DNA of 64,000 nucleotides from Noviherbaspirillum saxi (lineage in GTDB: Bacteria > Pseudomonadota > Gammaproteobacteria > Burkholderiales > Burkholderiaceae_D): assembly GCF_003591035.1 (NCBI RefSeq), contig NZ_QYUO01000003.1, forward strand, positions 1,389,602 through 1,453,601. The letters run 5' to 3'. The translations under genes and the position numbers were made by a program. The number at the start of each line of letters is the position of its first letter. Position 1 is the first letter of the stretch. Under the pieces are notes generated by a model. That model was not told the DNA's origin, made no database searches, and was given only the letters and a program-made list of their open reading frames with translations. Below are positions 1 to 64,000 of this stretch, one piece after another.

Positions 1-249
1 CACATGGCATTTCGAGCACACGCCCACCCTTAAAAACGCAATAGGAAAAACTCCCCTTTTCGCATACGCACTATACGAATTGCGATATAAGCACTATCAA
101 AAATTTTGTTAAACAGAATCGATGATTTCTTTCATGATTAATGACAGAATGATTTACCCGTTAGCGATTTGCGTCGGCAAATGTGGCTCGGATAAGTGGC
201 ATGCCGCGCAGGCGGCATGGATAGACAACACTCTCGTGCCGGAGCAAAT
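1..249. other. Non-coding left edge, upstream of xdhC
   Basis: No convincing gene is visible before the first ATG at 250. The stretch from about 60 to 150 is AT-rich compared with the coding DNA that follows and probably carries the xdhC promoter, but no clean -35/-10 pair could be fixed. Any gene to the left lies outside the window. Confidence 0.5.
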
Positions 250-1269
250 ATGGATAGCATTGATCTTGAAGTCCTGAAATCCTGCGAACAATGGATTTCC
301 CGCGGAAGCCGATGCGAACTGGTCACGGTCATCAAGACCTGGGGATCGAGCCCTCGTCCGGAAGGCGCCATGCTGGCGATCTGCGACGATGGCACGGTGG
401 TCGGATCGGTGTCCGGCGGCTGTATCGAAGACGACCTGATCGATCGGGTCCGCAAAAACGGCATTACCCGCACCATGCCGGAAATCGTTACCTACGGCAT
501 CACCGCCGACGAAGCGCATCGCTTCGGACTGCCTTGCGGCGGTACCATCCAGCTCGCGATTGAACCGCTTTCGCAGGAAAGCGGCATCGCTGAACTGCTG
601 CAACGGCTTACCGGGCATCAGCTTGTCGCGCGCCGGCTCGACCTGCGCACCGGCATGGTAACGCTTGGTCCCGCTTCCAGCGGGATGAGCCTGCAAGTGT
701 CCGAGACGACGCTGACCACCATTCATGGCCCGCGCTGGCGGCTGCTGATCATCGGCGCGGGCCAGTTGTCCCGCTTTCTGGCCCAGATTGCAGTCGGCAT
801 GGATTATCACGTCACGGTTTGCGATCCCCGTGAAGAATATCGTGAAGGATGGCAGGTGGCCGGCGTCGAAGTTGTCCACGCAATGCCGGATGACCTGGTG
901 CTGGAAATGCAGCTCGACAGCCGCAGTGCGGTGATCGCCCTTACGCATGATCCCAAGCTGGACGACCTTGCATTGATGGAGGCATTGCGTTCCGACGCGT
1001 TTTACGTAGGCGCCATCGGCTCACGCGTGAACAATGCAAGACGCCGCGAGCGCCTGCTTCAATTTGACGTGACAGAGGCGCAGTTGACAAACCTGCATGG
1101 TCCGATCGGCATGTACATCGGTAGCAAGACGCCGTCCGAAATTGCGATTTCCATTCTTGCCGAGATGACTGCCGTAAAGAATGGCGTGGCCCTGCTCGAT
1201 GCGGCGCGCATCGAAAACGCCAAAATCGCAAACCGGCAAGCGGCGACCGATCCTTCATGTGAAAGCTGA
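250..1269 (+). CDS. xdhC: XdhC/CoxI-family molybdenum-cofactor chaperone (copy 1)
   Basis: A 339-residue protein of the XdhC/CoxI family. Members bind molybdenum cofactor, help its sulfuration and deliver it to xanthine-dehydrogenase or CO-dehydrogenase-type enzymes in the cytoplasm. The N-terminal XdhC_CoxI domain carries the typical GSSPRPEGAML and GSVSGGCIEDDLI segments. The C-terminal Rossmann domain starts at LLIIGAGQLSRFLA. The ATG at 250 is chosen over the frame-open ATG at 196 because GGAG lies five bases upstream and because the second copy at 36528 starts at the same MDSID sequence. A ubiX-like gene follows seven bases after the stop. The natural clients are the molybdenum hydroxylases at 12-15.7 kb or 32-36 kb. 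Family confidence is high; the client is inferred. Confidence 0.92.
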   Translation: MDSIDLEVLKSCEQWISRGSRCELVTVIKTWGSSPRPEGAMLAICDDGTVVGSVSGGCIEDDLIDRVRKNGITRTMPEIVTYGITADEAHRFGLPCGGTIQLAIEPLSQESGIAELLQRLTGHQLVARRLDLRTGMVTLGPASSGMSLQVSETTLTTIHGPRWRLLIIGAGQLSRFLAQIAVGMDYHVTVCDPREEYREGWQVAGVEVVHAMPDDLVLEMQLDSRSAVIALTHDPKLDDLALMEALRSDAFYVGAIGSRVNNARRRERLLQFDVTEAQLTNLHGPIGMYIGSKTPSEIAISILAEMTAVKNGVALLDAARIENAKIANRQAATDPSCES

Positions 1270-1276
1270 GAACATC

Positions 1277-1903
1277 ATGCAAACAAGCAAAAAACGTCTG
1301 GTGGTCGCAATCACCGGCGCCAGCGGCGCCATCTATGGTGTGCGCATCCTGCAGGTATTGTCGAAGCTTGAAGACTGGGAAAGCCACCTGGTGTTCTCGT
1401 CGTCGGGCGCACTGACCGCCGCCCATGAACTCGGCATGCGCCGGCCGGAAATCGAGGAACTGGCCGATGTCGTGCACAACGTGCGCGACATCGGCGCATC
1501 GATTGCAAGCGGGTCATTCCAGTGCGACGGCATGGTGATTGCGCCCTGTTCGATGCGAACCCTGGCTGCGGTAGCGCATGGCATGGCCGACAATCTTGTG
1601 ACACGCGCGGCCGATGTGATGCTGAAGGAACGACGTCGGCTGGTATTGCTGGCACGGGAAACGCCGTTCAACCTTGCGCATCTGCGCAACATGACGGCGG
1701 TCACCGAACTGGGCGCAATCGTGCTGCCGCCTATGCCCGCGTTCTACAATCATCCTCAAACCGTCGACGACATCGTCAACCATACTGTCGGCCGCGCACT
1801 CGACCTGTTTCATGTCGAGCACGCCGGACTGGTGCAACGATGGCAAGGATTGAAAGCGTCGCCGGCATTCGCTGAACGCGACGTCAATATGGGTCGGGAA
1901 TGA
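1277..1903 (+). CDS. ubiX: UbiX/Pad1-type flavin prenyltransferase
   Basis: A 208-residue flavoprotein of the UbiX/Pad1 family. Known members attach a dimethylallyl group to FMN, making the prenylated flavin used by UbiD-type decarboxylases. The N-terminal FMN-binding signature VVAITGASGAIYG and the segment around RAADVMLKERRRLVLLARETP are typical. The ATG at 1277 is preferred to the in-frame ATG at 1181, which would overlap xdhC; seven bases separate the two genes, so they are probably co-transcribed. No UbiD partner is in the window. The protein may serve ubiquinone synthesis or a specialised aromatic-acid decarboxylase encoded elsewhere. Pairing with an XdhC gene is unusual. Confidence 0.88.
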   Translation: MQTSKKRLVVAITGASGAIYGVRILQVLSKLEDWESHLVFSSSGALTAAHELGMRRPEIEELADVVHNVRDIGASIASGSFQCDGMVIAPCSMRTLAAVAHGMADNLVTRAADVMLKERRRLVLLARETPFNLAHLRNMTAVTELGAIVLPPMPAFYNHPQTVDDIVNHTVGRALDLFHVEHAGLVQRWQGLKASPAFAERDVNMGRE

Positions 1904-2112
1904 TGGCCGTGGCATTGTGGCCGCCAAGCGTCGTCAATGAGGCATCGTGTTTGGCCGCAGTGCTGCGATTGATTCATTGACATTTTGATCATGGCCGCGC
2001 CTTGTTTGACGAGCAAATCGTCTCGGCCTCGCCATTGACACGCTGTATTGTCCTATTTCGTGGATCTAGCTGTGTCCGGTCGAACTGGATCGCCGTTCGT
2101 TGAGGGACCCGG

Positions 2113-2140
2113 TTGACGAATAATTCAAAGCGTATATACT
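2113..2140 (+). promoter_or_regulatory. Sigma-70-type promoter of the rnk-like gene
   Basis: TTGACG at 2113-2118 and TATACT at 2135-2140 are separated by 16 bases, close to the TTGACA/TATAAT consensus. The only plus-strand gene downstream is the Rnk-like CDS at 2505, so transcription would produce a leader of about 360 bases. Confidence 0.55.
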
Positions 2141-2268
2141 CAGCTCACATTCAATCACTTCCATAGTGGCACTAGCGTGAACAAGGCCTGCATTCTCGCG
2201 AATCGCAATTGTTCTACCCTGAACGAGGGAGTGTCATCTATTGTTGCGTGCTTCATTTTTAATCAGCG

Positions 2269-2490
2269 CCCGTGCCCTCTGCCGCACGGGAATGCTTTCT
2301 TGAATGTACGCCGCGCGCAGTTGTCCACACGGGACCTCGCCTGCCTCTCTTAGGCTCGGCGAGCGCCTAAGAGAACCACCGGTTCTCACTGCCTCCCGAG
2401 CCACCCCACCCGAAATTTGAACGACGTGCCGGCATCTTCGGCTGGCACCCCACGTCTTTTTCAATGACCGCTTTCCAAGCATGCGGTCAT
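2269..2490 (+). promoter_or_regulatory. Structured 5' leader with overlapping hairpins
   Basis: Four perfect inverted repeats lie in this leader. CCCGTGC (2269-2275) pairs with GCACGGG (2284-2290). A 10-bp stem has arms 2346-2355 and 2365-2374. GAGAACC (2371-2377) pairs with GGTTCTC (2381-2387). ATGACCGC (2464-2471) pairs with GCGGTCAT (2483-2490) immediately before the GGGGA ribosome site. The second and third stems share bases 2371-2374, so they exclude each other, as in attenuators or riboswitch-like leaders. No known RNA family was recognised. The repeats are seen directly; the regulatory role is inference. Confidence 0.5.
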
Positions 2491-2504
2491 GGGGATCTAT
2501 TGCC

Positions 2505-2963
2505 ATGAAAATTGAACGCTTTTTGTCTCAGCATGACGCATCAACCCTTAGTCGACTTGCCGAGAACTTGTTGCGTCTGCGTGATGTTAAGTTTAACCAT
2601 GCAGAACGGCTCATAGAGCTAATCACTACTTCCATCCTGCTTCCAGAGAATAGCCGGCGTGACGACTATGTCTCCCTGTACTCAACAGTGGTCTACCGCG
2701 CGGTCGGCACCTCGCAATTGAAATCGATTGTTCTTGTGTGTCCACAGGATGCAAGTGATGTGCTGGCGAAGGTGTCGCTTCTCGCGCCTTTGGCGATGGC
2801 CTTGCTCGGACGCGTCGTCGGAAGCATCGTTGCAGTTACGCTCCCCTTTAACCAGGTTCAGTACATTGAAATTGTAAAAGTCGAACCAGTGTACGACGAC
2901 GACTGCGCACGTGAGCCATTCAATCGCGGCGCCCCTGCCGTCAGAGAATCCAGGCCTACTTAA
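2505..2963 (+). CDS. Rnk-like GreA/GreB C-terminal domain protein
   Basis: A 152-residue protein resembling Rnk (regulator of nucleoside diphosphate kinase), a relative of transcript-cleavage factors GreA and GreB that binds RNA polymerase. The central segment YSTVVYRAVG, then LVCPQDASD, LLAPLAMALLGRVVGS and ITLPF-like VAVTLPF follow the Rnk C-terminal FKBP-like fold. The N-terminal helical part is short, as in Rnk. The ATG at 2505 is chosen because GGGGA lies nine bases upstream and a hairpin ends just before it; the in-frame ATG at 2481 lies inside that hairpin. The protein carries a C-terminal tail rich in charged residues. Likely a transcription-associated stress factor; its exact role is unknown. 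Confidence 0.7.
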   Translation: MKIERFLSQHDASTLSRLAENLLRLRDVKFNHAERLIELITTSILLPENSRRDDYVSLYSTVVYRAVGTSQLKSIVLVCPQDASDVLAKVSLLAPLAMALLGRVVGSIVAVTLPFNQVQYIEIVKVEPVYDDDCAREPFNRGAPAVRESRPT

Positions 2964-3104
2964 CCCTAGTCAGGACGGATCGCTTCGCTGCACGCCAAAT
3001 GAAGCGTTGTCCGTAGATTCTGCCGACCTGGCATAACGACGACAGAGCTAGCAATGCGAGATGCGCAAAATCAGAGTAACAACGATGTATTGAGGGGAGA
3101 TGGT

Positions 3105-4028
3105 ATGCATCGTATTCAGAATATATTAGTCGCCACGGACTATTCAGAGCAGGCGAGGCGCGCAGAAACGCGCGCTGCAATGCTCAGTGTGGAGTTAAAG
3201 GCCAGCACGCTCGAGATTCTAGCGGTACAGGAAACGAGGATGGGATTGAATACGCCCGCCACTGCTTCCGAAAGCACCGAATGTGATGTCAGTTCGGTTG
3301 ATAGCGTTCTCGTCGAGAACCGGCTTCCGGTTTCGTTAGCCCATAGCGTTGATGCCTTGCAGTGCATTCGCTCATTAGCCGTGGGAAAACCAGCTACTGC
3401 GATTGCCAAGCGAGCCGATGAACTGGACTCTGATCTGACGATTGTTGCAGCGCGGTCGAAGAAATTCGTACCCGCTTTTTTCACGCGGGATGGTAACGAC
3501 GAACTCGTGCGCCTTAGTACGCGGCCGGTACTTCTTGTACATACCGATCCTGACCGGGCTTACGCAAAAGTACTGGTTGCAGTAGACTTTTCGGAAGAGT
3601 CGAAGGAAGCTGCCCGTCATGCGCTAGCCGTAGCACCATCGGCCCACTTCACGTTTCTTCACGCCTGCCAGGTCCCGGACGAAGGGATCATGCGGGAGTC
3701 CGGCCTCAATACGGAAGCCATGAACGCCAGCCGGATGGCTCTATGCGAAGAAGCACGCGGAGAACTCAATCTGTTCATTGATCAACTGGGCACAAGGAAA
3801 CAGTTGATCACTCGCGCCATTCACTATGGCCAAACAGTGTCTGTACTCTGTGATTACGCCAAACGCATGCGCGCCGACCTGATCGCCATTGGCAGGCACG
3901 GCAAATCGCGCTTCGTAGAACGCCTGCTGGGCAACACAGCACAACGTCTAATGGACCGTACGACCTGCGACCTCCTTGTCACGTCAACTTCGCCCCCCGG
4001 TGGCTGGGATGACAGGCCCGCAGCTTAG
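3105..4028 (+). CDS. Tandem universal stress protein (two UspA domains)
   Basis: A 307-residue cytoplasmic protein with two UspA folds. The first begins ILVATDYSEQ near the N-terminus; the second begins KVLVAVDFSEESKEAA near residue 155. The second domain ends with GRHGKSRFVERLLGN, matching the Usp nucleotide-binding pattern G-x2-G-x9-G except that the usual Ser/Thr after the last Gly is Asn. The first domain has a less complete motif, as often seen in tandem Usp proteins. The ATG at 3105 has a strong GAGGGGAGA site just upstream, so the longer start at 3054 is rejected. It sits between an Rnk-like gene and a HemD-like gene, suggesting a stress-response group. Confidence 0.87.
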   Translation: MHRIQNILVATDYSEQARRAETRAAMLSVELKASTLEILAVQETRMGLNTPATASESTECDVSSVDSVLVENRLPVSLAHSVDALQCIRSLAVGKPATAIAKRADELDSDLTIVAARSKKFVPAFFTRDGNDELVRLSTRPVLLVHTDPDRAYAKVLVAVDFSEESKEAARHALAVAPSAHFTFLHACQVPDEGIMRESGLNTEAMNASRMALCEEARGELNLFIDQLGTRKQLITRAIHYGQTVSVLCDYAKRMRADLIAIGRHGKSRFVERLLGNTAQRLMDRTTCDLLVTSTSPPGGWDDRPAA

Positions 4029-4044
4029 AATCAAAAGGACCGCC

Positions 4045-4923
4045 ATGAATCGACTTCCGGTGCAGTCGGCAGTGGAAAATTCCATGCCGCGAAAACCACA
4101 TGCCTCGGCCCTCGAGCAAATCAGCTCCGGCGGCGGTATTGCGCATACTATTGTGGTAACCAGGCCATTAAAACAATCCATGCTTTTGGCAGAACGAATC
4201 CAATCGCTGGGAGTAACACCGACGCTTTACCCGTTATTGGACATCTTGCCAGCCGTGGATCGCAGGCTGATATATGACGCCGTGCGCAATATTGATTGTT
4301 ACGCATTAGTGATCTTTGTCAGCCCGAATGCAATAGCCGCGTTTTTTCCGTCCGTCACTTACTGGCCGCGATCCACGGCCATTGCCGTAATGGGGAGTAC
4401 CGGGGTAAAGCAGTTGGAAAAACTAGGTTTTACGGAAGCGCACGTGAAGATCGTGGTACCTGACCGCCTCTCTTCAAACGACTCAGAGGGGTTATTGAAA
4501 ATTCTCAACCTGCAGGAGCTTCGGGGAAAGCGTGCTCTGATTGTAAGGGCGGAAACAGGAAGAGAGTACTTGGCGAACGCCCTTCTCGCCGGCGGCATGA
4601 CAGTGGATCTCCTTGCCGCGTATCGGCGGATTCCGGTCAGGCTGGATCAGCAGAGGATGGTATTGCTCAATGAATTGCTGGCTGGTCATAACGATTGGGT
4701 GGTGACGAGCACTGAGGGACTGGCGGTGCTAGTGGACCAGGCGGAACAGGCTGCCGGCAGCGAAGGACGAGTGCGCTTGATCACGCAACGACTGATCGTG
4801 ACACATCCGCGTATTTTTGAAGCCGCAAAGATCGCCGGCTTTACCAATGTCGTTCTTTCAGGTACCGGTGACGATAATGTAATGTCGTGTTTAACGGCGC
4901 TGTATTCCGGGCATGGGAGCTAG
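4045..4923 (+). CDS. Uroporphyrinogen-III synthase family protein (HemD-like)
   Basis: A 292-residue protein of the HemD family, which cyclises hydroxymethylbilane to uroporphyrinogen III in haem synthesis. Typical segments are TIVVTRPLKQ near residue 36, YALVIFVSPNAI, the linker GKRALIVRAETGRE and the C-terminal DWVVTSTEGLAVL followed by IVTHPRIFEAAKIAGF. The ATG at 4045 follows AAAAGGA; the stop of the stress-protein gene is 17 bases upstream, so the two are probably co-transcribed. It is not beside hemC, as hemD usually is, so it may be a second, specialised or regulatory copy. Family assignment is good; catalytic activity was not verified. Confidence 0.75.
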   Translation: MNRLPVQSAVENSMPRKPHASALEQISSGGGIAHTIVVTRPLKQSMLLAERIQSLGVTPTLYPLLDILPAVDRRLIYDAVRNIDCYALVIFVSPNAIAAFFPSVTYWPRSTAIAVMGSTGVKQLEKLGFTEAHVKIVVPDRLSSNDSEGLLKILNLQELRGKRALIVRAETGREYLANALLAGGMTVDLLAAYRRIPVRLDQQRMVLLNELLAGHNDWVVTSTEGLAVLVDQAEQAAGSEGRVRLITQRLIVTHPRIFEAAKIAGFTNVVLSGTGDDNVMSCLTALYSGHGS

Positions 4924-5327
4924 CATGCACTTGGTAACCGGTCCAAGCGTGTGCCTGCCAATGTACATTTATATGAGCAACGACAGTGCGTGACATCACA
5001 CTTAAGGCTACGCTGAACAAGTCCTCGCGTGTCGCACATCCTGATTTCGGGCGATCCGCGGCGTTGCAAATCCTCGCCATGGCCCCGCCATGTCTGTGGT
5101 TTGCGCCTTGCGCCTCATCCCGAAATCAGGCCTGCGCCATCGCGGAACTTATTCAGCGTAGCCTTAATGGTGTATTACGTATGAAACCTGATACCGTTGT
5201 CTCGACTCTCGACGCATGACCTTGGTTTACCCTTCTGAATCAGCTATGGAATGAACCAGATTTCGGTTCTTACTTTCTCGACGACAGTCCATCACATACG
5301 TCTTTTTGGCGTGCACTTCTCAATGTA
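4924..5327. other. Intergenic region containing a MITE-like palindrome
   Basis: No gene was recognised over these 404 bases. The middle is occupied by a 166-bp imperfect palindrome (5002-5167). The remainder up to the ATG at 5328 should contain the promoter of the acyltransferase-like gene, but no clear hexamers were found. Confidence 0.5.
5002..5167. repeat. 166-bp palindromic MITE-like element flanked by TTAA
   Basis: The outer arms TTAAGGCTACGCTGAA (5002-5017) and TTCAGCGTAGCCTTAA (5152-5167) are perfect inverted repeats. The pairing continues with GAACAAGTCC against GGAACTTATTC and, further in, CCTGATTTCGGG (5039-5050) against CCCGAAATCAGG (5118-5129). TTAA at both ends could be a target duplication or part of the repeat. 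There is no transposase inside. The pattern fits a non-autonomous element moved by a transposase encoded elsewhere; that origin is inferred. Confidence 0.65.
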
Positions 5328-6362
5328 ATGCAAACCGCAACACCTATACTAATTCAGGGAACACCAGAAAATATTGGACTCACTCTGGGTGAACTCGCCC
5401 AAGAAGCCATGCATGAATGGATAGTCCGCACAGATGAGTGGGCCTGCTTGATGGAATGGTATGGTACTTCGACAATCACCCGGTTAATCGATACCGTTCA
5501 AAAGGCATTTCCGACGTGTTGCGACGAGCTGTATGGTATTAGCACCGGCCTGGGAATGGAATTTGAAAAGGTGTTTATTTGGAACTGTCGTGCGGAGCTA
5601 CTCGGCGTATCGTCGCTGCGTAGCAGCACGCTTGCCTGGAACCGCTTAGGATCGCGATCCGTGTTCCATCGTCTTAGTGGTATCGGTGGAAATGAAGGTG
5701 CAGTGCGATTAGCCACGATTCACCCTGACGGGATGCCGGGCTTTGCTACAGTCTATGCACCCGGAGAACTTCCAGGCAATACCATTGCGGCGACGACGTC
5801 CGGAATGGTGCACGCCGTAAATCGCCTGGATTTACCATGCGCATTAGACGGCGTCCCGACTGGATTCATCAACCGCGCGGTTCTCGGCACTCAATCTCTG
5901 TTGGAAGCGATCGAACTGGTCATGGAATGGAACGACTTTGGCGCAGCACACCATACTCTAGGTTCGGCACATGAGTTTGTCATGGTAAGCATTGAATCAG
6001 AGAGAGGGCAGCGCTCAATCGTTCCAGTCGCTAGCAAGTATGCGCACACAAATCATGCTATTCACGACATTATGAAGTCGGCAACCCACATGCGTAACGT
6101 CGACAGCGAGGCACGCCTGGAGGAGATGCGGCGGCTACTCGAGGAAATCCCGCCGCACCCTGACGAAATGTGCATCGATCAGACGCTCACGCCGACGACG
6201 CAATGTCAAGGACCTCCCGAGCTGGCCGCATCAGGCGACGTGGAGAAAACGACTGATTCTGTCGTCACCCTGGTAACGACAAGCGAAACAGATATTAGAT
6301 TTAGCGTTCGATCAACGCAGGAATCAACATGGCTTACGCACAGCTTTCCCCTCAATAGGTAA
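5328..6362 (+). CDS. C45/AAT-type Ntn-hydrolase-like protein with Ser at nucleophile site
   Basis: A 344-residue protein that lines up with the acyl-CoA:6-aminopenicillanate acyltransferase (AAT, peptidase C45) family. Matching features are the N-terminal ILIQGTPENIG, the segment WNCRAELLG at residues 85-93, and HTNH near residue 238. In classical AAT proteins the autocatalytic Gly-Cys-Thr follows the RTE motif. Here the aligned residues are Ser99-Ser100-Thr101, so Ser would have to act as the N-terminal nucleophile, or the protein is inactive. The usual GQNWDW motif is also missing. The substrate is unknown. It has no obvious operon partner and lies between a MITE-like element and convergent moaA. 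Confidence 0.6.
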   Translation: MQTATPILIQGTPENIGLTLGELAQEAMHEWIVRTDEWACLMEWYGTSTITRLIDTVQKAFPTCCDELYGISTGLGMEFEKVFIWNCRAELLGVSSLRSSTLAWNRLGSRSVFHRLSGIGGNEGAVRLATIHPDGMPGFATVYAPGELPGNTIAATTSGMVHAVNRLDLPCALDGVPTGFINRAVLGTQSLLEAIELVMEWNDFGAAHHTLGSAHEFVMVSIESERGQRSIVPVASKYAHTNHAIHDIMKSATHMRNVDSEARLEEMRRLLEEIPPHPDEMCIDQTLTPTTQCQGPPELAASGDVEKTTDSVVTLVTTSETDIRFSVRSTQESTWLTHSFPLNR

Positions 6363-6438
6363 GGTCAACACCTTTACTGAGCGTTCAGGCGGTGGATGAC
6401 AGGCGCAAGCCATCGACGGATGCCTCGACGCCCTTGCT

Positions 6439-7581
6439 CTAGCCGCCTATGTACGACATTTCCACCTTGCGCAACGGTACGGCAACCGATGTCATCGCGG
6501 TCCGCATTTCCGAATACCGGTCGCTGCGTGCGCGCCACAGGCGCGCGATCACCGTCGACAACTCGTCATCCGTATCGCCGCGCCGCAGCAAGGTCCGCAA
6601 ATCGTAACCCTGCGTGCCGAACAGGCAGGTGAACAGCTTTCCTTCGGTCGATAAGCGCGCCCGGGTACAGCTTTGGCAGAATGCCTGCGTAACGCTGGAG
6701 ATAACGCCAATTTCGCCACCGCCATCCACGTAGCGCCATCGCGCAGCCGTTTCACCATCATAATTCGGCGCAATTGCACGCAAGGGAAACTCTTGATGAA
6801 TGCGCCGAATGACTTCCGCTGACGGGATCACCTCGTCCAGCTTCCAGCCATTGGACGATCCCACGTCCATGTACTCGATATATCGCAGGATAAAGGGGGA
6901 ATCCTTGAAATAGCGGGCCATAGTCAGTATCTGGCTGTCGTTGGTGCCGCCCTTGACCACCATGTTGACCTTGGTATGCGTAAAGCCGGCCTGATGCGCA
7001 GCATCAAGGCCTCGCAGCACATCAGCCACGGCAAAATCGACATCGTTCATCTTGCGGAACAGCGTGTCGTCCAGCGCATCGAGCGACACCGTGAGGCGGG
7101 TCAGCCCGGCATCTTTCAGCGCATGGGCCTTTTTCGCAAGCAGCGATCCGTTGGTCGTCAACGTCAGTTCCAGACTATCCCCGTCGATTGTCCGAAGCGT
7201 GCTGAGCATGGCAACCAGGCGCTCTATATTCTTGCGCAACAATGGCTCGCCGCCGGTGAGCCGGATCTTGCGAACGCCACGGGCAATGAATAGTTTTGCG
7301 ATCCTGACTATTTCTTCAAAGGAGAGCAGCGCATCCTGCGGCAGATAGGTATAGCGATGGTCGAATACTTCCTTGGGCATGCAGTACACGCAGCGGAAAT
7401 TGCAGCGATCTGTCACGGAGATGCGCAAGTCGCGAAGCGGGCGGTCGAGTTTGTCGGTTACGACATCCGGCAAGGCGGAGACCGATGCAGGCTCGGCGGT
7501 CGCAACCACAGGTCTCCGGTCAGCCGCTGCGTCGACGTCCAACCGACGATGATCCATGATGGGAATAATCTTCTTGTTCAT
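6439..7581 (-). CDS. moaA: GTP 3',8-cyclase MoaA
   Basis: A 380-residue radical SAM enzyme catalysing the first step of molybdenum-cofactor synthesis, conversion of GTP to 3',8-cyclo-GTP. The N-terminal cluster motif is Cys60-x3-Cys64-x2-Cys67 (CNFRCVYC), followed by LTGGEPLLR. The C-terminal cluster has CQSC and a third Cys in KLFTC. The protein ends in Gly-Gly, as MoaA proteins do. The ATG at 7581 was chosen; an in-frame GTG at 7608 would add nine residues. An N-terminal extension of about 40 residues precedes the core. Its place beside an xdh operon, two XdhC genes and a cox operon fits local demand for molybdenum cofactor. Confidence 0.95.
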
Positions 7582-7604
7582 AAAGTCCGGCCTACCGGCA
7601 TGCG

Positions 7605-9206
7605 TCACATGGCCGCAGAGTGATAAACCATCATACCCATGTGCGGCATGGCCTCGGCATTGTCCAGCTTGAACACCTTGACGACATCGACCAGTTTGCT
7701 TGCCTGCTCCTGCATGGCTTCCGCGGCCGCCGACGCCTGCTCGACCAATGCCGCGTTTTGCTGGGTCGTCTGGTCCATCTGCGCGATCGCCTGGTTAATC
7801 TGCTCGATCCCGGTTCGCTGCTCGCGGCTGGCAGTCGTAATCTCGCCGATGATATCGGTGACGCGAAGCACACTGCTTACCACTTCATCCATGGTCTTGC
7901 CGGCCTGTCCGACAAGCCTGCTGCCCGCCTCTGTTTTATCGACCGAATCGCCGATCAAGGTCTTGATTTCTTTTGCCGCGGCGGCGCTTCGTTGCGCGAG
8001 GCTGCGTACTTCGCTGGCGACCACGGCGAATCCCCTGCCCTGTTCGCCGGCGCGCGCCGCCTCCACCGCGGCGTTCAGCGCAAGAATATTGGTCTGGAAA
8101 GCAATGCCATCGATCACACTGATGATGTCGACGATCTTCCTGGACGAATCGTTAATCGAGGCCATCGTGTCCACCACTTGCGATACCACCTCGCCGCCCT
8201 TTGCCGCTACGCCCGACGCGTTAATCGCCAGTTGATTGGCTTGCGTTGCATTGTCGGCGTTCTGCTTCACGGTTGCTGTCAACTGCTCCATCGACGCTGC
8301 CGTCTGCTGGAGGGAACTGGCTTGCGCTTCGCTTCTGGAAGACAAATCCAGGTTCCCCGATGCTATCTCGCCCGATGCGGTCGCAATGGTATCGGTCGAT
8401 GCGCGTACATCGCTGACGATGCGCACCAGACCGTCGTTCATATCCCTCAGTGCCTGCATCAGCTGGCCTGTTTCATCTTTCGATCTGACCTCGATGATCG
8501 CGGTCAGATCGCCGGCGGCAACCCGCCTGGCGGTAACGACGGCAAATTTCAAGGGACTGGATATGATGCGCGCGATCCATAAGGCGAGCAAAATGCCTGA
8601 TACCACGGTTGCGCCTATCAGGCACAGCATCCAGATAAGCGACATCGTGTAGGTGTCCTGCGCCCGTCGATGTGCAGCGTTTCCGCCTTCGGCATTGATG
8701 TCGACGAGCTTGTTGATCCGGGCAGTCATTTCTCCGAGCAGGCGCGAGGATTCGCCGACGATGAAGGTTTTCGCTTCATCCTTGCTGTTCTGCCGAGACA
8801 ACACTAGAAACTTTTGATGTTCGACCATGAACTGGTCGAACATCGTGGTCAGCTCCGCATACAGCGCCTGTTCCTCCGGCGAGGATAGCAGGCGCGCGTA
8901 TGCTTCCCGGTCGCGCTTCAATGCCGCGGACAAGTCGGCAAGACGCTTTTCCGCAAACGCCATTGTCGGCTCGGTGGTATTGATCAGATGCGACAACTCC
9001 CAGCGGCGGAACTCGCCCAGATTGCCGCGCAAGAGCAGGATGGTCTTGACACCAGGCAGCCACTTGTCAACCTGTTCGCTGGACGCCTGGTTGATGCTGC
9101 CCATCCTGTAGAGAGAAACCGCACCAAGCAATACGGTCAGGCACAACACTGCGGCAATCGCGACGACGAGCTTGGTCGCGATTCTCAAATCGTAAAACCA
9201 TTTCAT
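7605..9206 (-). CDS. Methyl-accepting chemotaxis protein
   Basis: A 533-residue inner-membrane chemoreceptor. The first membrane helix is at about residues 10-32 ([17 protein letters not shown]). It is followed by a periplasmic four-helix-bundle-type sensor domain of about 155 residues and a second membrane helix near 190-213. A HAMP linker and the cytoplasmic signalling domain come next, with the conserved hairpin [20 protein letters not shown] near residue 390. The ATG at 9206 has GAGAGAGG four bases upstream. It lies 34 bases after an NCS2 purine permease gene on the same strand, so the two are probably co-transcribed. Purines or their breakdown products are therefore plausible attractants, but this is inference. 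No C-terminal CheR-binding pentapeptide is seen. Confidence 0.92.
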
Positions 9207-9240
9207 GGTGCCTCTCTCAGTCGGGCGTCTTTCCTGTCGA

Positions 9241-10629
9241 TCAGGAAGCTGCGCCAGTAGGTTCTTCCGCAATCGCAAATGCCACTTCCTTCTCTGTGCC
9301 TGCCCCATTGAACAGGATGTTCAGCAGCAGCGCGGTCAAGGTCCCGAGCAGAATGCCGTTCTGGCAGAACTTCGCCAGCAGTTCAGGTAACTGGACGAAG
9401 AATTTGTCGGCGACCAGCGGAATCATTCCCAGCGCAACACTCACGGCGACGATGTACAGGTTTTTATTGTTCTTGTCGAAGTCGACATGCATCAGGATCT
9501 TGATACCGGTGGCAGCGACCATGCCGAACATGACCACGGCAGCGCCGCCGAGTACGTATTGCGGAATCGAAGCCGCGAAATAGGCAAGCTTTGGCAGGCA
9601 TCCGAGAATCACAAGGATGCCGCCCGCCGCAGCGCACACCCAACGGCTGCGCACGCCCGTTACCTGGACCAATCCGATGTTCTGCGCATACGAAGTGTAG
9701 GTGAAGGTATTGAATATGGACCCAAGGATGGCTCCGACGCCATCAGCTCGCAATCCGCGCGCAATATCGGTGCGCGTAATCGGTTTGCCGACCACTTCCC
9801 CGATAGCAAGAAACTGGCCGACGCCTTCGACCATGATGACCATCATGACGATGCAAAGCGTAATGCTCGACATGATGTCGAACGTGGGCAAGCCGAACTG
9901 GAAGGGCATGATCGGATAAAACCAGCTGGCGGTGGCAACGCCGTCGAAGCTTACCTTGCCTAGTGCCAGCGCGATCAGGAAGCCCGCCGTGATACCGATC
10001 AGGACGGAAAGATTGGCGATGAAACCCTTGCCGAAAGCGACGATCAGCAACACCGTCAACAAGACCAGGGCGGAAATCGCCAGATTGATCGGCAAGCCAT
10101 AGTTGGGGTTGGGCATCGGTCCCGAAGGGCCGGAAATGGTCGGACTGCCGCCCGCTGCCCAATTGATGCCGACCCGCATCAAGGATATGCCGATAACCAG
10201 TACGACCGTGCCGGTGACGACAGGCGGAAACCATTTGACAAGGCGACTGACGTAGGGCGATGCAATATAGGTAAAAATACCCGCCACCATCACTGCGCCG
10301 AACACCGCTTGCATGCCTAGCGCAGGATTGGAACCAGTAGCGATAATCGGCGCGATGGCGGTGAACGTCACGCCCATCATCATCGGCAGGCGAATGCCGA
10401 TATTCCAGATACCGATACTTTGTATCATCGTCACCAGACCGCAGCAAAACAAGTCAGCGGCAATCAACAGTGCGATCTGATCTTTGGGCAGCTTCAGCGC
10501 GCCACCGATTATCAGCGGTACCGCAATCGCGCCGGCATACATCACCAGTACATGCTGCAAGCCGAGGGCAGCAAGCTTTGATGCGGGAAGAACTTCGTCG
10601 ACGGGATGGGCTTTTTCAATACTGGACAT
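9241..10629 (-). CDS. NCS2-family nucleobase permease (xanthine/urate type)
   Basis: A 462-residue inner-membrane protein of the nucleobase-ascorbate transporter (NCS2) family, a proton symporter for xanthine, urate or uracil. It has the TM1 motif LGLQHVLVMYAGAIAVP. The family signature QNIGLVQVTG starts at Gln316 and fits the consensus [QEP]-N-x-G-x4-T-[RKG]. About 12-14 hydrophobic segments are visible. The sequence style is closer to xanthine and urate permeases than to UraA. AGGAGA stands six bases before the ATG, with a small leader hairpin further upstream. A chemoreceptor gene follows, and a LysR gene and xdh operon precede, supporting a purine substrate. Confidence 0.9.
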   Translation of the reverse strand: MSSIEKAHPVDEVLPASKLAALGLQHVLVMYAGAIAVPLIIGGALKLPKDQIALLIAADLFCCGLVTMIQSIGIWNIGIRLPMMMGVTFTAIAPIIATGSNPALGMQAVFGAVMVAGIFTYIASPYVSRLVKWFPPVVTGTVVLVIGISLMRVGINWAAGGSPTISGPSGPMPNPNYGLPINLAISALVLLTVLLIVAFGKGFIANLSVLIGITAGFLIALALGKVSFDGVATASWFYPIMPFQFGLPTFDIMSSITLCIVMMVIMVEGVGQFLAIGEVVGKPITRTDIARGLRADGVGAILGSIFNTFTYTSYAQNIGLVQVTGVRSRWVCAAAGGILVILGCLPKLAYFAASIPQYVLGGAAVVMFGMVAATGIKILMHVDFDKNNKNLYIVAVSVALGMIPLVADKFFVQLPELLAKFCQNGILLGTLTALLLNILFNGAGTEKEVAFAIAEEPTGAAS

Positions 10630-10645
10630 GCTGTCTCCTGTGGTT

Positions 10646-10662
10646 CCCCAGACCGACTGGGG
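10646..10662 (-). promoter_or_regulatory. Short hairpin in the permease leader
   Basis: CCCCAG (10646-10651) and CTGGGG (10657-10662) form a perfect 6-bp stem with a 5-base loop, 16 bases before the permease ATG and next to its ribosome site. It could tune translation. There is no further support. Confidence 0.3.
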
Positions 10663-10837
10663 GAGCTATATGGTGAAATACGCTCGCATCGGCTATGTGC
10701 AAATTGAGGATGCCACCTGAACCATCACCGGTAAATACTTAAAGACAAATTTATCGATCGTGTTATCCGATGAATGCGCACATAAGATCGAATAGCTGGT
10801 ATACGGGTGCCGACATGGGCCATGCCGCCCAGCCCAC

Positions 10838-11740
10838 TCACTGTTCGGCAAGCACCTGTTTGCTACGGATCAATAGATCGCGAAAATGCTGGGCCGTTGG
10901 AGAAAGCGAGCGGCCGGCATGGAACAGCAAGGACACTTCACGCTGGATCACAGGATTAGTCACCGTTTTGACCACAAGTCCAAGTCCTGCAGCAAGCCTG
11001 CTCACCGCCGTACTCATCACCGCAATTCCGAGACCCGCTTCCACCATGCCGACCATGGTCAGCGGCAAATATACCTCATGCAGACGGGAGAGCGTGATTC
11101 CCTCGGCCTGCAAGGCGCTGTCAAGGCGCTCGCGGATAGGATTGCCGTGCCGGGGGCCGATCAACGGCATATCCGCCAGGTCCTGCCAGCGCAATTCGCG
11201 CTTGCGTGCGAGCGCGTGATCGGGGCGCATGACCACCACAAACGCATCGGAAGATAACAAATGCGCGGCAAGGTCCAGCTTGCTGTCGGCTTCTGTCCCG
11301 ATGCCGAAATCAACTTCCCCCATGCGCACCATTTGCGGGACTTCGTGTTCCGCGACGTCATGCAATTCCACTTTGACGCCGGGATATTCGATACAAAACT
11401 GCCGGATAAAGCGCGGCAGCATCAACGCAGCCTGGACCGACGACGCGGCAATCGATACGCGACCCCGGCCGAGCGTTCTCAATTCACTGGAATTTTCGAT
11501 GACGCTGTCGATGTCGTCGACCGCTTTCTTTACCAGAGGTAAGAGTTCGGCGCCGGCCTGCGTGATTTGCAGCAGGCGCGTGTGGCGATCGAACAGGCGC
11601 AGGCCGAGATTGGCTTCGAGTTCATGTACCAGTGCGCTGACCGATGACTGCGACAGGTTGAGCTTGTCCGCAGCGCGGGTGAAGTGTCCTTCCGACGCGA
11701 CTGCAATAAATGCGCGCAGCTGGCGCAGGGAAACATTCAT
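10838..11740 (-). CDS. LysR-family regulator, probably of the xdh/purine genes
   Basis: A 300-residue LysR-type transcription factor. The N-terminal winged helix-turn-helix reads VSLRQLRAFIAVASEGHF then TRAADKLNLSQSSVSALVHELE. The rest is a substrate-binding-like effector domain ending near LLIRSKQVLAEQ. The start at MNVSLRQ (11740) matches the family; an ATG at 11758 would add six residues, and neither has a strong ribosome site. It is transcribed away from the xanthine-dehydrogenase-type operon starting at 12071. A 330-bp region with two palindromes separates them, the classic arrangement for a LysR factor controlling its divergent neighbour. The permease and chemoreceptor downstream on the same strand may also be targets. 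Confidence 0.9.
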   Translation of the reverse strand: MNVSLRQLRAFIAVASEGHFTRAADKLNLSQSSVSALVHELEANLGLRLFDRHTRLLQITQAGAELLPLVKKAVDDIDSVIENSSELRTLGRGRVSIAASSVQAALMLPRFIRQFCIEYPGVKVELHDVAEHEVPQMVRMGEVDFGIGTEADSKLDLAAHLLSSDAFVVVMRPDHALARKRELRWQDLADMPLIGPRHGNPIRERLDSALQAEGITLSRLHEVYLPLTMVGMVEAGLGIAVMSTAVSRLAAGLGLVVKTVTNPVIQREVSLLFHAGRSLSPTAQHFRDLLIRSKQVLAEQ

Positions 11741-12070
11741 GTTGGCGAGATTTTTCATGTCGCAAAAATATCCGATTTCACCAAAGGGTTGGCTGGTTTC
11801 GGCACTCCCGTTAGAGCCTTTTCGTCCTGAGTTGACCAGGCAAGGCAAAAAGGGCTCTAGAGCGGGCAACATCGCGGCCTACGTGCGATTGATAGGCATC
11901 CAATCGACACGATTCATAGAGTAACACGATTAATAAATAGGGTTTGACCCATTTACCGATTGCCCGTGACCAGAGATTATCACGTTGACCGGCAGCCGGT
12001 CAGTATCCGTGAACATGCATACCGGCAAGCGCGTGTCGTCGTGGCTTCCACGATCATTTAAGGAAAAGAG
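11741..12070. other. Divergent promoter region between lysR and the xdh operon
   Basis: A 330-bp region between outward-facing genes. It contains an inverted repeat TAGAGCC (11812-11818) / GGCTCTA (11853-11859). It also holds a near-palindrome AAATAGGGT-TTG-ACCCATTT (11935-11954) and a perfect palindrome at 11986-12002. Both promoters and the LysR operator should be here. No complete sigma-70 hexamer pair could be fixed. Confidence 0.5.
11986..12002. promoter_or_regulatory. Candidate LysR operator palindrome
   Basis: TGACCGGC and GCCGGTCA flank a single central A, a perfect 8-1-8 inverted repeat about 70 bases before the xdh FAD-subunit ATG. Position and symmetry suit a binding site for the divergent LysR factor; the assignment is inferred. 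Confidence 0.4.
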
Positions 12071-12934
12071 ATGAGAGACTTTCAGTACTTTGAACCCGTA
12101 ACGCTATCCGAAGCGGTGTCCCTGCTCCAGAGCGGCAACGGCAAGGCGAGCCTGATCGCCGGCGGCACCGACCTCCTCGTGCAGATCAAGGAACATGTGC
12201 GGCAGCCCGACCATGTCATCAATATCAAGAAAATTCCTGGCATGGACGATCTGCACTTCGATCCGGAAACCGGATTGCGCATCGGCGCCTTGACCACCAC
12301 CCGCGCGGTCGAAACCTCGCCGCTGGTGCAACGGCATTATACGAGCCTGGCGCGCGCCACCACCGATTTCGCCTCGATCCAGGTGCGCAACCGGGCAACC
12401 GTGGTCGGCAACGTATGCCGCGCCTCGCCTTCTGCGGACACCCTGCCACCGCTGATTGCCGATGGCGCGACGCTGCAGATCTACGGCCCGAAAGGACGCC
12501 GCATCGAACGGATGGAAGACTTCTTTACCGGGCCGGGCAAGACCGCGCTCGGCGCCGACGAGATTGTCACCCACATCATGATCCCGCCGCCGGCACCGCA
12601 CACCGGCAAGGTCTATATCAAGCATGGGCGCCGTATTGCGATGGAACTGGCCACCGTCGGCGTGGCCGTCACCCTGACGATGGAGGGCGATACCTGCCGT
12701 GAGGTGCGCATTGTGCTGGCGGCGGTCGCGCCGACGCCGATCCGGGCCAAGCGCGCCGAAGAGTTGTTGCGCAACAAGCGCATCGATCAGGAAGCCATTG
12801 CTGCGGCTGCGTTTGCCGCCAAAGAAGAAGCGCGTCCGATCAGCGATGTACGCGGCAGCGATGCTTACCGGCGGCAGATGGTCAGCGTCTTGACAAAAAG
12901 AGCCCTTGAACAGGCATTGAAGGAAGCACAATGA
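12071..12934 (+). CDS. Xanthine dehydrogenase family FAD-binding subunit
   Basis: A 287-residue medium subunit of a three-subunit molybdenum hydroxylase (CoxM/XdhB/HcrB-like). It carries FAD and passes electrons from the iron-sulfur subunit to the acceptor. The FAD-binding signature LIAGGTDLLVQIK is near residue 34 and the second motif TVVGNVCRASPSADTLPPL near residue 115. It is short and lacks the extra [4Fe-4S] insertion typical of 4-hydroxybenzoyl-CoA reductase beta subunits, arguing against that enzyme. AGGAAAAGAG precedes the ATG. The stop overlaps the next start (ATGA), showing tight translational coupling in the order FAD, 2Fe-2S, Moco subunit. Confidence 0.9.
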   Translation: MRDFQYFEPVTLSEAVSLLQSGNGKASLIAGGTDLLVQIKEHVRQPDHVINIKKIPGMDDLHFDPETGLRIGALTTTRAVETSPLVQRHYTSLARATTDFASIQVRNRATVVGNVCRASPSADTLPPLIADGATLQIYGPKGRRIERMEDFFTGPGKTALGADEIVTHIMIPPPAPHTGKVYIKHGRRIAMELATVGVAVTLTMEGDTCREVRIVLAAVAPTPIRAKRAEELLRNKRIDQEAIAAAAFAAKEEARPISDVRGSDAYRRQMVSVLTKRALEQALKEAQ

Positions 12935-13425
12935 AACAGATTATCTCCCTCACCTTGAATGAAGAGCAGCGCGAGCTCGCCATCGAACCACATCACACGC
13001 TGCTCGACACCTTGCGCAACGACGCCTGCCTGACCGGCACCAAGAAAGGTTGCGATGTCGGCGAATGCGGTTCATGCACTGTCATCCTCGATGGCAAACC
13101 AGTGAATTCCTGCCTGGTGCTGGCCGGTGAAGTCAATGGCTGCAAGATCACCACGATTGAAGGCATCCAGCGCTCCTGCGATGAAGTCCATCCGCTGCAG
13201 GACAACTTCATGAAGTGCGGCGCTGCACAATGCGGATTCTGTACTCCCGGCTTCATCGTGATGGCGAAAGCGCTGCTCGATGAAAATCCGGCGCCGTCCA
13301 CTGACGAAATCCGGTTCGCCATTGCCGGCAATATCTGCCGCTGCACCGGTTATACAAAAATTATCGAAGCGATCGACCGCACCGCCGGCCAGATGAATGA
13401 AAGCACACAGGGGGAAACACGATGA
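12931..13425 (+). CDS. Xanthine dehydrogenase family [2Fe-2S] subunit
   Basis: A 164-residue small subunit with two [2Fe-2S] clusters. The plant-ferredoxin-type site uses Cys41, Cys46, Cys49 and Cys61 (GCDVGECGSC, then NSC). The second, helical-domain cluster uses CGAAQCGFC and NICRCTGY. This is the standard CoxS/XdhC-small-subunit layout at the usual length. It overlaps both neighbours by four bases (ATGA). It transfers electrons from the molybdenum site to FAD in the cytoplasmic holoenzyme. Confidence 0.94.
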   Translation: MKQIISLTLNEEQRELAIEPHHTLLDTLRNDACLTGTKKGCDVGECGSCTVILDGKPVNSCLVLAGEVNGCKITTIEGIQRSCDEVHPLQDNFMKCGAAQCGFCTPGFIVMAKALLDENPAPSTDEIRFAIAGNICRCTGYTKIIEAIDRTAGQMNESTQGETR

Positions 13426-15707
13426 CACATTCGATTATCGGCACCAGCGTCAAGCGTACCGACCTGTTGGCGAAAGTGACCGGCGATGCCAAGTATGTGG
13501 CGGACATGAACATGCCTGGCCTCCTGTTCGGAAAAACCAAGCGGTGCAACGTCGCCCATGCGCTGATCAAGCGCATCGACGTCAGCAAGGCCCGTGCGCT
13601 GCCCGGCGTCAAGGCAGTGCTGACCCATGAGAATGTTCCCCGCGTGCTGCACGCCGGTTCCCCGCACCCGCGCTCGGCGTCGGTCACCTGCGACCAGTAC
13701 ATCCTCGATAACAAGGTGCGCTACTGGGGTGAAGGTGTCGCCGTGGTCGCCGCGATAAGCGAAGAAATCGCCGAGAAGGCCATTGGCCTGATCGAAGTGG
13801 AATACGAAGAATTGCCGGCCGTATTTACCGTGGAAGACGCACAGCGTCCCGACGCGCCCCTGATCCATGATCGCGAACCCGGCGGCAATCTTGTTTTGCC
13901 GCCCGCCATTTTCACGCGCGGAGACGTGGAAAAGGGTTTTGCCGAAGCCGACTTTATTCTCGAAGGAGAATATGAAGGCGGACGTCCGACGCCGGCTTAC
14001 ATGGAACCGAACGTCTGTACCTGCCAATGGGATGGCAACGGCAACCTGACGGTATGGATCTCCACCCAGACCGCCTTCATGGTGCGCGGCATCATGGCCG
14101 AAGTGCTCGGCCTGCCCCTGCACAAGGTCCGCGTGCTGGTCGACCATATGGGCGGCGGCTTTGGTGCGAAACAGGATTTGTTCCAGCACGAGTTCCTGTG
14201 TGCGCTGCTGGCGAAAGAAACCAAACGCCCGGTACGCATGGAGTTCACGCGCGAGGAAACCTTCCTCGGCGGCCGCACCCGGCATCCTGCAAAAATCTGG
14301 CTCAAGCAGGGTTTCAGGAAAGACGGCACGATCACCGCGCGTCAGGCACGTGTCGTATTCAACTCCGGCGCATACGGTTCGCATGGCCCGGGCGTCACCA
14401 ACGTCGGCACCTCCGCCTTGGTTTCTTTATATCGCTGCGAGAACGTGCATCTGGAAGGCCGCTGCGTGTACACCAACAGTCCGATCGCCGGCGCGTTCCG
14501 CGGCTACGGCGTGGTACAGACCTATTACGCGCTGGATATCCAGATGGATGAGGCAGCGGTGAAACTGGGCATGGACCCGGCAGAACTGAAATTGCAGAAC
14601 GCGGTGCGCGAAGGCGATATCGCACCATCCAATCATCCCTTGATCGGTCACGGACTGGAAGCCTGCATCAAGAAGGGTATGGAGTTGACCGACTGGCGCA
14701 ACCTGCGCCGCCAGCCGCGCAAGGTGGAAGGCCCGATCCGTTACGGCTGGGGCGTAGGCTGCGAGATGCACGGCAGCAGCGCCTATCCCGGCATCAAGGA
14801 GCAAGGCAATGCCATCGTCAAGATGAATGAAGACGGCACGGCGGTACTGCTGACCGGTACTGCGGGACTCGGCACCGGGGCGCACACGGCGCTGGCGCAG
14901 ATTGTCGCCGAAGAACTCGGCTTGAAATTCGAGGACGTATCGGTAGTCCATGGCGACACCGATGTCGTCCCTTGGGATATTGGCGCGTTCGCGAGCCATA
15001 CCACCTATATGGGTGGACGTGCCGCCCAGATGGCCGCTGCCGAAGTGAAGAAGCAGATGCTCAAGCGCGCCGCGGAGCAGCTCGACGCCAGGATCGACGA
15101 CCTGGTGGTGGCACAGGGCGACATCACCGTGCGCGCGCGGCCCGGCCTGCGCATGACAGTGCGTGAAGCCGTGATGCCGAAAAAAGGCATTCCTGCGGCG
15201 CAGCTGGTCGGCACCGCCACCTACCATCCGACCAAGTCCTACTCGTTCGCCGCCCATTTCGTTGAAGTGCGCGTCGATACCGAAACCGGCTACATCACGG
15301 TCGAGCAGGTGATCCCGGTGCACGAGATCGGCAAGGTCATCCATCCTGTCGCGGCGGCCGGCCAGATCGAAGGCGGTATCCAGCAAGGTATCGGGCACAC
15401 GTTGTACGAGGACTATCAAATCGACATGCGCACCGGCCGGTCTCTCAATGCCAATTTCGTCGATTACAAGATGCCGCTGGCAATGGACATGCCGCCGATC
15501 AAAACCGTGATCCTCGAAAACGCACCGGACCCGGGCGGACCGTTCGGCGCGAAGGGAGTCGGCGAAGATCCTATCGTCGCCATCGGTCCGGCCATCGCCA
15601 ATGCAGTATACGACGCGATCGGCGTGCGTTTCCGGCATTACCCGATCAAGCCGGAACAAGTCCTGACCGCGCTGGCGCAATTGAAAGGCGAACAGCAGAC
15701 CGCATAG
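13422..15707 (+). CDS. Xanthine dehydrogenase family molybdopterin-binding subunit
   Basis: A 761-residue catalytic subunit carrying molybdopterin cytosine dinucleotide. Visible motifs are MGGGFGAKQD near residue 243 (cofactor binding), GAFRGYGVVQ with Arg360 (active-site loop) and GPFGAKGVGEDP with the catalytic-Glu region near the C-terminus. The sequence runs parallel to the E. coli XdhA type, including DIGAFASHTTYMGG matching its DPGAFASRQSY segment, rather than to CoxL. Together with the NCS2 permease, LysR factor and XdhC genes this points to purine (xanthine or hypoxanthine) oxidation. Other N-heterocycles remain possible. Confidence 0.9.
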   Translation: MTHSIIGTSVKRTDLLAKVTGDAKYVADMNMPGLLFGKTKRCNVAHALIKRIDVSKARALPGVKAVLTHENVPRVLHAGSPHPRSASVTCDQYILDNKVRYWGEGVAVVAAISEEIAEKAIGLIEVEYEELPAVFTVEDAQRPDAPLIHDREPGGNLVLPPAIFTRGDVEKGFAEADFILEGEYEGGRPTPAYMEPNVCTCQWDGNGNLTVWISTQTAFMVRGIMAEVLGLPLHKVRVLVDHMGGGFGAKQDLFQHEFLCALLAKETKRPVRMEFTREETFLGGRTRHPAKIWLKQGFRKDGTITARQARVVFNSGAYGSHGPGVTNVGTSALVSLYRCENVHLEGRCVYTNSPIAGAFRGYGVVQTYYALDIQMDEAAVKLGMDPAELKLQNAVREGDIAPSNHPLIGHGLEACIKKGMELTDWRNLRRQPRKVEGPIRYGWGVGCEMHGSSAYPGIKEQGNAIVKMNEDGTAVLLTGTAGLGTGAHTALAQIVAEELGLKFEDVSVVHGDTDVVPWDIGAFASHTTYMGGRAAQMAAAEVKKQMLKRAAEQLDARIDDLVVAQGDITVRARPGLRMTVREAVMPKKGIPAAQLVGTATYHPTKSYSFAAHFVEVRVDTETGYITVEQVIPVHEIGKVIHPVAAAGQIEGGIQQGIGHTLYEDYQIDMRTGRSLNANFVDYKMPLAMDMPPIKTVILENAPDPGGPFGAKGVGEDPIVAIGPAIANAVYDAIGVRFRHYPIKPEQVLTALAQLKGEQQTA

Positions 15708-15798
15708 GCTTTACCGCTTATCAATAAGCACAGCGCAGCCATCCGGCAAAGAACCGCATGTTCCCTTCCCGCGAGAAGGAACATGTGCGTCCCTCACC

Positions 15799-15910
15799 CG
15801 TCATTCCCGCGAAAGCGAGAATCCATAAGCCGATGGGACAGGCAGCGACCTGAATAGTCGTAGCCGAAGTGCAGGCTCTGTATGGATACCCGATTTCTCG
15901 GGTATGACGA
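15799..15910. repeat. Dispersed intergenic palindromic repeat
   Basis: The left end CGTCATTCCCGCGAAAGCGA and the right end CCCGATTTCTCGGGTATGACG form imperfect terminal inverted repeats about 110 bases apart. CGTCAT(T/A)CCCG termini are typical of small intergenic repeats scattered in many proteobacterial genomes. There is no coding capacity. It lies between the xdh operon and the next gene and could act as an RNA hairpin. Confidence 0.6.
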
Positions 15911-15990
15911 GGGGAGCAGGCACTGTAGATGTGTCCTTGCCGCTTCCGCATGGCTTCGGAAGCCACTTTTCACGACACGGGAGTAATGCA

Positions 15991-16326
15991 ATGTCGAACA
16001 CGACATTCGACCAACATGTTGGCGACGCCACGGAAAGACTGCACCTCAGTGCTTTCAATGCCGCTTTCTACGAACTCGGCCTGCGATGGCACTGGGATGA
16101 TGCGACCTATCACGAACTGCGTCGCCATCCTTGTGAAAAGGAACGCGTACGCATTTATCTGCAAATGCATCAGCCCCATTTGCTCACCGCCTACGACGCC
16201 AGCTTTCTGGTCGAGGCCATCCATGCAGTCAAAGCGCGCCGTTTCGAAGCAATGACGCATTGCGGCACGCAAGCCGCCACGGATGTGGACTGGGCGGCCG
16301 TGCAGCGCTTTAAGCGTGACATTTGA
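15991..16326 (+). CDS. Small conserved-looking protein of unknown function next to sodB
   Basis: A 111-residue protein with no family that I recognise. It is rich in His, Arg and aromatic residues, for example [35 protein letters not shown], and seems mostly helical and soluble. The ATG at 15991 follows GGGAGTAA and is preferred to a longer frame from 15904 that runs through the dispersed repeat. A decayed copy of the same gene lies at 29170-29410, which shows this is a real, duplicated gene. The stop is 57 bases before sodB, so co-transcription and a redox or stress link are possible. Confidence 0.65.
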
Positions 16327-16382
16327 CGACCGCTTGGCCCACAGACCTTCAAGAAAATCTAAGTAACTTAAAAGGACATGCA

Positions 16383-17000
16383 ATGGAACATCGGCTACCC
16401 GCCCTCCCCTACGCTGCGGATGCGCTACAACCTTATATATCGAAGGAAAGCATCGATTACCACTACGGCAAGCATCATCTGACCTATGTCACCAACCTGA
16501 ACAACCTGGTAAAGGGTGGCGAGTTCGAACATGCTTCGCTGGAAGAGATCGTCAGGGATTCCGCGGGCAGTCTGTTCAACAACGCAGCCCAGATCTGGAA
16601 CCATACCTTCTTCTGGAATTGCATGGCGCCTGAAGGTGGTGGAGCGCCGGTCGGTTTGCTGGCGGGAGCCATCGTGGTGCGATGGGGTTCGATCAGCAAG
16701 TTCAAGGAAGAATTCACGCGCGCGTGCGTCAGCAACTTCGGTTCCGGGTGGACCTGGCTGGTACGAAAACCGGATGGCTCACTCGACATCGTGAATACCG
16801 CCAATGCCGGCACGCCGATCCTCACCAGCGATGTGCCGCTGCTGACCTGCGACGTTTGGGAACATGCGTACTACATTGACTATCGCAATGCGCGCGCCAA
16901 ATTTGTCGAGGCATTCTGGAATGTTGTCAACTGGGATTTCGTTGCGCAAAATTTTGCGGCTCAGGAGCGATGTGTTTCGTTAGAAGATAGTTCGGAATAA
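16383..17000 (+). CDS. sodB: Iron-type superoxide dismutase
   Basis: A 205-residue superoxide dismutase of the Fe/Mn family. The metal ligands are visible: His27 (YHYGKHH), the His of [10 protein letters not shown] near residue 80, and the Asp and His of [12 protein letters not shown] near 160-164. Residues such as [16 protein letters not shown] and [10 protein letters not shown] favour the iron type. The ATG at 16383 is preceded by AAAAGGA. Length is close to the usual 190-200. It converts superoxide to peroxide and oxygen in the cytoplasm. The C-terminal tail of about 15 residues after the conserved NWDFVAQNF is longer than in E. coli SodB. Confidence 0.93.
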
Positions 17001-17090
17001 ATACCTTTAACGTATTGAGAGAGCAGCCTGAAATGCACTCAAATAGTTGTAATCAGAGAGCTGCTTATCTTCACTATTTGCGTTGCATCC

Positions 17091-17999
17091 TCATTCTTCA
17101 TGAATCTGCGCGAACTGAAAAGAAAGGTAGTCGATTAGTGCTCGAACCGACGGCAGCAATCCGCGCCTAGATGGGAATACCACATGTACAACACCACCTT
17201 TGGGTACCCAATCAGGAACAAGTTTCACCAGTTGGCCTTGGCGCAATTCATCCGTCATCATCATCGTGGGTAGCTGTACGATCCCTGCTCCAGCCATAGC
17301 GGCTATGCGCAGCATTATCATGTCGTCGGTTACTAATCTCGGAGTGTGATGCAGCGTTGCCTTGGTGCCGCCAGGACCATCCAGATCCCAGGCGTGCTCG
17401 GACTGAGCGGGGCCAAGATCAAGAGTCGGCAGACGATTCAAATCAGCCGGCACGATGACTCCCCCATGCTTTTCGAGCAGGGTTGGGCTAGCAACGATGC
17501 ACCAGGCTCGCTCAGCTAGCACTTTCATCACCAAGTCACTATCCTGTAGTGGAGGCGGGCGCACGCGGATAGCCAAGTCTATCCCCTCTCCAATCACATC
17601 GACCCGGCGATTGGTCGCCTCCAGGTGCACGGTGACTTTCCGGTTCTCCGCCATGAAGTCGGCCACCATCTGGCCTACACGAGCATGCAGGAGTGCAACC
17701 GGACAGGTCATTCTGACAAGGCCACTTGGTTCCGAACGAATTTGCTCTATCGCCTGTTGCGCGGCTTCCGCCTCGACCAGCATCGCCGCACAGTGGGTGT
17801 AGTAACTCTGTCCCAGTTCTGTCACCGAGAACCGTCGTGTTGAGCGTTGGATAAGACGAACGCCTAGTTGCTCTTCCAGCAATGCCACGCGTCGGCTCAA
17901 CTTTGATTTAGGGATACCCAGTGCTCGTCCGGCCGGGGCAAATCCTTGGTATTCGACCACTTTGGCAAAGTAGAGCAAGTCATTGAGATCTCTAAACAT
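17091..17999 (-). CDS. LysR-family regulator divergent from the pirin relic/hydrolase
   Basis: A 302-residue LysR-type regulator. The helix-turn-helix region reads FRDLNDLLYFAKVVEYQGF then PAGRALGIPKSKLSRRVALLEE. The effector domain belongs to the CrgA/AaeR-like group (GIDLAIRVRPPPLQDSDLVMKVL). AAAGAGG stands four bases before the ATG. It is divergent from a pirin pseudogene and an isochorismatase-like hydrolase, a trio (LysR, pirin, hydrolase) common in Burkholderiales. It probably controlled both; with the pirin broken, the hydrolase is its likely remaining target. Confidence 0.9.
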   Translation of the reverse strand: MFRDLNDLLYFAKVVEYQGFAPAGRALGIPKSKLSRRVALLEEQLGVRLIQRSTRRFSVTELGQSYYTHCAAMLVEAEAAQQAIEQIRSEPSGLVRMTCPVALLHARVGQMVADFMAENRKVTVHLEATNRRVDVIGEGIDLAIRVRPPPLQDSDLVMKVLAERAWCIVASPTLLEKHGGVIVPADLNRLPTLDLGPAQSEHAWDLDGPGGTKATLHHTPRLVTDDMIMLRIAAMAGAGIVQLPTMMMTDELRQGQLVKLVPDWVPKGGVVHVVFPSRRGLLPSVRALIDYLSFQFAQIHEE

Positions 18000-18123
18000 G
18001 TAGCCTCTTTTGTTCCATTGGTAGAACGCTGAGAACGTATTTTGCTACCTATTGCTTAAAACTGCCATGCATTACGCTACTTCCATCCCCGACGGCCCTA
18101 TTGGCCTAGACTCAGGAGTAGAT

Positions 18124-18342
18124 GATGAAAAAGATTCTTGGCATTTATAGCAGCCCCGGCAACATTGGGTCGGGAATGGTTTCCCGGTGCGCACACTGTT
18201 CTCCTATAACCAATTTGATCGGCATCTGAGCCCCTTCCTGATGCTGGACTATGCTGGTCCTGTGGATTTCAAACCAGCAGCACACCCGCGCGGCGTCGGA
18301 CCGCACCCGCACCGAGGATTCGAAACCGTCACCATCGAGTAG
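18124..18342 (+). pseudogene. Pirin-family gene remnant (frameshifted and truncated)
   Basis: An ATG at 18124 begins MKKILGIYSS, the usual pirin-like start, but the frame shifts after about ten codons. From 18157 another frame reads RQHWVGNGFPVRTLFSYN, then HLSPFLMLDYAGP, RGVGPHPHRGFETVTIE, a clear pirin N-terminal barrel including the metal-site HPHRGFE. A TAG at 18340 ends it where intact pirins continue for about 200 more residues. The C-terminal two thirds are absent, so the gene is dead. The hydrolase gene starts 85 bases later. Confidence 0.8.
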
Positions 18343-18426
18343 TCGGAACCCCTGTTGCCCGCTCCATGCCACAGGGATTTTTTTTGCCGGAGTAAGACAC
18401 CGGTCAACTTGCAAAGGAGAAATACT

Positions 18427-19104
18427 ATGAGTGCCCCAGCCAACTTCAACGGCCAACGCCCGGTTATTGATCCCAACGATGCCGTCATGTTGCTGATTGA
18501 CCATCAGAGCGGTCTGTTTCAAACCATCGGCGACATGCCTATGACCGAATTGCGTGCGCGCGCCACCGCACTCGCAAAAATGGCGACGCTGTCCAAACTT
18601 CCCGTGATCACCACTGCTTCGGTGCCGCAGGGCCCCAACGGCCCGCTGATTCCGGAAATCCATGAGAACGCACCGCACGCCAAATATGTGGCACGGAAGG
18701 GAGAGATCAATGCTTGGGATAATCCGGACTTTGTTGCCGCTGTCAAGGAAACCGGCCGCAAGACGTTGATCATTGCCGGCACCATTACCAGTGTGTGCCT
18801 GGCTTTCCCTTCCATCAGTGCAGTAGCTGATGGCTACAAGGTGTTTGCCGTGATCGATGCTTCGGGCACCTACTCGAAGATGGCGCAGGAAATCACCTTG
18901 GCTCGCGTAATGCAGGCCGGCGTGGTACCAATGGATACCGCTGCCGTGGCATCCGAATTACAGAAAACCTGGAATCGCGATGATGCACAGCAGTGGGCCG
19001 AGGTCTATACCAAGATCTTCCCGGCGTATCAACTGCTAATTGAAAGCTACATGAAAGCGCAGGCAGTTCAGAAGAACAATGAGGTGCTGGATTCCCAACG
19101 CTAA
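18427..19104 (+). CDS. Isochorismatase-like cysteine hydrolase (YcaC type)
   Basis: A 225-residue cytoplasmic hydrolase of the isochorismatase superfamily, most like the YcaC branch. The expected catalytic triad is visible: Asp in LLIDHQSGL near residue 25, Lys in VARKGEINAW near 92, and Cys in GTITSVCLAF near 125, with the cis-peptide region just before it. The ATG at 18427 has GGAGAAA upstream; the longer frame from 18355 has no such support. It follows the pirin remnant and is divergent from a LysR gene. The substrate cannot be read from sequence. Confidence 0.88.
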   Translation: MSAPANFNGQRPVIDPNDAVMLLIDHQSGLFQTIGDMPMTELRARATALAKMATLSKLPVITTASVPQGPNGPLIPEIHENAPHAKYVARKGEINAWDNPDFVAAVKETGRKTLIIAGTITSVCLAFPSISAVADGYKVFAVIDASGTYSKMAQEITLARVMQAGVVPMDTAAVASELQKTWNRDDAQQWAEVYTKIFPAYQLLIESYMKAQAVQKNNEVLDSQR

Positions 19105-19176
19105 GGAGTACGATCGGCTTGGCTCATCCACGCTTACTTGGTTTATTCAGACAGACCTTAGCCTAGGCTCACCACC

Positions 19177-20103
19177 TCAGCTATCAAGCACAGCGTGGGG
19201 CCATTCCCCTCCTTGGACCAACTCTTCGATCACCGTGCGCAAGATGTCAATCATTTCTTCAGTTGCCCTCGAAGGTGGGCGGTCAGACGCGCGCGCAATT
19301 ATGCGCCGTAGATGTAATCCCTCAATTGGGATCGCATTCAAACGACCAGCTTCTAGGTCTTCCTTGACGGCGGCGGCGAAATGCACGGTCAGGCCTACAC
19401 CATCACGCACCAGGCGTTTCGCGACTTCGACAGTCTCGACCTCGACCATCTGGTTAAGTTCAACACCAGCGCGTGCCGCACCGACCTCTAGTTCAAGCCG
19501 CACACCTGACTTTGCGACGCCAGTCATCACGAGCGGCAAGCCACCAAACTGTTTCAGTTTAGCTTTCGGTGCATGCATTCGCTTATCGTCGGGCCGGCCG
19601 ATGAGGCAGATATCTTCAGTCAGGAGAGGAAAGGTCACAAGATTGGTACCTTGCGCAGGATAGTTAAGCACTGCTAGGTCTACCGTTCCCTGCAAAAGCA
19701 TGCCCTGCAGCGACTGCGCGAGACCCTCGACGATTCGAAGCCTAACGTCGGGCATCCTCCGGTGCACTGCGCGGGTTAACGGCACGGCCAACAATAACGC
19801 CAAGCCAGGTGAAAGGCCGACGGCGACTGGACCACGCGGGTCACGCTGGCGCGCCATCATGTCCTGCTTTAACTGCTCGGCGTATCGCAGCAAGAAGGAC
19901 GCTCGCTCAAGAAGAAACAGGGCCTCTTCGGTTGGTGTAGCTCCTCTCGCATGCCGCACGAAAAGCTGCACCCCCAGTTCTTCCTCTAACAGTTGAATCT
20001 GGCGTGTGAGCGCGGGCTGCGCAACATGGAGAACGTTCGCTGCGCGACCAAAGTGCTGCTGGTTCGCCAGCACAATGAAGTAGCGAAGTTGCCTAAGGTC
20101 CAT
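19177..20103 (-). CDS. LysR-family regulator divergent from intradiol dioxygenase 1
   Basis: A 308-residue LysR-type factor. The helix-turn-helix region reads MDLRQLRYFIVLANQQHF then GRAANVLHVAQPALTRQIQLLE, close to aromatic-catabolism regulators. The effector domain contains LRIVEGLAQSLQGMLLQGTVDLAVLNYP. AGAAGG lies upstream of the ATG. It is divergent from the dioxygenase gene at 20409 across 305 bp, so control of that gene by an aromatic intermediate is likely. A specific operator could not be assigned. Confidence 0.9.
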   Translation of the reverse strand: MDLRQLRYFIVLANQQHFGRAANVLHVAQPALTRQIQLLEEELGVQLFVRHARGATPTEEALFLLERASFLLRYAEQLKQDMMARQRDPRGPVAVGLSPGLALLLAVPLTRAVHRRMPDVRLRIVEGLAQSLQGMLLQGTVDLAVLNYPAQGTNLVTFPLLTEDICLIGRPDDKRMHAPKAKLKQFGGLPLVMTGVAKSGVRLELEVGAARAGVELNQMVEVETVEVAKRLVRDGVGLTVHFAAAVKEDLEAGRLNAIPIEGLHLRRIIARASDRPPSRATEEMIDILRTVIEELVQGGEWPHAVLDS

Positions 20104-20408
20104 CGAGTGCCTTCTGTTGTGTTCTATTGGCGTTTCTGCGAGTGGCAGACGCTCAATGCCGAATTGTTATGGAATCACTCAAAAAATTATACTGGACCTG
20201 TTCCTCAGCGACTATCTATATTGACGCCTACAGAGCGCGAAATGAAGTGTTCTGATCCGCAAAACAGGCAGCAAATAAAGGAATGAAACTTGACATCACT
20301 TCCCAAGAAATGGGGAGTTGCCCGCATCGTACCCTAGAACTCTCCGTGGCAATCAGTTAGCGAAACCAAGTTCAAGCCGCAATAGCACCAAATTGAAGAG
20401 ACCAACCC
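20104..20408. other. Divergent promoter region, lysR / dioxygenase 1
   Basis: A 305-bp AT-richer region that must hold both start sites and the LysR operator. A TTGACA at 20290-20295 has no convincing -10 at the proper distance. No gene or strong palindrome was found. Confidence 0.4.
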
Positions 20409-21320
20409 ATGGCACCCACAAAGCTCGTCACATCAACTGCTCCCTCGCAGCAGTCTATCCCAGCCAATCCGCAAGCATTACTCAACGCCGTCCTGGAAGC
20501 AAACAAGGGTACGCATGACCCGCGGACGAGAACCGTTCTGGACGCGCTCATACGGCATCTTCATGCATTCGCTTCCGAAGTGAAGCTCACCTACGAGGAG
20601 CTCCACGCGGGGCTCGACTTCATGGTTCGCGTGGGGCAGGCCACAGGGCCGGCGAAGCACGAAGGTATCCTGCTTGCCGACATTCTTGGACTGGCCACGC
20701 TCGTTCTTTTAATGGATGCGAAAGCTGTATTGGCCGCCGGAGGAACGGAACCCGCACTTATAGGGCCGTTTTGGAGAAGCAATCAACCGGTCAGACCCAA
20801 CGGCGCACGCATAGCGGCGGACGGCACGACCGGAGCAGCCCTGTTTGTCCACGGACGCGTCCTGTCGCTGAATGGCGAACCCATCCAAGGTGCGCGCGTT
20901 GAGACATGGCAAGCATCTCCTGGTGGTCTGTACGAGAATCAGGATCCTGAGCAGGAAGACATGAACCTACGCGCGGTCTTCGAGACCGACGCCAACGGCA
21001 GATTCTGGTTTGAAAGCGTCAAACCGTCCGGGTACGGTGTTCCGATTGACGGTCCTTGTGGAGAGCTGTTGTCCCTGCAAAATCGTGATCACATGCGACC
21101 GGCGCATCTGCATTTTATTGCCATCGCACCTGGTCACAAAGTCTTGACCACCCAGATTTTTGACGAGCGCGACCCCTACGCATACAGCGATGCAGCCTTC
21201 GGTGCAGTCGGGTCGCTACTGCGCGAGTTCCAGCCGGACAGCCAGGGTCATTTCCATCTCGACGTGGAGTTGCGGCTTGAACCCGGCGAGACGCGAATTC
21301 CTAAGCCGCCCTTGCCTTAA
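20409..21320 (+). CDS. Intradiol ring-cleavage dioxygenase (hydroxyquinol/catechol type), copy 1
   Basis: A 303-residue non-haem Fe(III) dioxygenase that cleaves catechol- or hydroxyquinol-type rings between the hydroxyls. The N-terminal helical dimerisation domain (FASEVKLTYEELHAGLDF, LLADILGLATLV) is followed by the beta-sandwich catalytic domain. The four iron ligands are Tyr175, Tyr209, His233 and His235 (GGLYEN, SGYGVP, RPAHLHF). The N-terminal domain resembles hydroxyquinol 1,2-dioxygenases, but the substrate is not certain. A near-identical paralogue lies at 25617. A porin gene follows on the same strand after 371 bases. No maleylacetate reductase or muconate-pathway gene is nearby. 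Confidence 0.9.
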   Translation: MAPTKLVTSTAPSQQSIPANPQALLNAVLEANKGTHDPRTRTVLDALIRHLHAFASEVKLTYEELHAGLDFMVRVGQATGPAKHEGILLADILGLATLVLLMDAKAVLAAGGTEPALIGPFWRSNQPVRPNGARIAADGTTGAALFVHGRVLSLNGEPIQGARVETWQASPGGLYENQDPEQEDMNLRAVFETDANGRFWFESVKPSGYGVPIDGPCGELLSLQNRDHMRPAHLHFIAIAPGHKVLTTQIFDERDPYAYSDAAFGAVGSLLREFQPDSQGHFHLDVELRLEPGETRIPKPPLP

Positions 21321-21691
21321 CAATGCGTCCATAAGTAGCTATAGGACGGGGCTTCAAGTACGAGAGTCACCTTCACCATGTATATCAGCTGCCGCATGCT
21401 TCGTCTCGGCGCAAAGCTGCAGGCCAAGCGCGCCTGTTGCGCGATAACTCGGCCAAGCCATGCAAGGTCCAACTCATTATGCCAAACACATAGCAAGACG
21501 ATCCCCAAAACGCCATCACAAACAAAACAGGAGACAAGGATGAAAACAATCCATTCGAAGTGAATGCCAACATAACAAGCGGTCCCAGATTTGGCACCTT
21601 AGCCCCATGGCTTACGCCAATGTAACCCCACGAAGCCCGCTGCCCGTGCATCAGCAAGGGCAATCGTCTCTACAGTTAATAAAGGCATCTT
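21321..21691. other. Intergenic region before the porin gene
   Basis: A 371-bp stretch between the first dioxygenase and the porin. Short open frames exist but none has a convincing start or family signature. It should contain the porin promoter. Nothing else was seen. Confidence 0.4.
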
Positions 21692-22705
21692 ATGAAGAAG
21701 CAATTTTTCTCGCTGCTGGCGCTTGGACTCGCAAGCACAGCGTTCGCTCAATCATCCGTCACGGTGTTCGGCAGCATCGACCTGAACGTGACCCGCTCGA
21801 AGGCCGGTAGCAATTCAGTCACCGGCATGGACCAAGGCGGCTACCTGCTGCCAAGCCGAATCGGTTTCCGCGGAACCGAAGACCTTGGCGGCGGTCTCTC
21901 CGCAGGATTTTGGCTTGAAACTGCTGTCCTACCCGACACCGGTGCCTCTCAGGGGGCGTTATTCGGACGCCGCTCGACCGTGAGCTTGGCCAGCAAACAG
22001 TACGGAGAGCTGCGTATGGGACGGGACTACACTCCCATATTTTGGAACGTCTCGCATTTCACGCCCTTTGGAACGGTCGGTGTCGGCGGGAGCAGTAACA
22101 TCATCGAAGGCTGGCCCCTCGGACTGGGCAGCGCAAGGACTCAGTCCCGGGCGAGTAACTCCGTTGGCTATTTCCTGCCGCGCACGCTGGGCGGCGTCTA
22201 TGGTCAGCTCATGTTCGCATTCGATGAAGATGTGGATGGGGCGAAGCACCAAGGTGGTCGCATTGGCTACGAGGCCGGCCCACTGAACATTGCCGCCGCA
22301 TACGGGACGACCCCTGCCGGCGGAAGCGACTTCAAGACGGCCACTGTCGGCGGCACTTATGACTTTGGCGCGCTCAAGGCTTATGTGAACTATCTTCAAT
22401 ACAAGCTGGCCAGCGACAAACAAACTAACGTGCTGGTCGGCGCGGCCATTCCCTTCGGTGGGGGGACTATCAAGGCCTCCATCGCTCGCTCAGACCGGTC
22501 GGGCCCTGGCCTCGACGCAGACGATGCACGCCAAGTCGCCATCGGATACGTATACCCCTTAAGCAAGCGCACGACACTCTACACTGCCTATTCGCACATC
22601 ACCAATGACGGTAACGCGGCTTACGTGACGGCGGATTCGTCTCCGGCGGGTGTGCCTGGCGAGAAGTCATCCGGCTTTCAGTTTGGCATCAATCACGCGT
22701 TCTAA
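21692..22705 (+). CDS. Gram-negative outer-membrane porin (Burkholderiales type)
   Basis: A 337-residue porin of the 16-strand OmpC/Omp32-like group. A signal peptide of about 20 residues (MKKQFFSLLALGLASTAFA, then QSS) precedes the first strand SVTVFGSIDLNVT. GRRSTVSLASKQYGELRMGRDYTP is the typical conserved early region. The protein ends in GFQFGINHAF, with the C-terminal Phe used for outer-membrane insertion. Its place after an aromatic dioxygenase suggests uptake of aromatic or dicarboxylic acids, but selectivity is unknown. A hairpin 25 bases after the stop may be the terminator. Confidence 0.92.
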   Translation: MKKQFFSLLALGLASTAFAQSSVTVFGSIDLNVTRSKAGSNSVTGMDQGGYLLPSRIGFRGTEDLGGGLSAGFWLETAVLPDTGASQGALFGRRSTVSLASKQYGELRMGRDYTPIFWNVSHFTPFGTVGVGGSSNIIEGWPLGLGSARTQSRASNSVGYFLPRTLGGVYGQLMFAFDEDVDGAKHQGGRIGYEAGPLNIAAAYGTTPAGGSDFKTATVGGTYDFGALKAYVNYLQYKLASDKQTNVLVGAAIPFGGGTIKASIARSDRSGPGLDADDARQVAIGYVYPLSKRTTLYTAYSHITNDGNAAYVTADSSPAGVPGEKSSGFQFGINHAF

Positions 22706-22730
22706 CAATAGGAAGCGCAACGCTCGTGTG

Positions 22731-22757
22731 GCAAGCTCGGTTTCTGACCGAGCTTGC
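22731..22757 (+). terminator. Hairpin terminator after the porin gene
   Basis: GCAAGCTCGGT (22731-22741) and ACCGAGCTTGC (22747-22757) form a perfect 11-bp stem with a 5-base loop. No T-run follows, so it may stop transcription weakly or protect the porin mRNA. Confidence 0.55.
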
Positions 22758-23323
22758 ATAGAGTACATGGATCGTTCAACAGATAGAACGCTGAGTGTCG
22801 ATTCCACTACCTATACGGGGAGTTGGACTGGATATATATTGCTTATCGACGACGGAGCATGTGGCGGAAAGCAGGATGGATGCGACAAGGATACTTGGGG
22901 TTTATCATGCTCCGCGCGCGTACTGGGCCAGCGACGCATTCCCGGTGCAGTCAATGTTTTCATATTAAAACCATGTAGAACCATGGGAAGCAACTCAGTC
23001 CATTTCTTCTACTCGATTTCGCGGGCCCAGCCGTTTCCGTCAATTACCCATTCACGCGGAATAGACCGGCCACCATCGCGCAAATGAAATAATCCGATCG
23101 TCTACAAGGGTGACGTTGCCCTCGCGATTCAATGGGAAACAGTGGCGTACTTGGTCCGCGCTGGCCGGCATGGCGAAGTAATTTCGCAAGCATAGTAATA
23201 GCCAAAGACCAAGAAGCCTTCCCACTGCACGCGCTAACAGTTTAACAACACGGTTTTATTAGACCGTTTTCGACGGGCCCGGTGAAACGGGAGTTATCGC
23301 TACCTTTTGACCGGGTGCTTAGT
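22758..23323. other. Gene-poor, decayed-looking region
   Basis: About 565 bases with only broken short frames on both strands. No family signature could be recognised. Together with the fragments at 23282-23868 it looks like the residue of deleted or rearranged genes. Confidence 0.4.
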
Positions 23324-23605
23324 ATGTGTCGATTTCTTCTCACATGGTTTGTCTCCGCGATGACTGCGAGCGCGCATCGTCTAAGTCCAGACCATATACC
23401 TCCTTTGGACGTCGTTGACGTTGTGGAATCAATCTTGTCAGACAGTCGCGCTCAGAAGTTAGGACTCGTTCCGACGCTCCAACGCATAGAAGCCGCATTG
23501 GGTTTTCTTCCCGCTGAATGTCTTCCGCTTATCGCCACGCAAATGGGAACGACAGCTGCGCAAGTGCAAGATACCTTCGACCAGTCGCGCCGCCACGGTT
23601 TGTGA
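23324..23605 (+). CDS. Short NuoE/FdsG N-terminal-like protein, possibly a remnant
   Basis: Up to 93 residues from the ATG at 23324; a GTG at 23282 would give 107. The C-terminal half (LVPTLQRIEAALGFLPAECLPLIA, split around residue 60, then MGTTAAQVQDTF) resembles the three-helix N-terminal domain of NuoE/FdsG-type thioredoxin-like ferredoxins. Their cysteine-bearing [2Fe-2S] domain is missing here; the frame stops where it should begin. It may be a truncated gene or a stand-alone helical domain. The ribosome site is poor and the surroundings are decayed. Confidence 0.4.
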   Translation: MCRFLLTWFVSAMTASAHRLSPDHIPPLDVVDVVESILSDSRAQKLGLVPTLQRIEAALGFLPAECLPLIATQMGTTAAQVQDTFDQSRRHGL

Positions 23606-23662
23606 GATGTGATGTCATGCGACTTGGTTCATTCAACGTCTCATGGGGCCTCATCTAAGCCG

Positions 23663-23868
23663 TGCGAAGTTGCTCAGGAACGCGCACGGCGTATTGGCAT
23701 CAATACTGTCCCATTCGTGATTACCAAGGCAATCGATTACATGATGGATTGACGGGGGCGTTTACGCGCTATATCGATGAATTAGGTTCTGAGACCAACA
23801 ACAACTTTGCCGACAAGGTGTTGCGCTCGGCTGCCGCCGGGGAAAAACTGGCTGCATTGCGATTCTGA
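23663..23868 (+). pseudogene. Gene fragments (DsbA/FrnE-like tail and an unknown C-terminus)
   Basis: From 23663 to the TGA at 23750-23752 one frame reads CEVAQERARRIGINTVPFVIT, resembling the region around the cis-Pro (TVPF) of DsbA/FrnE-type thioredoxin-fold proteins, without start or CxxC motif. In another frame a tail runs to 23868 with NNFADKVLRSAAAGEKLAALRF, of unknown origin. Neither is a whole gene. Part of the decayed zone before the TauE-like gene. Confidence 0.45.
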
Positions 23869-24020
23869 CGCTCACAACAAGCGCGCTAGAGCGGTGTATA
23901 GCCTCATCGGTCCACCAAAAAATCGTGGTCATGATACGGCCGTCATAGAAGACGGACTTTTTTCCTAATCCACTCTACCAACATGTGGAAGCTCATACCA
24001 CTCATATAAGAAAGGTGCAC

Positions 24021-24803
24021 ATGATTTTAGATCCAGTCTTTTACCTTGTAGCGATCCCAGCGGTTCTTTTGACCGGCGTCTCAAAGGGCGGATTTGGCGG
24101 TGCGCTCGGTGGTATTGCCGTGCCACTGATGGCGTCCGTCATATCTCCACGCCAGGCGGCAGGCATTCTTCTGCCTATTCTGTGTCTCACGGATCTATTT
24201 GGACTACGCCTCTACTTTGGAAAATGGGACCGTCGTCTGTTGAGTGTTTTGTTACCCGGAGCCTTGGTCGGCGTCACGCTGGGCACACTAGCGTTCGGAA
24301 TCTTTAACGAATCTTCCGTCCGCCTGCTCATTGGCGTTATCTCTGTACTCTTCGTTGTGTGGAGGTGGTTTTTGCCGCTCGGAACGCAGATTGCAGCACC
24401 GTCGCGCCTCAACGGAGTTTGTATGGGGGGCTTATCGGGTTTCGCCAGCTTCGTAGCGCATGCCGGAGGTCCTCCTGTCATGATTTACCTGCTGCCGCAA
24501 CGTCTGGACAAGACGACCTATATCGCCACTATGAGCTTTTTCTTTCTGACGACGAATGCGATCAAACTCGTGCCATATGCCTCACTCGGCCAGCTTTCGA
24601 ATGAAAACCTGCTTGCCAGCTTAGCGCTAGCTCCCCTGGTGCCAATAGGCATGTACCTTGGTAACTGGCTTCAAAAGCGCGTGAATCATCTTTGGTTTTA
24701 CCGCATTGCTCAGACAGCATTATTGGTCACCGGGCTGCAGCTGATTTATCAAGCCATGGATAGCGAGAGCGGGTTTCTGACCTCTCTGGCGAGAGGGATT
24801 TGA
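24021..24803 (+). CDS. TauE/SafE-family membrane permease
   Basis: A 260-residue inner-membrane protein with about eight hydrophobic segments in two repeats, typical of TauE/SafE (DUF81). The repeats carry GVSKGGFGGALGGIAVPLMA near residue 16 and GGLSGFASFVAHAGGPPVMIYLLP near 140. Members export sulfite, sulfonates or other organic anions. The ATG at 24021 follows AAGAAAGG. It stands ahead of the cupin and second dioxygenase genes but is separated from them by 180 bases, so co-transcription is uncertain. The substrate is unknown. Confidence 0.85.
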   Translation: MILDPVFYLVAIPAVLLTGVSKGGFGGALGGIAVPLMASVISPRQAAGILLPILCLTDLFGLRLYFGKWDRRLLSVLLPGALVGVTLGTLAFGIFNESSVRLLIGVISVLFVVWRWFLPLGTQIAAPSRLNGVCMGGLSGFASFVAHAGGPPVMIYLLPQRLDKTTYIATMSFFFLTTNAIKLVPYASLGQLSNENLLASLALAPLVPIGMYLGNWLQKRVNHLWFYRIAQTALLVTGLQLIYQAMDSESGFLTSLARGI

Positions 24804-24983
24804 GCGGCTGCACCACGCTTCATCCTGGTCGTTCAGTGGTGTACGCGGAATATAACTTATTGTTATCGAGCCTAATCAAAAATGGTATTGGATCGATCAT
24901 ATGAGCTTCATTACAGTGATGCTTCAAGAGAGTGGCCAGCCGCTATCTTTATCCGAAAATTCTCATTGCAAAAAGGAATCGAC

Positions 24984-25520
24984 ATGGACATCACACCTAA
25001 AGAAATGGAAGAAACCCGTATCGCCCGCTGGGGCAAGGTCGAGCCGTACGGCGAAACTTTCATCGAAAGCCGTCTGCCCGGCATGAAAAAAAATATATAC
25101 AAGATTATCAACCGCGGCGTCCTCGAGAACAAAGGTGTCGTACCCGCGATCCCCGGTGATCACCGCTTCAGCGTGACGTTCATCGAAGTGCCGGTCGGCC
25201 AGGGCGCCAGCCTGCATGCGCACAAGACCGAAGAGGTGTTCTGCCCGCTGAATGGCCGCATGGAGGTGCTTTGGAGCGATGACAAGGGCCAGCAGTACTC
25301 AGTGATGCTAAACCAGTGGGACGTTATCTCGTGCCCGATCGGCGTGATGCGCGGCTTCCGTAATCCGAACGATCACGCTCTGGTCGTTTACTCCGTGGTT
25401 GGCGGAAACGACGAGGAAGTGGGACGCATCGCCTGGCATCCCGACGTGATTAAGGCAGCCGAGAGCACGGGGTTAGTGTATGGCGAGGATGGCTACATCA
25501 AGGAGTCGACTCCGACGTAA
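24984..25520 (+). CDS. Cupin-domain protein in the dioxygenase-2 cluster
   Basis: A 178-residue soluble protein with one cupin barrel. Motif 1 appears as LHAHKTEEVFCPLNGRMEV near residues 75-95 (His, His and Glu candidates for metal binding) and motif 2 around WDVISCPIGVMRGFRN. The ATG at 24984 follows AAAAGGA; a longer frame from 24882 is unsupported. The dioxygenase gene starts 97 bases later in the same direction. It could be a small-molecule isomerase, dioxygenase or sensor for the aromatic pathway; the function is not known. Confidence 0.75.
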   Translation: MDITPKEMEETRIARWGKVEPYGETFIESRLPGMKKNIYKIINRGVLENKGVVPAIPGDHRFSVTFIEVPVGQGASLHAHKTEEVFCPLNGRMEVLWSDDKGQQYSVMLNQWDVISCPIGVMRGFRNPNDHALVVYSVVGGNDEEVGRIAWHPDVIKAAESTGLVYGEDGYIKESTPT

Positions 25521-25616
25521 GGAGAGGGGGTCGTTTGACGGCCCTCGCTAGCTCTGAGAGTTCGCCAAAAATCATCCGCCCCCCCAAAAAACCTTCCAGC
25601 CACAGGAGCACCTGAA

Positions 25617-26531
25617 ATGACACAACTTGCCAACGCCCACGCCGAAGAGCCGGCACAGAAGACCACGATTCCCGCCAATCCCCAAGCATTGCTGGATGCG
25701 GTACTTCGCGCCAACCAAGCTACCGCCGATCCGCGCACGCGAGCTGTGCTCGATGCGGCGATCCGGCATCTGCATGCGTTCGCGTCGGAGGTCAAGCTTA
25801 CCTACGAAGAGTTGCACAAGGGACTGGACTTCATGGTTCGCGTCGGGCAGGCAACTGGTCCGGAGAAACATGAAGGCATCCTGCTGGCCGATATTCTCGG
25901 GCTCGCAACGCTTGTCGTATTGATGGACGCCAAGGCTGCGCTGGCCGCCGGAGGCACCGAGCCTGCGCTGATCGGGCCGTTCTGGCGTGAAAACCAGCCA
26001 GTGCGGCCAAACGGCGCGCGCATCGCTAGCGATGAGACTACTGGTGAGCGGCTATTCGTGACTGGACGAGTCCTGTCGCTAGACGGCACACCGATCGCCG
26101 GCGCACGTGTGGAAACCTGGCAGGCTGCGCCGAGTGGTTTGTACGAAAACCAGGACGCACATCAGGAAGACATGAACTTGCGCGCCCGATTCGAAACCGA
26201 CGCTGAGGGCCGTTTCTGGTTCGATAGCGTCAAGCCATCGGGCTACGGTGTCCCCACCGACGGCCCCTGCGGCGACCTGCTCGCGCTGCAGGGCCGTCAT
26301 CACATGCGACCGGCGCACCTGCACTTTATCGTGATCGCTCCGGATCACAAGGTGCTTGCGACTCAGATCTTCGACGCGCTCGATCCCTACGCCTATAGCG
26401 ACGCGGCGTTCGGCGCCGTAGGCTCGCTGCTTCGCAGCTTCGAGCCGGACGGCGAGTCCGGCTACAAGCTCGACCTGGAGCTGCGCGTAGAGCCTGGCCA
26501 ATCCAACCTCCCGCGCCCCCCTTTGCCCTGA
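25617..26531 (+). CDS. Intradiol ring-cleavage dioxygenase, copy 2
   Basis: A 304-residue Fe(III) dioxygenase that is nearly the same as the protein encoded at 20409 along its whole length. The iron ligands are Tyr176, Tyr210, His234 and His236. Differences cluster in the first 20 residues and near the C-terminus. CAGGAG stands about 10 bases before the ATG. It is followed by an MDR oxidoreductase, a cupin and a Bug protein on the same strand, forming a likely operon. The two copies may differ in regulation (copy 1 has a divergent LysR) rather than in chemistry. The substrate is not certain. Confidence 0.9.
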   Translation: MTQLANAHAEEPAQKTTIPANPQALLDAVLRANQATADPRTRAVLDAAIRHLHAFASEVKLTYEELHKGLDFMVRVGQATGPEKHEGILLADILGLATLVVLMDAKAALAAGGTEPALIGPFWRENQPVRPNGARIASDETTGERLFVTGRVLSLDGTPIAGARVETWQAAPSGLYENQDAHQEDMNLRARFETDAEGRFWFDSVKPSGYGVPTDGPCGDLLALQGRHHMRPAHLHFIVIAPDHKVLATQIFDALDPYAYSDAAFGAVGSLLRSFEPDGESGYKLDLELRVEPGQSNLPRPPLP

Positions 26532-26600
26532 CCAAACATCAGGCATGAACGGCGTCGTCGCGCGCCGACGAGCCACTCCTTTAATGAAAGTAATACGATC

Positions 26601-27590
26601 ATGAAATCATCCGCCCGTGCACTACGCCTCATCGATAAGGCCGACAGCCCTGACACGCTTCGTCCGCAGCTCGTCGAAATCCTGCAACCACAAGCGCCCG
26701 CTGGCAGCGCGGTGATCGAAGTCTTGGCTGCCGCGATCAATCCAAGCGATGTCAAGGCGGCCCTCGGCATGATGCCGTACGCGGTCTGGCCGCGCACTCC
26801 AGGACGCGACTACGCCGGCAAAGTGGTTGCCGGCCCAGCCGAATGGCTCGGCGCCAATGTCTGGGGGACCGGCGGCGATCTCGGAATCACGCGCGATGGT
26901 ACGCACGCGCGCTACCTCATATTGCCGGTCGAGGCGCTGGTGCACAGGCCGGCACATATTTCGCTGGCAGCGGCAGCAACGGTTGGCGTTCCATTCGTGA
27001 CGGCATTCGAAGGGCTGCGGCGCGCCGATCTCAAAGGCAAAGGGCAGACAGTGCTGGTGCTCGGCTCCAACGGCAAGGTCGGTCAGGCTGCAGTGCAGCT
27101 CGCGACGCGGGCCGGCGCTCGCGTGATCGGCGTCGAGCGTGGCGGCGCGCGCTACGTCGGCCATGCGAGTTCACCGATCGAGGTCTTCGACGGTACCCGT
27201 AGCGACTTGGCCAGCGCAGTATTAGCGGCAACCGACGGTCAAGGCGTCGACATCGCCTACAACACCGTAGGCTCGCCATACTTCCAGGCCGCGCTCGACG
27301 CGTTGCGGATAGGCGGCGTGCAGATTCTGATCTCGACGCCGGACCGCAACGTGCCGTTCGACATTATGGCCTTCTATCGGCGGGACTTGCGATTGCTCGG
27401 CGTGGACAGCCTCAAGCTCAATGCCACGCAGTGCGCCGACGTCTTCCGCGTCCTGCTGCCGGGCTTCGAAAACGGCAGCCTGCGTGCCTTCGACGTCAGC
27501 GACAGCAGCCTGCTTCCGCTTGACAATGCGGTAGAGGCTTATCGACAGGTGCTCGAAGGCTCGAAGGAACGCCTCGTGCTGGAGCCTTAA
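26601..27590 (+). CDS. MDR-superfamily (quinone oxidoreductase-like) NAD(P)H oxidoreductase
   Basis: A 329-residue medium-chain reductase without zinc-ligand motifs, so closer to quinone oxidoreductases and enoyl reductases. The GroES-like N-terminal half has VLAAAINPSDVKAALG and PRTPGRDYAGKVV. The Rossmann half starts VLVLGSNGKVGQAAVQLA near residue 150, though the usual GAxGGVG glycine pattern is GSNGKVG. It lies 69 bases after dioxygenase 2 and 11 bases before the next cupin gene, so it belongs to the same operon. It might reduce a quinone or a ring-cleavage product. Confidence 0.82.
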   Translation: MKSSARALRLIDKADSPDTLRPQLVEILQPQAPAGSAVIEVLAAAINPSDVKAALGMMPYAVWPRTPGRDYAGKVVAGPAEWLGANVWGTGGDLGITRDGTHARYLILPVEALVHRPAHISLAAAATVGVPFVTAFEGLRRADLKGKGQTVLVLGSNGKVGQAAVQLATRAGARVIGVERGGARYVGHASSPIEVFDGTRSDLASAVLAATDGQGVDIAYNTVGSPYFQAALDALRIGGVQILISTPDRNVPFDIMAFYRRDLRLLGVDSLKLNATQCADVFRVLLPGFENGSLRAFDVSDSSLLPLDNAVEAYRQVLEGSKERLVLEP

Positions 27591-27601
27591 GGAGCGATGC
27601 C

Positions 27602-27949
27602 ATGCACGTGATGTGTTTCGATCAGGCTCCAAGCTATCACGCCGACGGCCATTTTCGGATGAGCATGCGTCAGCTACAGGGCAAGCAGGCTGGCCCGTCC
27701 GACATCGTCTGGATCGGTCTATCGATCATCGAGCCGGGCGGCGGCACCGTCGTGTCGGCGGCGCGGGTCGAAAAATTCTACGTTGTCGTCGAAGGCGCGC
27801 TCGAGGTGTCGGCCCAGATCGATGATTCGCCACCGACCGTCGCCGTGCTCGGAGTTCTGGACAGTTGTCGCATCGCCCCGGGCGAGACGCGGCGTCTGCA
27901 CAACCGATCGGACCAGCTCTGTAAGGTGATGCTCGTCATGCCCAACTGA
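27602..27949 (+). CDS. Small cupin-domain protein
   Basis: A 115-residue single-domain cupin. The barrel region includes SIIEPGGGTVVSAARVEKFYVVVEGALEV and SCRIAPGETRRLHNRSDQ. Metal-binding His residues of motif 1 appear replaced (the sequence has no HxH), so it may bind ligand without metal or be structural. It starts 11 bases after the MDR gene and GGAG lies in that gap, indicating translational linkage. A binding protein gene follows after 53 bases. Function unknown. Confidence 0.68.
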   Translation: MHVMCFDQAPSYHADGHFRMSMRQLQGKQAGPSDIVWIGLSIIEPGGGTVVSAARVEKFYVVVEGALEVSAQIDDSPPTVAVLGVLDSCRIAPGETRRLHNRSDQLCKVMLVMPN

Positions 27950-28002
27950 GACGACAGAGGCATCGTTTCTGTCCCTTTTTATTATTACAACAGGAGAAGA
28001 CA

Positions 28003-28989
28003 ATGAATTACAACCGCCGCAAGACCCTTCATCTCATCGCCGCCGCTGTTGCCGGCTCAGTCGCACTTCCCGCGTCGTTGCACGCGCAAGAACCCTACCC
28101 GACAAAATTGGTCACCATGGTCGTTCCATTCACGGCTGGTTCAACCACTGACGTCGTCGGCCGGGTGGTGGGCGAACGGCTCGCAAATTATTTGGGGCAG
28201 TCGGTCATCGTCGATAATCGGCCTGGTGCCGGTGGGACGCTCGGGGCCGGCCTGGTCGCCGCTTCGGTGCCGGATGGCCACACGCTTCTGGTTCACTCGG
28301 CCGGCCATGTCGCGAACGCGGCGCTGTATCCGTCGCTGAAGTATGACACTATGAAGGACTTTACGCCGGTCACCATGCTCGCGACGATGCCGAACGTCTT
28401 GGTGGTAGCACCTGACAAGGGATACGCTTCGCTGAAGGACCTGGTAGAGAAAGTCAAGGCCGCCCCCGGCAAGTTCACGTATGCCTCGTCTGGCAACGGC
28501 AGTGCGTCGCACATCGCCGGCGAGAAGTTCCGACTCGCAGTAGGTCTCGAGGTTACGCATGTGCCCTACCGCGGAACACCGCAGGGGCTGAACGATGTGA
28601 TGGGCGGGCGCGTCGACTGGTTCATGGCCCCGCTCGCAGTCGCAACGCAGCTGATCGCAGGCGGCAAGCTTCAGGCGCTGGCGATCGGATCGGCGAAGCG
28701 CTCACCCCTGCTGCCAAACGTTCCCACTACCACCGAGGCCGGTTTTCCCGGAGCAGACTACACCTTCTGGGTCGGCCTGTTTGCGCCTTCCAAGATCCCG
28801 AAGCCCGCTTTGGACCGTCTGCACATAGAATCCCTGCGCGCGCTGAAATCTCCTGAGGTGCGCAGCCATCTCGGCAAGCTTGGCGCCGAACTCAACGAGA
28901 TGACGCAGTCGCAGTTCGCGCAGTTCGTGCGTGATGAAACGGTGGAAACGGCCAAGCTGATCAAGCAGGCAGGCATCCGGGTCGACTGA
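28003..28989 (+). CDS. Bug-family (TctC-like) periplasmic binding protein
   Basis: A 328-residue secreted binding protein of the Bug family, very common in Burkholderiales. A signal peptide of about 28 residues ends at SLHA, followed by QEPYPTKLVTMVVPF. Family hallmarks are PGAGGTLGAGLVAAS near residue 77, FTYASSGNGSASHIAGE and HVPYRGTPQGLNDVMGGRVDWF. Such proteins bind carboxylates or aromatic acids for uptake or signalling. No TctA/TctB permease genes are adjacent, the usual orphan state. CAGGAG is present before the ATG. It closes the dioxygenase-2 cluster, so its ligand may be the aromatic substrate. Confidence 0.92.
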   Translation: MNYNRRKTLHLIAAAVAGSVALPASLHAQEPYPTKLVTMVVPFTAGSTTDVVGRVVGERLANYLGQSVIVDNRPGAGGTLGAGLVAASVPDGHTLLVHSAGHVANAALYPSLKYDTMKDFTPVTMLATMPNVLVVAPDKGYASLKDLVEKVKAAPGKFTYASSGNGSASHIAGEKFRLAVGLEVTHVPYRGTPQGLNDVMGGRVDWFMAPLAVATQLIAGGKLQALAIGSAKRSPLLPNVPTTTEAGFPGADYTFWVGLFAPSKIPKPALDRLHIESLRALKSPEVRSHLGKLGAELNEMTQSQFAQFVRDETVETAKLIKQAGIRVD

Positions 28990-29078
28990 TTCGGCTACAA
29001 CGGATCTGTACTTCCCCTGATCGCTCATAGTCGCATGGAGTGGTCGGAAGGCTGAATCGACATATCGCGTGTAGCGGA

Positions 29079-29101
29079 CAAGCCTGCAGAAAGCAGGCTT
29101 G
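29079..29101 (+). terminator. Hairpin after the Bug-protein gene
   Basis: CAAGCCTGC (29079-29087) and GCAGGCTTG (29093-29101) form a perfect 9-bp stem with a 5-base loop, 90 bases after the stop codon. There is no T-run. It probably marks the end of the dioxygenase-2 operon. Confidence 0.5.
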
Positions 29102-29169
29102 AAAGCATCAGCAGTAGTGTACTTTCTGCCCTCGTTCTTCTAGCAGAAGAGCGCGGCCACGATCGCCGA

Positions 29170-29410
29170 CAGGAATCTGCTGAATGCGGCGTATTACGAA
29201 CTGCGTCGCCATCCTTGTGAAAATGAACGCGTACGCATTTATCGACAAACGCATCAGCTCCATTTGCTCACCGCCTATGACGCGAGCTTTCTGGTTGAGA
29301 CAATCCATGCAGTCAAAGCACGCCGCTTTGAAGCAATGAAGCATTGCGGCACGCACGCCGCGCCGGATGTGGACTGGGCCACCGTATAGCGCTTCAAGCG
29401 CGACATTTGA
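29170..29410 (+). pseudogene. Dead partial copy of the small gene beside sodB
   Basis: This stretch matches most of the gene at 15991-16326: [20 protein letters not shown], then [23 protein letters not shown] and the ending RFKRDI. A stretch of about 35 bases between FYELGLRW and YHELRR in the intact gene is missing. A CAG codon has become TAG at 29387-29389, just before the last residues. No start codon exists between the upstream stop and the homologous part. The copy is therefore a truncated duplicate. Outside the match the sequence differs. Confidence 0.75.
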
Positions 29411-29463
29411 GATCGTGCGAAACGCATCTTAACGGAAGGCGTCCGCACTCCCGCACGCCATCG

Positions 29464-29727
29464 TTATTGAAAGTCCGGGCGCTGTACCCCGTCGGTCTGG
29501 TTGCAATTGGGGCATGAAATGACAATGCCTCCGAATACATTCGTCAGGCTCTTCTCGGCGCCACCTTCGGTTGCGGTCCATGTCTCTCCACACTGCAAAC
29601 ACTCCACGGACACGGATGCCACTGACTTTTGCCCGCTTTCCGCCGTACCGTCTTCCCCTTTCGCGTCCGACGGTATCTCTTGCATCTGCACATTCCAGAC
29701 CTTGAATCCTTTTGCGTCTCCGGCCAT
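29464..29727 (-). CDS. Small zinc-ribbon-like protein downstream of coxG
   Basis: An 87-residue soluble protein with two CxxC pairs, CLQCGETW near residue 43 and CPNCNQTDG near residue 72, spaced as in a zinc ribbon. The N-terminal half is acidic and lacks a recognised fold. The ATG at 29727 has AAAGGAGA upstream and lies 12 bases after the coxG stop on the same strand, so it is probably the last gene of the cox operon. It could help metallocofactor handling or be an unrelated regulator; I do not recognise a characterised family. Confidence 0.65.
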   Translation of the reverse strand: MAGDAKGFKVWNVQMQEIPSDAKGEDGTAESGQKSVASVSVECLQCGETWTATEGGAEKSLTNVFGGIVISCPNCNQTDGVQRPDFQ

Positions 29728-29739
29728 GTTCGTCTCCTT

Positions 29740-30198
29740 TTAAAGCTCGCTCTGTGGTTCGTCCTTGAGTTCTCTGGCAAGTGCGGCAAAGAAATCGGTT
29801 GCCATCTTGTTTGCGGCGCCGTCAATCAAACGCGAGCCGATCTGCGCCAGCTTGCCGCCGATCTGCGCCGAGGCGGTGTATGCCAGCTTGGTGGCTTCAC
29901 CGTCCGGTGACAGCATAACCTTCGCATTGCCTTTTGCGAAACCTGCCATCCCTCCTTGTCCTTCGAAGTTGAGCGTGTAGGATTCCGGTGGATTCAAGTC
30001 GGCCAGAAATATTTTTCCCGCAAACTTTGCATTCACGGGACCGACTTTTACCGCCATCGACACCTTGTACTGGTTCTCTTCGATCGGTTCGATTGCCTCG
30101 CAGCCGGTGATGCACCGCTTTAGCAATTCCGGATCGTTGAGCGCCGACCAGACCCTGTCCGGTGATGAAGGCACGATTTGAACGCTAGACATTTCCAT
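29740..30198 (-). CDS. coxG: CoxG-family SRPBCC protein
   Basis: A 152-residue protein of the CoxG (CO dehydrogenase subunit G) family with an SRPBCC fold. Typical segments are DRVWSALNDPELLKRCITGCE near residue 14, KVGPVNAKFAGKIFL near 50 and GKLAQIGSRLIDGAANKMATDFF near 115. CoxG is reported to link CO-dehydrogenase-type enzymes to the membrane quinone pool. The ATG at 30198 follows AGGAGA; it overlaps the coxE stop by 14 bases. No C-terminal membrane anchor is seen here, unlike longer CoxG proteins. Confidence 0.87.
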   Translation of the reverse strand: MEMSSVQIVPSSPDRVWSALNDPELLKRCITGCEAIEPIEENQYKVSMAVKVGPVNAKFAGKIFLADLNPPESYTLNFEGQGGMAGFAKGNAKVMLSPDGEATKLAYTASAQIGGKLAQIGSRLIDGAANKMATDFFAALARELKDEPQSEL

Positions 30199-31441
30199 AG
30201 TGTTCTCCTGACGAATGAGGTGATCGTCGAGTTGACTGTGAGCGCCGAAAGCTTGCCTCATCCAGCGCCGCGCCGAGGCGACTCAGGCTCGTCAGATTAT
30301 GCACAGGCAGGAACAGGTCGACGTGCGGCAGCATGGCGCGGATTCCGGCCGGCCTGGCTTCAAAACCTTCAAAGCGCAACAGCGGATTAAGCCAGATCAG
30401 GCGCCGGCACGAGAGGCTGAGCCTTTCCATTTGAGCGCCTACGCTTTGGGCATCGCCGCTGTCGAGGCCATCGGTGATCAGCAGTACGACCGTTCCCTGG
30501 CCGAGCAGCCTGCGCGCCCAGTGCTGGTTGAACTCTGCCAGACAAGCACCAATCCTCGTGCCGCCGGCCCAGTCCACCACCTGGCGCGACACCTGACCGA
30601 GTGCGACATCGACGTCGCGGTCCCGCAGCAAATAGGTAATGTTGGACAGGCGCGTGCCGAAAAGTAAGGTATGCACGCGGCGACGGCTATTGGCTAAAGC
30701 GTGGATGAAATGCAGAAGCATGCGCGTATAGTTTTCCATCGAGCCGGATATATCGCACAAGATCACTAGCTTGACAGGCTGCATGCGCGACGTGCGATGT
30801 CGCAATTCGACGCAGCCATCCATTGTTCTGATCATATGCCGCAGGGTGCTGCGCAAATCGACCTGCGCTCCTTGCAAGAGCGGGCGTGACCGGCGGCTGG
30901 CGATTTCAGGCAATGGCATGCGTACTGAAGCAATCATTTTTTTCGCCTCGGCTTGCTCCTCCGCAGTCATCGCTGCGAAATCCTTGTTACGGAGAACTTC
31001 GACGCGCGACATCGTCATCGACGCGTCGAGCCTCAGGTCCGGGGGCAAGTCATCTGGCACCGATACCGCACGCGGCGCTCGCGGCAGCATCGCCTGTGCG
31101 ATACGCGGCGCAAGCTTCGGCGTATCCGGTTTGGGCGAGCGTACACCGCCCAGCAAATCCTGGATCTGCTGCAACTGCAGCCGAATGCGCGACGGATCGC
31201 GCCAGTACAGTTCGAACGCCTGATCGAAGATGAATTGCTGGTCTCGCCGGTCGACCAGCACCGTCGACAGCGCGTAGTAGAAGTCGTCGCGCCGCTCCAC
31301 GCCGACGGCCTGCAGGGCGCGCAAGGCATCGATCACCTTGGCCGGCCCGATCGCCAATCCGGCCCTGCGCAGCACCCGCGCGAAATGCACGACGTTCTCC
31401 GCCAGCAGCCCCTTGTCCTGGCTTGGCGCCGCCACGCTCAT
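30185..31441 (-). CDS. coxE: CoxE-like von Willebrand factor A protein
   Basis: A 418-residue cytoplasmic protein with a C-terminal VWA domain. The metal-ion-dependent adhesion site DISGSM is near residue 232, with the later conserved Thr in GGTRIG and Asp in LITDGLDSGD. The N-terminal part (FARVLRRAGLAIGPAKVIDAL) is typical for CoxE. With the MoxR-type ATPase CoxD it acts in maturation of the active site of CO-dehydrogenase-type hydroxylases. The start overlaps the coxD stop by four bases (ATGA). The gene order L-M-D-E-G supports the assignment. Confidence 0.9.
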   Translation of the reverse strand: MSVAAPSQDKGLLAENVVHFARVLRRAGLAIGPAKVIDALRALQAVGVERRDDFYYALSTVLVDRRDQQFIFDQAFELYWRDPSRIRLQLQQIQDLLGGVRSPKPDTPKLAPRIAQAMLPRAPRAVSVPDDLPPDLRLDASMTMSRVEVLRNKDFAAMTAEEQAEAKKMIASVRMPLPEIASRRSRPLLQGAQVDLRSTLRHMIRTMDGCVELRHRTSRMQPVKLVILCDISGSMENYTRMLLHFIHALANSRRRVHTLLFGTRLSNITYLLRDRDVDVALGQVSRQVVDWAGGTRIGACLAEFNQHWARRLLGQGTVVLLITDGLDSGDAQSVGAQMERLSLSCRRLIWLNPLLRFEGFEARPAGIRAMLPHVDLFLPVHNLTSLSRLGAALDEASFRRSQSTRRSPHSSGEHYGNV

Positions 31442-32358
31442 CGCATCCCCGCAACGTCTACCCGGACATCGTCAATCAACTGGTCGATCTTGCCGGCATT
31501 CATCCTGGCGATATCATCTTCGTATTTCAGCACTACGCCCAGCGTTGCCTGCACCGCTTCCGGATCGAGCGTGGTCTTGTCAAGGGCAGCAAGCGACGCT
31601 GCCCAATCGAGGGTTTCCGCCACGCCGGGGGCCTTGTACAGTTCCATGTCGCGCAGTCGGGCGATGAACGCGACCACGTCGCGGCTCAGCGTGTCAGCGG
31701 CCTGCGGCACCCGGCAGCGAACGATTTGCAATTCCCGCTCCTTGTCCGGGTAGTCCACCCAGTGGTAGAAGCAACGCCGCTTGACGGCGTCATGGATTTC
31801 ACGCGTGCGGTTCGAGGTGATGACGACCAACGGGGGTTGTTCTGCGCGAATGGTGCCGAGTTCCGGGATAGTGATCTGGTATTCGGCCAGCACTTCCAGC
31901 AGATAGGCTTCGAAAGGCTCATCGGCACGGTCGAGTTCGTCGATCAGCAGGACCGGAGGGCCACGGTCCGTGCTTTCCAGCGCCTGCAATAACGGGCGCT
32001 TGATCAGGAAGCGGTCGGTGAAAATATCCGCCGCCAACTGGTCTTTTGAGGTTTCCCCGGTCGCTTCGGCAAGCCGGATTTCGATCATCTGGCGCGGATA
32101 GTTCCACTCATAGACCGCGTTGGCGACGTCCAGCCCCTCATAGCATTGCAAGCGCACCAGCCTGCGATTGAGCCCACCCGCCAGTGCCTTGGCGACTTCG
32201 GTTTTGCCGACTCCCGCTTCGCCCTCCAGGAACAGCGGCCGGCCCATGGTCATTGCGAGATAAAGCGTGGTGGACAGATGGCGCTCGGCGATATATTGCT
32301 GAGACGCCAGTAGTTGTGCCACCTGATCGACGGAAGCGGGAGGACAGGCTATCGGCAT
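31438..32358 (-). CDS. coxD: CoxD-like MoxR-family AAA+ ATPase
   Basis: A 306-residue AAA+ ATPase of the MoxR group. Walker A is GEAGVGKTE at residues 46-54, Walker B is VLLIDELDRAD near 112, and sensor 1 is VVITSNRTRE near 153. CoxD proteins are known to be needed for correct assembly of the molybdenum centre in CO dehydrogenase and act together with the VWA protein CoxE. It overlaps coxE and starts 37 bases after coxM. Confidence 0.93.
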   Translation of the reverse strand: MPIACPPASVDQVAQLLASQQYIAERHLSTTLYLAMTMGRPLFLEGEAGVGKTEVAKALAGGLNRRLVRLQCYEGLDVANAVYEWNYPRQMIEIRLAEATGETSKDQLAADIFTDRFLIKRPLLQALESTDRGPPVLLIDELDRADEPFEAYLLEVLAEYQITIPELGTIRAEQPPLVVITSNRTREIHDAVKRRCFYHWVDYPDKERELQIVRCRVPQAADTLSRDVVAFIARLRDMELYKAPGVAETLDWAASLAALDKTTLDPEAVQATLGVVLKYEDDIARMNAGKIDQLIDDVRVDVAGMR

Positions 32359-32395
32359 ACGTTCGCCGTAAAGATTGCGCCGCGGCGACGTAACC

Positions 32396-33193
32396 TCATT
32401 TCAATGCCTCGGCAACGGCGCGCCCGGCCAGAACCGGGATCAAGTGTGCGCGATAAGCCGCACTGGCATGCAAGTCTGAACTTAGTCCGTCGGCCGCTAC
32501 CCGTACCGCTTTGGCGGCGTCCGGGTTGAAATCCGCTTCAAGCGCCTTTTCCAGATCTGTAGCACGGAAAGCGCATCCGGCGCATCCGGTCACCGCCACC
32601 CGCACATGGCCATCGTCGCTCCGGCTGACGAATACGCCCACCAGTGCAAAGCGCGAGGCCGGATTCAGGAACTTGATGTAGGCCGCCTTGTCGGGAACAG
32701 GAAATTGGACCTCAGTAATGATTTCGCCAGGCTCCAGCGCGGTTTCATACATGCCCGTGAAAAAGTCGTCGGCCGCGATGGTCCGCCCGTTGGTCCGGAT
32801 GGTCGCGTTCAGCGCCAGCGCTGCGGCCGGATGGCAGGCAGCAGGATCGTTGTTGGCCAGCGATCCGCCCAGCGTGCCGAGATTGCGCACCTGGACGTCG
32901 CCGATTTCGCCGGCAAGGTAGGCCAGCGCGGGGATTGCCTGCCGGACTTCGTCGGATGCGGCGATTTCGGCATGGCTGGTTCCCGCACCGATCACCAGCG
33001 CGCTGTCTTCGCGCCGGATGCCGCGCAGTTCGGCGATTCCGCCCAGGTCTACCAGGCTCTTCGGCGCAGCCAGCCGCAGTTTCATCGCCGCGACCAGACT
33101 CTGCCCGCCGGCCAATGGCTGGCTGTCCGGGTTGGCAAGCAAAGCGACGGCTTCGCTCACGCTCTTGGGTTGATGCAGCTCGAATGCATACAT
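32396..33193 (-). CDS. coxM: CoxM-like FAD-binding subunit
   Basis: A 265-residue medium subunit of the CO-dehydrogenase-like hydroxylase. The FAD-binding motif PLAGGQSLVAAMKLR is near residue 33 and the second motif NLGTLGGSLANNDPAACHPAA near 105, both close to classical CoxM. The ATG at 33193 follows GAGGAGA; a longer frame from 33259 would overlap coxL by over 50 bases and is rejected. Ten bases separate it from coxL. It passes electrons from the iron-sulfur subunit to an acceptor, perhaps through CoxG. Confidence 0.92.
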   Translation of the reverse strand: MYAFELHQPKSVSEAVALLANPDSQPLAGGQSLVAAMKLRLAAPKSLVDLGGIAELRGIRREDSALVIGAGTSHAEIAASDEVRQAIPALAYLAGEIGDVQVRNLGTLGGSLANNDPAACHPAAALALNATIRTNGRTIAADDFFTGMYETALEPGEIITEVQFPVPDKAAYIKFLNPASRFALVGVFVSRSDDGHVRVAVTGCAGCAFRATDLEKALEADFNPDAAKAVRVAADGLSSDLHASAAYRAHLIPVLAGRAVAEALK

Positions 33194-33203
33194 ACTGCTC
33201 TCC

Positions 33204-35612
33204 TCACGGGGCTGGGTTGGCTGACGGTTGCGCGGACTGCCTGGCGGATTGAATGGCATTCCATACCCGTTCCGGCGACGCAGGCATGTCCAGATGCGTC
33301 ACTCCCAACGGTGAAAGCGCATTGATCACCGCATTGATGACGGCGGGCGGCGAACCGATCGCACCTGCTTCGCCGCAGCCCTTGGCGCCGAGCGGATTAT
33401 GCGTACAAGGTGTCACCCGGCTGCCGACCTTGAAGTTGGGCAGATCCTCGGCGCGCGGCATCGCATAATCCATGTAGCTGCCCGACAGCAACTGCGCGGT
33501 ACTCTTGTCGTAGACGCAGTTCTCCAGCAACGCCTGTCCAATGCCTTGGGCCAAACCGCCATGTACCTGGCCTTCGACAATCATCGGATTGATGATATTG
33601 CCGAAATCGTCCACGGCGGTCATGGCGGCCACTTCAACGGCGCCGGTTTCCGGATCGACTTCGACTTCGCAAATATGGGCACCCGCAGGAAAGGTGAAAT
33701 TCGTCGGATCGTAGAATGCGGTTTCGTTCAATCCCGGCTCCAGCTTGTCCAGCGGATAGTTGTGCGGCACATAGGCAGCCAGCGCAATCTGCGCGAAGGG
33801 CACGCTGCGATCGGTGCCGATGATGGTGAATTTGCCATCCTTGAATTCGATATCGCTGGCCGACGCTTCCAGCAGGTGTGCGGCAATCCGCTTGCCCTTG
33901 GCCTCGATCTTGTCGAGCGCCTTGACGATTGCCGAGCCTCCCACCGCCAGCGAACGCGAGCCATAGGTACCCATCCCGAACGGAACACGTCCGGTGTCCC
34001 CGTGCACGATATCGACCTGCTCGAACGGGATGCCGAGCCGGGCAGAGACAATCTGCGCGAATGTCGTCTCATGCCCCTGTCCATGGCTGTGCGACCCGGT
34101 GAACACAGTGACGCTGCCGGTGGGATGCACCCGGATTTCACCGACCTCGTATAGTCCCGCCCGTGCGCCCAGCGCACCGGCGATGTTCGACGGCGCCAGC
34201 CCGCAGGCTTCGATATAGGTAGAAAATCCCAGGCCGCGCAATTTGCCGCGCCGCTTGGCTTCCTCGCGGCGTGCCGGGAAACCGGCGACGTCGGCCAGTT
34301 CGACCGCGCCGTCCAGGCAAGCATTGAAGTCGCCGATGTCGTACTGGAGCGCCACCGGCGTCTGGTACGGAAAGCTTGTGATGAAGTTGCGCCGCCGCAG
34401 TTCCACATCATCGATGTTCATCTCGCGGGCTACCGTCGATACTAGCCGTTCGACCACGTAGGCTGCCTCCGGCCGCCCGGCGCCGCGATAAGCATCCACC
34501 GGCGTGGTGTTGGTGAATACGCCATCTATTTCGGCATAAATGTGCGGCGTGCTGTATTGCCCCGCCAGAAGCGTCGCATACAAGATGGTCGGAACCGAGG
34601 TCGAGAACGTAGACAGGTATGCGCCGAGATTGGCGACGGTGTGTACCCGCATGGCCAGGAATTTCCCGTCTGCGCCGACTGCCATTTCGGCCACCGTCGC
34701 GTGGTCCCTGCCGTGTGCGTCCGTCAGGAACGATTCGGAACGTTCGGCGGTCCACTTCACCGGGCGGTTAAGCTTTTTCGATGCCCAGGCCAGCACGACA
34801 TCTTCCGCATACAAAAATATCTTCGAGCCAAAGCCTCCGCCGACATCGGGCGCGATGACACGCATTTTGTGCTCCGGCAGCCCAAGCACGAAGGCCGTGA
34901 GCAACAGCCGCTCGACATGCGGATTCTGGTTGGCGACATACAGCGTGTAGCTGTCGTCGCCACGGTTGTACTGCGCCAGTGCTGCGCGCGGCTCGATTGC
35001 GTTTGGAACCAGCCGGTTGTTGATCAGTTCTATACGGGTAACATGATGCGCCCGCGCGAATGTCGCATCTACCGCAGCCTTGTCGCCCAGTGCCCAGGTA
35101 TAGCACTTGTTATCATGCGCGATGTCGTGCACGACCGGAGCGCCAGATTTCAGCGCGTCGCGCGCATCGGCAACTGCCGGCAGTGCGTCATAGTCCACCT
35201 CGATGAGTTCGGCCGCGTCCTTCGCCTGCAAATAGGTTGCCGCCACGATGAGCGCCACCTGGTCGCCAACATGGCGTACCTTTCCCTGCGCGAGGGCCGG
35301 ATGCGGCGGCTCCTTCATCGGCTGGCCATTCACGTCCGTGATCAACCAGCCGCAGGGCACGCCGCCGACCTTGTCAGCCGCGAGGTCATCCCCGGTCAGG
35401 ACAGCGATAACGCCGGGGGCGCTTCGCGCCGCGCTGGTGTCGATCGATCTGATCGTTGCATGCGCGTGCGGAGAACGCAGAAAATAAGCATAGGTCTGGC
35501 CGGGGATCTGGACGTCATCGGTGTACTTGCCGCTGCCGGTGACGAAACGATAATCTTCCTTGCGGCGCACCGAGGCGCCAATGCCGGTTTCATGTTCAGA
35601 AGGGGCATTCAT
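33204..35612 (-). CDS. Form II CoxL-like molybdopterin-binding catalytic subunit
   Basis: An 802-residue catalytic subunit of the CO dehydrogenase large-subunit family. The cofactor motif [10 protein letters not shown] is near residue 257. The diagnostic active-site loop is AYRGAGR at residues 374-380, the form II (BMS-type) signature. True aerobic CO dehydrogenases (form I) have AYxCSFR, whose Cys binds copper; that Cys is absent here. The enzyme is thus likely a hydroxylase for another substrate. The C-terminal [12 protein letters not shown] holds the conserved catalytic Glu region. The start is one base after the coxS stop. Confidence 0.9.
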
Positions 35613-35613
35613 G

Positions 35614-36090
35614 TCAGCCTCCGCTCATGTTGGCGGCGCCTGCCTGCACCGCCTTGACGATGTTGTGATAACCGGTGCAGCGGCACATGTTGCCCTTGAG
35701 TTGCTCACGGATTTCACGCTCGGACGCATTGGGATGATGCTTGGCAATATCGATGGCGCACATGATCATGCCGGTAGTGCAGAAGCCGCATTGCAAGCCG
35801 TGGCATTCCTTGAACGCTGCCTGCATGGGGTGCAGTTCACCGCCAGGACCGGCGATTCCTTCGATCGTTGTCACCTGCGCGTCCTGAAACTGCGCTGCCA
35901 GAGCCGAGCATGACTTGACGGCGTTGCCATTGACGATCACCGTGCAGGCACCGCACTGGCTGGTGTCGCATCCGACATGCGTGCCGGTCAATGAAAGGTT
36001 TTCGCGAAGAAACTGAACCAACAGCGTGCGCGGATCTATTTCCGCGTTCGCCGGGATTCCATTGACGGTCATGGATACCTTGATTGCCAT
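35614..36090 (-). CDS. coxS: CoxS-like [2Fe-2S] subunit
   Basis: A 158-residue small subunit with two [2Fe-2S] clusters. The first uses [12 protein letters not shown] and the Cys of VKSC; the second uses CHGLQCGFC and NMCRCTGYH. The ATG at 36090 follows TTGAGGAG; the longer frame to 36198 runs into an inverted repeat and is rejected. It is the first gene of the minus-strand cox operon. Upstream are two palindromes and then the divergent second xdhC gene. Confidence 0.94.
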
Positions 36091-36162
36091 GCGATTACTC
36101 CTCAAGTGAATTGCCGTTTGATCAGGGCTCGAAGAACAGTCGCAGGGCAGAAAAGGGAACGG

Positions 36163-36201
36163 GCCGTGTCCGGCAGAATATCGAACTCTGCCGGACACGG
36201 C
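36163..36201. promoter_or_regulatory. Perfect 15-bp inverted repeat in the coxS leader
   Basis: GCCGTGTCCGGCAGA (36163-36177) and its exact complement (36187-36201) flank 9 bases. It lies about 75 bases upstream of the coxS ATG. As RNA it would form a very stable hairpin in the leader; as DNA it could be an operator. There is no T-run, so a simple terminator is less likely. Confidence 0.5.
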
Positions 36202-36282
36202 TTGTCTCCATTGTTTGTCCCGATAACCCGGCCCCTCGCCTTGTCATCGATTCTTTTCGTCGCAGCCGGTGGTGCAAAAATT

Positions 36283-36296
36283 AGCGTACTTACGCT
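36283..36296. promoter_or_regulatory. Short perfect palindrome, possible operator
   Basis: AGCGTA-CT-TACGCT is a perfect 6-2-6 inverted repeat in the middle of the coxS/xdhC divergent region, flanked by AT-rich DNA. It fits a dimeric regulator site; the regulator is not in the window. Confidence 0.35.
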
Positions 36297-36527
36297 GAGC
36301 ACATCGTCTTTTGCGTTAAGTCAAAAGAAACCTCAGCGCCAAAATCAAACTTCTTTGTACGGTGATGGTGTCAAGGAACAGAATGGCCGTGCATGCATAC
36401 ATAACGGAAATAGTTGCCTCATAGTTTTACTGTATGGATGGGGATTTTTCCGTGTTGCCTGTTCGCCGGACCGGAACGTACCGGGACTTTACTTCGACTT
36501 TCATGGAGCGCTTTCGCGTGCACGACA

Positions 36528-37550
36528 ATGGATAGCATCGATATGGAAGTTCTGAAAAGCTGCGAGCAATGGCTGGCTGGCGGCCACCGCTGCGAATTGA
36601 TCACCGTGATAAAGACATGGGGTTCCAGTCCACGGCCGGAAGGCGCAATGCTCGCCATGTGCGACGACGGGCGCGTGGTCGGCTCCGTGTCCGGCGGATG
36701 CATCGAAGATGATCTGATCGACCGGGTTCGCAAACAGGGCCTCACACGCCTCCGCCCGGAGATCGTTACCTACGGCATCAGTGCCGATGAGGCACATCGC
36801 TTCGGCCTGCCGTGCGGCGGCACGATTCAGTTGGCCATGGAACCTCTGTCCACAGGCAGCCTCATTACCGAGTTGCTGCAACGTCTATCGGCACATGAAC
36901 TGGTAGCGCGCCGGCTCGATCTGCGAACCGGCCAGGTCACGCTGGGAACGGCGCGCGCCGGCATGGCGCTCCAGGTGTCGGCCTCCACGCTCACTACGCT
37001 GCATGGCCCGCGCTGGCGCCTCCTGATCATTGGTGCAGGACAGTTGTCACGCTTTCTGGCGCAGATCGCGGTGGGCATGGACTATCACGTGACAGTATGC
37101 GATCCGCGCGAAGAGTATCGCACCGGCTGGCAGGTCGAGGGAGTGGAACTGGTGCACGGCATGCCGGACGATGTCGTGATCGATATGCGGCTCGACGTCC
37201 GATGCGCGGTGCTGGCGCTGACCCACGATCCCAAGCTCGACGATCTGGCCCTGATGGAAGCCCTGAAGTCAGATGCCTTCTATGTCGGAGCGATCGGCTC
37301 CCGCGCCAACAATGCGAAGCGGCGTGAACGGCTCAAGCTATTCGATGTGAACGATGCGCAGTTAGCCAAACTGCATGGCCCCGTTGGCATCTATATCGGC
37401 AGCAAGACGCCGCCCGAAATCGCGGTTTCCATTCTGGCGGAAATGACCGCAGCCAAGAATGGGGTTGCGCTGCCGACTGAAATACAAGTCGGCAATGCCA
37501 AAAACGTGAAAAATTCGCAACCGGAAAATTCAAGCTGCACAAACAACTGA
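36528..37550 (+). CDS. xdhC: XdhC/CoxI-family molybdenum-cofactor chaperone (copy 2)
   Basis: A 340-residue paralogue of the protein encoded at 250, alike over nearly the full length and differing mostly in the last 25 residues. It has GSSPRPEGAMLAM, GSVSGGCIEDDLI and the Rossmann start LLIIGAGQLSRFLA. The start MDSIDMEVLKSC matches copy 1; a longer frame from 36414 is rejected. It is divergent from the form II cox operon, whose enzyme it most likely serves, while copy 1 may serve the xanthine-dehydrogenase-type enzyme. The gene ends about 105 bases before the convergent tssA stop. Confidence 0.92.
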   Translation: MDSIDMEVLKSCEQWLAGGHRCELITVIKTWGSSPRPEGAMLAMCDDGRVVGSVSGGCIEDDLIDRVRKQGLTRLRPEIVTYGISADEAHRFGLPCGGTIQLAMEPLSTGSLITELLQRLSAHELVARRLDLRTGQVTLGTARAGMALQVSASTLTTLHGPRWRLLIIGAGQLSRFLAQIAVGMDYHVTVCDPREEYRTGWQVEGVELVHGMPDDVVIDMRLDVRCAVLALTHDPKLDDLALMEALKSDAFYVGAIGSRANNAKRRERLKLFDVNDAQLAKLHGPVGIYIGSKTPPEIAVSILAEMTAAKNGVALPTEIQVGNAKNVKNSQPENSSCTNN

Positions 37551-37656
37551 GAAGGCGGTTCATAAGCGAAGACGCGCGCAACACATCAACGACATGTACC
37601 CGCAGCGAGAACACTTCGGCATGATCAGAGAGCTTCTTAGCTGTCTACCGGCCTGC

Positions 37657-38913
37657 CTATTCCCGCAAGCCGAGCACATTCATGAGTCGGTTAAGGTCTC
37701 CTTCCTCCCTGATGATCTCGGCCATCAGTTCAGGCAGCGGCATTCTTCCCCAGTTCACTGCGCGGCGCAGTAAATAAGGCGTCGGACTATGAGGTTCCAC
37801 GACGGCCAGATAATCTGCAATCGCCTCCAACGTAACATACGCTTCATGGCGGCTTTGCCAGTGTGAAAGGGTGACAGGCGGTGCCATGATCATTTCTCCT
37901 GCGGTTGCGCTGGACATATTAACGCCGTGGGGGACAGGAAGTTCTTCCATTACCGCCGGCTCGTTTTTAACGGGTATCAATTGTGTGAACACGCGCTCGA
38001 TCGAAGTGAGCGTCCCATGCAATCTGGCCAGGTTCGGCGAATCCATCCCTAGTTGTGTATCGACAAACGATGTCAGGGAACTCAGGCAGATAAGGCAACG
38101 GCGAACCAGGTCAATCCTGGTCTGAAGCTCATAATACAAATGCTGATGCGCATAGGAGATGACGTCTTCACGTATGAGCGGCAAGTCGCTGGAGTCCACG
38201 CCTGACGTCTTGTCGGTCGCATGATCCTGCCCGGATAGTTCTCTTGCGGTCAGGCGCTCCCAGTCGGCGAAGCTCACCTTCGGTGGTTTGCGACCGGCCA
38301 CGTTCAGGAGCGGGACGTGCACCTTCAGTGTCATGGACATCGACTCATTGAGCCACACCAGCGGCGCAATCCGCGCATCGCAGTCATTGTCTTCATCAAT
38401 CACCGGGTGCACTGCGGTCCAATGCTGCCGCAGCAACTCATCGACCAGATGCAATCCGCGGAGCAAGCCTTCAAATCCATGCTGGCGTGTCCATGACTCC
38501 AGCAGCCAGACTGCAAGTTGCAGATCCTTGGACCGGTTGGCAAGCATGCCCTTGCATCGATCTTCGATAAACACCCAGTCGGCCCGCTTGAGCGGCCGCT
38601 CCCATTGTCCCATTGGCAAACTGGGATCGTCTTCCTCGCGTGCGAGACGGATTTCGGTAAATGCCGGGTCATACCGCATGGCCGGACCACAGGGTTCATT
38701 TTCTGTGATCGGCGCCAGCAACACTTCCAGCTCTGCCTGATGGTCAGGATTCATAAGGATGCGGGGTTTCTCCTCGCCGGGTGGGCTCATCGGTAATATC
38801 TCCATGTGCACAGGCGCGGGTGCGGGAACTGAAGTCGGACTGGATACTAACGAGCGTGCCTTGTCATACAGATCCGATAAACTAGCAGCAAACATCTTCT
38901 TTCGAGTGGCCAT
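37657..38913 (-). CDS. tssA: T6SS protein TssA (ImpA type)
   Basis: A 418-residue T6SS assembly protein that caps or coordinates tail-tube and sheath building. The ImpA N-terminal domain is clear: LLAPITENEPCGPAMRYDPAFTEIRLA near residue 65, ADWVFIEDRCKGML and KDLQLAVWLLESW. The C-terminal part ends with ADYLAVVEPHSPTPYLLRRAVNWGRMPLPELM, the short TssA type. The chosen ATG lies 21 bases after the formyltransferase stop. An in-frame start at 38961 would overlap that gene. It is the last gene of the T6SS operon. Confidence 0.9.
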   Translation of the reverse strand: MATRKKMFAASLSDLYDKARSLVSSPTSVPAPAPVHMEILPMSPPGEEKPRILMNPDHQAELEVLLAPITENEPCGPAMRYDPAFTEIRLAREEDDPSLPMGQWERPLKRADWVFIEDRCKGMLANRSKDLQLAVWLLESWTRQHGFEGLLRGLHLVDELLRQHWTAVHPVIDEDNDCDARIAPLVWLNESMSMTLKVHVPLLNVAGRKPPKVSFADWERLTARELSGQDHATDKTSGVDSSDLPLIREDVISYAHQHLYYELQTRIDLVRRCLICLSSLTSFVDTQLGMDSPNLARLHGTLTSIERVFTQLIPVKNEPAVMEELPVPHGVNMSSATAGEMIMAPPVTLSHWQSRHEAYVTLEAIADYLAVVEPHSPTPYLLRRAVNWGRMPLPELMAEIIREEGDLNRLMNVLGLRE

Positions 38914-38933
38914 ATAAATCAACCCGGCTTGGG

Positions 38934-39602
38934 TTATTCCATTGCATAGTCGATCTCGCACAATGCAAGTAACTTACCCAGTTCCTGCGCGAAAAATTTT
39001 GCTGCCAACGGTGAGGACGACTTATGCAAGTCGATAACGGAAGCGTCCGGGGGGAAGTAAATTTTTTCTGATATTGCGATCAATCTGCCGGTATCAAATC
39101 CATCATCGACCTCGTGCATCGCAATCACCGCGTGATCGGATTTATTCTCCAGCAAGGCATGAAACGGATTAGGTCCGGCGTAATGAGATGGCCAGCCATC
39201 ATCAATGCAAGGATGGAGATTATAAAAACCCATCTCTGGATACAGGAACAGGCGCGAACTGATACGTTGGCCGAATGTGGCGGAGATACAAACGTCCGGA
39301 CACCATTCATTTTCGTATATATCGTAAAACTCTTCGGTCTTTACTCGCCCTTTGTATAGGGGAATATGATGCGCCACGGCGAGCTGTTCCACCATGACTT
39401 CTTCGGTCTTCGTATGTGGATAGCTCCAGACACGGCGCTCACGGCTCACGAAAGTTGAGGAGACATCATCCGTCGCTACACCTACCACCTCTACCTGCCT
39501 GGCAAGAGGTCCTTTGAGCATTTCGCTCAGTACATGAAATCCCCGGTAAAAGCTACCGAATACGGCGACACGAACTTTACGCTGCGGCTGGAAGGATGAC
39601 AT
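38934..39602 (-). CDS. Formyltransferase-like protein inside the T6SS operon
   Basis: A 222-residue protein with a formyl-transferase (10-formyl-tetrahydrofolate) fold. The catalytic residues expected for this family are present: Asn128 and His130 in FYNLHPCIDDGWP and Asp170 in DDGFDTG. The usual HxSLLPxxxG loop is changed. The C-terminal OB domain of methionyl-tRNA formyltransferase is absent, so it is closer in size to sugar N-formyltransferases or formyl-transferase-like proteins. Base composition is more AT-rich than in its neighbours, suggesting acquisition. It lies between tssM and tssA on the same strand. Its acceptor and any role in secretion are unknown. Confidence 0.7.
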   Translation of the reverse strand: MSSFQPQRKVRVAVFGSFYRGFHVLSEMLKGPLARQVEVVGVATDDVSSTFVSRERRVWSYPHTKTEEVMVEQLAVAHHIPLYKGRVKTEEFYDIYENEWCPDVCISATFGQRISSRLFLYPEMGFYNLHPCIDDGWPSHYAGPNPFHALLENKSDHAVIAMHEVDDGFDTGRLIAISEKIYFPPDASVIDLHKSSSPLAAKFFAQELGKLLALCEIDYAME

Positions 39603-39727
39603 AGCATTCTTATTTAGTTAGTCGATCAATTTCATGTTTCAGCCAATACCATCACCATGCCCGGTCAAACCAGGACCAACGGGGGTGTGCTCCGATGCGA
39701 TCACCCGATTTGCCCTCGGCACATTTC

Positions 39728-42700
39728 CTACAAAGACGGCACACGGACCGGGAAAGTACCAGGCCAGACCAGCGGTGTGCGCTTGCCCGCAGGACTTATG
39801 GTTAGTCGCGCATAGACACGGGCACGCGATGCGCGTGGCTGTGCACCCGGATTTGCACTATTGGTGATCAGCGGAAATTCAAACCGCAATAGCTGCGATC
39901 GTGCATCGGTCCCGGAAGAAGAATCTGTATCTCGGTGTGTGGTAATGAATGAGAATAAAGCCCACGGATCGTCAAACCGGTAAGTAACAGTGCGGTCCTC
40001 GACCGTCATATCCCTTTGAACCATCTCCGCCACCGGGACGACCGGACCATCACGCGCGACACGCATGGTCAGCACAATCGGCAATCCCGGCTCCCATCTG
40101 AGCGGCCGAACCGGATCGCGCAATCGCATCGTCTGGCTGCCGACCGTCAGGGACCAGTCAATGATCTTGTTGCCGTCGATTTCAGATGCCGAATTGGCAC
40201 GGAATTCCACTGTCAGGTCCATGCCGGGCACCTGGTTATCTTCAGTCGGATAAAGGGGTGCGAGGAACTCGCGCACCCGTTGCATCTGCTCTTCAACCCG
40301 TCGTACCGGTGCCGATGCCATGACGCGTGATGGTTCGCGCGCAGTTGCAAGGGAGACGGTATTCGAGCGCTCAAACAGCTTAAGTACTTTCCCAACCTCT
40401 TCTATATCGGCAGGACTACGGTCAGCGGCAGTGCCTTTGATGGTGGGATCGAGTGCCGCCGGCCTGAACGGAAAACGATTCGCAAGATCACGGTTGAATG
40501 TATCGGCAAAACGGTTCCATGCTTCCTGATATTCATTGTGCTTGATTTCGCGGCACCGGGTATACAAGCCCGCCTGCAACACTTGCATCCGTTCGGAGAA
40601 CGGATCTGCAGCGCGCCGCTGGCCCGCGCGCGATGAAAGCTTTTCCATGCAATTCTTCAGATCCACTTCTGTCGCGCCGGAAAGAACGAATTGTTCAAGC
40701 GCCATGAGACTGCTGGTCGGGCTCTTCAGACGGTAACGGTTCAGGTCAGCCACGATAGCCTGCCAGCGCGTCACAAGCGGATTGCCGGAATGGGTAGCTC
40801 CCAGCTGCTGCAAGAGTCCTTCTGCATCCTTGCCGGCAGTATCGATGAATGCCTGTTGCTGGGCTACATAGGCCGCCAGGGTAGCCGCATCAATGGCGCC
40901 GAAGGCGTCAATCAGCGGCGATTTTTCCCCACTCCATGTACGGAAAGCGATATCCCGTGGCATGAATATTTCGGCCCGCGCAAAGGTATTGTCCAGGAAT
41001 TGCAAGCGCGATAACGCATCCTTTGCCAGTACGGCTGACAGACTATCCGCTGCGGATTCGCCGCCCAGTTCACGCAACCAGGCGCGCAATTGCAATGCGC
41101 GAGTGCGGTCCGCTTCAGGCGCGGGAGCCTGGACTTCGTTGACCGACACAATAAATGCCTGCGACAGCAGGTCGCGTGCGGTTTCTGCCAGAGCGGCATC
41201 ATTCAACCTTGCCACCGGGGCTTGCAGCATGACCGGAAATCTGGTCAGCAATTCAGTCTGAAACCGTTTGCGCGCGTCGGCCAGTGCCAGGGCCTGATCG
41301 AGCCGTCCTCGATTCCAGGTAACTGTCGCACCGGCAGGAACATCGGGAATGCGGCTGAGTTTATTTACCTTCATGTAGGGTTGCGCGAGCAATGCCGACA
41401 ATGCGTCCACCAAGGCCTTGCGGGCCGGCGAAAATGCCCAGGACGACGATGTGTCCGACCATGCCAGACCTGGCGTCATGCTTTGCGAATACTTGTCGGC
41501 GGTGAGCGTCTCGTCCCAGGCGGTCAGGAATTTGGCAAAGCCATCCTCTGCCTGACTCTGTGCGTCGCTGGCTACGCCTTTGCCAAGCAAGGAAACGGTC
41601 TGGACTCTTTGCAACAGCGCGTCATGGGCCTGCCCAAGCTGCATCGTGCGGCGCCGCATCCAGACGCCTTTACCAGAGGTCAGCAGCGCTTCCTGACGGA
41701 GAAGGGTTTCGTGCAAGGCTTGCCATGCTTCAATGGTAGCGACTGCATCAGACGCATTCGGTTGGGCGTCGATCAACGCAGATGCGGTTTGCGCAATGGT
41801 CTGCTCAGACTTGAGCAATCCATTGTTGGCAAAGAGTCTCTCGTAAGTCGCCTTCAGCGCCAGGTTGAGCGAGCAAGAGGTAGCGTCCTGCAATGGTGTC
41901 ACCGGAAGCGCCGGAGTACCTTGTATCGCTTGCCGGAACAGTTCGGCCGTGCGTGTGGCATTGCCGTTGAGTTCGGCACCCAGCAAGGCCCCGACCACAA
42001 GAGCCAGGTCCTCGCCCGATGCCGGATCGTCCGAGCTTTTAAGCCGGGTCATGGCGCGCACTACCCGGTCCAGTTCTTCAATGCGCCCCACATACTGCAG
42101 TGTGGCGCCGAACTCCGGCAAATCCTCGATGTTCAGTGCGGTACCGGGTTTGGCAAACGCTACTTCATTCCATTGCGCCGGCAAGGTGCAGCTTGCGCCG
42201 GCGATCAGATTGCCCGATGCCGGATCAACCGGTACACCGGTAAGCTGGCTTGCACGCCGGTATATCTCCCGGCGCATCGGGTCGAATGCGTTGTCGGCAA
42301 ATCCTTGTTCAAGCTTGCGGTGGACGCGTATGTGCAGATCATCGAGCCACGGCCAGGAACCCGGCATGAATACCGAGCGCATGCGTGCCGAATCCATCCG
42401 CTCTATGTTCGTCAGTGCGTCCATCGCACGTTGCCGGCTTTGGGCCGGATCGATCACGTTGTTGTTGCTTGCCTCGATACTGTCGCGTGAATCGCGATCG
42501 AGCTTATGCAGGGAGACTGTGACGTCCTCCACCTGCCGGTGCAACTGCACGGATGCCACGCCCATTCCAACCAGCCATACGACCGGAACGCCCACCATCG
42601 TCCATTGCACTATGCGGCTCATTGCGGGCCGACGCATATGTTGCGACGCGGACGAACTGACGAGCCCTACTTCGGCAAAAATCTTGCGTTCGAAAACATC

Positions 42701-43855
42701 GCGCAGAAAGGCCGGGAGCGCACTGGACTGGCCCAGTACAAGCGCTCTGGATGACGAAAACGTGGGTTCCTCTGCAGTCTGCGGAAGTTCTGGCGTACTG
42801 TCCGGTTGATCCGACAGCAACCGGACATCCGTCCCGCCGGTCAGCGCAGCGACATCGCTGTAGTCACCCGTGAGGTAAATGCCTCGCAACAGAAAGGGTT
42901 CATGATATGCGCTCGGGCGCATCAGCTCTTCGGTGAATAACTTGAGACCCGCGCGCAAGCGTTCGACCTCATTCGGCAGCATGAAGTAACTGGCGCTGTT
43001 GGATTCCCCGGATTCAAGCGCGCACAGCTCGGAACAGGTGTCAGCCAGCGAGCGCACGACTTCATTCATTGCCGTGTCTACCCACTGCGACTGGAATGGC
43101 GCGACCAGCTCATACGGTGACGACCATCCCAGCATGGAGCGTCGCATCGGTTCCGGCAAGGCCGCTGAAAATGCAGTAAAGCCGGGAATGGTTTCGCAGT
43201 CTGCGATGACCAGGTAAATCGGAAAGCGCAAGGCAAGCCGGTTTTGCGCCAGCCAGAGGCGGCGATGAATCGACTTGGCACGCGCAACGAGGTCAAGCTG
43301 CGCTTGCGAGTCGGCCTGAAGAAATACGCTGGCCGGAATCGAAAGGACGATCGAATCAAACGGCCGGTCCGGGCGGTAATTACGGCAAAGACCCAGAAAA
43401 TCGTCCCAGGTATTCGTGTTGGCTGGTGCGTCCGGATCGGACGAACCCAATTGCTCGGACTGCAGCTGGACCGCGACGCCATTATCGAAGAAATTCCAGC
43501 TGATGCCTTGCGCAGCGGTGGTGAGCGTCGTGTCCGCACTGAGCGCACTCTGCAGCCCCGACTGCACCAGCGGTAACTCGCGCCCTTCCTTGCCCTCATT
43601 AAGGATCAGTGTCCACGACAGGTCATAGCGTTCGGAGCGAACGGCAAGATTACTTTCAATCAGCTCTACTGCGCTACGGAAGGAATGCTTGAGCGAGTCG
43701 GCACTGATCAGCCGGGGCTTTTGCTCTGCCGGCTTGTCCTGCTTTTCTGCGCCTTTCATTGCTGCCCAGATGACGATGCCAAGCAGCAGCAGGACGATCA
43801 ATGTAAGAGAAAGCAGTGTGAGAATTGCTGTGTTATCTGACAAAAAATTCAACAC
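39728..43855 (-). CDS. tssM: T6SS membrane-complex protein TssM (IcmF)
   Basis: A 1375-residue inner-membrane protein forming the T6SS envelope channel with TssL and TssJ. Two N-terminal hydrophobic segments are at about residues 10-32, and a third near 435 (IVQWTMVGVPVVWLVGMGVA) leads into the large periplasmic part. The IcmF cytoplasmic domain has a degenerate P-loop: where others have GxxGxGKT, residues 86-93 read NEGKEGRE, so ATP binding is unlikely. The C-terminal region (WSLTVGSQTMRLRDP, then WPGTFPVRV) is typical. The start is 17 bases after the tssL stop. Confidence 0.93.
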   Translation of the reverse strand: MLNFLSDNTAILTLLSLTLIVLLLLGIVIWAAMKGAEKQDKPAEQKPRLISADSLKHSFRSAVELIESNLAVRSERYDLSWTLILNEGKEGRELPLVQSGLQSALSADTTLTTAAQGISWNFFDNGVAVQLQSEQLGSSDPDAPANTNTWDDFLGLCRNYRPDRPFDSIVLSIPASVFLQADSQAQLDLVARAKSIHRRLWLAQNRLALRFPIYLVIADCETIPGFTAFSAALPEPMRRSMLGWSSPYELVAPFQSQWVDTAMNEVVRSLADTCSELCALESGESNSASYFMLPNEVERLRAGLKLFTEELMRPSAYHEPFLLRGIYLTGDYSDVAALTGGTDVRLLSDQPDSTPELPQTAEEPTFSSSRALVLGQSSALPAFLRDVFERKIFAEVGLVSSSASQHMRRPAMSRIVQWTMVGVPVVWLVGMGVASVQLHRQVEDVTVSLHKLDRDSRDSIEASNNNVIDPAQSRQRAMDALTNIERMDSARMRSVFMPGSWPWLDDLHIRVHRKLEQGFADNAFDPMRREIYRRASQLTGVPVDPASGNLIAGASCTLPAQWNEVAFAKPGTALNIEDLPEFGATLQYVGRIEELDRVVRAMTRLKSSDDPASGEDLALVVGALLGAELNGNATRTAELFRQAIQGTPALPVTPLQDATSCSLNLALKATYERLFANNGLLKSEQTIAQTASALIDAQPNASDAVATIEAWQALHETLLRQEALLTSGKGVWMRRRTMQLGQAHDALLQRVQTVSLLGKGVASDAQSQAEDGFAKFLTAWDETLTADKYSQSMTPGLAWSDTSSSWAFSPARKALVDALSALLAQPYMKVNKLSRIPDVPAGATVTWNRGRLDQALALADARKRFQTELLTRFPVMLQAPVARLNDAALAETARDLLSQAFIVSVNEVQAPAPEADRTRALQLRAWLRELGGESAADSLSAVLAKDALSRLQFLDNTFARAEIFMPRDIAFRTWSGEKSPLIDAFGAIDAATLAAYVAQQQAFIDTAGKDAEGLLQQLGATHSGNPLVTRWQAIVADLNRYRLKSPTSSLMALEQFVLSGATEVDLKNCMEKLSSRAGQRRAADPFSERMQVLQAGLYTRCREIKHNEYQEAWNRFADTFNRDLANRFPFRPAALDPTIKGTAADRSPADIEEVGKVLKLFERSNTVSLATAREPSRVMASAPVRRVEEQMQRVREFLAPLYPTEDNQVPGMDLTVEFRANSASEIDGNKIIDWSLTVGSQTMRLRDPVRPLRWEPGLPIVLTMRVARDGPVVPVAEMVQRDMTVEDRTVTYRFDDPWALFSFITTHRDTDSSSGTDARSQLLRFEFPLITNSANPGAQPRASRARVYARLTISPAGKRTPLVWPGTFPVRVPSL

Positions 43856-43871
43856 TGTAGGATCCTAACTG

Positions 43872-44699
43872 TCAGACGTGAGAGTTGAGCGGCGCAACAA
43901 GCGCACCTGCGTTCGCTGACAGCGCCTCACGTACCGGCCACGACTGCCACAGCCAGAGCAGTTCCGATAAGCCTAGCAAGAACAGCAGCGCCAAAAGGAC
44001 GATGACACCGCTGCGGTTGATTCTTGGCAGCCGCCTTGCGGCAATGTGCGACAACGTGCTGGCATAAGGCTGTTCCGACAAAGTGCGGTCACGGCCATGC
44101 ATGTCTGCCGGCCGCATATAAATAAACTGAAACAGCTCGCGACGGTATTCGGCGATTTTGCTTTGTCCTGCGGTACCGCGATAACGACCCTGGAACCCGA
44201 GCGACAGCAGATAGAGGTATAGCCGGCCGACATGGCGCCGCGATGCTTCCCGCTCGCGCAGCAGCTGGTCCAGGTCGTCAAATACACGTTCGCCGGCAAA
44301 GCTGGATTTGAACAAGGTGGCTTCGATCAGGACATGGCGCCAGTACGAGCGCCCTGCCCAATCGGTATTGAGCAGCACCTCGTCGGCCAGTGCCGCTTTG
44401 AGGAACCGGCCTTGCACTTCGGCTTCGATACCGGCTTTGCCGCCGACACGGCGCGCTTCCAGGGTTTGCAGCTCGATCAGCTGGCACAACTGGCCGCTTA
44501 GTGACTCGGCCGCCGACTTGGCATCGGCATCGCCTACCTGCCCTGCCGTCTGCGCCAGGCGTGACAGCACATCGAAAAAATCGCGGAACTGAACCGAAGC
44601 AAGGTCTGTTCCGTCACTGATCGCACTGCCTGCCGAGCTGAGTTGCAGCCGCTGCGAAGGACTCTGGGTAGTTATATTCGATTGAGTGGTCACGATCAT
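43872..44699 (-). CDS. tssL: T6SS membrane-complex protein TssL (DotU)
   Basis: A 275-residue DotU/TssL protein. The cytoplasmic helical domain contains FKAALADEVLLNTDW-like sequence (FLKAALADEVLLNTDWAG) and LYLYLLSLGFQGRYRG near residue 165. One C-terminal membrane helix is at about 230-250 (GVIVLLALLFLLGLSELLWLW). There is no peptidoglycan-binding OmpA domain, so cell-wall anchoring must come from another protein. The start overlaps the last base of the tssK stop codon, showing tight coupling. Confidence 0.92.
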   Translation of the reverse strand: MIVTTQSNITTQSPSQRLQLSSAGSAISDGTDLASVQFRDFFDVLSRLAQTAGQVGDADAKSAAESLSGQLCQLIELQTLEARRVGGKAGIEAEVQGRFLKAALADEVLLNTDWAGRSYWRHVLIEATLFKSSFAGERVFDDLDQLLREREASRRHVGRLYLYLLSLGFQGRYRGTAGQSKIAEYRRELFQFIYMRPADMHGRDRTLSEQPYASTLSHIAARRLPRINRSGVIVLLALLFLLGLSELLWLWQSWPVREALSANAGALVAPLNSHV

Positions 44700-46024
44700 C
44701 AGCCCTTAATGAACAGAACCACTTCATGGGGACGCTGAGCAAGCGTACTTTCATTCCCGTTACTGATCAGCAGTGGCTGGTCAGCGACAATAAAGTTGTC
44801 CGACACCTCGATACTGAAGAGGGTATAGCCCGAACTGGAGCGCAAGCCCAATTCAGGCGCATCATCGATGCGCCGCCGCGGCGCACCCAGCACCCTGCGA
44901 TCGGTAAGCGAAGTCCACACAGTCTCGGAGCCGATCACCGCACCGGACATCCACTGCGACAGCTCACGCTCCGGCTGACCGCGCAAGCCGATGACCAGCC
45001 GCGTACCAACCCAGTCCGGCTGCATCGACAGCGAGAATGCCTGACTATCAAAGCCAAACGTGCAGGTCTTCCATTCCTGGCTAACCTCGTCGACCAGATC
45101 GGAAAGCGCGCTCAGCACCGCATCGAACGCGGGATAAGCGTCCGCGTGGTCGTATGCTGGCGGGAGAATCGGGACCGCGCCGGGCCGCAATGTCGCCAGC
45201 GAACCGAGCTGGGCGCACAGCGCAAGATACAGCGGCACCGGTTGCACTACCGGACAGCGCAGCACCGCTTCGAGCACCGGCAAGTTAAGGATCAGGCTCG
45301 ACAGACGTGCTTTTTGCTCAAGAATATTCAGGCGGTCTTCCAGGCGCGACGAAGGCGATGCGGTCTGCCGCGCCAGGAACACTGCCTTGCTGCGCATATG
45401 CGCAGCAAGCAATTGGGCGCGCTGCCGCAAAGGCGATGTGGCAGGCACTTCCAGCATGGCCGGCAGTGCGGTACCACGACGCACGATTTCGTTATCCTTG
45501 CGCACGGTCATGAGACGCAGATAGACGTATGCCGCCGACGGTACCGGTCCGGCAGCCAGCGACAGGTTGATTGCCATGCGAGGAATATCCGCCGCCAGCG
45601 CCTGAGACACTTCATCTTCGACCAACTGTCCTTCGACACCGCGAAACATGGTGGGCTGCCCCGGCGCACGTTGCGACCGTGTTTTGCCGACCACAAGATA
45701 CACCGACAAGTCCTGCAATTCCATGTCCGCCGACCATGGCGACAAATCCAGCTCCAGCGACTGCCCCCGGGATTGCTCGAAATCAAAGGTCGCCGCCATG
45801 CCATTCGGTAGAATGGCTTCAATGGAAAAGATCCGTAACAGCCCGGTCGTCAGCAGTGCTTCATCGATCACGAGATTGCGAACACCCCAGCCATAGGGCT
45901 GCGTTGCCATCGATTGCCAGGCCAGGAGTGCATCAATGCGTGCGCCTTCCTGCTGAAAATGCTGCGGCGTCAGCAGCATTCCTTCATGCCACTGAATGCG
46001 GTCCGAGAGTTGAAGAGATGTCAT
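44699..46024 (-). CDS. tssK: T6SS baseplate protein TssK
   Basis: A 441-residue TssK (VasE-like) baseplate protein that links the baseplate to the TssJLM membrane complex. The N-terminus IQWHEGMLLTPQHFQQEGARIDAL is characteristic, as are PYGWGVRNLVIDE, the central helical part (AHMRSKAVFLAR) and the C-terminal FSIEVSDNFIVADQPLLI. Length matches the family. The gene follows tssJ by 17 bases. Confidence 0.94.
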   Translation of the reverse strand: MTSLQLSDRIQWHEGMLLTPQHFQQEGARIDALLAWQSMATQPYGWGVRNLVIDEALLTTGLLRIFSIEAILPNGMAATFDFEQSRGQSLELDLSPWSADMELQDLSVYLVVGKTRSQRAPGQPTMFRGVEGQLVEDEVSQALAADIPRMAINLSLAAGPVPSAAYVYLRLMTVRKDNEIVRRGTALPAMLEVPATSPLRQRAQLLAAHMRSKAVFLARQTASPSSRLEDRLNILEQKARLSSLILNLPVLEAVLRCPVVQPVPLYLALCAQLGSLATLRPGAVPILPPAYDHADAYPAFDAVLSALSDLVDEVSQEWKTCTFGFDSQAFSLSMQPDWVGTRLVIGLRGQPERELSQWMSGAVIGSETVWTSLTDRRVLGAPRRRIDDAPELGLRSSSGYTLFSIEVSDNFIVADQPLLISNGNESTLAQRPHEVVLFIKG

Positions 46025-46041
46025 TAAGAGCGTTCCATGTT

Positions 46042-46605
46042 CTACTGCGCGGCGCCAGGCTTGAATTCACTGACCGTGAAACTCTGTGCATTCAACTGCA
46101 CAGAATAACCTGTGTTGTTAAGAAGCAGCCGGGCGCGATGTTCGCCAGGCGAAGCGTAATTGGCAAAAACAATCGCTGCCCATGCACGCTCCTTGCCGAA
46201 ATGCTTTTCATCGAGTCGAACCGCCTGAGTAGGGACCAGCTCATACTGATACACGGTAAACGCTTCAGGAAAGGTGCGCCGCAGATCGTGTCGTGAAGTG
46301 AACCACTTGGTGGCCGGCATCGTAAGCAAGGTATCCAATACCGCCTTGTCCTTAACGAGCACCAGGTCCACTGCCAGTGCGCTATTTGCATTCGCGTCGT
46401 CTGCAGCGGTGATTGCAAGAGATTTCCAGTCCGGTTCCACCGGTTTGGGATCGAGTCCGATCAGGGAGCGCGACCCCGCTACAACGCTGTTAAGTGCACT
46501 ACATCCGGACAGAACGACCATCACAAAGGCGACAAGCAGCACCCAGCTATAGCGCCTGGCAAGAGCATGATTAATTTCATCGGTCGGATTAGTCGGTCGT
46601 AGCAT
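46042..46605 (-). CDS. tssJ: T6SS outer-membrane lipoprotein TssJ
   Basis: A 187-residue lipoprotein of the TssJ family, anchoring the membrane complex to the outer membrane. The lipobox LSGC places the modified Cys at residue 35 after a hydrophobic stretch (WVLLVAFVMVVLSG). The following domain has KAVLDTLLTMPATKWF and a C-terminal FANYASPGEHRARLLL, in keeping with the beta-sandwich fold. It starts only 12 bases after the symporter-fold gene at 46617, so the transporter genes and the membrane-complex genes form one transcription unit. Confidence 0.85.
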   Translation of the reverse strand: MLRPTNPTDEINHALARRYSWVLLVAFVMVVLSGCSALNSVVAGSRSLIGLDPKPVEPDWKSLAITAADDANANSALAVDLVLVKDKAVLDTLLTMPATKWFTSRHDLRRTFPEAFTVYQYELVPTQAVRLDEKHFGKERAWAAIVFANYASPGEHRARLLLNNTGYSVQLNAQSFTVSEFKPGAAQ

Positions 46606-46616
46606 CGAAGTGACTT

Positions 46617-48047
46617 TTATATGGCAAATGGGATGGTTTTACGCAAACCGAATCCGACACCGGCGCAAAAAACCGCTAAGAATGCGATCGCCAACAGTAA
46701 AGATCCGAAGAGTGCCTGCTTCCGGCTGAATGTCAGCGTAATAGAAAACGCATGCCAAACCTCAGAAACTTGCCCATTATTAATATACAGCCCATCAGAC
46801 ACGAGTGCAAATAAAGCGGACGACACTAGAAACGACAGCAGATTGCGCGCGCCCTCACAAATCCCTTCAATCAGTATGAAAACGGGCAGCACTGCTTCTA
46901 ATGGTAGTCCTAAGGAGTTCATGACGAATGTCCCCATAATCACGGACTTGACCCCGAAGACACCGACCGACCATAGCGCAGCCAGCCACGACAGCAGGCA
47001 TATCGTTGTCACTTCACCAACGGTCAGCGTGTGGCCATAGAGATTGGCGATGAAAATTGCAAGCACCGAGAAAAAGAGTGCCTCGCCAGCTTTGACAAAG
47101 ACCGGGGCGATCGGTGAATACAACTCCACCAGGCCACGGCTAAAGCCGAGTCTGACGCTCATGCTATGGATGAACCCAGGTACGGCCGCCACCGCCACCG
47201 GAGAAAAAAGACATACCGTGATCGGCTCGCGCAGCGCCATCAAGACTTCCAGCGGGGATTTTTTCAGCCGCCATGCAATCGCACTGATCGACGCCGCACA
47301 GATCAGCAATGCCGCGGTAAAAAAAGCCCCGAGAAAACTCTTTAACAACACCAGGACTTCGAGACCGGCAGCGCTGGTGGCCGCCGCTGCGAGCACGAAC
47401 GCCGCTGCCGGCAGCAAAGAATTGAATCGATTGACCAACGACTCGAGCGCGCGATAAATACCTTCGAGGATGCCGGTCAGATGCGCGGACGCGTCCGGCT
47501 TTTGCGCCGCCACGGCAATTCCGAACACCAGCGCGCCGATCAGGACGGAGGGAAGCGACCCGAACGCCAGTACGGCATAGAAGTTGTCCGGAATGATCGA
47601 CGGGACTTTCAGCAGGTCTTGCGTATCGGCGCTGATGTCGCGCAGGGACATCATGAACTGAGACTCGGACTTCAAGGCAAACCCGCCCAGTGCCTCGGCT
47701 TCATTGCCCGCGATCCCCGCCCCTGCCGATGTCAGGCTGGCAACCAGGATCCCGACGACCGAGCACAAAAGCATCGCGATCACCGACAACACGATCATGA
47801 GAAACAGCCGTCGTCCGCTTTTCGGCAATGACGGCAAGCGCTGCAATCCAAAAAATACCGCCAGCACGACAAACGGCAACGATGCCACCTGAATCAGCGA
47901 CAGATACAGCGTCGATATTGCAGACATGACCGAGACGCTTTCCGGGAACAGCGTGCCTGTCCAACCGCCCAGCAAGACAGCGGCCAGCAGCGTCGCCGGA
48001 TGCTGGAAAATCTCCCTCAGCTGAATGAGCGGTCTCTTCTGGATCAT
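46617..48047 (-). CDS. Atypical dicarboxylate-symporter-fold protein 1 in the T6SS locus
   Basis: A 476-residue inner-membrane protein with about ten hydrophobic segments, distantly like the sodium:dicarboxylate symporter (DAACS/SDF) family. The N-terminal half (LREIFQHPATLLAAVLLGGWTGTLFP, LSLIQVASLPFVVLAVFFGL) and GSLPSVLIGALVFGIAVAA show the family pattern. Near the position of the NMDGT sodium/substrate motif it reads KAGEA. The later DRxRTxxNVxGD region reads EGARNLLSFLVSSAL. Transport by the usual mechanism is therefore doubtful. It overlaps the preceding related gene (ATGA) and is followed by tssJ. Possible roles are uptake of an unusual solute, sensing, or immunity. Confidence 0.68.
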   Translation of the reverse strand: MIQKRPLIQLREIFQHPATLLAAVLLGGWTGTLFPESVSVMSAISTLYLSLIQVASLPFVVLAVFFGLQRLPSLPKSGRRLFLMIVLSVIAMLLCSVVGILVASLTSAGAGIAGNEAEALGGFALKSESQFMMSLRDISADTQDLLKVPSIIPDNFYAVLAFGSLPSVLIGALVFGIAVAAQKPDASAHLTGILEGIYRALESLVNRFNSLLPAAAFVLAAAATSAAGLEVLVLLKSFLGAFFTAALLICAASISAIAWRLKKSPLEVLMALREPITVCLFSPVAVAAVPGFIHSMSVRLGFSRGLVELYSPIAPVFVKAGEALFFSVLAIFIANLYGHTLTVGEVTTICLLSWLAALWSVGVFGVKSVIMGTFVMNSLGLPLEAVLPVFILIEGICEGARNLLSFLVSSALFALVSDGLYINNGQVSEVWHAFSITLTFSRKQALFGSLLLAIAFLAVFCAGVGFGLRKTIPFAI

Positions 48048-49330
48048 AGCTGCACCGGCCTTGGGCAAATGACGGACACTGCTGCGCAGCCTGCAATCAC
48101 GGTAACCGCGGTTCTCGCCATCGCACACACCGGATCGACCGCTGCGAACAGCAGGAATGCGGCTTCAAATGGCAGCCCGAGATAGCTGCAGGTCGTGCCG
48201 ATCAGCGAAATCGTGACGATCCCGGCCATCCCGGCGGATGCGAATCCCAGCATGATCGAGACCAGCATCAGCAAGCCGACGTCAAGCGCCGAAATGGGAC
48301 GGCCGTACAGCGCGGCGATAAACAGGGTGCCGCAAATGTAATAGGCAACCGGCCCCATCCGCAGGAGCGAAATGCTCAAGGGCACCAGCAATTCGACCCG
48401 CGAACGTGCGAAATTGAGCTTGTTGACGAGGCCGCTCACCATCGCCGGCATACAGGTCGCGCTGTTGTTGGTCGCTACGCCCAGTGCAAATGGCTCGCGC
48501 ATGGCAGCTACTACCGTTTTCAGCGGCACATCGGCGCGGCGGCCGATCAGCGTGACCGCAAGCGCCAGCAGGATCGCGCATATCACCAGGAATGCCGCCA
48601 CAAATCCGGCCATCGCCTTGAGCGGCTCCAGGCCGGTCTCCGCAATCTGGCTGGCGGTCATGCAAATCAGGATGAACGGTACCGGCAGGTTGATCCAGTG
48701 TGTCAGTGTCTCGCACGCGACATAGATCGTCTCAAGCGCGTGATTCAGGCCGGTCGACATACGGGTAGGCACCTGGCCGACCGCGAACCCGAACAGCAGC
48801 GCGAACACCAGCGCCTTGAGGGTTTCGCCATTCGCCAGCGAAGCAAAGATATTCGACGGGATCAGGGAGTGAAGAATATCCTGCAGGGTCATTGCCTTGG
48901 GCGGCTCTTCCGGCGTTCGCAACGACATGTCGGTATTGGTCTGGTTTGCATCGATGCTGACGATATTGCCAAGTGCGGCAAGCGTCTCCTGCGGCAGGTC
49001 GCTGCCCGGACGGAATAGCAGCGAGCCGGCCGCCGCGAGCACCGCCGTGACTACCGAGATGGCAACAAAGACGATCACGACACTTTTGACTATCCTGCCG
49101 GCCCCGCCGTCACGGTATAGATTCTGCAGGCTGAAGATGACGGCCGAAATCATGAACGGCAAGACAATCATCTTGAGCAGATCGACATAGACGACACCGA
49201 CGATTCCCAGATTCCTGGAGAACGCCGGCGCGGCCCAGCCCAATGCCCCACCCGCCAGGACGCAAGCCAGCACGGTCCACGGATTTAAGGCCCAGCGTTG
49301 AAAACGCTGCATTCCGGTCGGGATATCCAC
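48044..49330 (-). CDS. Atypical dicarboxylate-symporter-fold protein 2 in the T6SS locus
   Basis: A 428-residue inner-membrane protein with a clear DAACS/SDF fold: PWTVLACVLAGGALGWAAP, YVDLLKMIVLPFMISAVIFSLQ, SLIPSNIFASLANGETLKALVFALLFGFAVG and SAGMAGIVTISLIG. Family motifs are altered. The NMDGT position reads approximately RMGPV, and the NVxGD position after MARTAV reads VIAGC. The Arg in MARTAV is kept. Together with the adjacent relative it may form a heteromer. It starts 10 bases after the stop of the binding-protein gene, all on one strand with T6SS genes on both sides. The substrate is unknown. Confidence 0.75.
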   Translation of the reverse strand: MDIPTGMQRFQRWALNPWTVLACVLAGGALGWAAPAFSRNLGIVGVVYVDLLKMIVLPFMISAVIFSLQNLYRDGGAGRIVKSVVIVFVAISVVTAVLAAAGSLLFRPGSDLPQETLAALGNIVSIDANQTNTDMSLRTPEEPPKAMTLQDILHSLIPSNIFASLANGETLKALVFALLFGFAVGQVPTRMSTGLNHALETIYVACETLTHWINLPVPFILICMTASQIAETGLEPLKAMAGFVAAFLVICAILLALAVTLIGRRADVPLKTVVAAMREPFALGVATNNSATCMPAMVSGLVNKLNFARSRVELLVPLSISLLRMGPVAYYICGTLFIAALYGRPISALDVGLLMLVSIMLGFASAGMAGIVTISLIGTTCSYLGLPFEAAFLLFAAVDPVCAMARTAVTVIAGCAAVSVICPRPVQL

Positions 49331-49340
49331 AGGCTTCTCT

Positions 49341-50312
49341 CTAGTTCATCAGTTTCAGTACGCTCGCCACAGTCGGCTTTTCCGGACGCTGGGCTATCAC
49401 CTCGTTGACAAACGAGAGCAAGGTCGCATCGCGCACACCGATCATCATGCTCAATGACGATTCGAGATCATTGAATGTCACGGTGCGCAGGGTTAACGCA
49501 AGACTCGGATCGCGCCGCAAAATAGCCATCACTTCCAGTTCATCCCGATAGGCGGCAACGACTTCGCCCTTTTTTACCGCCGCAACGGCGGCGGTCCAGC
49601 TGGGATAAGGGATGATCTTTGCATCGGGAAAATTCCGGCGCCCGAATTCCTCCCATGAGGAACTGGCGATCACGCTGATCCTGCCGGTGAAGTTGCGGAG
49701 AACCTGTGGCGGCGGACGTCCGCCCGAAAGCTCGGCAAAACGCACACGGTTGATCAACAGTGCATGGCCAAGACGCATATACGTGCTGGAGAAATGCACG
49801 AACTGCCCACGCTTCAAGGTTTTGGCGAGCCGGCTGATGCCCAGGTCCGCCTGACCATTGGCGACGATTTCAGCCACGCTGTCGTAAGTCTCCGGCGAGC
49901 GGTCAAAGCGCACCGGAACGCCCAGTTCCTTCCCGATCAATCTGGCGAGATCGACATCCGTTCCGCTCAGTTCGCCATTTTTTTCAGCAAAGAATGGTGG
50001 ATTGTCTATTTTGAGCATGGCAACAACCAGCTCACCGCGATTGACGATGCGCGCAATATCCGGCGCCAGCCAACGGCCATCGGCGACCTTGACCAGCGGT
50101 GACTGCGATGCCGGTTCTGCCGGCATCGGGGCAACCGCCGGGGCCGGAGCAACCGCGGCGGAACGTGTGAGCGCGACCTTTTGCGGCGTAACAGGATCAG
50201 CGAACGTCCAGCCATGCACACAGGCACACAGCAGGATAAGGCTGCTAACAAGCATCCGTCCGCCGGACCAGCGGCGCGAATGGATTCGTTGAGTATGCAA
50301 ACAGGCGTTCAT
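49341..50312 (-). CDS. Periplasmic solute-binding protein (SBP_bac_3-like) in the T6SS locus
   Basis: A 323-residue exported protein. An N-terminal signal or anchor (MLVSSLILLCACVHGWTFA) is followed by a Pro/Ala-rich linker of about 40 residues. An amino-acid-ABC-type binding domain comes next: RIVNRGELVVAMLKIDNPPFF, then GELSGTDVDLARLIGKELGVPVRF and IVANGQADLGISRLAKT. No ABC permease or ATPase gene is present. Instead two symporter-fold genes follow, which do not normally use a binding protein. The ATG at 50312 is preferred; a TTG at 50327 overlaps the previous stop. Its ligand and partners are unknown, and the pairing is unusual. Confidence 0.8.
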   Translation of the reverse strand: MNACLHTQRIHSRRWSGGRMLVSSLILLCACVHGWTFADPVTPQKVALTRSAAVAPAPAVAPMPAEPASQSPLVKVADGRWLAPDIARIVNRGELVVAMLKIDNPPFFAEKNGELSGTDVDLARLIGKELGVPVRFDRSPETYDSVAEIVANGQADLGISRLAKTLKRGQFVHFSSTYMRLGHALLINRVRFAELSGGRPPPQVLRNFTGRISVIASSSWEEFGRRNFPDAKIIPYPSWTAAVAAVKKGEVVAAYRDELEVMAILRRDPSLALTLRTVTFNDLESSLSMMIGVRDATLLSFVNEVIAQRPEKPTVASVLKLMN

Positions 50313-50323
50313 GATGGCATCTT

Positions 50324-50596
50324 TCAAGGAACTGGCTTCGGCGTCCAGGCCGCCTTGTCCACACCCGGTGTAGCAGCAGCGGCAATGTCAGAGCTCATGC
50401 TGCCTGCCATCCGGGTTGCGGCCGCAGCATCCGCCTTGGCGTTGGCGACATAGCTGGCCGGGGTTGCCTTTGGTGTGGCGCCACCCATCCGCTGTCCGAC
50501 CTGGAAGCCGAGCGTAAAAAGCAGGGCCAGTAACGAGACGCCGCAGAACAGGGTCAGGGCTATCAGGCGCGGTGTCAGGCTGAATCGATATTCCAT
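50324..50596 (-). CDS. Small single-pass membrane protein in the T6SS locus
   Basis: A 90-residue protein with one membrane helix near residues 10-33 (LIALTLFCGVSLLALLFTLGFQVG). An Ala-rich, mostly polar tail of about 55 residues (ANAKADAAAATRMAGSM) is probably periplasmic and disordered. The ATG at 50596 is taken; a GTG at 50605 is also possible, and neither has a strong ribosome site. It lies between the PAAR-like gene and the binding-protein gene, whose reading frame begins at its stop. I do not recognise a family. It could tether the binding protein or be part of the secretion machine. Confidence 0.6.
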   Translation of the reverse strand: MEYRFSLTPRLIALTLFCGVSLLALLFTLGFQVGQRMGGATPKATPASYVANAKADAAAATRMAGSMSSDIAAAATPGVDKAAWTPKPVP

Positions 50597-50617
50597 GATG
50601 ATCACGCTAAAAATTTG

Positions 50618-51004
50618 TTAAGGAACCATGACGGTAAACTGTCCGGGGACATCAATACCGATCACCCCGCCCCACATGCACATCAGTTTGGAGGAGTTAT
50701 TCAGTGCCGGCATATTGCCGGTCAAAACGGTCGGAGCGCCAGGAACCCATGGCGCAGCCGTCGCTGGAATACAAGGCATCGGTGTCAGGACTCCGAGCGC
50801 AGCGGCGGTTGCAGCCGCCACCATGGGGTTGGAAACCGACTGGCACATCCCGAACGGCAGAATATTCACGAACGGCTTGTTGTCCATGATGTTGGCAGCC
50901 GGCGTCCCGGTCAGAACCCCATTGACCGGCAATACGACCAGGCTTGCCGGCGCTACCCCAAAGGTGCACCGGAGCATCGCACCCATGCAGACTTGTTGTC
51001 CCAT
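50618..51004 (-). CDS. DUF4280 PAAR-like T6SS tip protein
   Basis: A 128-residue protein of the DUF4280 (PAAR-like) group, which sharpens the VgrG spike or carries effectors. Conserved features are VCMGAMLRCTFG at the N-terminus, the NILPFGMCQSVSNP segment near residue 48, PCIPATAAPWVPGAP near 77 and SKLMCMWGGVI near 105. Paired Cys residues suggest a metal site. No toxin domain is fused to it. It overlaps the MORN-protein gene by one base, in the order vgrG, MORN protein, PAAR-like. No classical PAAR protein is seen in the window, so this is the likely tip. Confidence 0.85.
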   Translation of the reverse strand: MGQQVCMGAMLRCTFGVAPASLVVLPVNGVLTGTPAANIMDNKPFVNILPFGMCQSVSNPMVAAATAAALGVLTPMPCIPATAAPWVPGAPTVLTGNMPALNNSSKLMCMWGGVIGIDVPGQFTVMVP

Positions 51005-51759
51005 CAGCCTCCCCTCACCAGTTTTTGCAGCCGCTCCAGCAGATCGGGCGTGGCGGCGGCGGTGTCGGTGCGTCGTCCCTTTGTGTCATACCGTGCCGGC
51101 GTCCCTACGGGTACGCCATTGCGGTAGGTCACTTCTTCCATCAGCTCGCCATCCGGCCAGAACCGCCGCATCGGCCCATGCAGCACGTTGGCGCGATAGA
51201 TGCAGGTCTGGACAATGCTGCCCTGCCGGTCGAAATCGACTGATTCGCCTTCAAGGAGTCCTGCCTTGTACTGCGATTTGCGCATTCGTACGTCTTCGTG
51301 GAAAAACTCCGCCGCCCCCTGAATCTGTCCCTTGACGTAATTCATCCGCGCGGTCAGCAGGCCCGCCTCGTCATAAGTCAGCGCTGGTCCCGAAGGAATG
51401 CCTTCAACCAGGTTCTGGACCGATACGCAGCGCCCATTCACATACATTTTCATGGTGCCGTGCGCTACACCCTGTACGTATTCGGACTCCTGCGCGAGTG
51501 CACCCTCTTCCGTATAAATCGCCATGCTTCCATGCAAAAGGCCGGCCTCGTAATTCGCCTTGAACAACGGCACGCCGTTGTCTCCGAATTTTTCCAGCAG
51601 GCCTTGCAATTTACCGTCGAGGACCCGGCAACGCAGCACGACTTGCCCGTCATCGCCGGATTCCTCGATCAGCTGCGGCACCATGCCGGTTGCGGCAGCG
51701 GGTGAATCGGCCGCTGCGGCTTCCTGCGATGCATCGTGATGATCAGGAGGTCGGTTCAT
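51004..51759 (-). CDS. MORN-repeat (YwqK-like) protein between vgrG and the PAAR-like gene
   Basis: A 251-residue protein built of about seven MORN-like repeats of roughly 23 residues, seen as LLHGSMAIYTEEG, VAHGTMKMYVNG, LLEGESVDFDRQG and VLHGPMRRFWPDGELMEEVTYRNG. An acidic, Ala-rich N-terminal 30 residues precedes them. Proteins of this kind occur next to VgrG and DUF4280 genes and are sometimes annotated as YwqK-type antitoxins, but their role is not settled. It starts one base after the vgrG stop. Adaptor, chaperone or immunity functions are all possible. Confidence 0.75.
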   Translation of the reverse strand: MNRPPDHHDASQEAAAADSPAAATGMVPQLIEESGDDGQVVLRCRVLDGKLQGLLEKFGDNGVPLFKANYEAGLLHGSMAIYTEEGALAQESEYVQGVAHGTMKMYVNGRCVSVQNLVEGIPSGPALTYDEAGLLTARMNYVKGQIQGAAEFFHEDVRMRKSQYKAGLLEGESVDFDRQGSIVQTCIYRANVLHGPMRRFWPDGELMEEVTYRNGVPVGTPARYDTKGRRTDTAAATPDLLERLQKLVRGG

Positions 51760-51760
51760 A

Positions 51761-53745
51761 TCAATTCAGCTTTACCAGCGAACCTTTAAGGACCAGCATT
51801 CCGCCTGCTTCCACGGTGTTCATGCCGTCGGCTTTACTACTGATGATTGGCGCCTTGCTTTCGATCTGCGCTGTGCCCTGATTCACGATCTTGAGTCCCT
51901 TGTTGGTCAGATTGGTGCCCGCTTCGTTCGTCAGGGCGGTTCCCGCCTTGGCATCCAGCGCCGTCCCGGCTTCAAGCTTGAATGCGGTTTGTGCTTTCTG
52001 CTCGATCGCTGCACCGGATTTGATCGTGATCCCGCCGGTCGCTTCGATGGTCAGTTTGCCGTCGATCTTGAGTTGATAGTCACCTGTTACCGTATGGGTA
52101 AATTTACCCGAGTTGGTATGGCTTTCGTCGCCGGTCACCTCCAGCGTGCGCGTCCCCTTGACCTTGTGGGTTTCCTTGCCTTTTTTCAGTTCGATGGTAC
52201 GGTCGCCTTCGTCCAGGGTATGGATTTCCGCTCCCTTTTTCACGGTCGTGGTCAGTGCATTTTCGATTTCGACCAGCATGTCCTTTTGCGCATGCATATA
52301 CAGCTGCTCGGCATCTTTCTTGTCTTCGAAACGCAGTTCATTGCCTTCGGCTCCCTGCTTTGACGAACGGGTGCGAATCACCGTCTGGGTCTGATTTGCC
52401 GGCAAGGTCACCGGCGTGGCATTTTCACCGTTGTACACACAGCCGGTGACCAGCGGCCGTTCCGGATCGCCATTGAGGTAGGTGATCACTACTTCCTGAC
52501 CAACCCGGGGCAAAAACAACGCGCCGAATCCCTTGCCCGCTGCTGATTGCGCTACCCGGATCCAGGTTGAGCTCTTGTCATCCTTGACGCCGTCACGGTC
52601 CCACGGGAATTGCACCTTGATGCGGCCATGCTTGTCCGTCCAGATTTCTTCGCCGCTGGGGCCAACCACGAGCGCGGTTTCGCATCCTACCGCACGCGGC
52701 CTGGGTGTCTGGACAGGCGGCCGGAATGGCACCGTCGCCGGAAAGGCTTCGAACGAATTGGTGTACAGGTCATCGTGTGCGGTATGGTGAATCCGCCGCA
52801 ACACAAATGCTGCATTCAGGCTGGTGACGAAATGATCCTTGAGCGTGAATTTGGTCCCTGCCGTAAAGGAATAGCAAAAGCTATCGCCGCGCAATATTTC
52901 GGCCGATACCTGGCTGGCTTCTACCCGTAACTTGGCAATGGCAGTGCCGGCCGCGACCGCCAGATGGCCGGCAGCAAATTCATAAGTCGCACCGTCGCCG
53001 GCAGAAGCCGAGTGGGTTCCTTCAAGCGACGTGCTCGGCTTCACAAAATCATAGTCGTTGACAATCGCCTTCTTCAAGGCGATACCGCTTTCATACGCAA
53101 ACCGCGACACCGTATCAATGGGATTTTCCATGCCGGTTTCCGGGAAAAACCGTACGGTTGCGGCGCCGGTGCAGCTCGCAAAGTTGGACGTCGCATCTCC
53201 CAGCACCATGGTGTGACCACTGCTGGTGCAGGTAAAGAAATAGAAGATGCCCGCCTGTTCCATCAGGCGGGAAATAAAATCGAAGGCGGTTTCATCGTAC
53301 TGGACGCAATAGTCCAGCGGGTCATACGTCTGCGTCAGCTTGTCGGAGAAGGTGATGCCATATTCCGTCAGCACTGCCTTGATGATGTCCGCAACCGATT
53401 TCGTCTGGTAGATCTTGCGGTCGCGTGAGAGCGTCAACAGCCACAGCTTCGGCACCAGTTCCGCCTCGTAGCTGGCGAACTCCCGATTAAAACCGCTCTG
53501 AATAAAGCGCGACACGATACCGGTGATATAACGGGCGGTGCCGCCCTTGATCGCCATCTTGACTGTCACGGATTTGGCGACGATGCTGGCGGCACTCAGG
53601 CTGGTCTTCTCCGAGCGCATATGCAGGTTGAACTTGAACAGCTCCGAAATACCCTCGCTGCCTTCCATGGCATCGAGCAGCAGATCATCTGTCCCAAACG
53701 GTGTCGTGACTGTGAGCAGACCTCCCGCTTGTTTGAATCCGGTTC

Positions 53746-53749
<4 letters not shown>
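51761..53749 (-). CDS. vgrG: T6SS spike protein VgrG (TssI)
   Basis: A 662-residue spike protein. The gp27-like part opens with TVTTPFGTDDLLLDAMEGSEGISELFKFN (split here by the usual loop) and has YCVQYDETAFDFISRLMEQAGIFYFF near residue 145. The OB-fold region has GPSGEEIWTDKHGRIKVQFPWDRDG near 370 and WIRVAQSAAGKGFGALFLPRVGQEVVI. The C-terminal beta-helix needle consists of short repeats such as AGTALDAKAGTALTNEAGTNL and ends KGSLVKLN. No extra effector domain is fused. It overlaps the clpV stop by four bases. Confidence 0.95.
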
Positions 53750-56463
<2,714 letters not shown>

Positions 56464-56468
56464 GGCGA

Positions 56469-57548
56469 TCAGGTTCTTTCCGGCGACGTCAGCTTACTGT
56501 CCTGTACTGCTGTTGCCGTCTGCAGCACGAAGCATGGTGGTTGGTAACGCACCGGGGCGCGATCCGCCACAGAATGCGGGCTGTTGCCGGCGGGACTGCA
56601 CAGCCAGGCACTCAGGCCCAGACGTGGCGCCAGCGGGTCAACATGTCCGAGACGGGTCGATGGCTGGCTCTTGAGGTCAAGCCGCACTACAACTTGAATA
56701 TCGCGCTGCAGATGGCGTGCCACCAGCCACCCCAGCAACGCGCTGGCTTCGCCACCCGGCAGTAACGATGAAAACAATGCTGTGTCAAGCGGCAGGGTCG
56801 ACAGTTCCATCCCCGCACCCTGATCCCAGGCCCGTGCCCCCAGGCAGGCACCCATGCCCAGGCGCGACTGCGCACCGAACGGCCGCTTCCGGTCATGCAG
56901 ACAAGCCTGTTCCTGAGTCGCCAGCGCATTCCAGCCACCAACGAACTGGCGTCCCGAAAAATGCACGCCGAGCCGGTCACGCACGACCGCAAGCAGCGAT
57001 GCCATTGACCGCGGCGCGGCGCCCTGCACGCCTGCATGACGCAGCCACGCCAATTCGCCGTTGGGGCCGCGCGCATCTTCCATACGCCCCAACCCGGAGA
57101 GCGCATCCAGACTGCGCACCAACGGCGCGTCGGCAACATCGCCCGCGCTGAGTGCCAGATGGTGCTTGCGCCTGCCGCGGTAAAAAAACCCCAGCAGACG
57201 TTGATTGAAAATGTCGAGAAAATCCAGCCCGGCATGATCACGCATGCGGCGGCGCTCCATGATCATCTCGGTAAACGGCATTGGCAGGGAACCCTGTGCG
57301 CCAGCGAGGGAGAACGCGCTGGACTTTAGTGTCAACGGCGGCCCCGGCCGGTCGCTGTCCGCCACACTGCTGATATCGCTGGGAGCGAAAGCCAGATCGA
57401 CCTGGGATGCAAGCCGCACTGCTTCATCGATCCCGAGAGAGGTGCCCACCGGTTCGCGCGCAGGCTCGCTACGCTCCAGGATGCTAATTGCCTGGAACAG
57501 GTCGAAGTCATGCGGACTCTCCCGCAACAGGGACATCAGATCAGACAT
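56469..57548 (-). CDS. tssG: T6SS baseplate protein TssG
   Basis: A 359-residue TssG (VasB-like) baseplate protein. The N-terminal PHDFDLFQAISILER and the region GPLPMPFTEMIMERRRM-like sequence (GSLPMPFTEMIMERRRMRDHAGLDFLDIFNQRLLGFFYR, in parts) are typical, as is LGVHFSGRQFVGGWNAL near residue 190. It overlaps the tssF end by 13 bases, the usual tssF-tssG arrangement. The ATG at 57548 fits the family start better than 57581. Confidence 0.9.
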   Translation of the reverse strand: MSDLMSLLRESPHDFDLFQAISILERSEPAREPVGTSLGIDEAVRLASQVDLAFAPSDISSVADSDRPGPPLTLKSSAFSLAGAQGSLPMPFTEMIMERRRMRDHAGLDFLDIFNQRLLGFFYRGRRKHHLALSAGDVADAPLVRSLDALSGLGRMEDARGPNGELAWLRHAGVQGAAPRSMASLLAVVRDRLGVHFSGRQFVGGWNALATQEQACLHDRKRPFGAQSRLGMGACLGARAWDQGAGMELSTLPLDTALFSSLLPGGEASALLGWLVARHLQRDIQVVVRLDLKSQPSTRLGHVDPLAPRLGLSAWLCSPAGNSPHSVADRAPVRYQPPCFVLQTATAVQDSKLTSPERT

Positions 57549-59296
57549 TGCCGTCCACTCATTGCGGGCCACTGCATCCACGGTTCTCCACCGCGCTGCA
57601 CTGACAATCTGACAAAGGAATTCGCCGCGGTATACAGTGCAAAAAAGCGTGACAACACACCTGCCAGAACCAGGGGAGAGGTACCGACAAACGCTTCGGC
57701 ATCGAATTCGAGGCTGATGTCAGTACCGCGACAATGGCCTCGCCAGGTATCAGTGCCCAGCCTGGCCGTTGCGACCGACGCAGTCAGGTTCTTGATGCCA
57801 CGCACCTGCGCCTGGTCACGCGCGCTGTCGCCGGCGAACAGCATGAGCATTTGCTGCAAAGTTTGTACGCCATTGGTGCCGTCCACCAGCGAACGATGGT
57901 TCAGCCGCAACAACGATACCAGTGACCACAAGGCCTTGGCCGACATCACGGGCAGCCGTTGCGCGCTGGGCTGATACAACGTGCGGATGCGCGTAGAGGT
58001 CGAAATGCCATCGCCAAAGAACCGGGTGCCAGGCGAGATCTGCTCCGCGAGCATGCGATTGGTACACAGCAGCTGCGCATAGACGACCGGTTCGTCCGGC
58101 GTGACGTGCACATTGCTGCGGTCGATAAAGCTGAGGAACACATCGGTTCCGCTGATGTCCTTGCGCAGGCTCATCTCGCGACGCATCGACCAGAAGATCG
58201 ACTTGTTGTCGGAGGTATTGCTGTCCGATTGCGCAAACACACATGGAATGAGTTCCGGGCGGTCCGACTGCGGATCTGACGCGGTGACGGACACCACCGA
58301 ATGCACTTCTGTTACTGCATCACGCTGGTAATCGGGGATCAGGCGATATTCATAGTGACGCCGGTCAAACCAGATCGGCTCGCTGGTCTTCGGAAACAGA
58401 TTGATGACGGGAACGCAGCCAAGCAGGAAGTTATCTGCCGAGAGCAGCGATAGCACGCGCGCGCTCCGGTTAAAGATGAAGCGCACCGAAAAACCCTGAC
58501 CGGCGCCCAGCAGGCCGCGCAATCCAGTCAGGTCGAAAAACTGGAATTTGCGCGGGAACGCGAAATACTCCTGCAACAGGCCGTAAGCAGGATGCGCGTG
58601 TGCCGGTTGAGGCAACACTTCTTCACCTTCGTCAAAGCCGACTTCGCGCAGATTGCGGGGACTCAATCGATGGAGTGCGCCCTGCCCGGTCACCAGTTCA
58701 ATACGCTCAAGTCCGCTGATGAGGAGTTCATGCAGCGGCATTGTGGTCAGCAGGTCTCCCGACAAATGAAATCTTAGACTATCGAGTTCCAGGTCCGACA
58801 CATCGATGCCGGCATCGCATTGCACTTCCAGGCGCAGGGTGCGCGTGTCTTCCAGTTTGGTTGACGCAATCTGCAGCGGCCACAGCGTGGTATTCCATCC
58901 AACCTGAAACCGGCAATTTTCTCCGCTGGACGCGGTGGCCGACAGCATCGTGCCCCGTGCCACCGGCATGCCGGAAGTTACCTTGCCCTGTGACGAATCC
59001 AGCGTCATCTGGACCACGGTCATGGCTGGTACAGGTTGTGTCAGGCTGGGACACAGATTATCCAGCATCGCTCCAGCGATCGTCGGAAAGTCCCGATCCA
59101 GATCGCGATGGACGCGTGCAGTCATGAAGGCAACTGCTTCGATCAGGTGCTCGGTATGAGGATCCGGGGATTCCGCCCCGGTCAGTGCCAGGCGTTGGGC
59201 AACTTTGGGATAGCGTGCAGCGAAATCGGCTGACTGCGTACGCAGATACAGCAGTTCCCGCCGGTAGTATTCAAGAATATCGTCCTGCGTATTCAC
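57536..59296 (-). CDS. tssF: T6SS baseplate protein TssF
   Basis: A 586-residue TssF (VasA-like) baseplate protein. The N-terminal ILEYYRRELLYLRTQSADFAARYPKVA and DPHTEHLIEAVAFMTARVHRDLD are hallmark sequences, followed by IAGAMLDNLCPSLTQPVPAM. The central AYGLLQEYFAFPRKFQFFDL and the C-terminal FFALYTAANSFVRL are also conserved. Length agrees with the family. It is separated from tssE by 256 bases that contain a palindromic repeat. Confidence 0.94.
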   Translation of the reverse strand: MNTQDDILEYYRRELLYLRTQSADFAARYPKVAQRLALTGAESPDPHTEHLIEAVAFMTARVHRDLDRDFPTIAGAMLDNLCPSLTQPVPAMTVVQMTLDSSQGKVTSGMPVARGTMLSATASSGENCRFQVGWNTTLWPLQIASTKLEDTRTLRLEVQCDAGIDVSDLELDSLRFHLSGDLLTTMPLHELLISGLERIELVTGQGALHRLSPRNLREVGFDEGEEVLPQPAHAHPAYGLLQEYFAFPRKFQFFDLTGLRGLLGAGQGFSVRFIFNRSARVLSLLSADNFLLGCVPVINLFPKTSEPIWFDRRHYEYRLIPDYQRDAVTEVHSVVSVTASDPQSDRPELIPCVFAQSDSNTSDNKSIFWSMRREMSLRKDISGTDVFLSFIDRSNVHVTPDEPVVYAQLLCTNRMLAEQISPGTRFFGDGISTSTRIRTLYQPSAQRLPVMSAKALWSLVSLLRLNHRSLVDGTNGVQTLQQMLMLFAGDSARDQAQVRGIKNLTASVATARLGTDTWRGHCRGTDISLEFDAEAFVGTSPLVLAGVLSRFFALYTAANSFVRLSVQRGGEPWMQWPAMSGRQCLI

Positions 59297-59552
59297 GGCA
59301 TTGTCCTAAGCGGGTCCGCAAAAGTTTTCTGACAAAACCCGCTACATTTGTATTTCGCTCCCTCTCCCGTAGGCGGGAGAGGGCTGGGGTGAGGGTGATT
59401 GTGACGAAGAGCGGCCTTGACAAACACCCTCATCCCCGCCCCTTCTCCCGCCCGCGGGAGAAGGGAGTGCTGAACACGACGTATTAAAAAACTTGTGCGG
59501 ACCTGCTTAGATGGCGCCTGTGCGAATTGCAGGAACATGATACCGGCAGCGC
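59297..59552. other. Gap between tssE and tssF
   Basis: A 256-bp gap within an otherwise tight operon. The repeat at 59360-59465 fills most of it. No gene was recognised; short frames here are formed by the repeat. Confidence 0.5.
59360..59465. repeat. REP-like composite palindrome between tssE and tssF
   Basis: Two hairpins face each other. CCCTCTCCCG / CGGGAGAGGG has arms 59360-59369 and 59374-59383. CCCTTCTCCCG / CGGGAGAAGGG has arms 59440-59450 and 59455-59465. The inner sequences GGGGTGAGGGTG and CACCCTCATCCCC are also mutual complements. Such units are widespread in proteobacterial intergenic DNA. Here it sits inside an operon, where it could slow transcription or stabilise the upstream mRNA. 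Confidence 0.65.
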
Positions 59553-60011
59553 TCATGCTGCCGCCTCTACTTGTGCAGATTGTGCACTCAGAGCAACATC
59601 GAAATTCACACGGCACAGTTGCGTTCCCAGCATCACGGCGGCAGCGATCGTCGCCCGCGCGCCATAGTGCTTTACCGGGTCGGGCTTTACTTCGATCTGT
59701 ACATGGGACAGCCTGGGCTCATACATCTCAATGCATCGTTCGAGAACGTTCGCCCAGATTTCCAGATCAATTTGTGATTGCGGCGACAGGCTCAAGCTGT
59801 CGGGCAAGCCGTAATGCAGCACCGACAGTTCACAGGTGAGATATTCTTGAATCGTGAGTGCGTTTCGGACGTTGAACAGGCGTGCAAGATCAAGTTGCAA
59901 TGAATGTTGCAGACCGCCCGCATCCAGAAGCCGGCCATCCTGTGAAGCATGGGCAACGCCGCTGAGTCGATCAAACAACGGAACAATCGACGCCGCGATA
60001 GCTTTTGACAT
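59553..60011 (-). CDS. tssE: T6SS baseplate protein TssE (gp25-like)
   Basis: A 152-residue gp25/GPW-family baseplate protein. It shows the family pattern SIVPLFDRLSG near the N-terminus, LARLFNVRNALTIQEYL near residue 48, VLHYGLPDSLSL and IEMYEPRLSHVQIEV near 100. The gene is 125 bases after the hcp stop. It nucleates sheath assembly at the baseplate. Confidence 0.9.
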   Translation of the reverse strand: MSKAIAASIVPLFDRLSGVAHASQDGRLLDAGGLQHSLQLDLARLFNVRNALTIQEYLTCELSVLHYGLPDSLSLSPQSQIDLEIWANVLERCIEMYEPRLSHVQIEVKPDPVKHYGARATIAAAVMLGTQLCRVNFDVALSAQSAQVEAAA

Positions 60012-60136
60012 GATCTCGAAACACTCTGTCGAAATGACTTTCCCGGCATCGGTACGCTGTTGCGTAAAGCATTGCGTGGGTGCCGGGCGTAGTCAGGGAA
60101 GCCGGAGCATCCAGTAAAGACTGGATGCCATATCCA

Positions 60137-60622
60137 TCAGTCGGCCTTCATTGTCTCCAGATTCCAGTTCCAGGTGCCGGTACCCTTCGCGGTCGAATCC
60201 GTCTTCTGCTGAGTGAAATCACACTTGATCTTGCTAAATGCAAGCGAGAACGAATCCGACGGAATCCCGCCACCACCCGAGGTGCTGATACTGGAGATCA
60301 TGGCGTTGGTAAACTCGTACTTAAAGAAACTCATGTATACGCCGTTTTCCACGCGACCTACGTGCAATGTCGCGGTACCGATCTTCGTACCCTGCGAACA
60401 AGCCTTGTACAGTTCGGTCGTTGACAGGTCGGACATCTTGGAAAATGAAATTTCCGAAAACGACGGACGGCCCGCAGTACGCTCGGTATTTGCCGAATCC
60501 ATCTGCATTGGAATTGACGCGCCGTGCGAATACGACAATACAATCAGCTTGTCTGCATAGTCCTTGATCTGGCAATTGCCTTTGATCGTGGTTCCCAGAT
60601 CCAAAATTAATACGTCGGACAT
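60137..60622 (-). CDS. hcp: T6SS tube protein Hcp (TssD)
   Basis: A 161-residue Hcp protein, the ring-forming unit of the inner tube and a secreted marker of T6SS activity. It starts SDVLILDLGTTIKGNCQIK, has SYSHGASIPMQ near residue 33 and ENGVYMSFFKYEFTNAMISSIS near 105, and ends with an extended tail that includes WNWNLETMKAD. GGAG lies six bases before the ATG at 60622. A strong hairpin separates it from tssC upstream. Confidence 0.93.
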   Translation of the reverse strand: MSDVLILDLGTTIKGNCQIKDYADKLIVLSYSHGASIPMQMDSANTERTAGRPSFSEISFSKMSDLSTTELYKACSQGTKIGTATLHVGRVENGVYMSFFKYEFTNAMISSISTSGGGGIPSDSFSLAFSKIKCDFTQQKTDSTAKGTGTWNWNLETMKAD

Positions 60623-60642
60623 TACTGTCTCCAAATTTAAGG

Positions 60643-60679
60643 TGCTAGATCAGGCGCCATGACGGCGCCTGATCTAGCA
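60643..60679 (-). promoter_or_regulatory. Perfect 16-bp hairpin between tssC and hcp
   Basis: TGCTAGATCAGGCGCC (60643-60658) and its exact complement (60664-60679) form a 16-bp stem with a 5-base loop in the 82-base gap between the tssC stop and the hcp start. On the minus strand it is followed by CCTTAAATTT and then the hcp ribosome site. It may act as an RNA-processing or attenuation site giving hcp a different level from tssBC. It could equally be a terminator with weak T content. Confidence 0.65.
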
Positions 60680-60704
60680 GAACAGGTTAAAAATAAATTA
60701 GAGA

Positions 60705-62192
60705 TTAAGCCGCTGCGGCTGGCAATTCGGCGACCAGCCGGATTGATGTTGTCAGCTCTTCCATCTGGAAGTGCGGACGCAGGAACACCGTTGCGGAGTA
60801 TGCGCCAGGCTTGCCGGCAACTTCTGTCACATCGACACGGCCTTCTGCCAGCGGGAAGCGCGCCTTTTCGCCCTGGGTCGCATTTGGGCTCAGCAGCACG
60901 TAAGAGCTCAGCCAGTTGTTGAGGTAGGTCTCGACGCTCTGACGGGTCTGGAAGCTACCGACTTTGTCGCGCATGATGACTTTGATGTAATGCGCAAAGC
61001 GTGAGGCGGCTAACACATAAGGCAAACGCGATGACAGCGCTGCGTTGGCGTTGGCTGAATCCAGGTTGTAAAGCTTAGGCTTGTTGACCGTCTGGCCGCC
61101 GAAGAACGCAGCAAAGTCCGAACCCTTGGAATTGACTGCAGCAATGAAGCCGAGGTCATTGAGCTCTTTTTCGCGACGGTCGGTAATGGTGACTTCAGTC
61201 GGGCATTTCAGTACGACATCGCCTTCGTCGGTTTTGTACGTATGCGCTGTCATGCCGGCAATCTTGCCACCGCCTTCGACGCCGCGAATCGCGGTGGTCC
61301 AGCTGTGCTTGGCATAGGCGTCGGTAATACGCAGTCCGAGCTGATAAGCCGAGTTCGCCCACAGATACTTCGAGTGGTCTTTGCCGTTGACTTCTTCTTC
61401 GAAATTGAAGCTCTCGACCGGAGAAGTCTTTGCGCCATAGGGCAGGCGGGCAGCGTAACGCGGCAGCACCAGCGCGACATAGCGGGAATCTTCGGTTTCG
61501 CGGAAACCACGCCATGAAGCGAGTTCGGCGCTTTCGAAAATTTTGGACATATCGCGTGGCACACCGAGTTCGGTGAATTCACCCATGTCGAACAGGGAAG
61601 GCGCTGCCGCAGAAATGAATGGCGCGTGGGCCGCAGCTGCCACCTTGGACAGGCGCTGAAGCAAGGCGATATCCTGCGGATGACGGCCGAAATAGTAATC
61701 ACCGATCAGCAACGAATATGGATTGCCGCCGAAGGTACCGTATTCTTCTTCGTAGACCTTCTTGAACAACATGCTCATGTCATGATCGACCGCAGTTTCC
61801 AGGTCCTTCAGCAATTCCTTCTTTGACACGTTCAGCAGACGCAGCTTCAGGGTCGGACCGGTTTCAGTGCCCATGACCATGTCGTGCAGACCGCGCCAGG
61901 AAGCTTCGAGCTTCTGGAACTCAGGGTGATGCATGATCGCGTTGAGCTGATCGGTCAGGATGCGGTCGATCTCCGCGACACGCTCATTGATCATTGCCAC
62001 CACGCCTTTGTCCGGCGCGGTTTTCATGCCTTCATCAAGAATCTGGGTAGCGAATTGCCCGAGAAGGGTTTTTGCGTAGGCTTTTTGCGATGGCTCGATC
62101 GCCATCTTGCCTTCCTGGACGATGCGGTCCAGCAGGCCGAGTTCTTCGGTGGACGTGCTTGCGCCGCCCTGCGCAGCTTGACTAGTTGCCAT
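60705..62192 (-). CDS. tssC: T6SS sheath large subunit TssC (VipB)
   Basis: A 495-residue contractile-sheath subunit. The N-terminal helical part carries the TssB-binding region (LLDRIVQEGKMAIEPSQKAYAKTLL). Typical core motifs follow: FQKLEASWRGLHDMVMGTETG near residue 95, GGNPYSLLIGDYYFGRHP near 155 and YAARLPYGAKTSPVESFNFEEE near 250. The end DVTEVAGKPGAYSATVFLRPHFQMEELT is highly conserved. It starts 47 bases after the tssB stop. Confidence 0.96.
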   Translation of the reverse strand: MATSQAAQGGASTSTEELGLLDRIVQEGKMAIEPSQKAYAKTLLGQFATQILDEGMKTAPDKGVVAMINERVAEIDRILTDQLNAIMHHPEFQKLEASWRGLHDMVMGTETGPTLKLRLLNVSKKELLKDLETAVDHDMSMLFKKVYEEEYGTFGGNPYSLLIGDYYFGRHPQDIALLQRLSKVAAAAHAPFISAAAPSLFDMGEFTELGVPRDMSKIFESAELASWRGFRETEDSRYVALVLPRYAARLPYGAKTSPVESFNFEEEVNGKDHSKYLWANSAYQLGLRITDAYAKHSWTTAIRGVEGGGKIAGMTAHTYKTDEGDVVLKCPTEVTITDRREKELNDLGFIAAVNSKGSDFAAFFGGQTVNKPKLYNLDSANANAALSSRLPYVLAASRFAHYIKVIMRDKVGSFQTRQSVETYLNNWLSSYVLLSPNATQGEKARFPLAEGRVDVTEVAGKPGAYSATVFLRPHFQMEELTTSIRLVAELPAAAA

Positions 62193-62239
62193 AGTTTAAC
62201 TCTCTGTATTCGATTGTAAGATGAGCGCGCTGCGCACTA

Positions 62240-62806
62240 TCAGGCTGGCGCCGCCTCAGATTCACCTTCAGCAGGAGCTGCCGGGGCGACTGCTGAAGCT
62301 GCCGGAGCATCCGATGCTGAGGAGCCTTGGCCCTTGAGGGTCTGGAGTTCCTGAGTGTTCTGGATAATGTTTTCCAGTAGCGCATCGAGCTCATCGTTGC
62401 CATCGAGCTTGCCCAGCAAGTCGCGCAGTTGCTGACGCACTTCGAGCAGCTTGGCCAGGCGGGGAACCTGCTTGACAATGGATTCAGGGTGGAAGTGTTC
62501 AAATTCCGTGAAATTCAGTTCAACCTTAAGATTGCCCTGTCCTTTCAGGGTATCCGGTACAGGAATATCCAGTCGCGGGGCGATCTTGCCCATCACTTCG
62601 CTGAAGTTATCACGATCGATTTCAATCAGGCGCCGATCCTTGAGTTTCGGCGGCGGCACAAGCGGCTGCCCGGACAGGTCAGCCAAAAGGCCGACGACGA
62701 GCGGCAATTCCTTTTTCTCGGAAGCGCCACCGGTTTCGACGTCATACGTTATCTGAACGCGTGGAGGACGATTGCGTCCCACCCATTTTTGCAAGCTGTC
62801 TGACAT
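62240..62806 (-). CDS. tssB: T6SS sheath small subunit TssB (VipA)
   Basis: A 188-residue sheath subunit. It has VGRNRPPRVQITYDVETGG near the N-terminus, ELPLVVGLLADLSG near residue 33, and LKVELNFTEFEHFHPESIVKQV near 100. The extended C-terminal tail is Ala/Pro/Glu-rich (ASAVAPAAPAEGESEAAPA). The ATG at 62806 follows GTGAGGGA; the longer frame from 62917 is rejected. It forms the sheath protomer with TssC. Confidence 0.95.
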   Translation of the reverse strand: MSDSLQKWVGRNRPPRVQITYDVETGGASEKKELPLVVGLLADLSGQPLVPPPKLKDRRLIEIDRDNFSEVMGKIAPRLDIPVPDTLKGQGNLKVELNFTEFEHFHPESIVKQVPRLAKLLEVRQQLRDLLGKLDGNDELDALLENIIQNTQELQTLKGQGSSASDAPAASAVAPAAPAEGESEAAPA

Positions 62807-63114
62807 TCCCTCACCCTCACTTAGGTTTACTGGACTAGTGATCATTGGAGTGGTCCCCCAAGACGAGATGACCCTTAAGTCAGCTTCGCTTTGGCTTTGG
62901 TTTGAACTCCGTCCCAAAGTATGACTAGTAACAACTAGTTTCTAAGAATCAATCTTATGGTAGGTGGAAAAAGTTCCACCAACAAGCATTTTTTTAATTT
63001 TTGTCAAAGAAGATTTTATGTTTCGTTCGTTTTCCCAAAACTGGTGCACTGCAGTGTGAAACGGAATCTGTTATGCCGGACATCGCCAACCAGCCATGAC
63101 AACGCAATCAATTT
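62807..63114. other. AT-rich promoter-like region before tssB
   Basis: A 308-bp AT-rich gap between the Ala/Pro-rich gene and tssB, both on the minus strand. It is the best place for the main T6SS promoter. On the minus strand a TTGACA reads from 63007 to 63002, without a convincing -10. A short hairpin GGTGGAA / TTCCACC (62965-62971 with 62976-62982) is present. No gene was seen. Confidence 0.4.
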
Positions 63115-64000
63115 TCAGACGAACTCTTTGCTTGCTGCATCTGTCAACCGTGCACGTAGCGCTTCCTTAAGCGCAGAGTCCGCATCTTTAGCCATGGCGG
63201 GGACTGGTGGCAATGTGGCGGCGCCAGGCGGTGCTGGATTTACAGCCTCCATGGTCGAACGTGCCGCATCATCCTGCATTTCCTTCATCGGCTTTTCGGA
63301 CGGCGTGGCCACACTATCAGCCGGCACCTCAGCGGTGCTTATTCCGGGTGCTAAGGCTTCGAGTACCGATGCTTTCGCTACGACGGTGCCTTCGGGCCCC
63401 GCCGCCGCCGGCAGGATTTCTTGCAGGGGGATGTCCTGGATCTGAGGCTTTTTAACACCTTTGGCCGCACCAGCCTGCCCGTCCCCAACCTGCTTGAAGA
63501 TGTCGGACGGTGATTTTGCGTCCGCGCCGATTGGTTCCACGGCCGCTTTTTTCGCAGACAGTGCCGCGTCCGTACCCGCCGCATTCTGCGTCGCGGCGGG
63601 AGCAGTAATGTCATTTTCAACGACCTCGCCCTCCGGCAAAGCTTGTCCGGAAGCTGGATTTTTTATGCCGATCGCATTATCACCTTCCATTGCAGCCAGC
63701 ACCTCTTTTCCGCTTTTCGCACTGAGATCCAGGGCTTCGCCTTGCTCCGGCAGACGATCAGATGCAGTGCCTGGCGGCAGTTCAATCGCCGCTTTCCCGA
63801 GTGGCTTGTCAGATTGTGGCGCAGCCGGAGTGTCTTTCGAGTCTGGCAAAGAAGGCTTGTCTGGCCTCTCTACCGGCGTTGCGACTTTCTCTGCGATCCC
63901 GGCATTTTCGTCATCCATTGTGCTGCCCGCGGGCTGCAGCCCTGCGGCAGATGCCGCTTCCGGCATCTCTGAGGCGGTGCTGTCCGCAACAGGTGAGCCA
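63115..64000 (-). CDS. Ala/Pro-rich low-complexity protein (partial, start outside window)
   Basis: The frame is open to the right edge, so only the C-terminal part of about 294 residues is visible; the internal Met at 63966 is not necessarily the start. The sequence is rich in Ala, Pro, Lys, Asp and Glu (KDTPAAPQSDKPLGKAAIEL) with no hydrophobic core and is probably disordered. The last 25 residues (SALKEALRARLTDAASKEFV) could form a helix. The missing N-terminus may hold a recognisable domain; FHA-type or other T6SS accessory proteins are candidates because the gene precedes tssB. No function is assigned. Confidence 0.55.
   Translation of the reverse strand, partial: GSPVADSTASEMPEAASAAGLQPAGSTMDDENAGIAEKVATPVERPDKPSLPDSKDTPAAPQSDKPLGKAAIELPPGTASDRLPEQGEALDLSAKSGKEVLAAMEGDNAIGIKNPASGQALPEGEVVENDITAPAATQNAAGTDAALSAKKAAVEPIGADAKSPSDIFKQVGDGQAGAAKGVKKPQIQDIPLQEILPAAAGPEGTVVAKASVLEALAPGISTAEVPADSVATPSEKPMKEMQDDAARSTMEAVNPAPPGAATLPPVPAMAKDADSALKEALRARLTDAASKEFV

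Follow-up and report, generated by a model that had tools for sequence, protein, structure and literature searches.

A binding-protein cassette with two DAACS-fold membrane proteins inside a type VI secretion operon of Noviherbaspirillum saxi

The cassette and its place in the tss operon

The window, a stretch of 64,000 nucleotides from Noviherbaspirillum saxi, carries on its minus strand a type VI secretion (T6SS) operon in which four genes encode a small membrane protein, a periplasmic binding protein (SBP) and two DAACS-fold proteins, SDF1 and SDF2. The small protein (50605–50324, 93 aa; an ATG at 50596 is also possible) has a single transmembrane (TM) segment by inspection, no Pfam match and no NCBIfam match at 0.001; tblastn found a similar product at the equivalent place in some of the T6SS loci. 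The SBP (50327–49341, alternative start ATG 50312) is of the amino-acid type (SBP_bac_3, PF00497, E 6.6e-15) and matches amino-acid SBPs in the PDB. SDF1 (49330–48044) and the more altered SDF2 (48047–46617; open frame from 48128, likely start ATG 48047) exceed the curated PF00375 cut-off of 27.9 bits with 183 and 125.6 bits, respectively, and are two of the three PF00375 matches in the genome. Coordinates and Pfam matches agree with the original prediction of four same-strand genes with gaps or overlaps of about 12 bases or less: the PAAR-like gene and the TM gene are 12 bases apart (21 if the latter begins at ATG 50596), the TM and SBP genes overlap by 4 bases (or are 11 apart if the SBP begins at ATG 50312), 10 bases separate SBP from SDF1, SDF1 and SDF2 overlap by the 4 bases ATGA, and SDF2 is followed after 11 bases by tssJ.

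The predicted position between the vgrG/MORN/PAAR-like genes and tssJKLM was borne out, the immediate neighbors being a DUF4280/IglG-like PAAR-like gene and tssJ. On the upstream side, and on the same strand, lie vgrG (tssI, 51761–53749), a MORN_2 repeat (YwqK-like) protein (51004–51759, PF07661) and the PAAR-like protein (50618–51004, PF14107; the IglG model is below cut-off). Downstream, the minus strand continues with a tssJ-like gene (46042–46605), tssK (44699–46024, TIGR03353 at 229.9 bits, over cut-off), tssL (43872–44699), tssM (39728–43855), a formyltransferase (39602–38934, Formyl_trans_N, PF00551) and tssA (37657–38961, TIGR03363 at 274 bits, over cut-off). The labels tssL, tssM and vgrG are given by inspection, from position and conserved order. 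That the cassette runs into tssJ holds, with the 11-base gap, but the label needs correction: TIGR03352 gave E 0.051 only, under its cut-off, and tssJ is named from position and conservation, a homologue being present in 55 of 89 loci. Similarly, the region first delimited contains the cassette itself but not a further member, the formyltransferase between tssM and tssA.

According to the original prediction, a promoter and terminator of its own would have set the cassette apart from the T6SS. A consensus scan of 45500–52000, covering sigma-70-type promoters only, returned 2 promoter-like sites against a shuffle mean of 2.7, and 5 terminator-like sites against 6.4; such sites being no commoner than in shuffles, the cassette is not marked off as a separate unit. 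Dozens of the 82 loci fetched have the identical gene order, so the arrangement is not due to chance, and the presence of a four-gene cassette inside the tss operon is confirmed.

Distribution of the module and its enzyme partners

T6SS clusters account for 63 of the 82 fetched loci (L034–L115), in line with the expectation of a T6SS-linked module of SBP and DAACS-fold proteins for which sensing or uptake is the likely role. The co-occurrence is incomplete, in that 19 of the 82 have no T6SS gene in the stretch covered and more distant SBP-SDF regions likewise show none; the module is not exclusive to the T6SS. The sample (80 of 111 relatives were kept) leans to the T6SS because the query rows were mostly T6SS-like. 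An SDF1 orthologue is present in eight of eight genomes whose TssK is at least 65% identical (family sample), and within one clade of T6SS the cassette keeps its order and its place in the tss operon, as in an accessory module.

A locus was scored as T6SS if it had at least three of ten markers, which holds for 60 of 89; L084, L102 and L103, short contigs on which only one or two of the markers lie, were counted as T6SS in the total of 63 and in the residue table and tree. By an ORF-based count, a nucleotide cyclase is present in 7 of the 29 loci that fall short of this score versus none of the 60 T6SS loci, and an eighth cyclase, missed by that count, was found at L109 by tblastn. The cyclase of L148 has a different architecture, with AAA and TPR domains and no Cache match. 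The occurrence of SBP-SDF pairs without a T6SS, sometimes beside a nucleotide cyclase, is a new observation relative to the open-licence PMC papers searched, and the placing of such relatives beside signaling enzymes suggests that the module senses a small molecule.

Also new is the alternation of two enzymes, which never occur together among the 89 loci: a racemase is present in 45, a formyltransferase in 28 and neither in 16, this last group including contigs cut off right behind SDF1 (L064 and L103). Catalytic residues are conserved in both enzymes; we take these to be the GART-type Asn/His/Asp of the formyltransferase, conserved in the window as Asn128/His130/Asp166, and the Cys pair of the racemase. 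Ten of the 45 racemases were compared with the NCBIfam models for cysteate racemase and amino-acid racemase, and all ten exceed the cut-offs. In 9 of the 28 formyltransferase loci the gene lies beside SBP/SDF1 without a T6SS, and the formyltransferase is likely, judging by sequence and gene neighborhood, to be the enzyme partner of the module.

Sodium motif and ligand-binding residues

The NMD motif coordinates Na1–3 and the substrate (PMC12668577). At the positions equivalent to GltPh 310–312, SDF1 has Leu-Arg-Met and SDF2 has Val-Lys-Ala, and Asp405 is replaced by Gly405 and Ser405, respectively, so that N310, D312 and D405 are all missing from both window proteins and Arg or Lys stands at M311. 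D312 is kept in no tabulated copy, and N310 and D405 are each kept in 2 of 90 SDF1 rows (an own-genome row of wrong-frame sequence, own3_0, was left out of use). By family membership these proteins pass PF00375 while lacking the NMD motif and Asp405, and the DAACS fold is indicated for SDF1 by sequence and for SDF2 by model (AF2 monomer, pLDDT 78, pTM 0.78). The best Foldseek match of the SDF2 model is 9bgz, an ancestral uncoupled aspartate transporter; a reconstructed ancestor is described as binding aspartate without Na+ (PMC12668577).

The same loss was seen among the SDFs of 20 regions from another class of the same phylum, that of genome G299 (the 22 best new places less two that were skipped); half of the regions (10 of 20) contain a class III cyclase. 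Of 16 SDFs lacking the NMD motif, 15 have an SBP as neighbor, directly or with one cyclase gene in between, against none of four SDFs with an intact motif. Presumably this class is Alphaproteobacteria. As read from the alignments, the absence of the Na+-binding motif from both window SDFs, and its loss together with the presence of an SBP partner in another class, are new.

Asp394 of GltPh coordinates the substrate amino group (PMC12668577). At this position every one of the 45 racemase loci has Asp in SDF1, and all 28 formyltransferase loci have Ala or Thr, the window having Ala together with a recognizable HP2 stretch and a retained Arg397; this arginine, the contact of the side-chain carboxylate, persists in 43 of 45 racemase loci and all 28 formyltransferase loci. 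The SBP shows a parallel pattern. Its Arg173, Ala168 and Asp262 are equivalent to Arg77, Ser72 and Asp161 of LAO, as judged by alignment to other SBPs and spacing and not by structure, and at the Ser72 position all 45 racemase rows carry Ser and all 28 formyltransferase rows, from the window and 27 loci, carry Ala or Gly. The binding protein NocT, whose ligand nopaline is an N-substituted amino acid, has Gly at this position (PMC4192606, PMC5740067). In terms of aligned residues, then, the predicted amino-group ligands are kept in racemase loci and altered in formyltransferase loci, and the carboxylate arginines mostly stay, which is again new. The structure model of the SBP is of low confidence (pLDDT 69, pTM 0.45), and we therefore drew no pocket geometry from it. 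SBP position 290 is Asp in racemase rows and Ser or Ala in formyltransferase rows. A literature search for iGluR residues found nothing.

Several observations count against a simple link of residues, enzyme and ligand. OccJ, which also binds such a ligand, retains Ser at the Ser72 position; the other amino-group ligand, Asp161 of LAO, is kept (Asp262 in the window; 85 of 87 rows); and two Massilia loci (L051 and L058) keep formyltransferase-type residues although no formyltransferase was seen. The distant, cyclase-linked L148 has the Gly and Ala pair of formyltransferase loci with neither enzyme. Among cyclase-linked SDFs of the other-class regions, Arg397 is lost in 5 of 10, and some cyclase-linked SDFs carry Gln or Leu at M311 (in the table of Arg397 losses L224 is counted twice, and the SBP motif of L148b and L149b is poorly aligned). 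Whether the match of enzyme and residues arose repeatedly was examined on an SDF1 tree built by a quick method, from which L150, its SDF broken over two frames and not read through, was left out; only one formyltransferase/racemase switch was found. Because of this single switch the match is not independently repeated, and we claim no statistical support from the 28 and 45 counts.

Possible function and comparison with known systems

The reading that we prefer, tentatively and with doubt just outweighing belief, is that of an SBP-coupled, Na+-uncoupled DAACS receptor or valve whose ligand would be small, acidic and of amino-acid type, in N-formylated form in the window, with the T6SS or a cyclase as output. 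The cassette would be an inner-membrane ligand-reading module in which a periplasmic SBP is combined with two proteins of DAACS descent that have given up the use of Na+. The SBP would capture a small carboxylate-bearing ligand and pass it to SDF1, which, perhaps in a mixed trimer with SDF2, would serve as a receptor, or as a valve open in both directions, uncoupled from Na+. The cytoplasmic partner enzyme would set the amino-group form of the ligand, giving aspartate, cysteate or a similar acidic amino acid in racemase loci and an N-formylated acidic amino acid in formyltransferase loci, including the window. Ligand state may then be relayed to the adjoining output, the TssJLM membrane complex in T6SS loci and a nucleotide cyclase in some others, and in the T6SS the module may gate or tune assembly or firing. 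Against this, loss of Asp394 is also compatible with a plain dicarboxylate, as the DctA-like L231 has Ser there. Expression of T6SS-b in Paraburkholderia phymatum, constitutive on malate and aspartate and highest on citrate (PMC8356804), gives no hint of an amino-acid ligand, but is a promoter result only.

With these findings the curiosity of 2021, symporters inside a T6SS, becomes a testable class of SBP-linked, NMD-less DAACS proteins beside cyclases, racemases, formyltransferases and T6SS. If the preferred reading is correct, it would provide a small-molecule input for a T6SS, an example of the glutamate-transporter fold turned into a receptor, and a ligand type predictable from residues. 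The broader proposal of an unnamed, widespread receptor family, uniting an amino-acid-type SBP with Na+-uncoupled DAACS proteins, an adjacent racemase or N-formyltransferase that sets the amino group, and as output a cyclase or, among Burkholderiales, the T6SS, with the window as an N-formyl-amino-acid-gated T6SS, seems to us unlikely.

Somewhat unlikely, too, is SBP-dependent uptake, in which the SBP and SDF pair would take up a dicarboxylate or acidic amino acid in TRAP-like fashion, the enzyme would process the cargo, and the T6SS link would be nutritional, through material of killed cells. The DAACS fold of both SDFs, the HP2 stretch and Arg397 of SDF1, the amino-acid-binding arginine of the SBP and the cut-offs passed by the racemases would all suit an importer, but the Na+ motif to drive import is missing, SDF2 is even more altered than SDF1, and cyclases are partners at a number of loci. 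A formyltransferase, moreover, makes little catabolic sense, and the SDF1 and SBP residues fit its product and not its substrate. That same agreement of amino-group residues with the enzyme product, together with loss of the Na+ motif, could be explained by export of a home-made signal, the enzyme making a D- or N-formyl amino acid that SDF1 releases down its gradient and whose outside level the SBP reads as a self or kin signal; this is improbable, given that the product is only predicted, that 16 of 89 loci have neither enzyme and that the evolutionary switch is single. Quite improbable is the annotated function, that of ordinary dicarboxylate symporters present in the operon by coincidence (plant C4-dicarboxylate sensing and use are discussed in PMC8356804). 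PF00375 membership and the replacement of Asp394 in the window, as in a DctA-type protein (Ser394, L231), are consistent with it, but an ordinary C4-dicarboxylate symporter is disfavored because the Na+ motif is lost; Arg or Lys stands at M311, racemase-type copies keep Asp394, an SBP is the partner, and an alignment given in PMC8356804 suggested a substrate other than that of DctA. An effector/immunity unit with an inner-membrane target, suited by the place after the vgrG/PAAR-like genes, is scarcely credible and was rejected, since the orthologous order is conserved across dozens of loci, SBP-SDF pairs occur in non-T6SS loci, and the families are SBP and SDF, not toxin or variable cargo, with no toxin-like match in Pfam or NCBIfam. 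Taken as a whole, the interpretation in the original prediction is partly supported.

That prediction knew of no description of such a module, but a cassette with a racemase between the symporters was reported in 2021 in T6SS-b of P. phymatum (PMC8356804). This system (strain STM815; SecReT6 i4a) shares with the window YwqK, a PAAR-like protein, a small hypothetical protein, an SBP, two symporters and tssJKLM, with 53.7% identity in SDF1; the window has no racemase between the symporters and has instead the formyltransferase between tssM and tssA. A T6SS-b tssI mutant is impaired in competition, and a Ser/Thr kinase gene lies upstream of T6SS-b (PMC5732942). As the contig ends with the window, the region upstream of tssB was read in two Noviherbaspirillum relatives, and no Ser/Thr kinase was recognized among the genes scanned.

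In the H1-T6SS of Pseudomonas aeruginosa, membrane proteins of the T6SS cluster serve trans-membrane signaling to the T6SS (Casabona 2013, cited in PMC8356804). The N. saxi genome has no VI_FHA match over cut-off, and its three weak FHA matches are all on other contigs. We take the P. aeruginosa proteins to be TagQRST, of which TagTS is ABC-derived; the cassette likewise encodes T6SS-cluster membrane proteins, and by analogy it may have a T6SS signaling role. With GltPh, GltTk, DctA and GltP the window SDFs share the fold, the HP1/HP2 layout and, in SDF1, Arg397, but they differ in the loss of NMD and Asp405, in Arg or Lys at M311 and in having an SBP partner, and formyltransferase-type SDFs differ from GltPh at Asp394 as well. 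TRAP and ABC systems also pair a periplasmic SBP with a membrane protein; unlike ABC importers, the cassette has neither ATPase nor ABC permease, its neighbors being SDF and tss genes, and unlike TRAP systems it has no DctQ/DctM-type proteins, its membrane partners belonging to PF00375. The SBP domains of BvgS-type sensors and of the LAO and NocT binding proteins are related to the window SBP, which differs in standing as a protein of its own next to DAACS-fold proteins.

The cassette and its association with T6SS clusters

The original prediction of a four-gene cassette within a T6SS operon is borne out by gene order, protein families and spacing. On the minus strand of the window, which spans G000:C3:1389602-1453601, the operon encodes, between the MORN/PAAR-like genes and tssJKLM, a 93-aa protein with a single likely transmembrane segment, then an SBP_bac_3 binding protein (SBP) and two PF00375 proteins (SDF1 and SDF2); with the outermost starts the gaps are at most 12 bases, and of the 4-base overlaps one is certain and one possible. 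In a consensus scan of the region, promoter- or terminator-like sites that could set the cassette genes apart were no commoner than in shuffles. The window SDF1 matches that of Noviherbaspirillum sp. Root189 at 92%. Another contig of the same genome encodes the TssK of a second T6SS (G000:C2:1142992-1144320), which scores higher against the standard model (430.7 bits).

Of 111 relatives found by scanning genome contigs with an SDF1 alignment, 80 were kept; P. phymatum (L114) and Gemmobacter (L115) brought the total to 82 loci. The predicted link to T6SS held, as 63 of the 82 are T6SS clusters in a sample that a T6SS-like query tilts towards them, and for 19 there is no T6SS gene in the stretch covered. 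SDF2 was found in 58 of the 60 loci scored as T6SS, the exceptions (L064 and L089) ending shortly past SDF1 or the racemase, and in three clear non-T6SS loci (L050, L052 and L115). A Gemmobacter aquarius plasmid carries SBP, SDF, racemase and SDF, and the 17 kb shown include no annotated T6SS gene. TssK matches occurred in 13 of 195 family-sample genomes; all eight at 65% identity or more come from genomes carrying an SDF1 orthologue, and the genomes of the five at 40-42% are without any SDF1 match among those listed.

The module had also been thought undescribed, which fails because PMC8356804 reports the cassette in P. phymatum T6SS-b. That paper gives the order YwqK, PAAR-like, HP, amino-acid ABC binding protein, symporter, aspartate/glutamate racemase, symporter, mentions a similar cluster in fifteen strains and a Janthinobacterium cluster lacking the racemase, and terms the symporters intriguing and, to its authors' knowledge, unreported earlier; T6SS-b was expressed constitutively on malate and on aspartate, with its highest expression on citrate. 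PMC5732942 reports impaired competition in a T6SS-b tssI mutant and a Ser/Thr kinase gene upstream of the cluster. The cassette itself is thus already in print; a description of the wider identity of the module was not found in the open-licence literature searched.

Two Noviherbaspirillum relatives (L239:9429-11733 and L240:10827-13140) encode, upstream of their T6SS cluster, a 541-542-aa SBP_bac_3 protein, whose L239 copy has an ABC-permease-like second half, and a 231-232-aa protein, whose L239 copy is permease-like. The scanned neighbours include no recognised ATPase. This T6SS is thus flanked by another pair resembling a binding protein and a transporter. A protein of ~1300 aa without clear family precedes tssB (window 63115-63966, L239:13756-17655, L240:13862-17911), and the window frame matches the C terminus of this protein (residues 1072-1296 of 1299, at 41%).

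Accompanying enzymes and binding-site residues

A formyltransferase (222 aa, PF00551) is encoded between tssM and tssA, and the same enzyme adjoins SBP-SDF1 in loci without T6SS. Formyltransferase, SBP and SDF1 follow one another in that order in L048, L054, L055, L060 and L063, with a 4-base formyltransferase/SBP overlap in L048, L054, L055 and L060, and a cyclase follows the formyltransferase, before SBP-SDF1, in L053, L056 and L082. Among 89 loci (the 82 plus L146-L152), 45 have the racemase, 28 the formyltransferase, 16 neither and none both. The formyltransferase was found in 17 of 392 family genomes (E ≤ 1e-20), flanked by tssM and tssA in all 17. At least 95% of 29 formyltransferase sequences share Asn128, His130 and Asp166, and at least 95% of the 45 racemases share Cys89 and Cys203; 10 of these racemases were tested, and all passed the NCBIfam cut-offs for cysteate racemase (CuyB) and amino-acid racemase. 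Downstream of SBP-SDF1 in L055 (11332-15363), an NMT1_3 binding protein, a TPR/secretin-domain protein and a pentapeptide-repeat protein are encoded consecutively; a comparable row, with families scanned for L055 only, occurs in the formyltransferase locus L054 and partly in L049 and L060.

Read against GltTk, both window SDFs have lost N310, D312 and D405, and Arg or Lys replaces M311; no tabulated copy has D312, and N310 and D405 each remain in two of 90 SDF1 rows. PMC12668577 describes the NMD motif as binding Na1-3 and substrate, and there and in PMC7682989 Arg397 is the ligand of the side-chain carboxylate and Asp394 that of the amino group. SDF1 keeps Arg397 in 43 of 45 racemase and all 28 formyltransferase loci, and in both groups most copies have lost Asn401, which binds the main-chain carboxylate. 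Asp394 is kept in 45/45 racemase loci and is Ala or Thr in 28/28 formyltransferase loci; position 276 is Arg in all of the former and Asn or Ser in all of the latter.

The SBP keeps Arg173 (LAO Arg77) in 87/87 rows and Asp262 (LAO Asp161) in 85/87, formyltransferase loci included. Five residues before Arg173, the LAO Ser72 position is Ser in all 45 racemase rows and Ala or Gly in all 28 formyltransferase rows, the window among them. According to PMC5740067 and PMC4192606, LAO Ser72 and Asp161 hold the amino group of the ligand, NocT (binding nopaline) has a Gly for Ser72 that is needed to fit the substituent, and OccJ (binding octopine) keeps Ser. Across 104 SBP-SDF pairs, none of the 33 with Ala/Gly at this position has Asp394, 63 combine Ser/Thr with Asp394 and eight are mixed. 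Position 290 of the SBP (window 49341-50327) is Asp in 45/45 racemase rows and Ser or Ala in the 28 formyltransferase rows.

On an SDF1 tree of 89 rows, built by a quick method with functional columns removed, the enzyme changes once, residue 394 three times and T6SS context nine times, which suggests that each enzyme stayed with its own SBP-SDF1 clade across several gains or losses of T6SS context. Because the enzyme changes only once, the residue match counts as a single coordinated switch, to which the distant locus L148 adds a Gly and Ala pair with neither enzyme.

SDFs beside binding proteins and cyclases outside T6SS

A broader profile run against 337 genomes of another class of the same phylum (presumably Alphaproteobacteria) matched at 1e-45 in 82. 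In 20 regions examined from the best 22 new places, 16 SDFs are without the NMD motif, and 15 of them either adjoin an SBP or are separated from one by a single cyclase gene; the other four have N-M/L-D-G-T, with no SBP in any of their regions. A class III cyclase occurs in 10 of the 20, in the order SBP-cyclase-SDF in eight, and in all five of those scanned both dCache_1 and Guanylate_cyc score over cut-off; half of these distant cyclase-linked SDFs lack Arg397. L214 additionally has an Asp_Glu_race gene upstream. Seven of the 89 loci, none of which is T6SS, contain a cyclase; dCache_1 scores below cut-off in L063 and L151, and a domain scan gave no Cache match in the L148 cyclase. At L148:3506-8043, two convergent SBP-SDF pairs stand beside a cyclase-AAA-TPR regulator, with an intact Na+ motif in neither SDF.

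A proposed receptor or valve of DAACS origin

We take the module to be a receptor or valve that derives from DAACS proteins, is coupled to the SBP and has a small acidic ligand of the amino-acid type, the main rival being an SBP-dependent transporter. The lost Na+ sites argue against ordinary concentrative Na+ symport, and the cyclase pairing argues for sensing. The SBP and SDF1 residues fit the formyltransferase product, whose amino group is blocked, and not its substrate, which suggests a ligand made inside the cell and afterwards read or released. The reading of an N-blocked ligand is limited by Asp262, kept in formyltransferase loci, and by the loci with neither enzyme (16/89); an amine-free dicarboxylate would fit the loss of Asp394 as well. 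Two findings make us slightly less firm on the receptor or valve: the Ser72 position is still Ser in OccJ, and Arg397 is missing from half of the distant cyclase-linked SDFs. Within a T6SS operon, the module would act on the TssJLM complex as its output. Its closest working parallel is the P. aeruginosa H1-T6SS cluster, with trans-membrane signalling by its membrane proteins (cited in PMC8356804).
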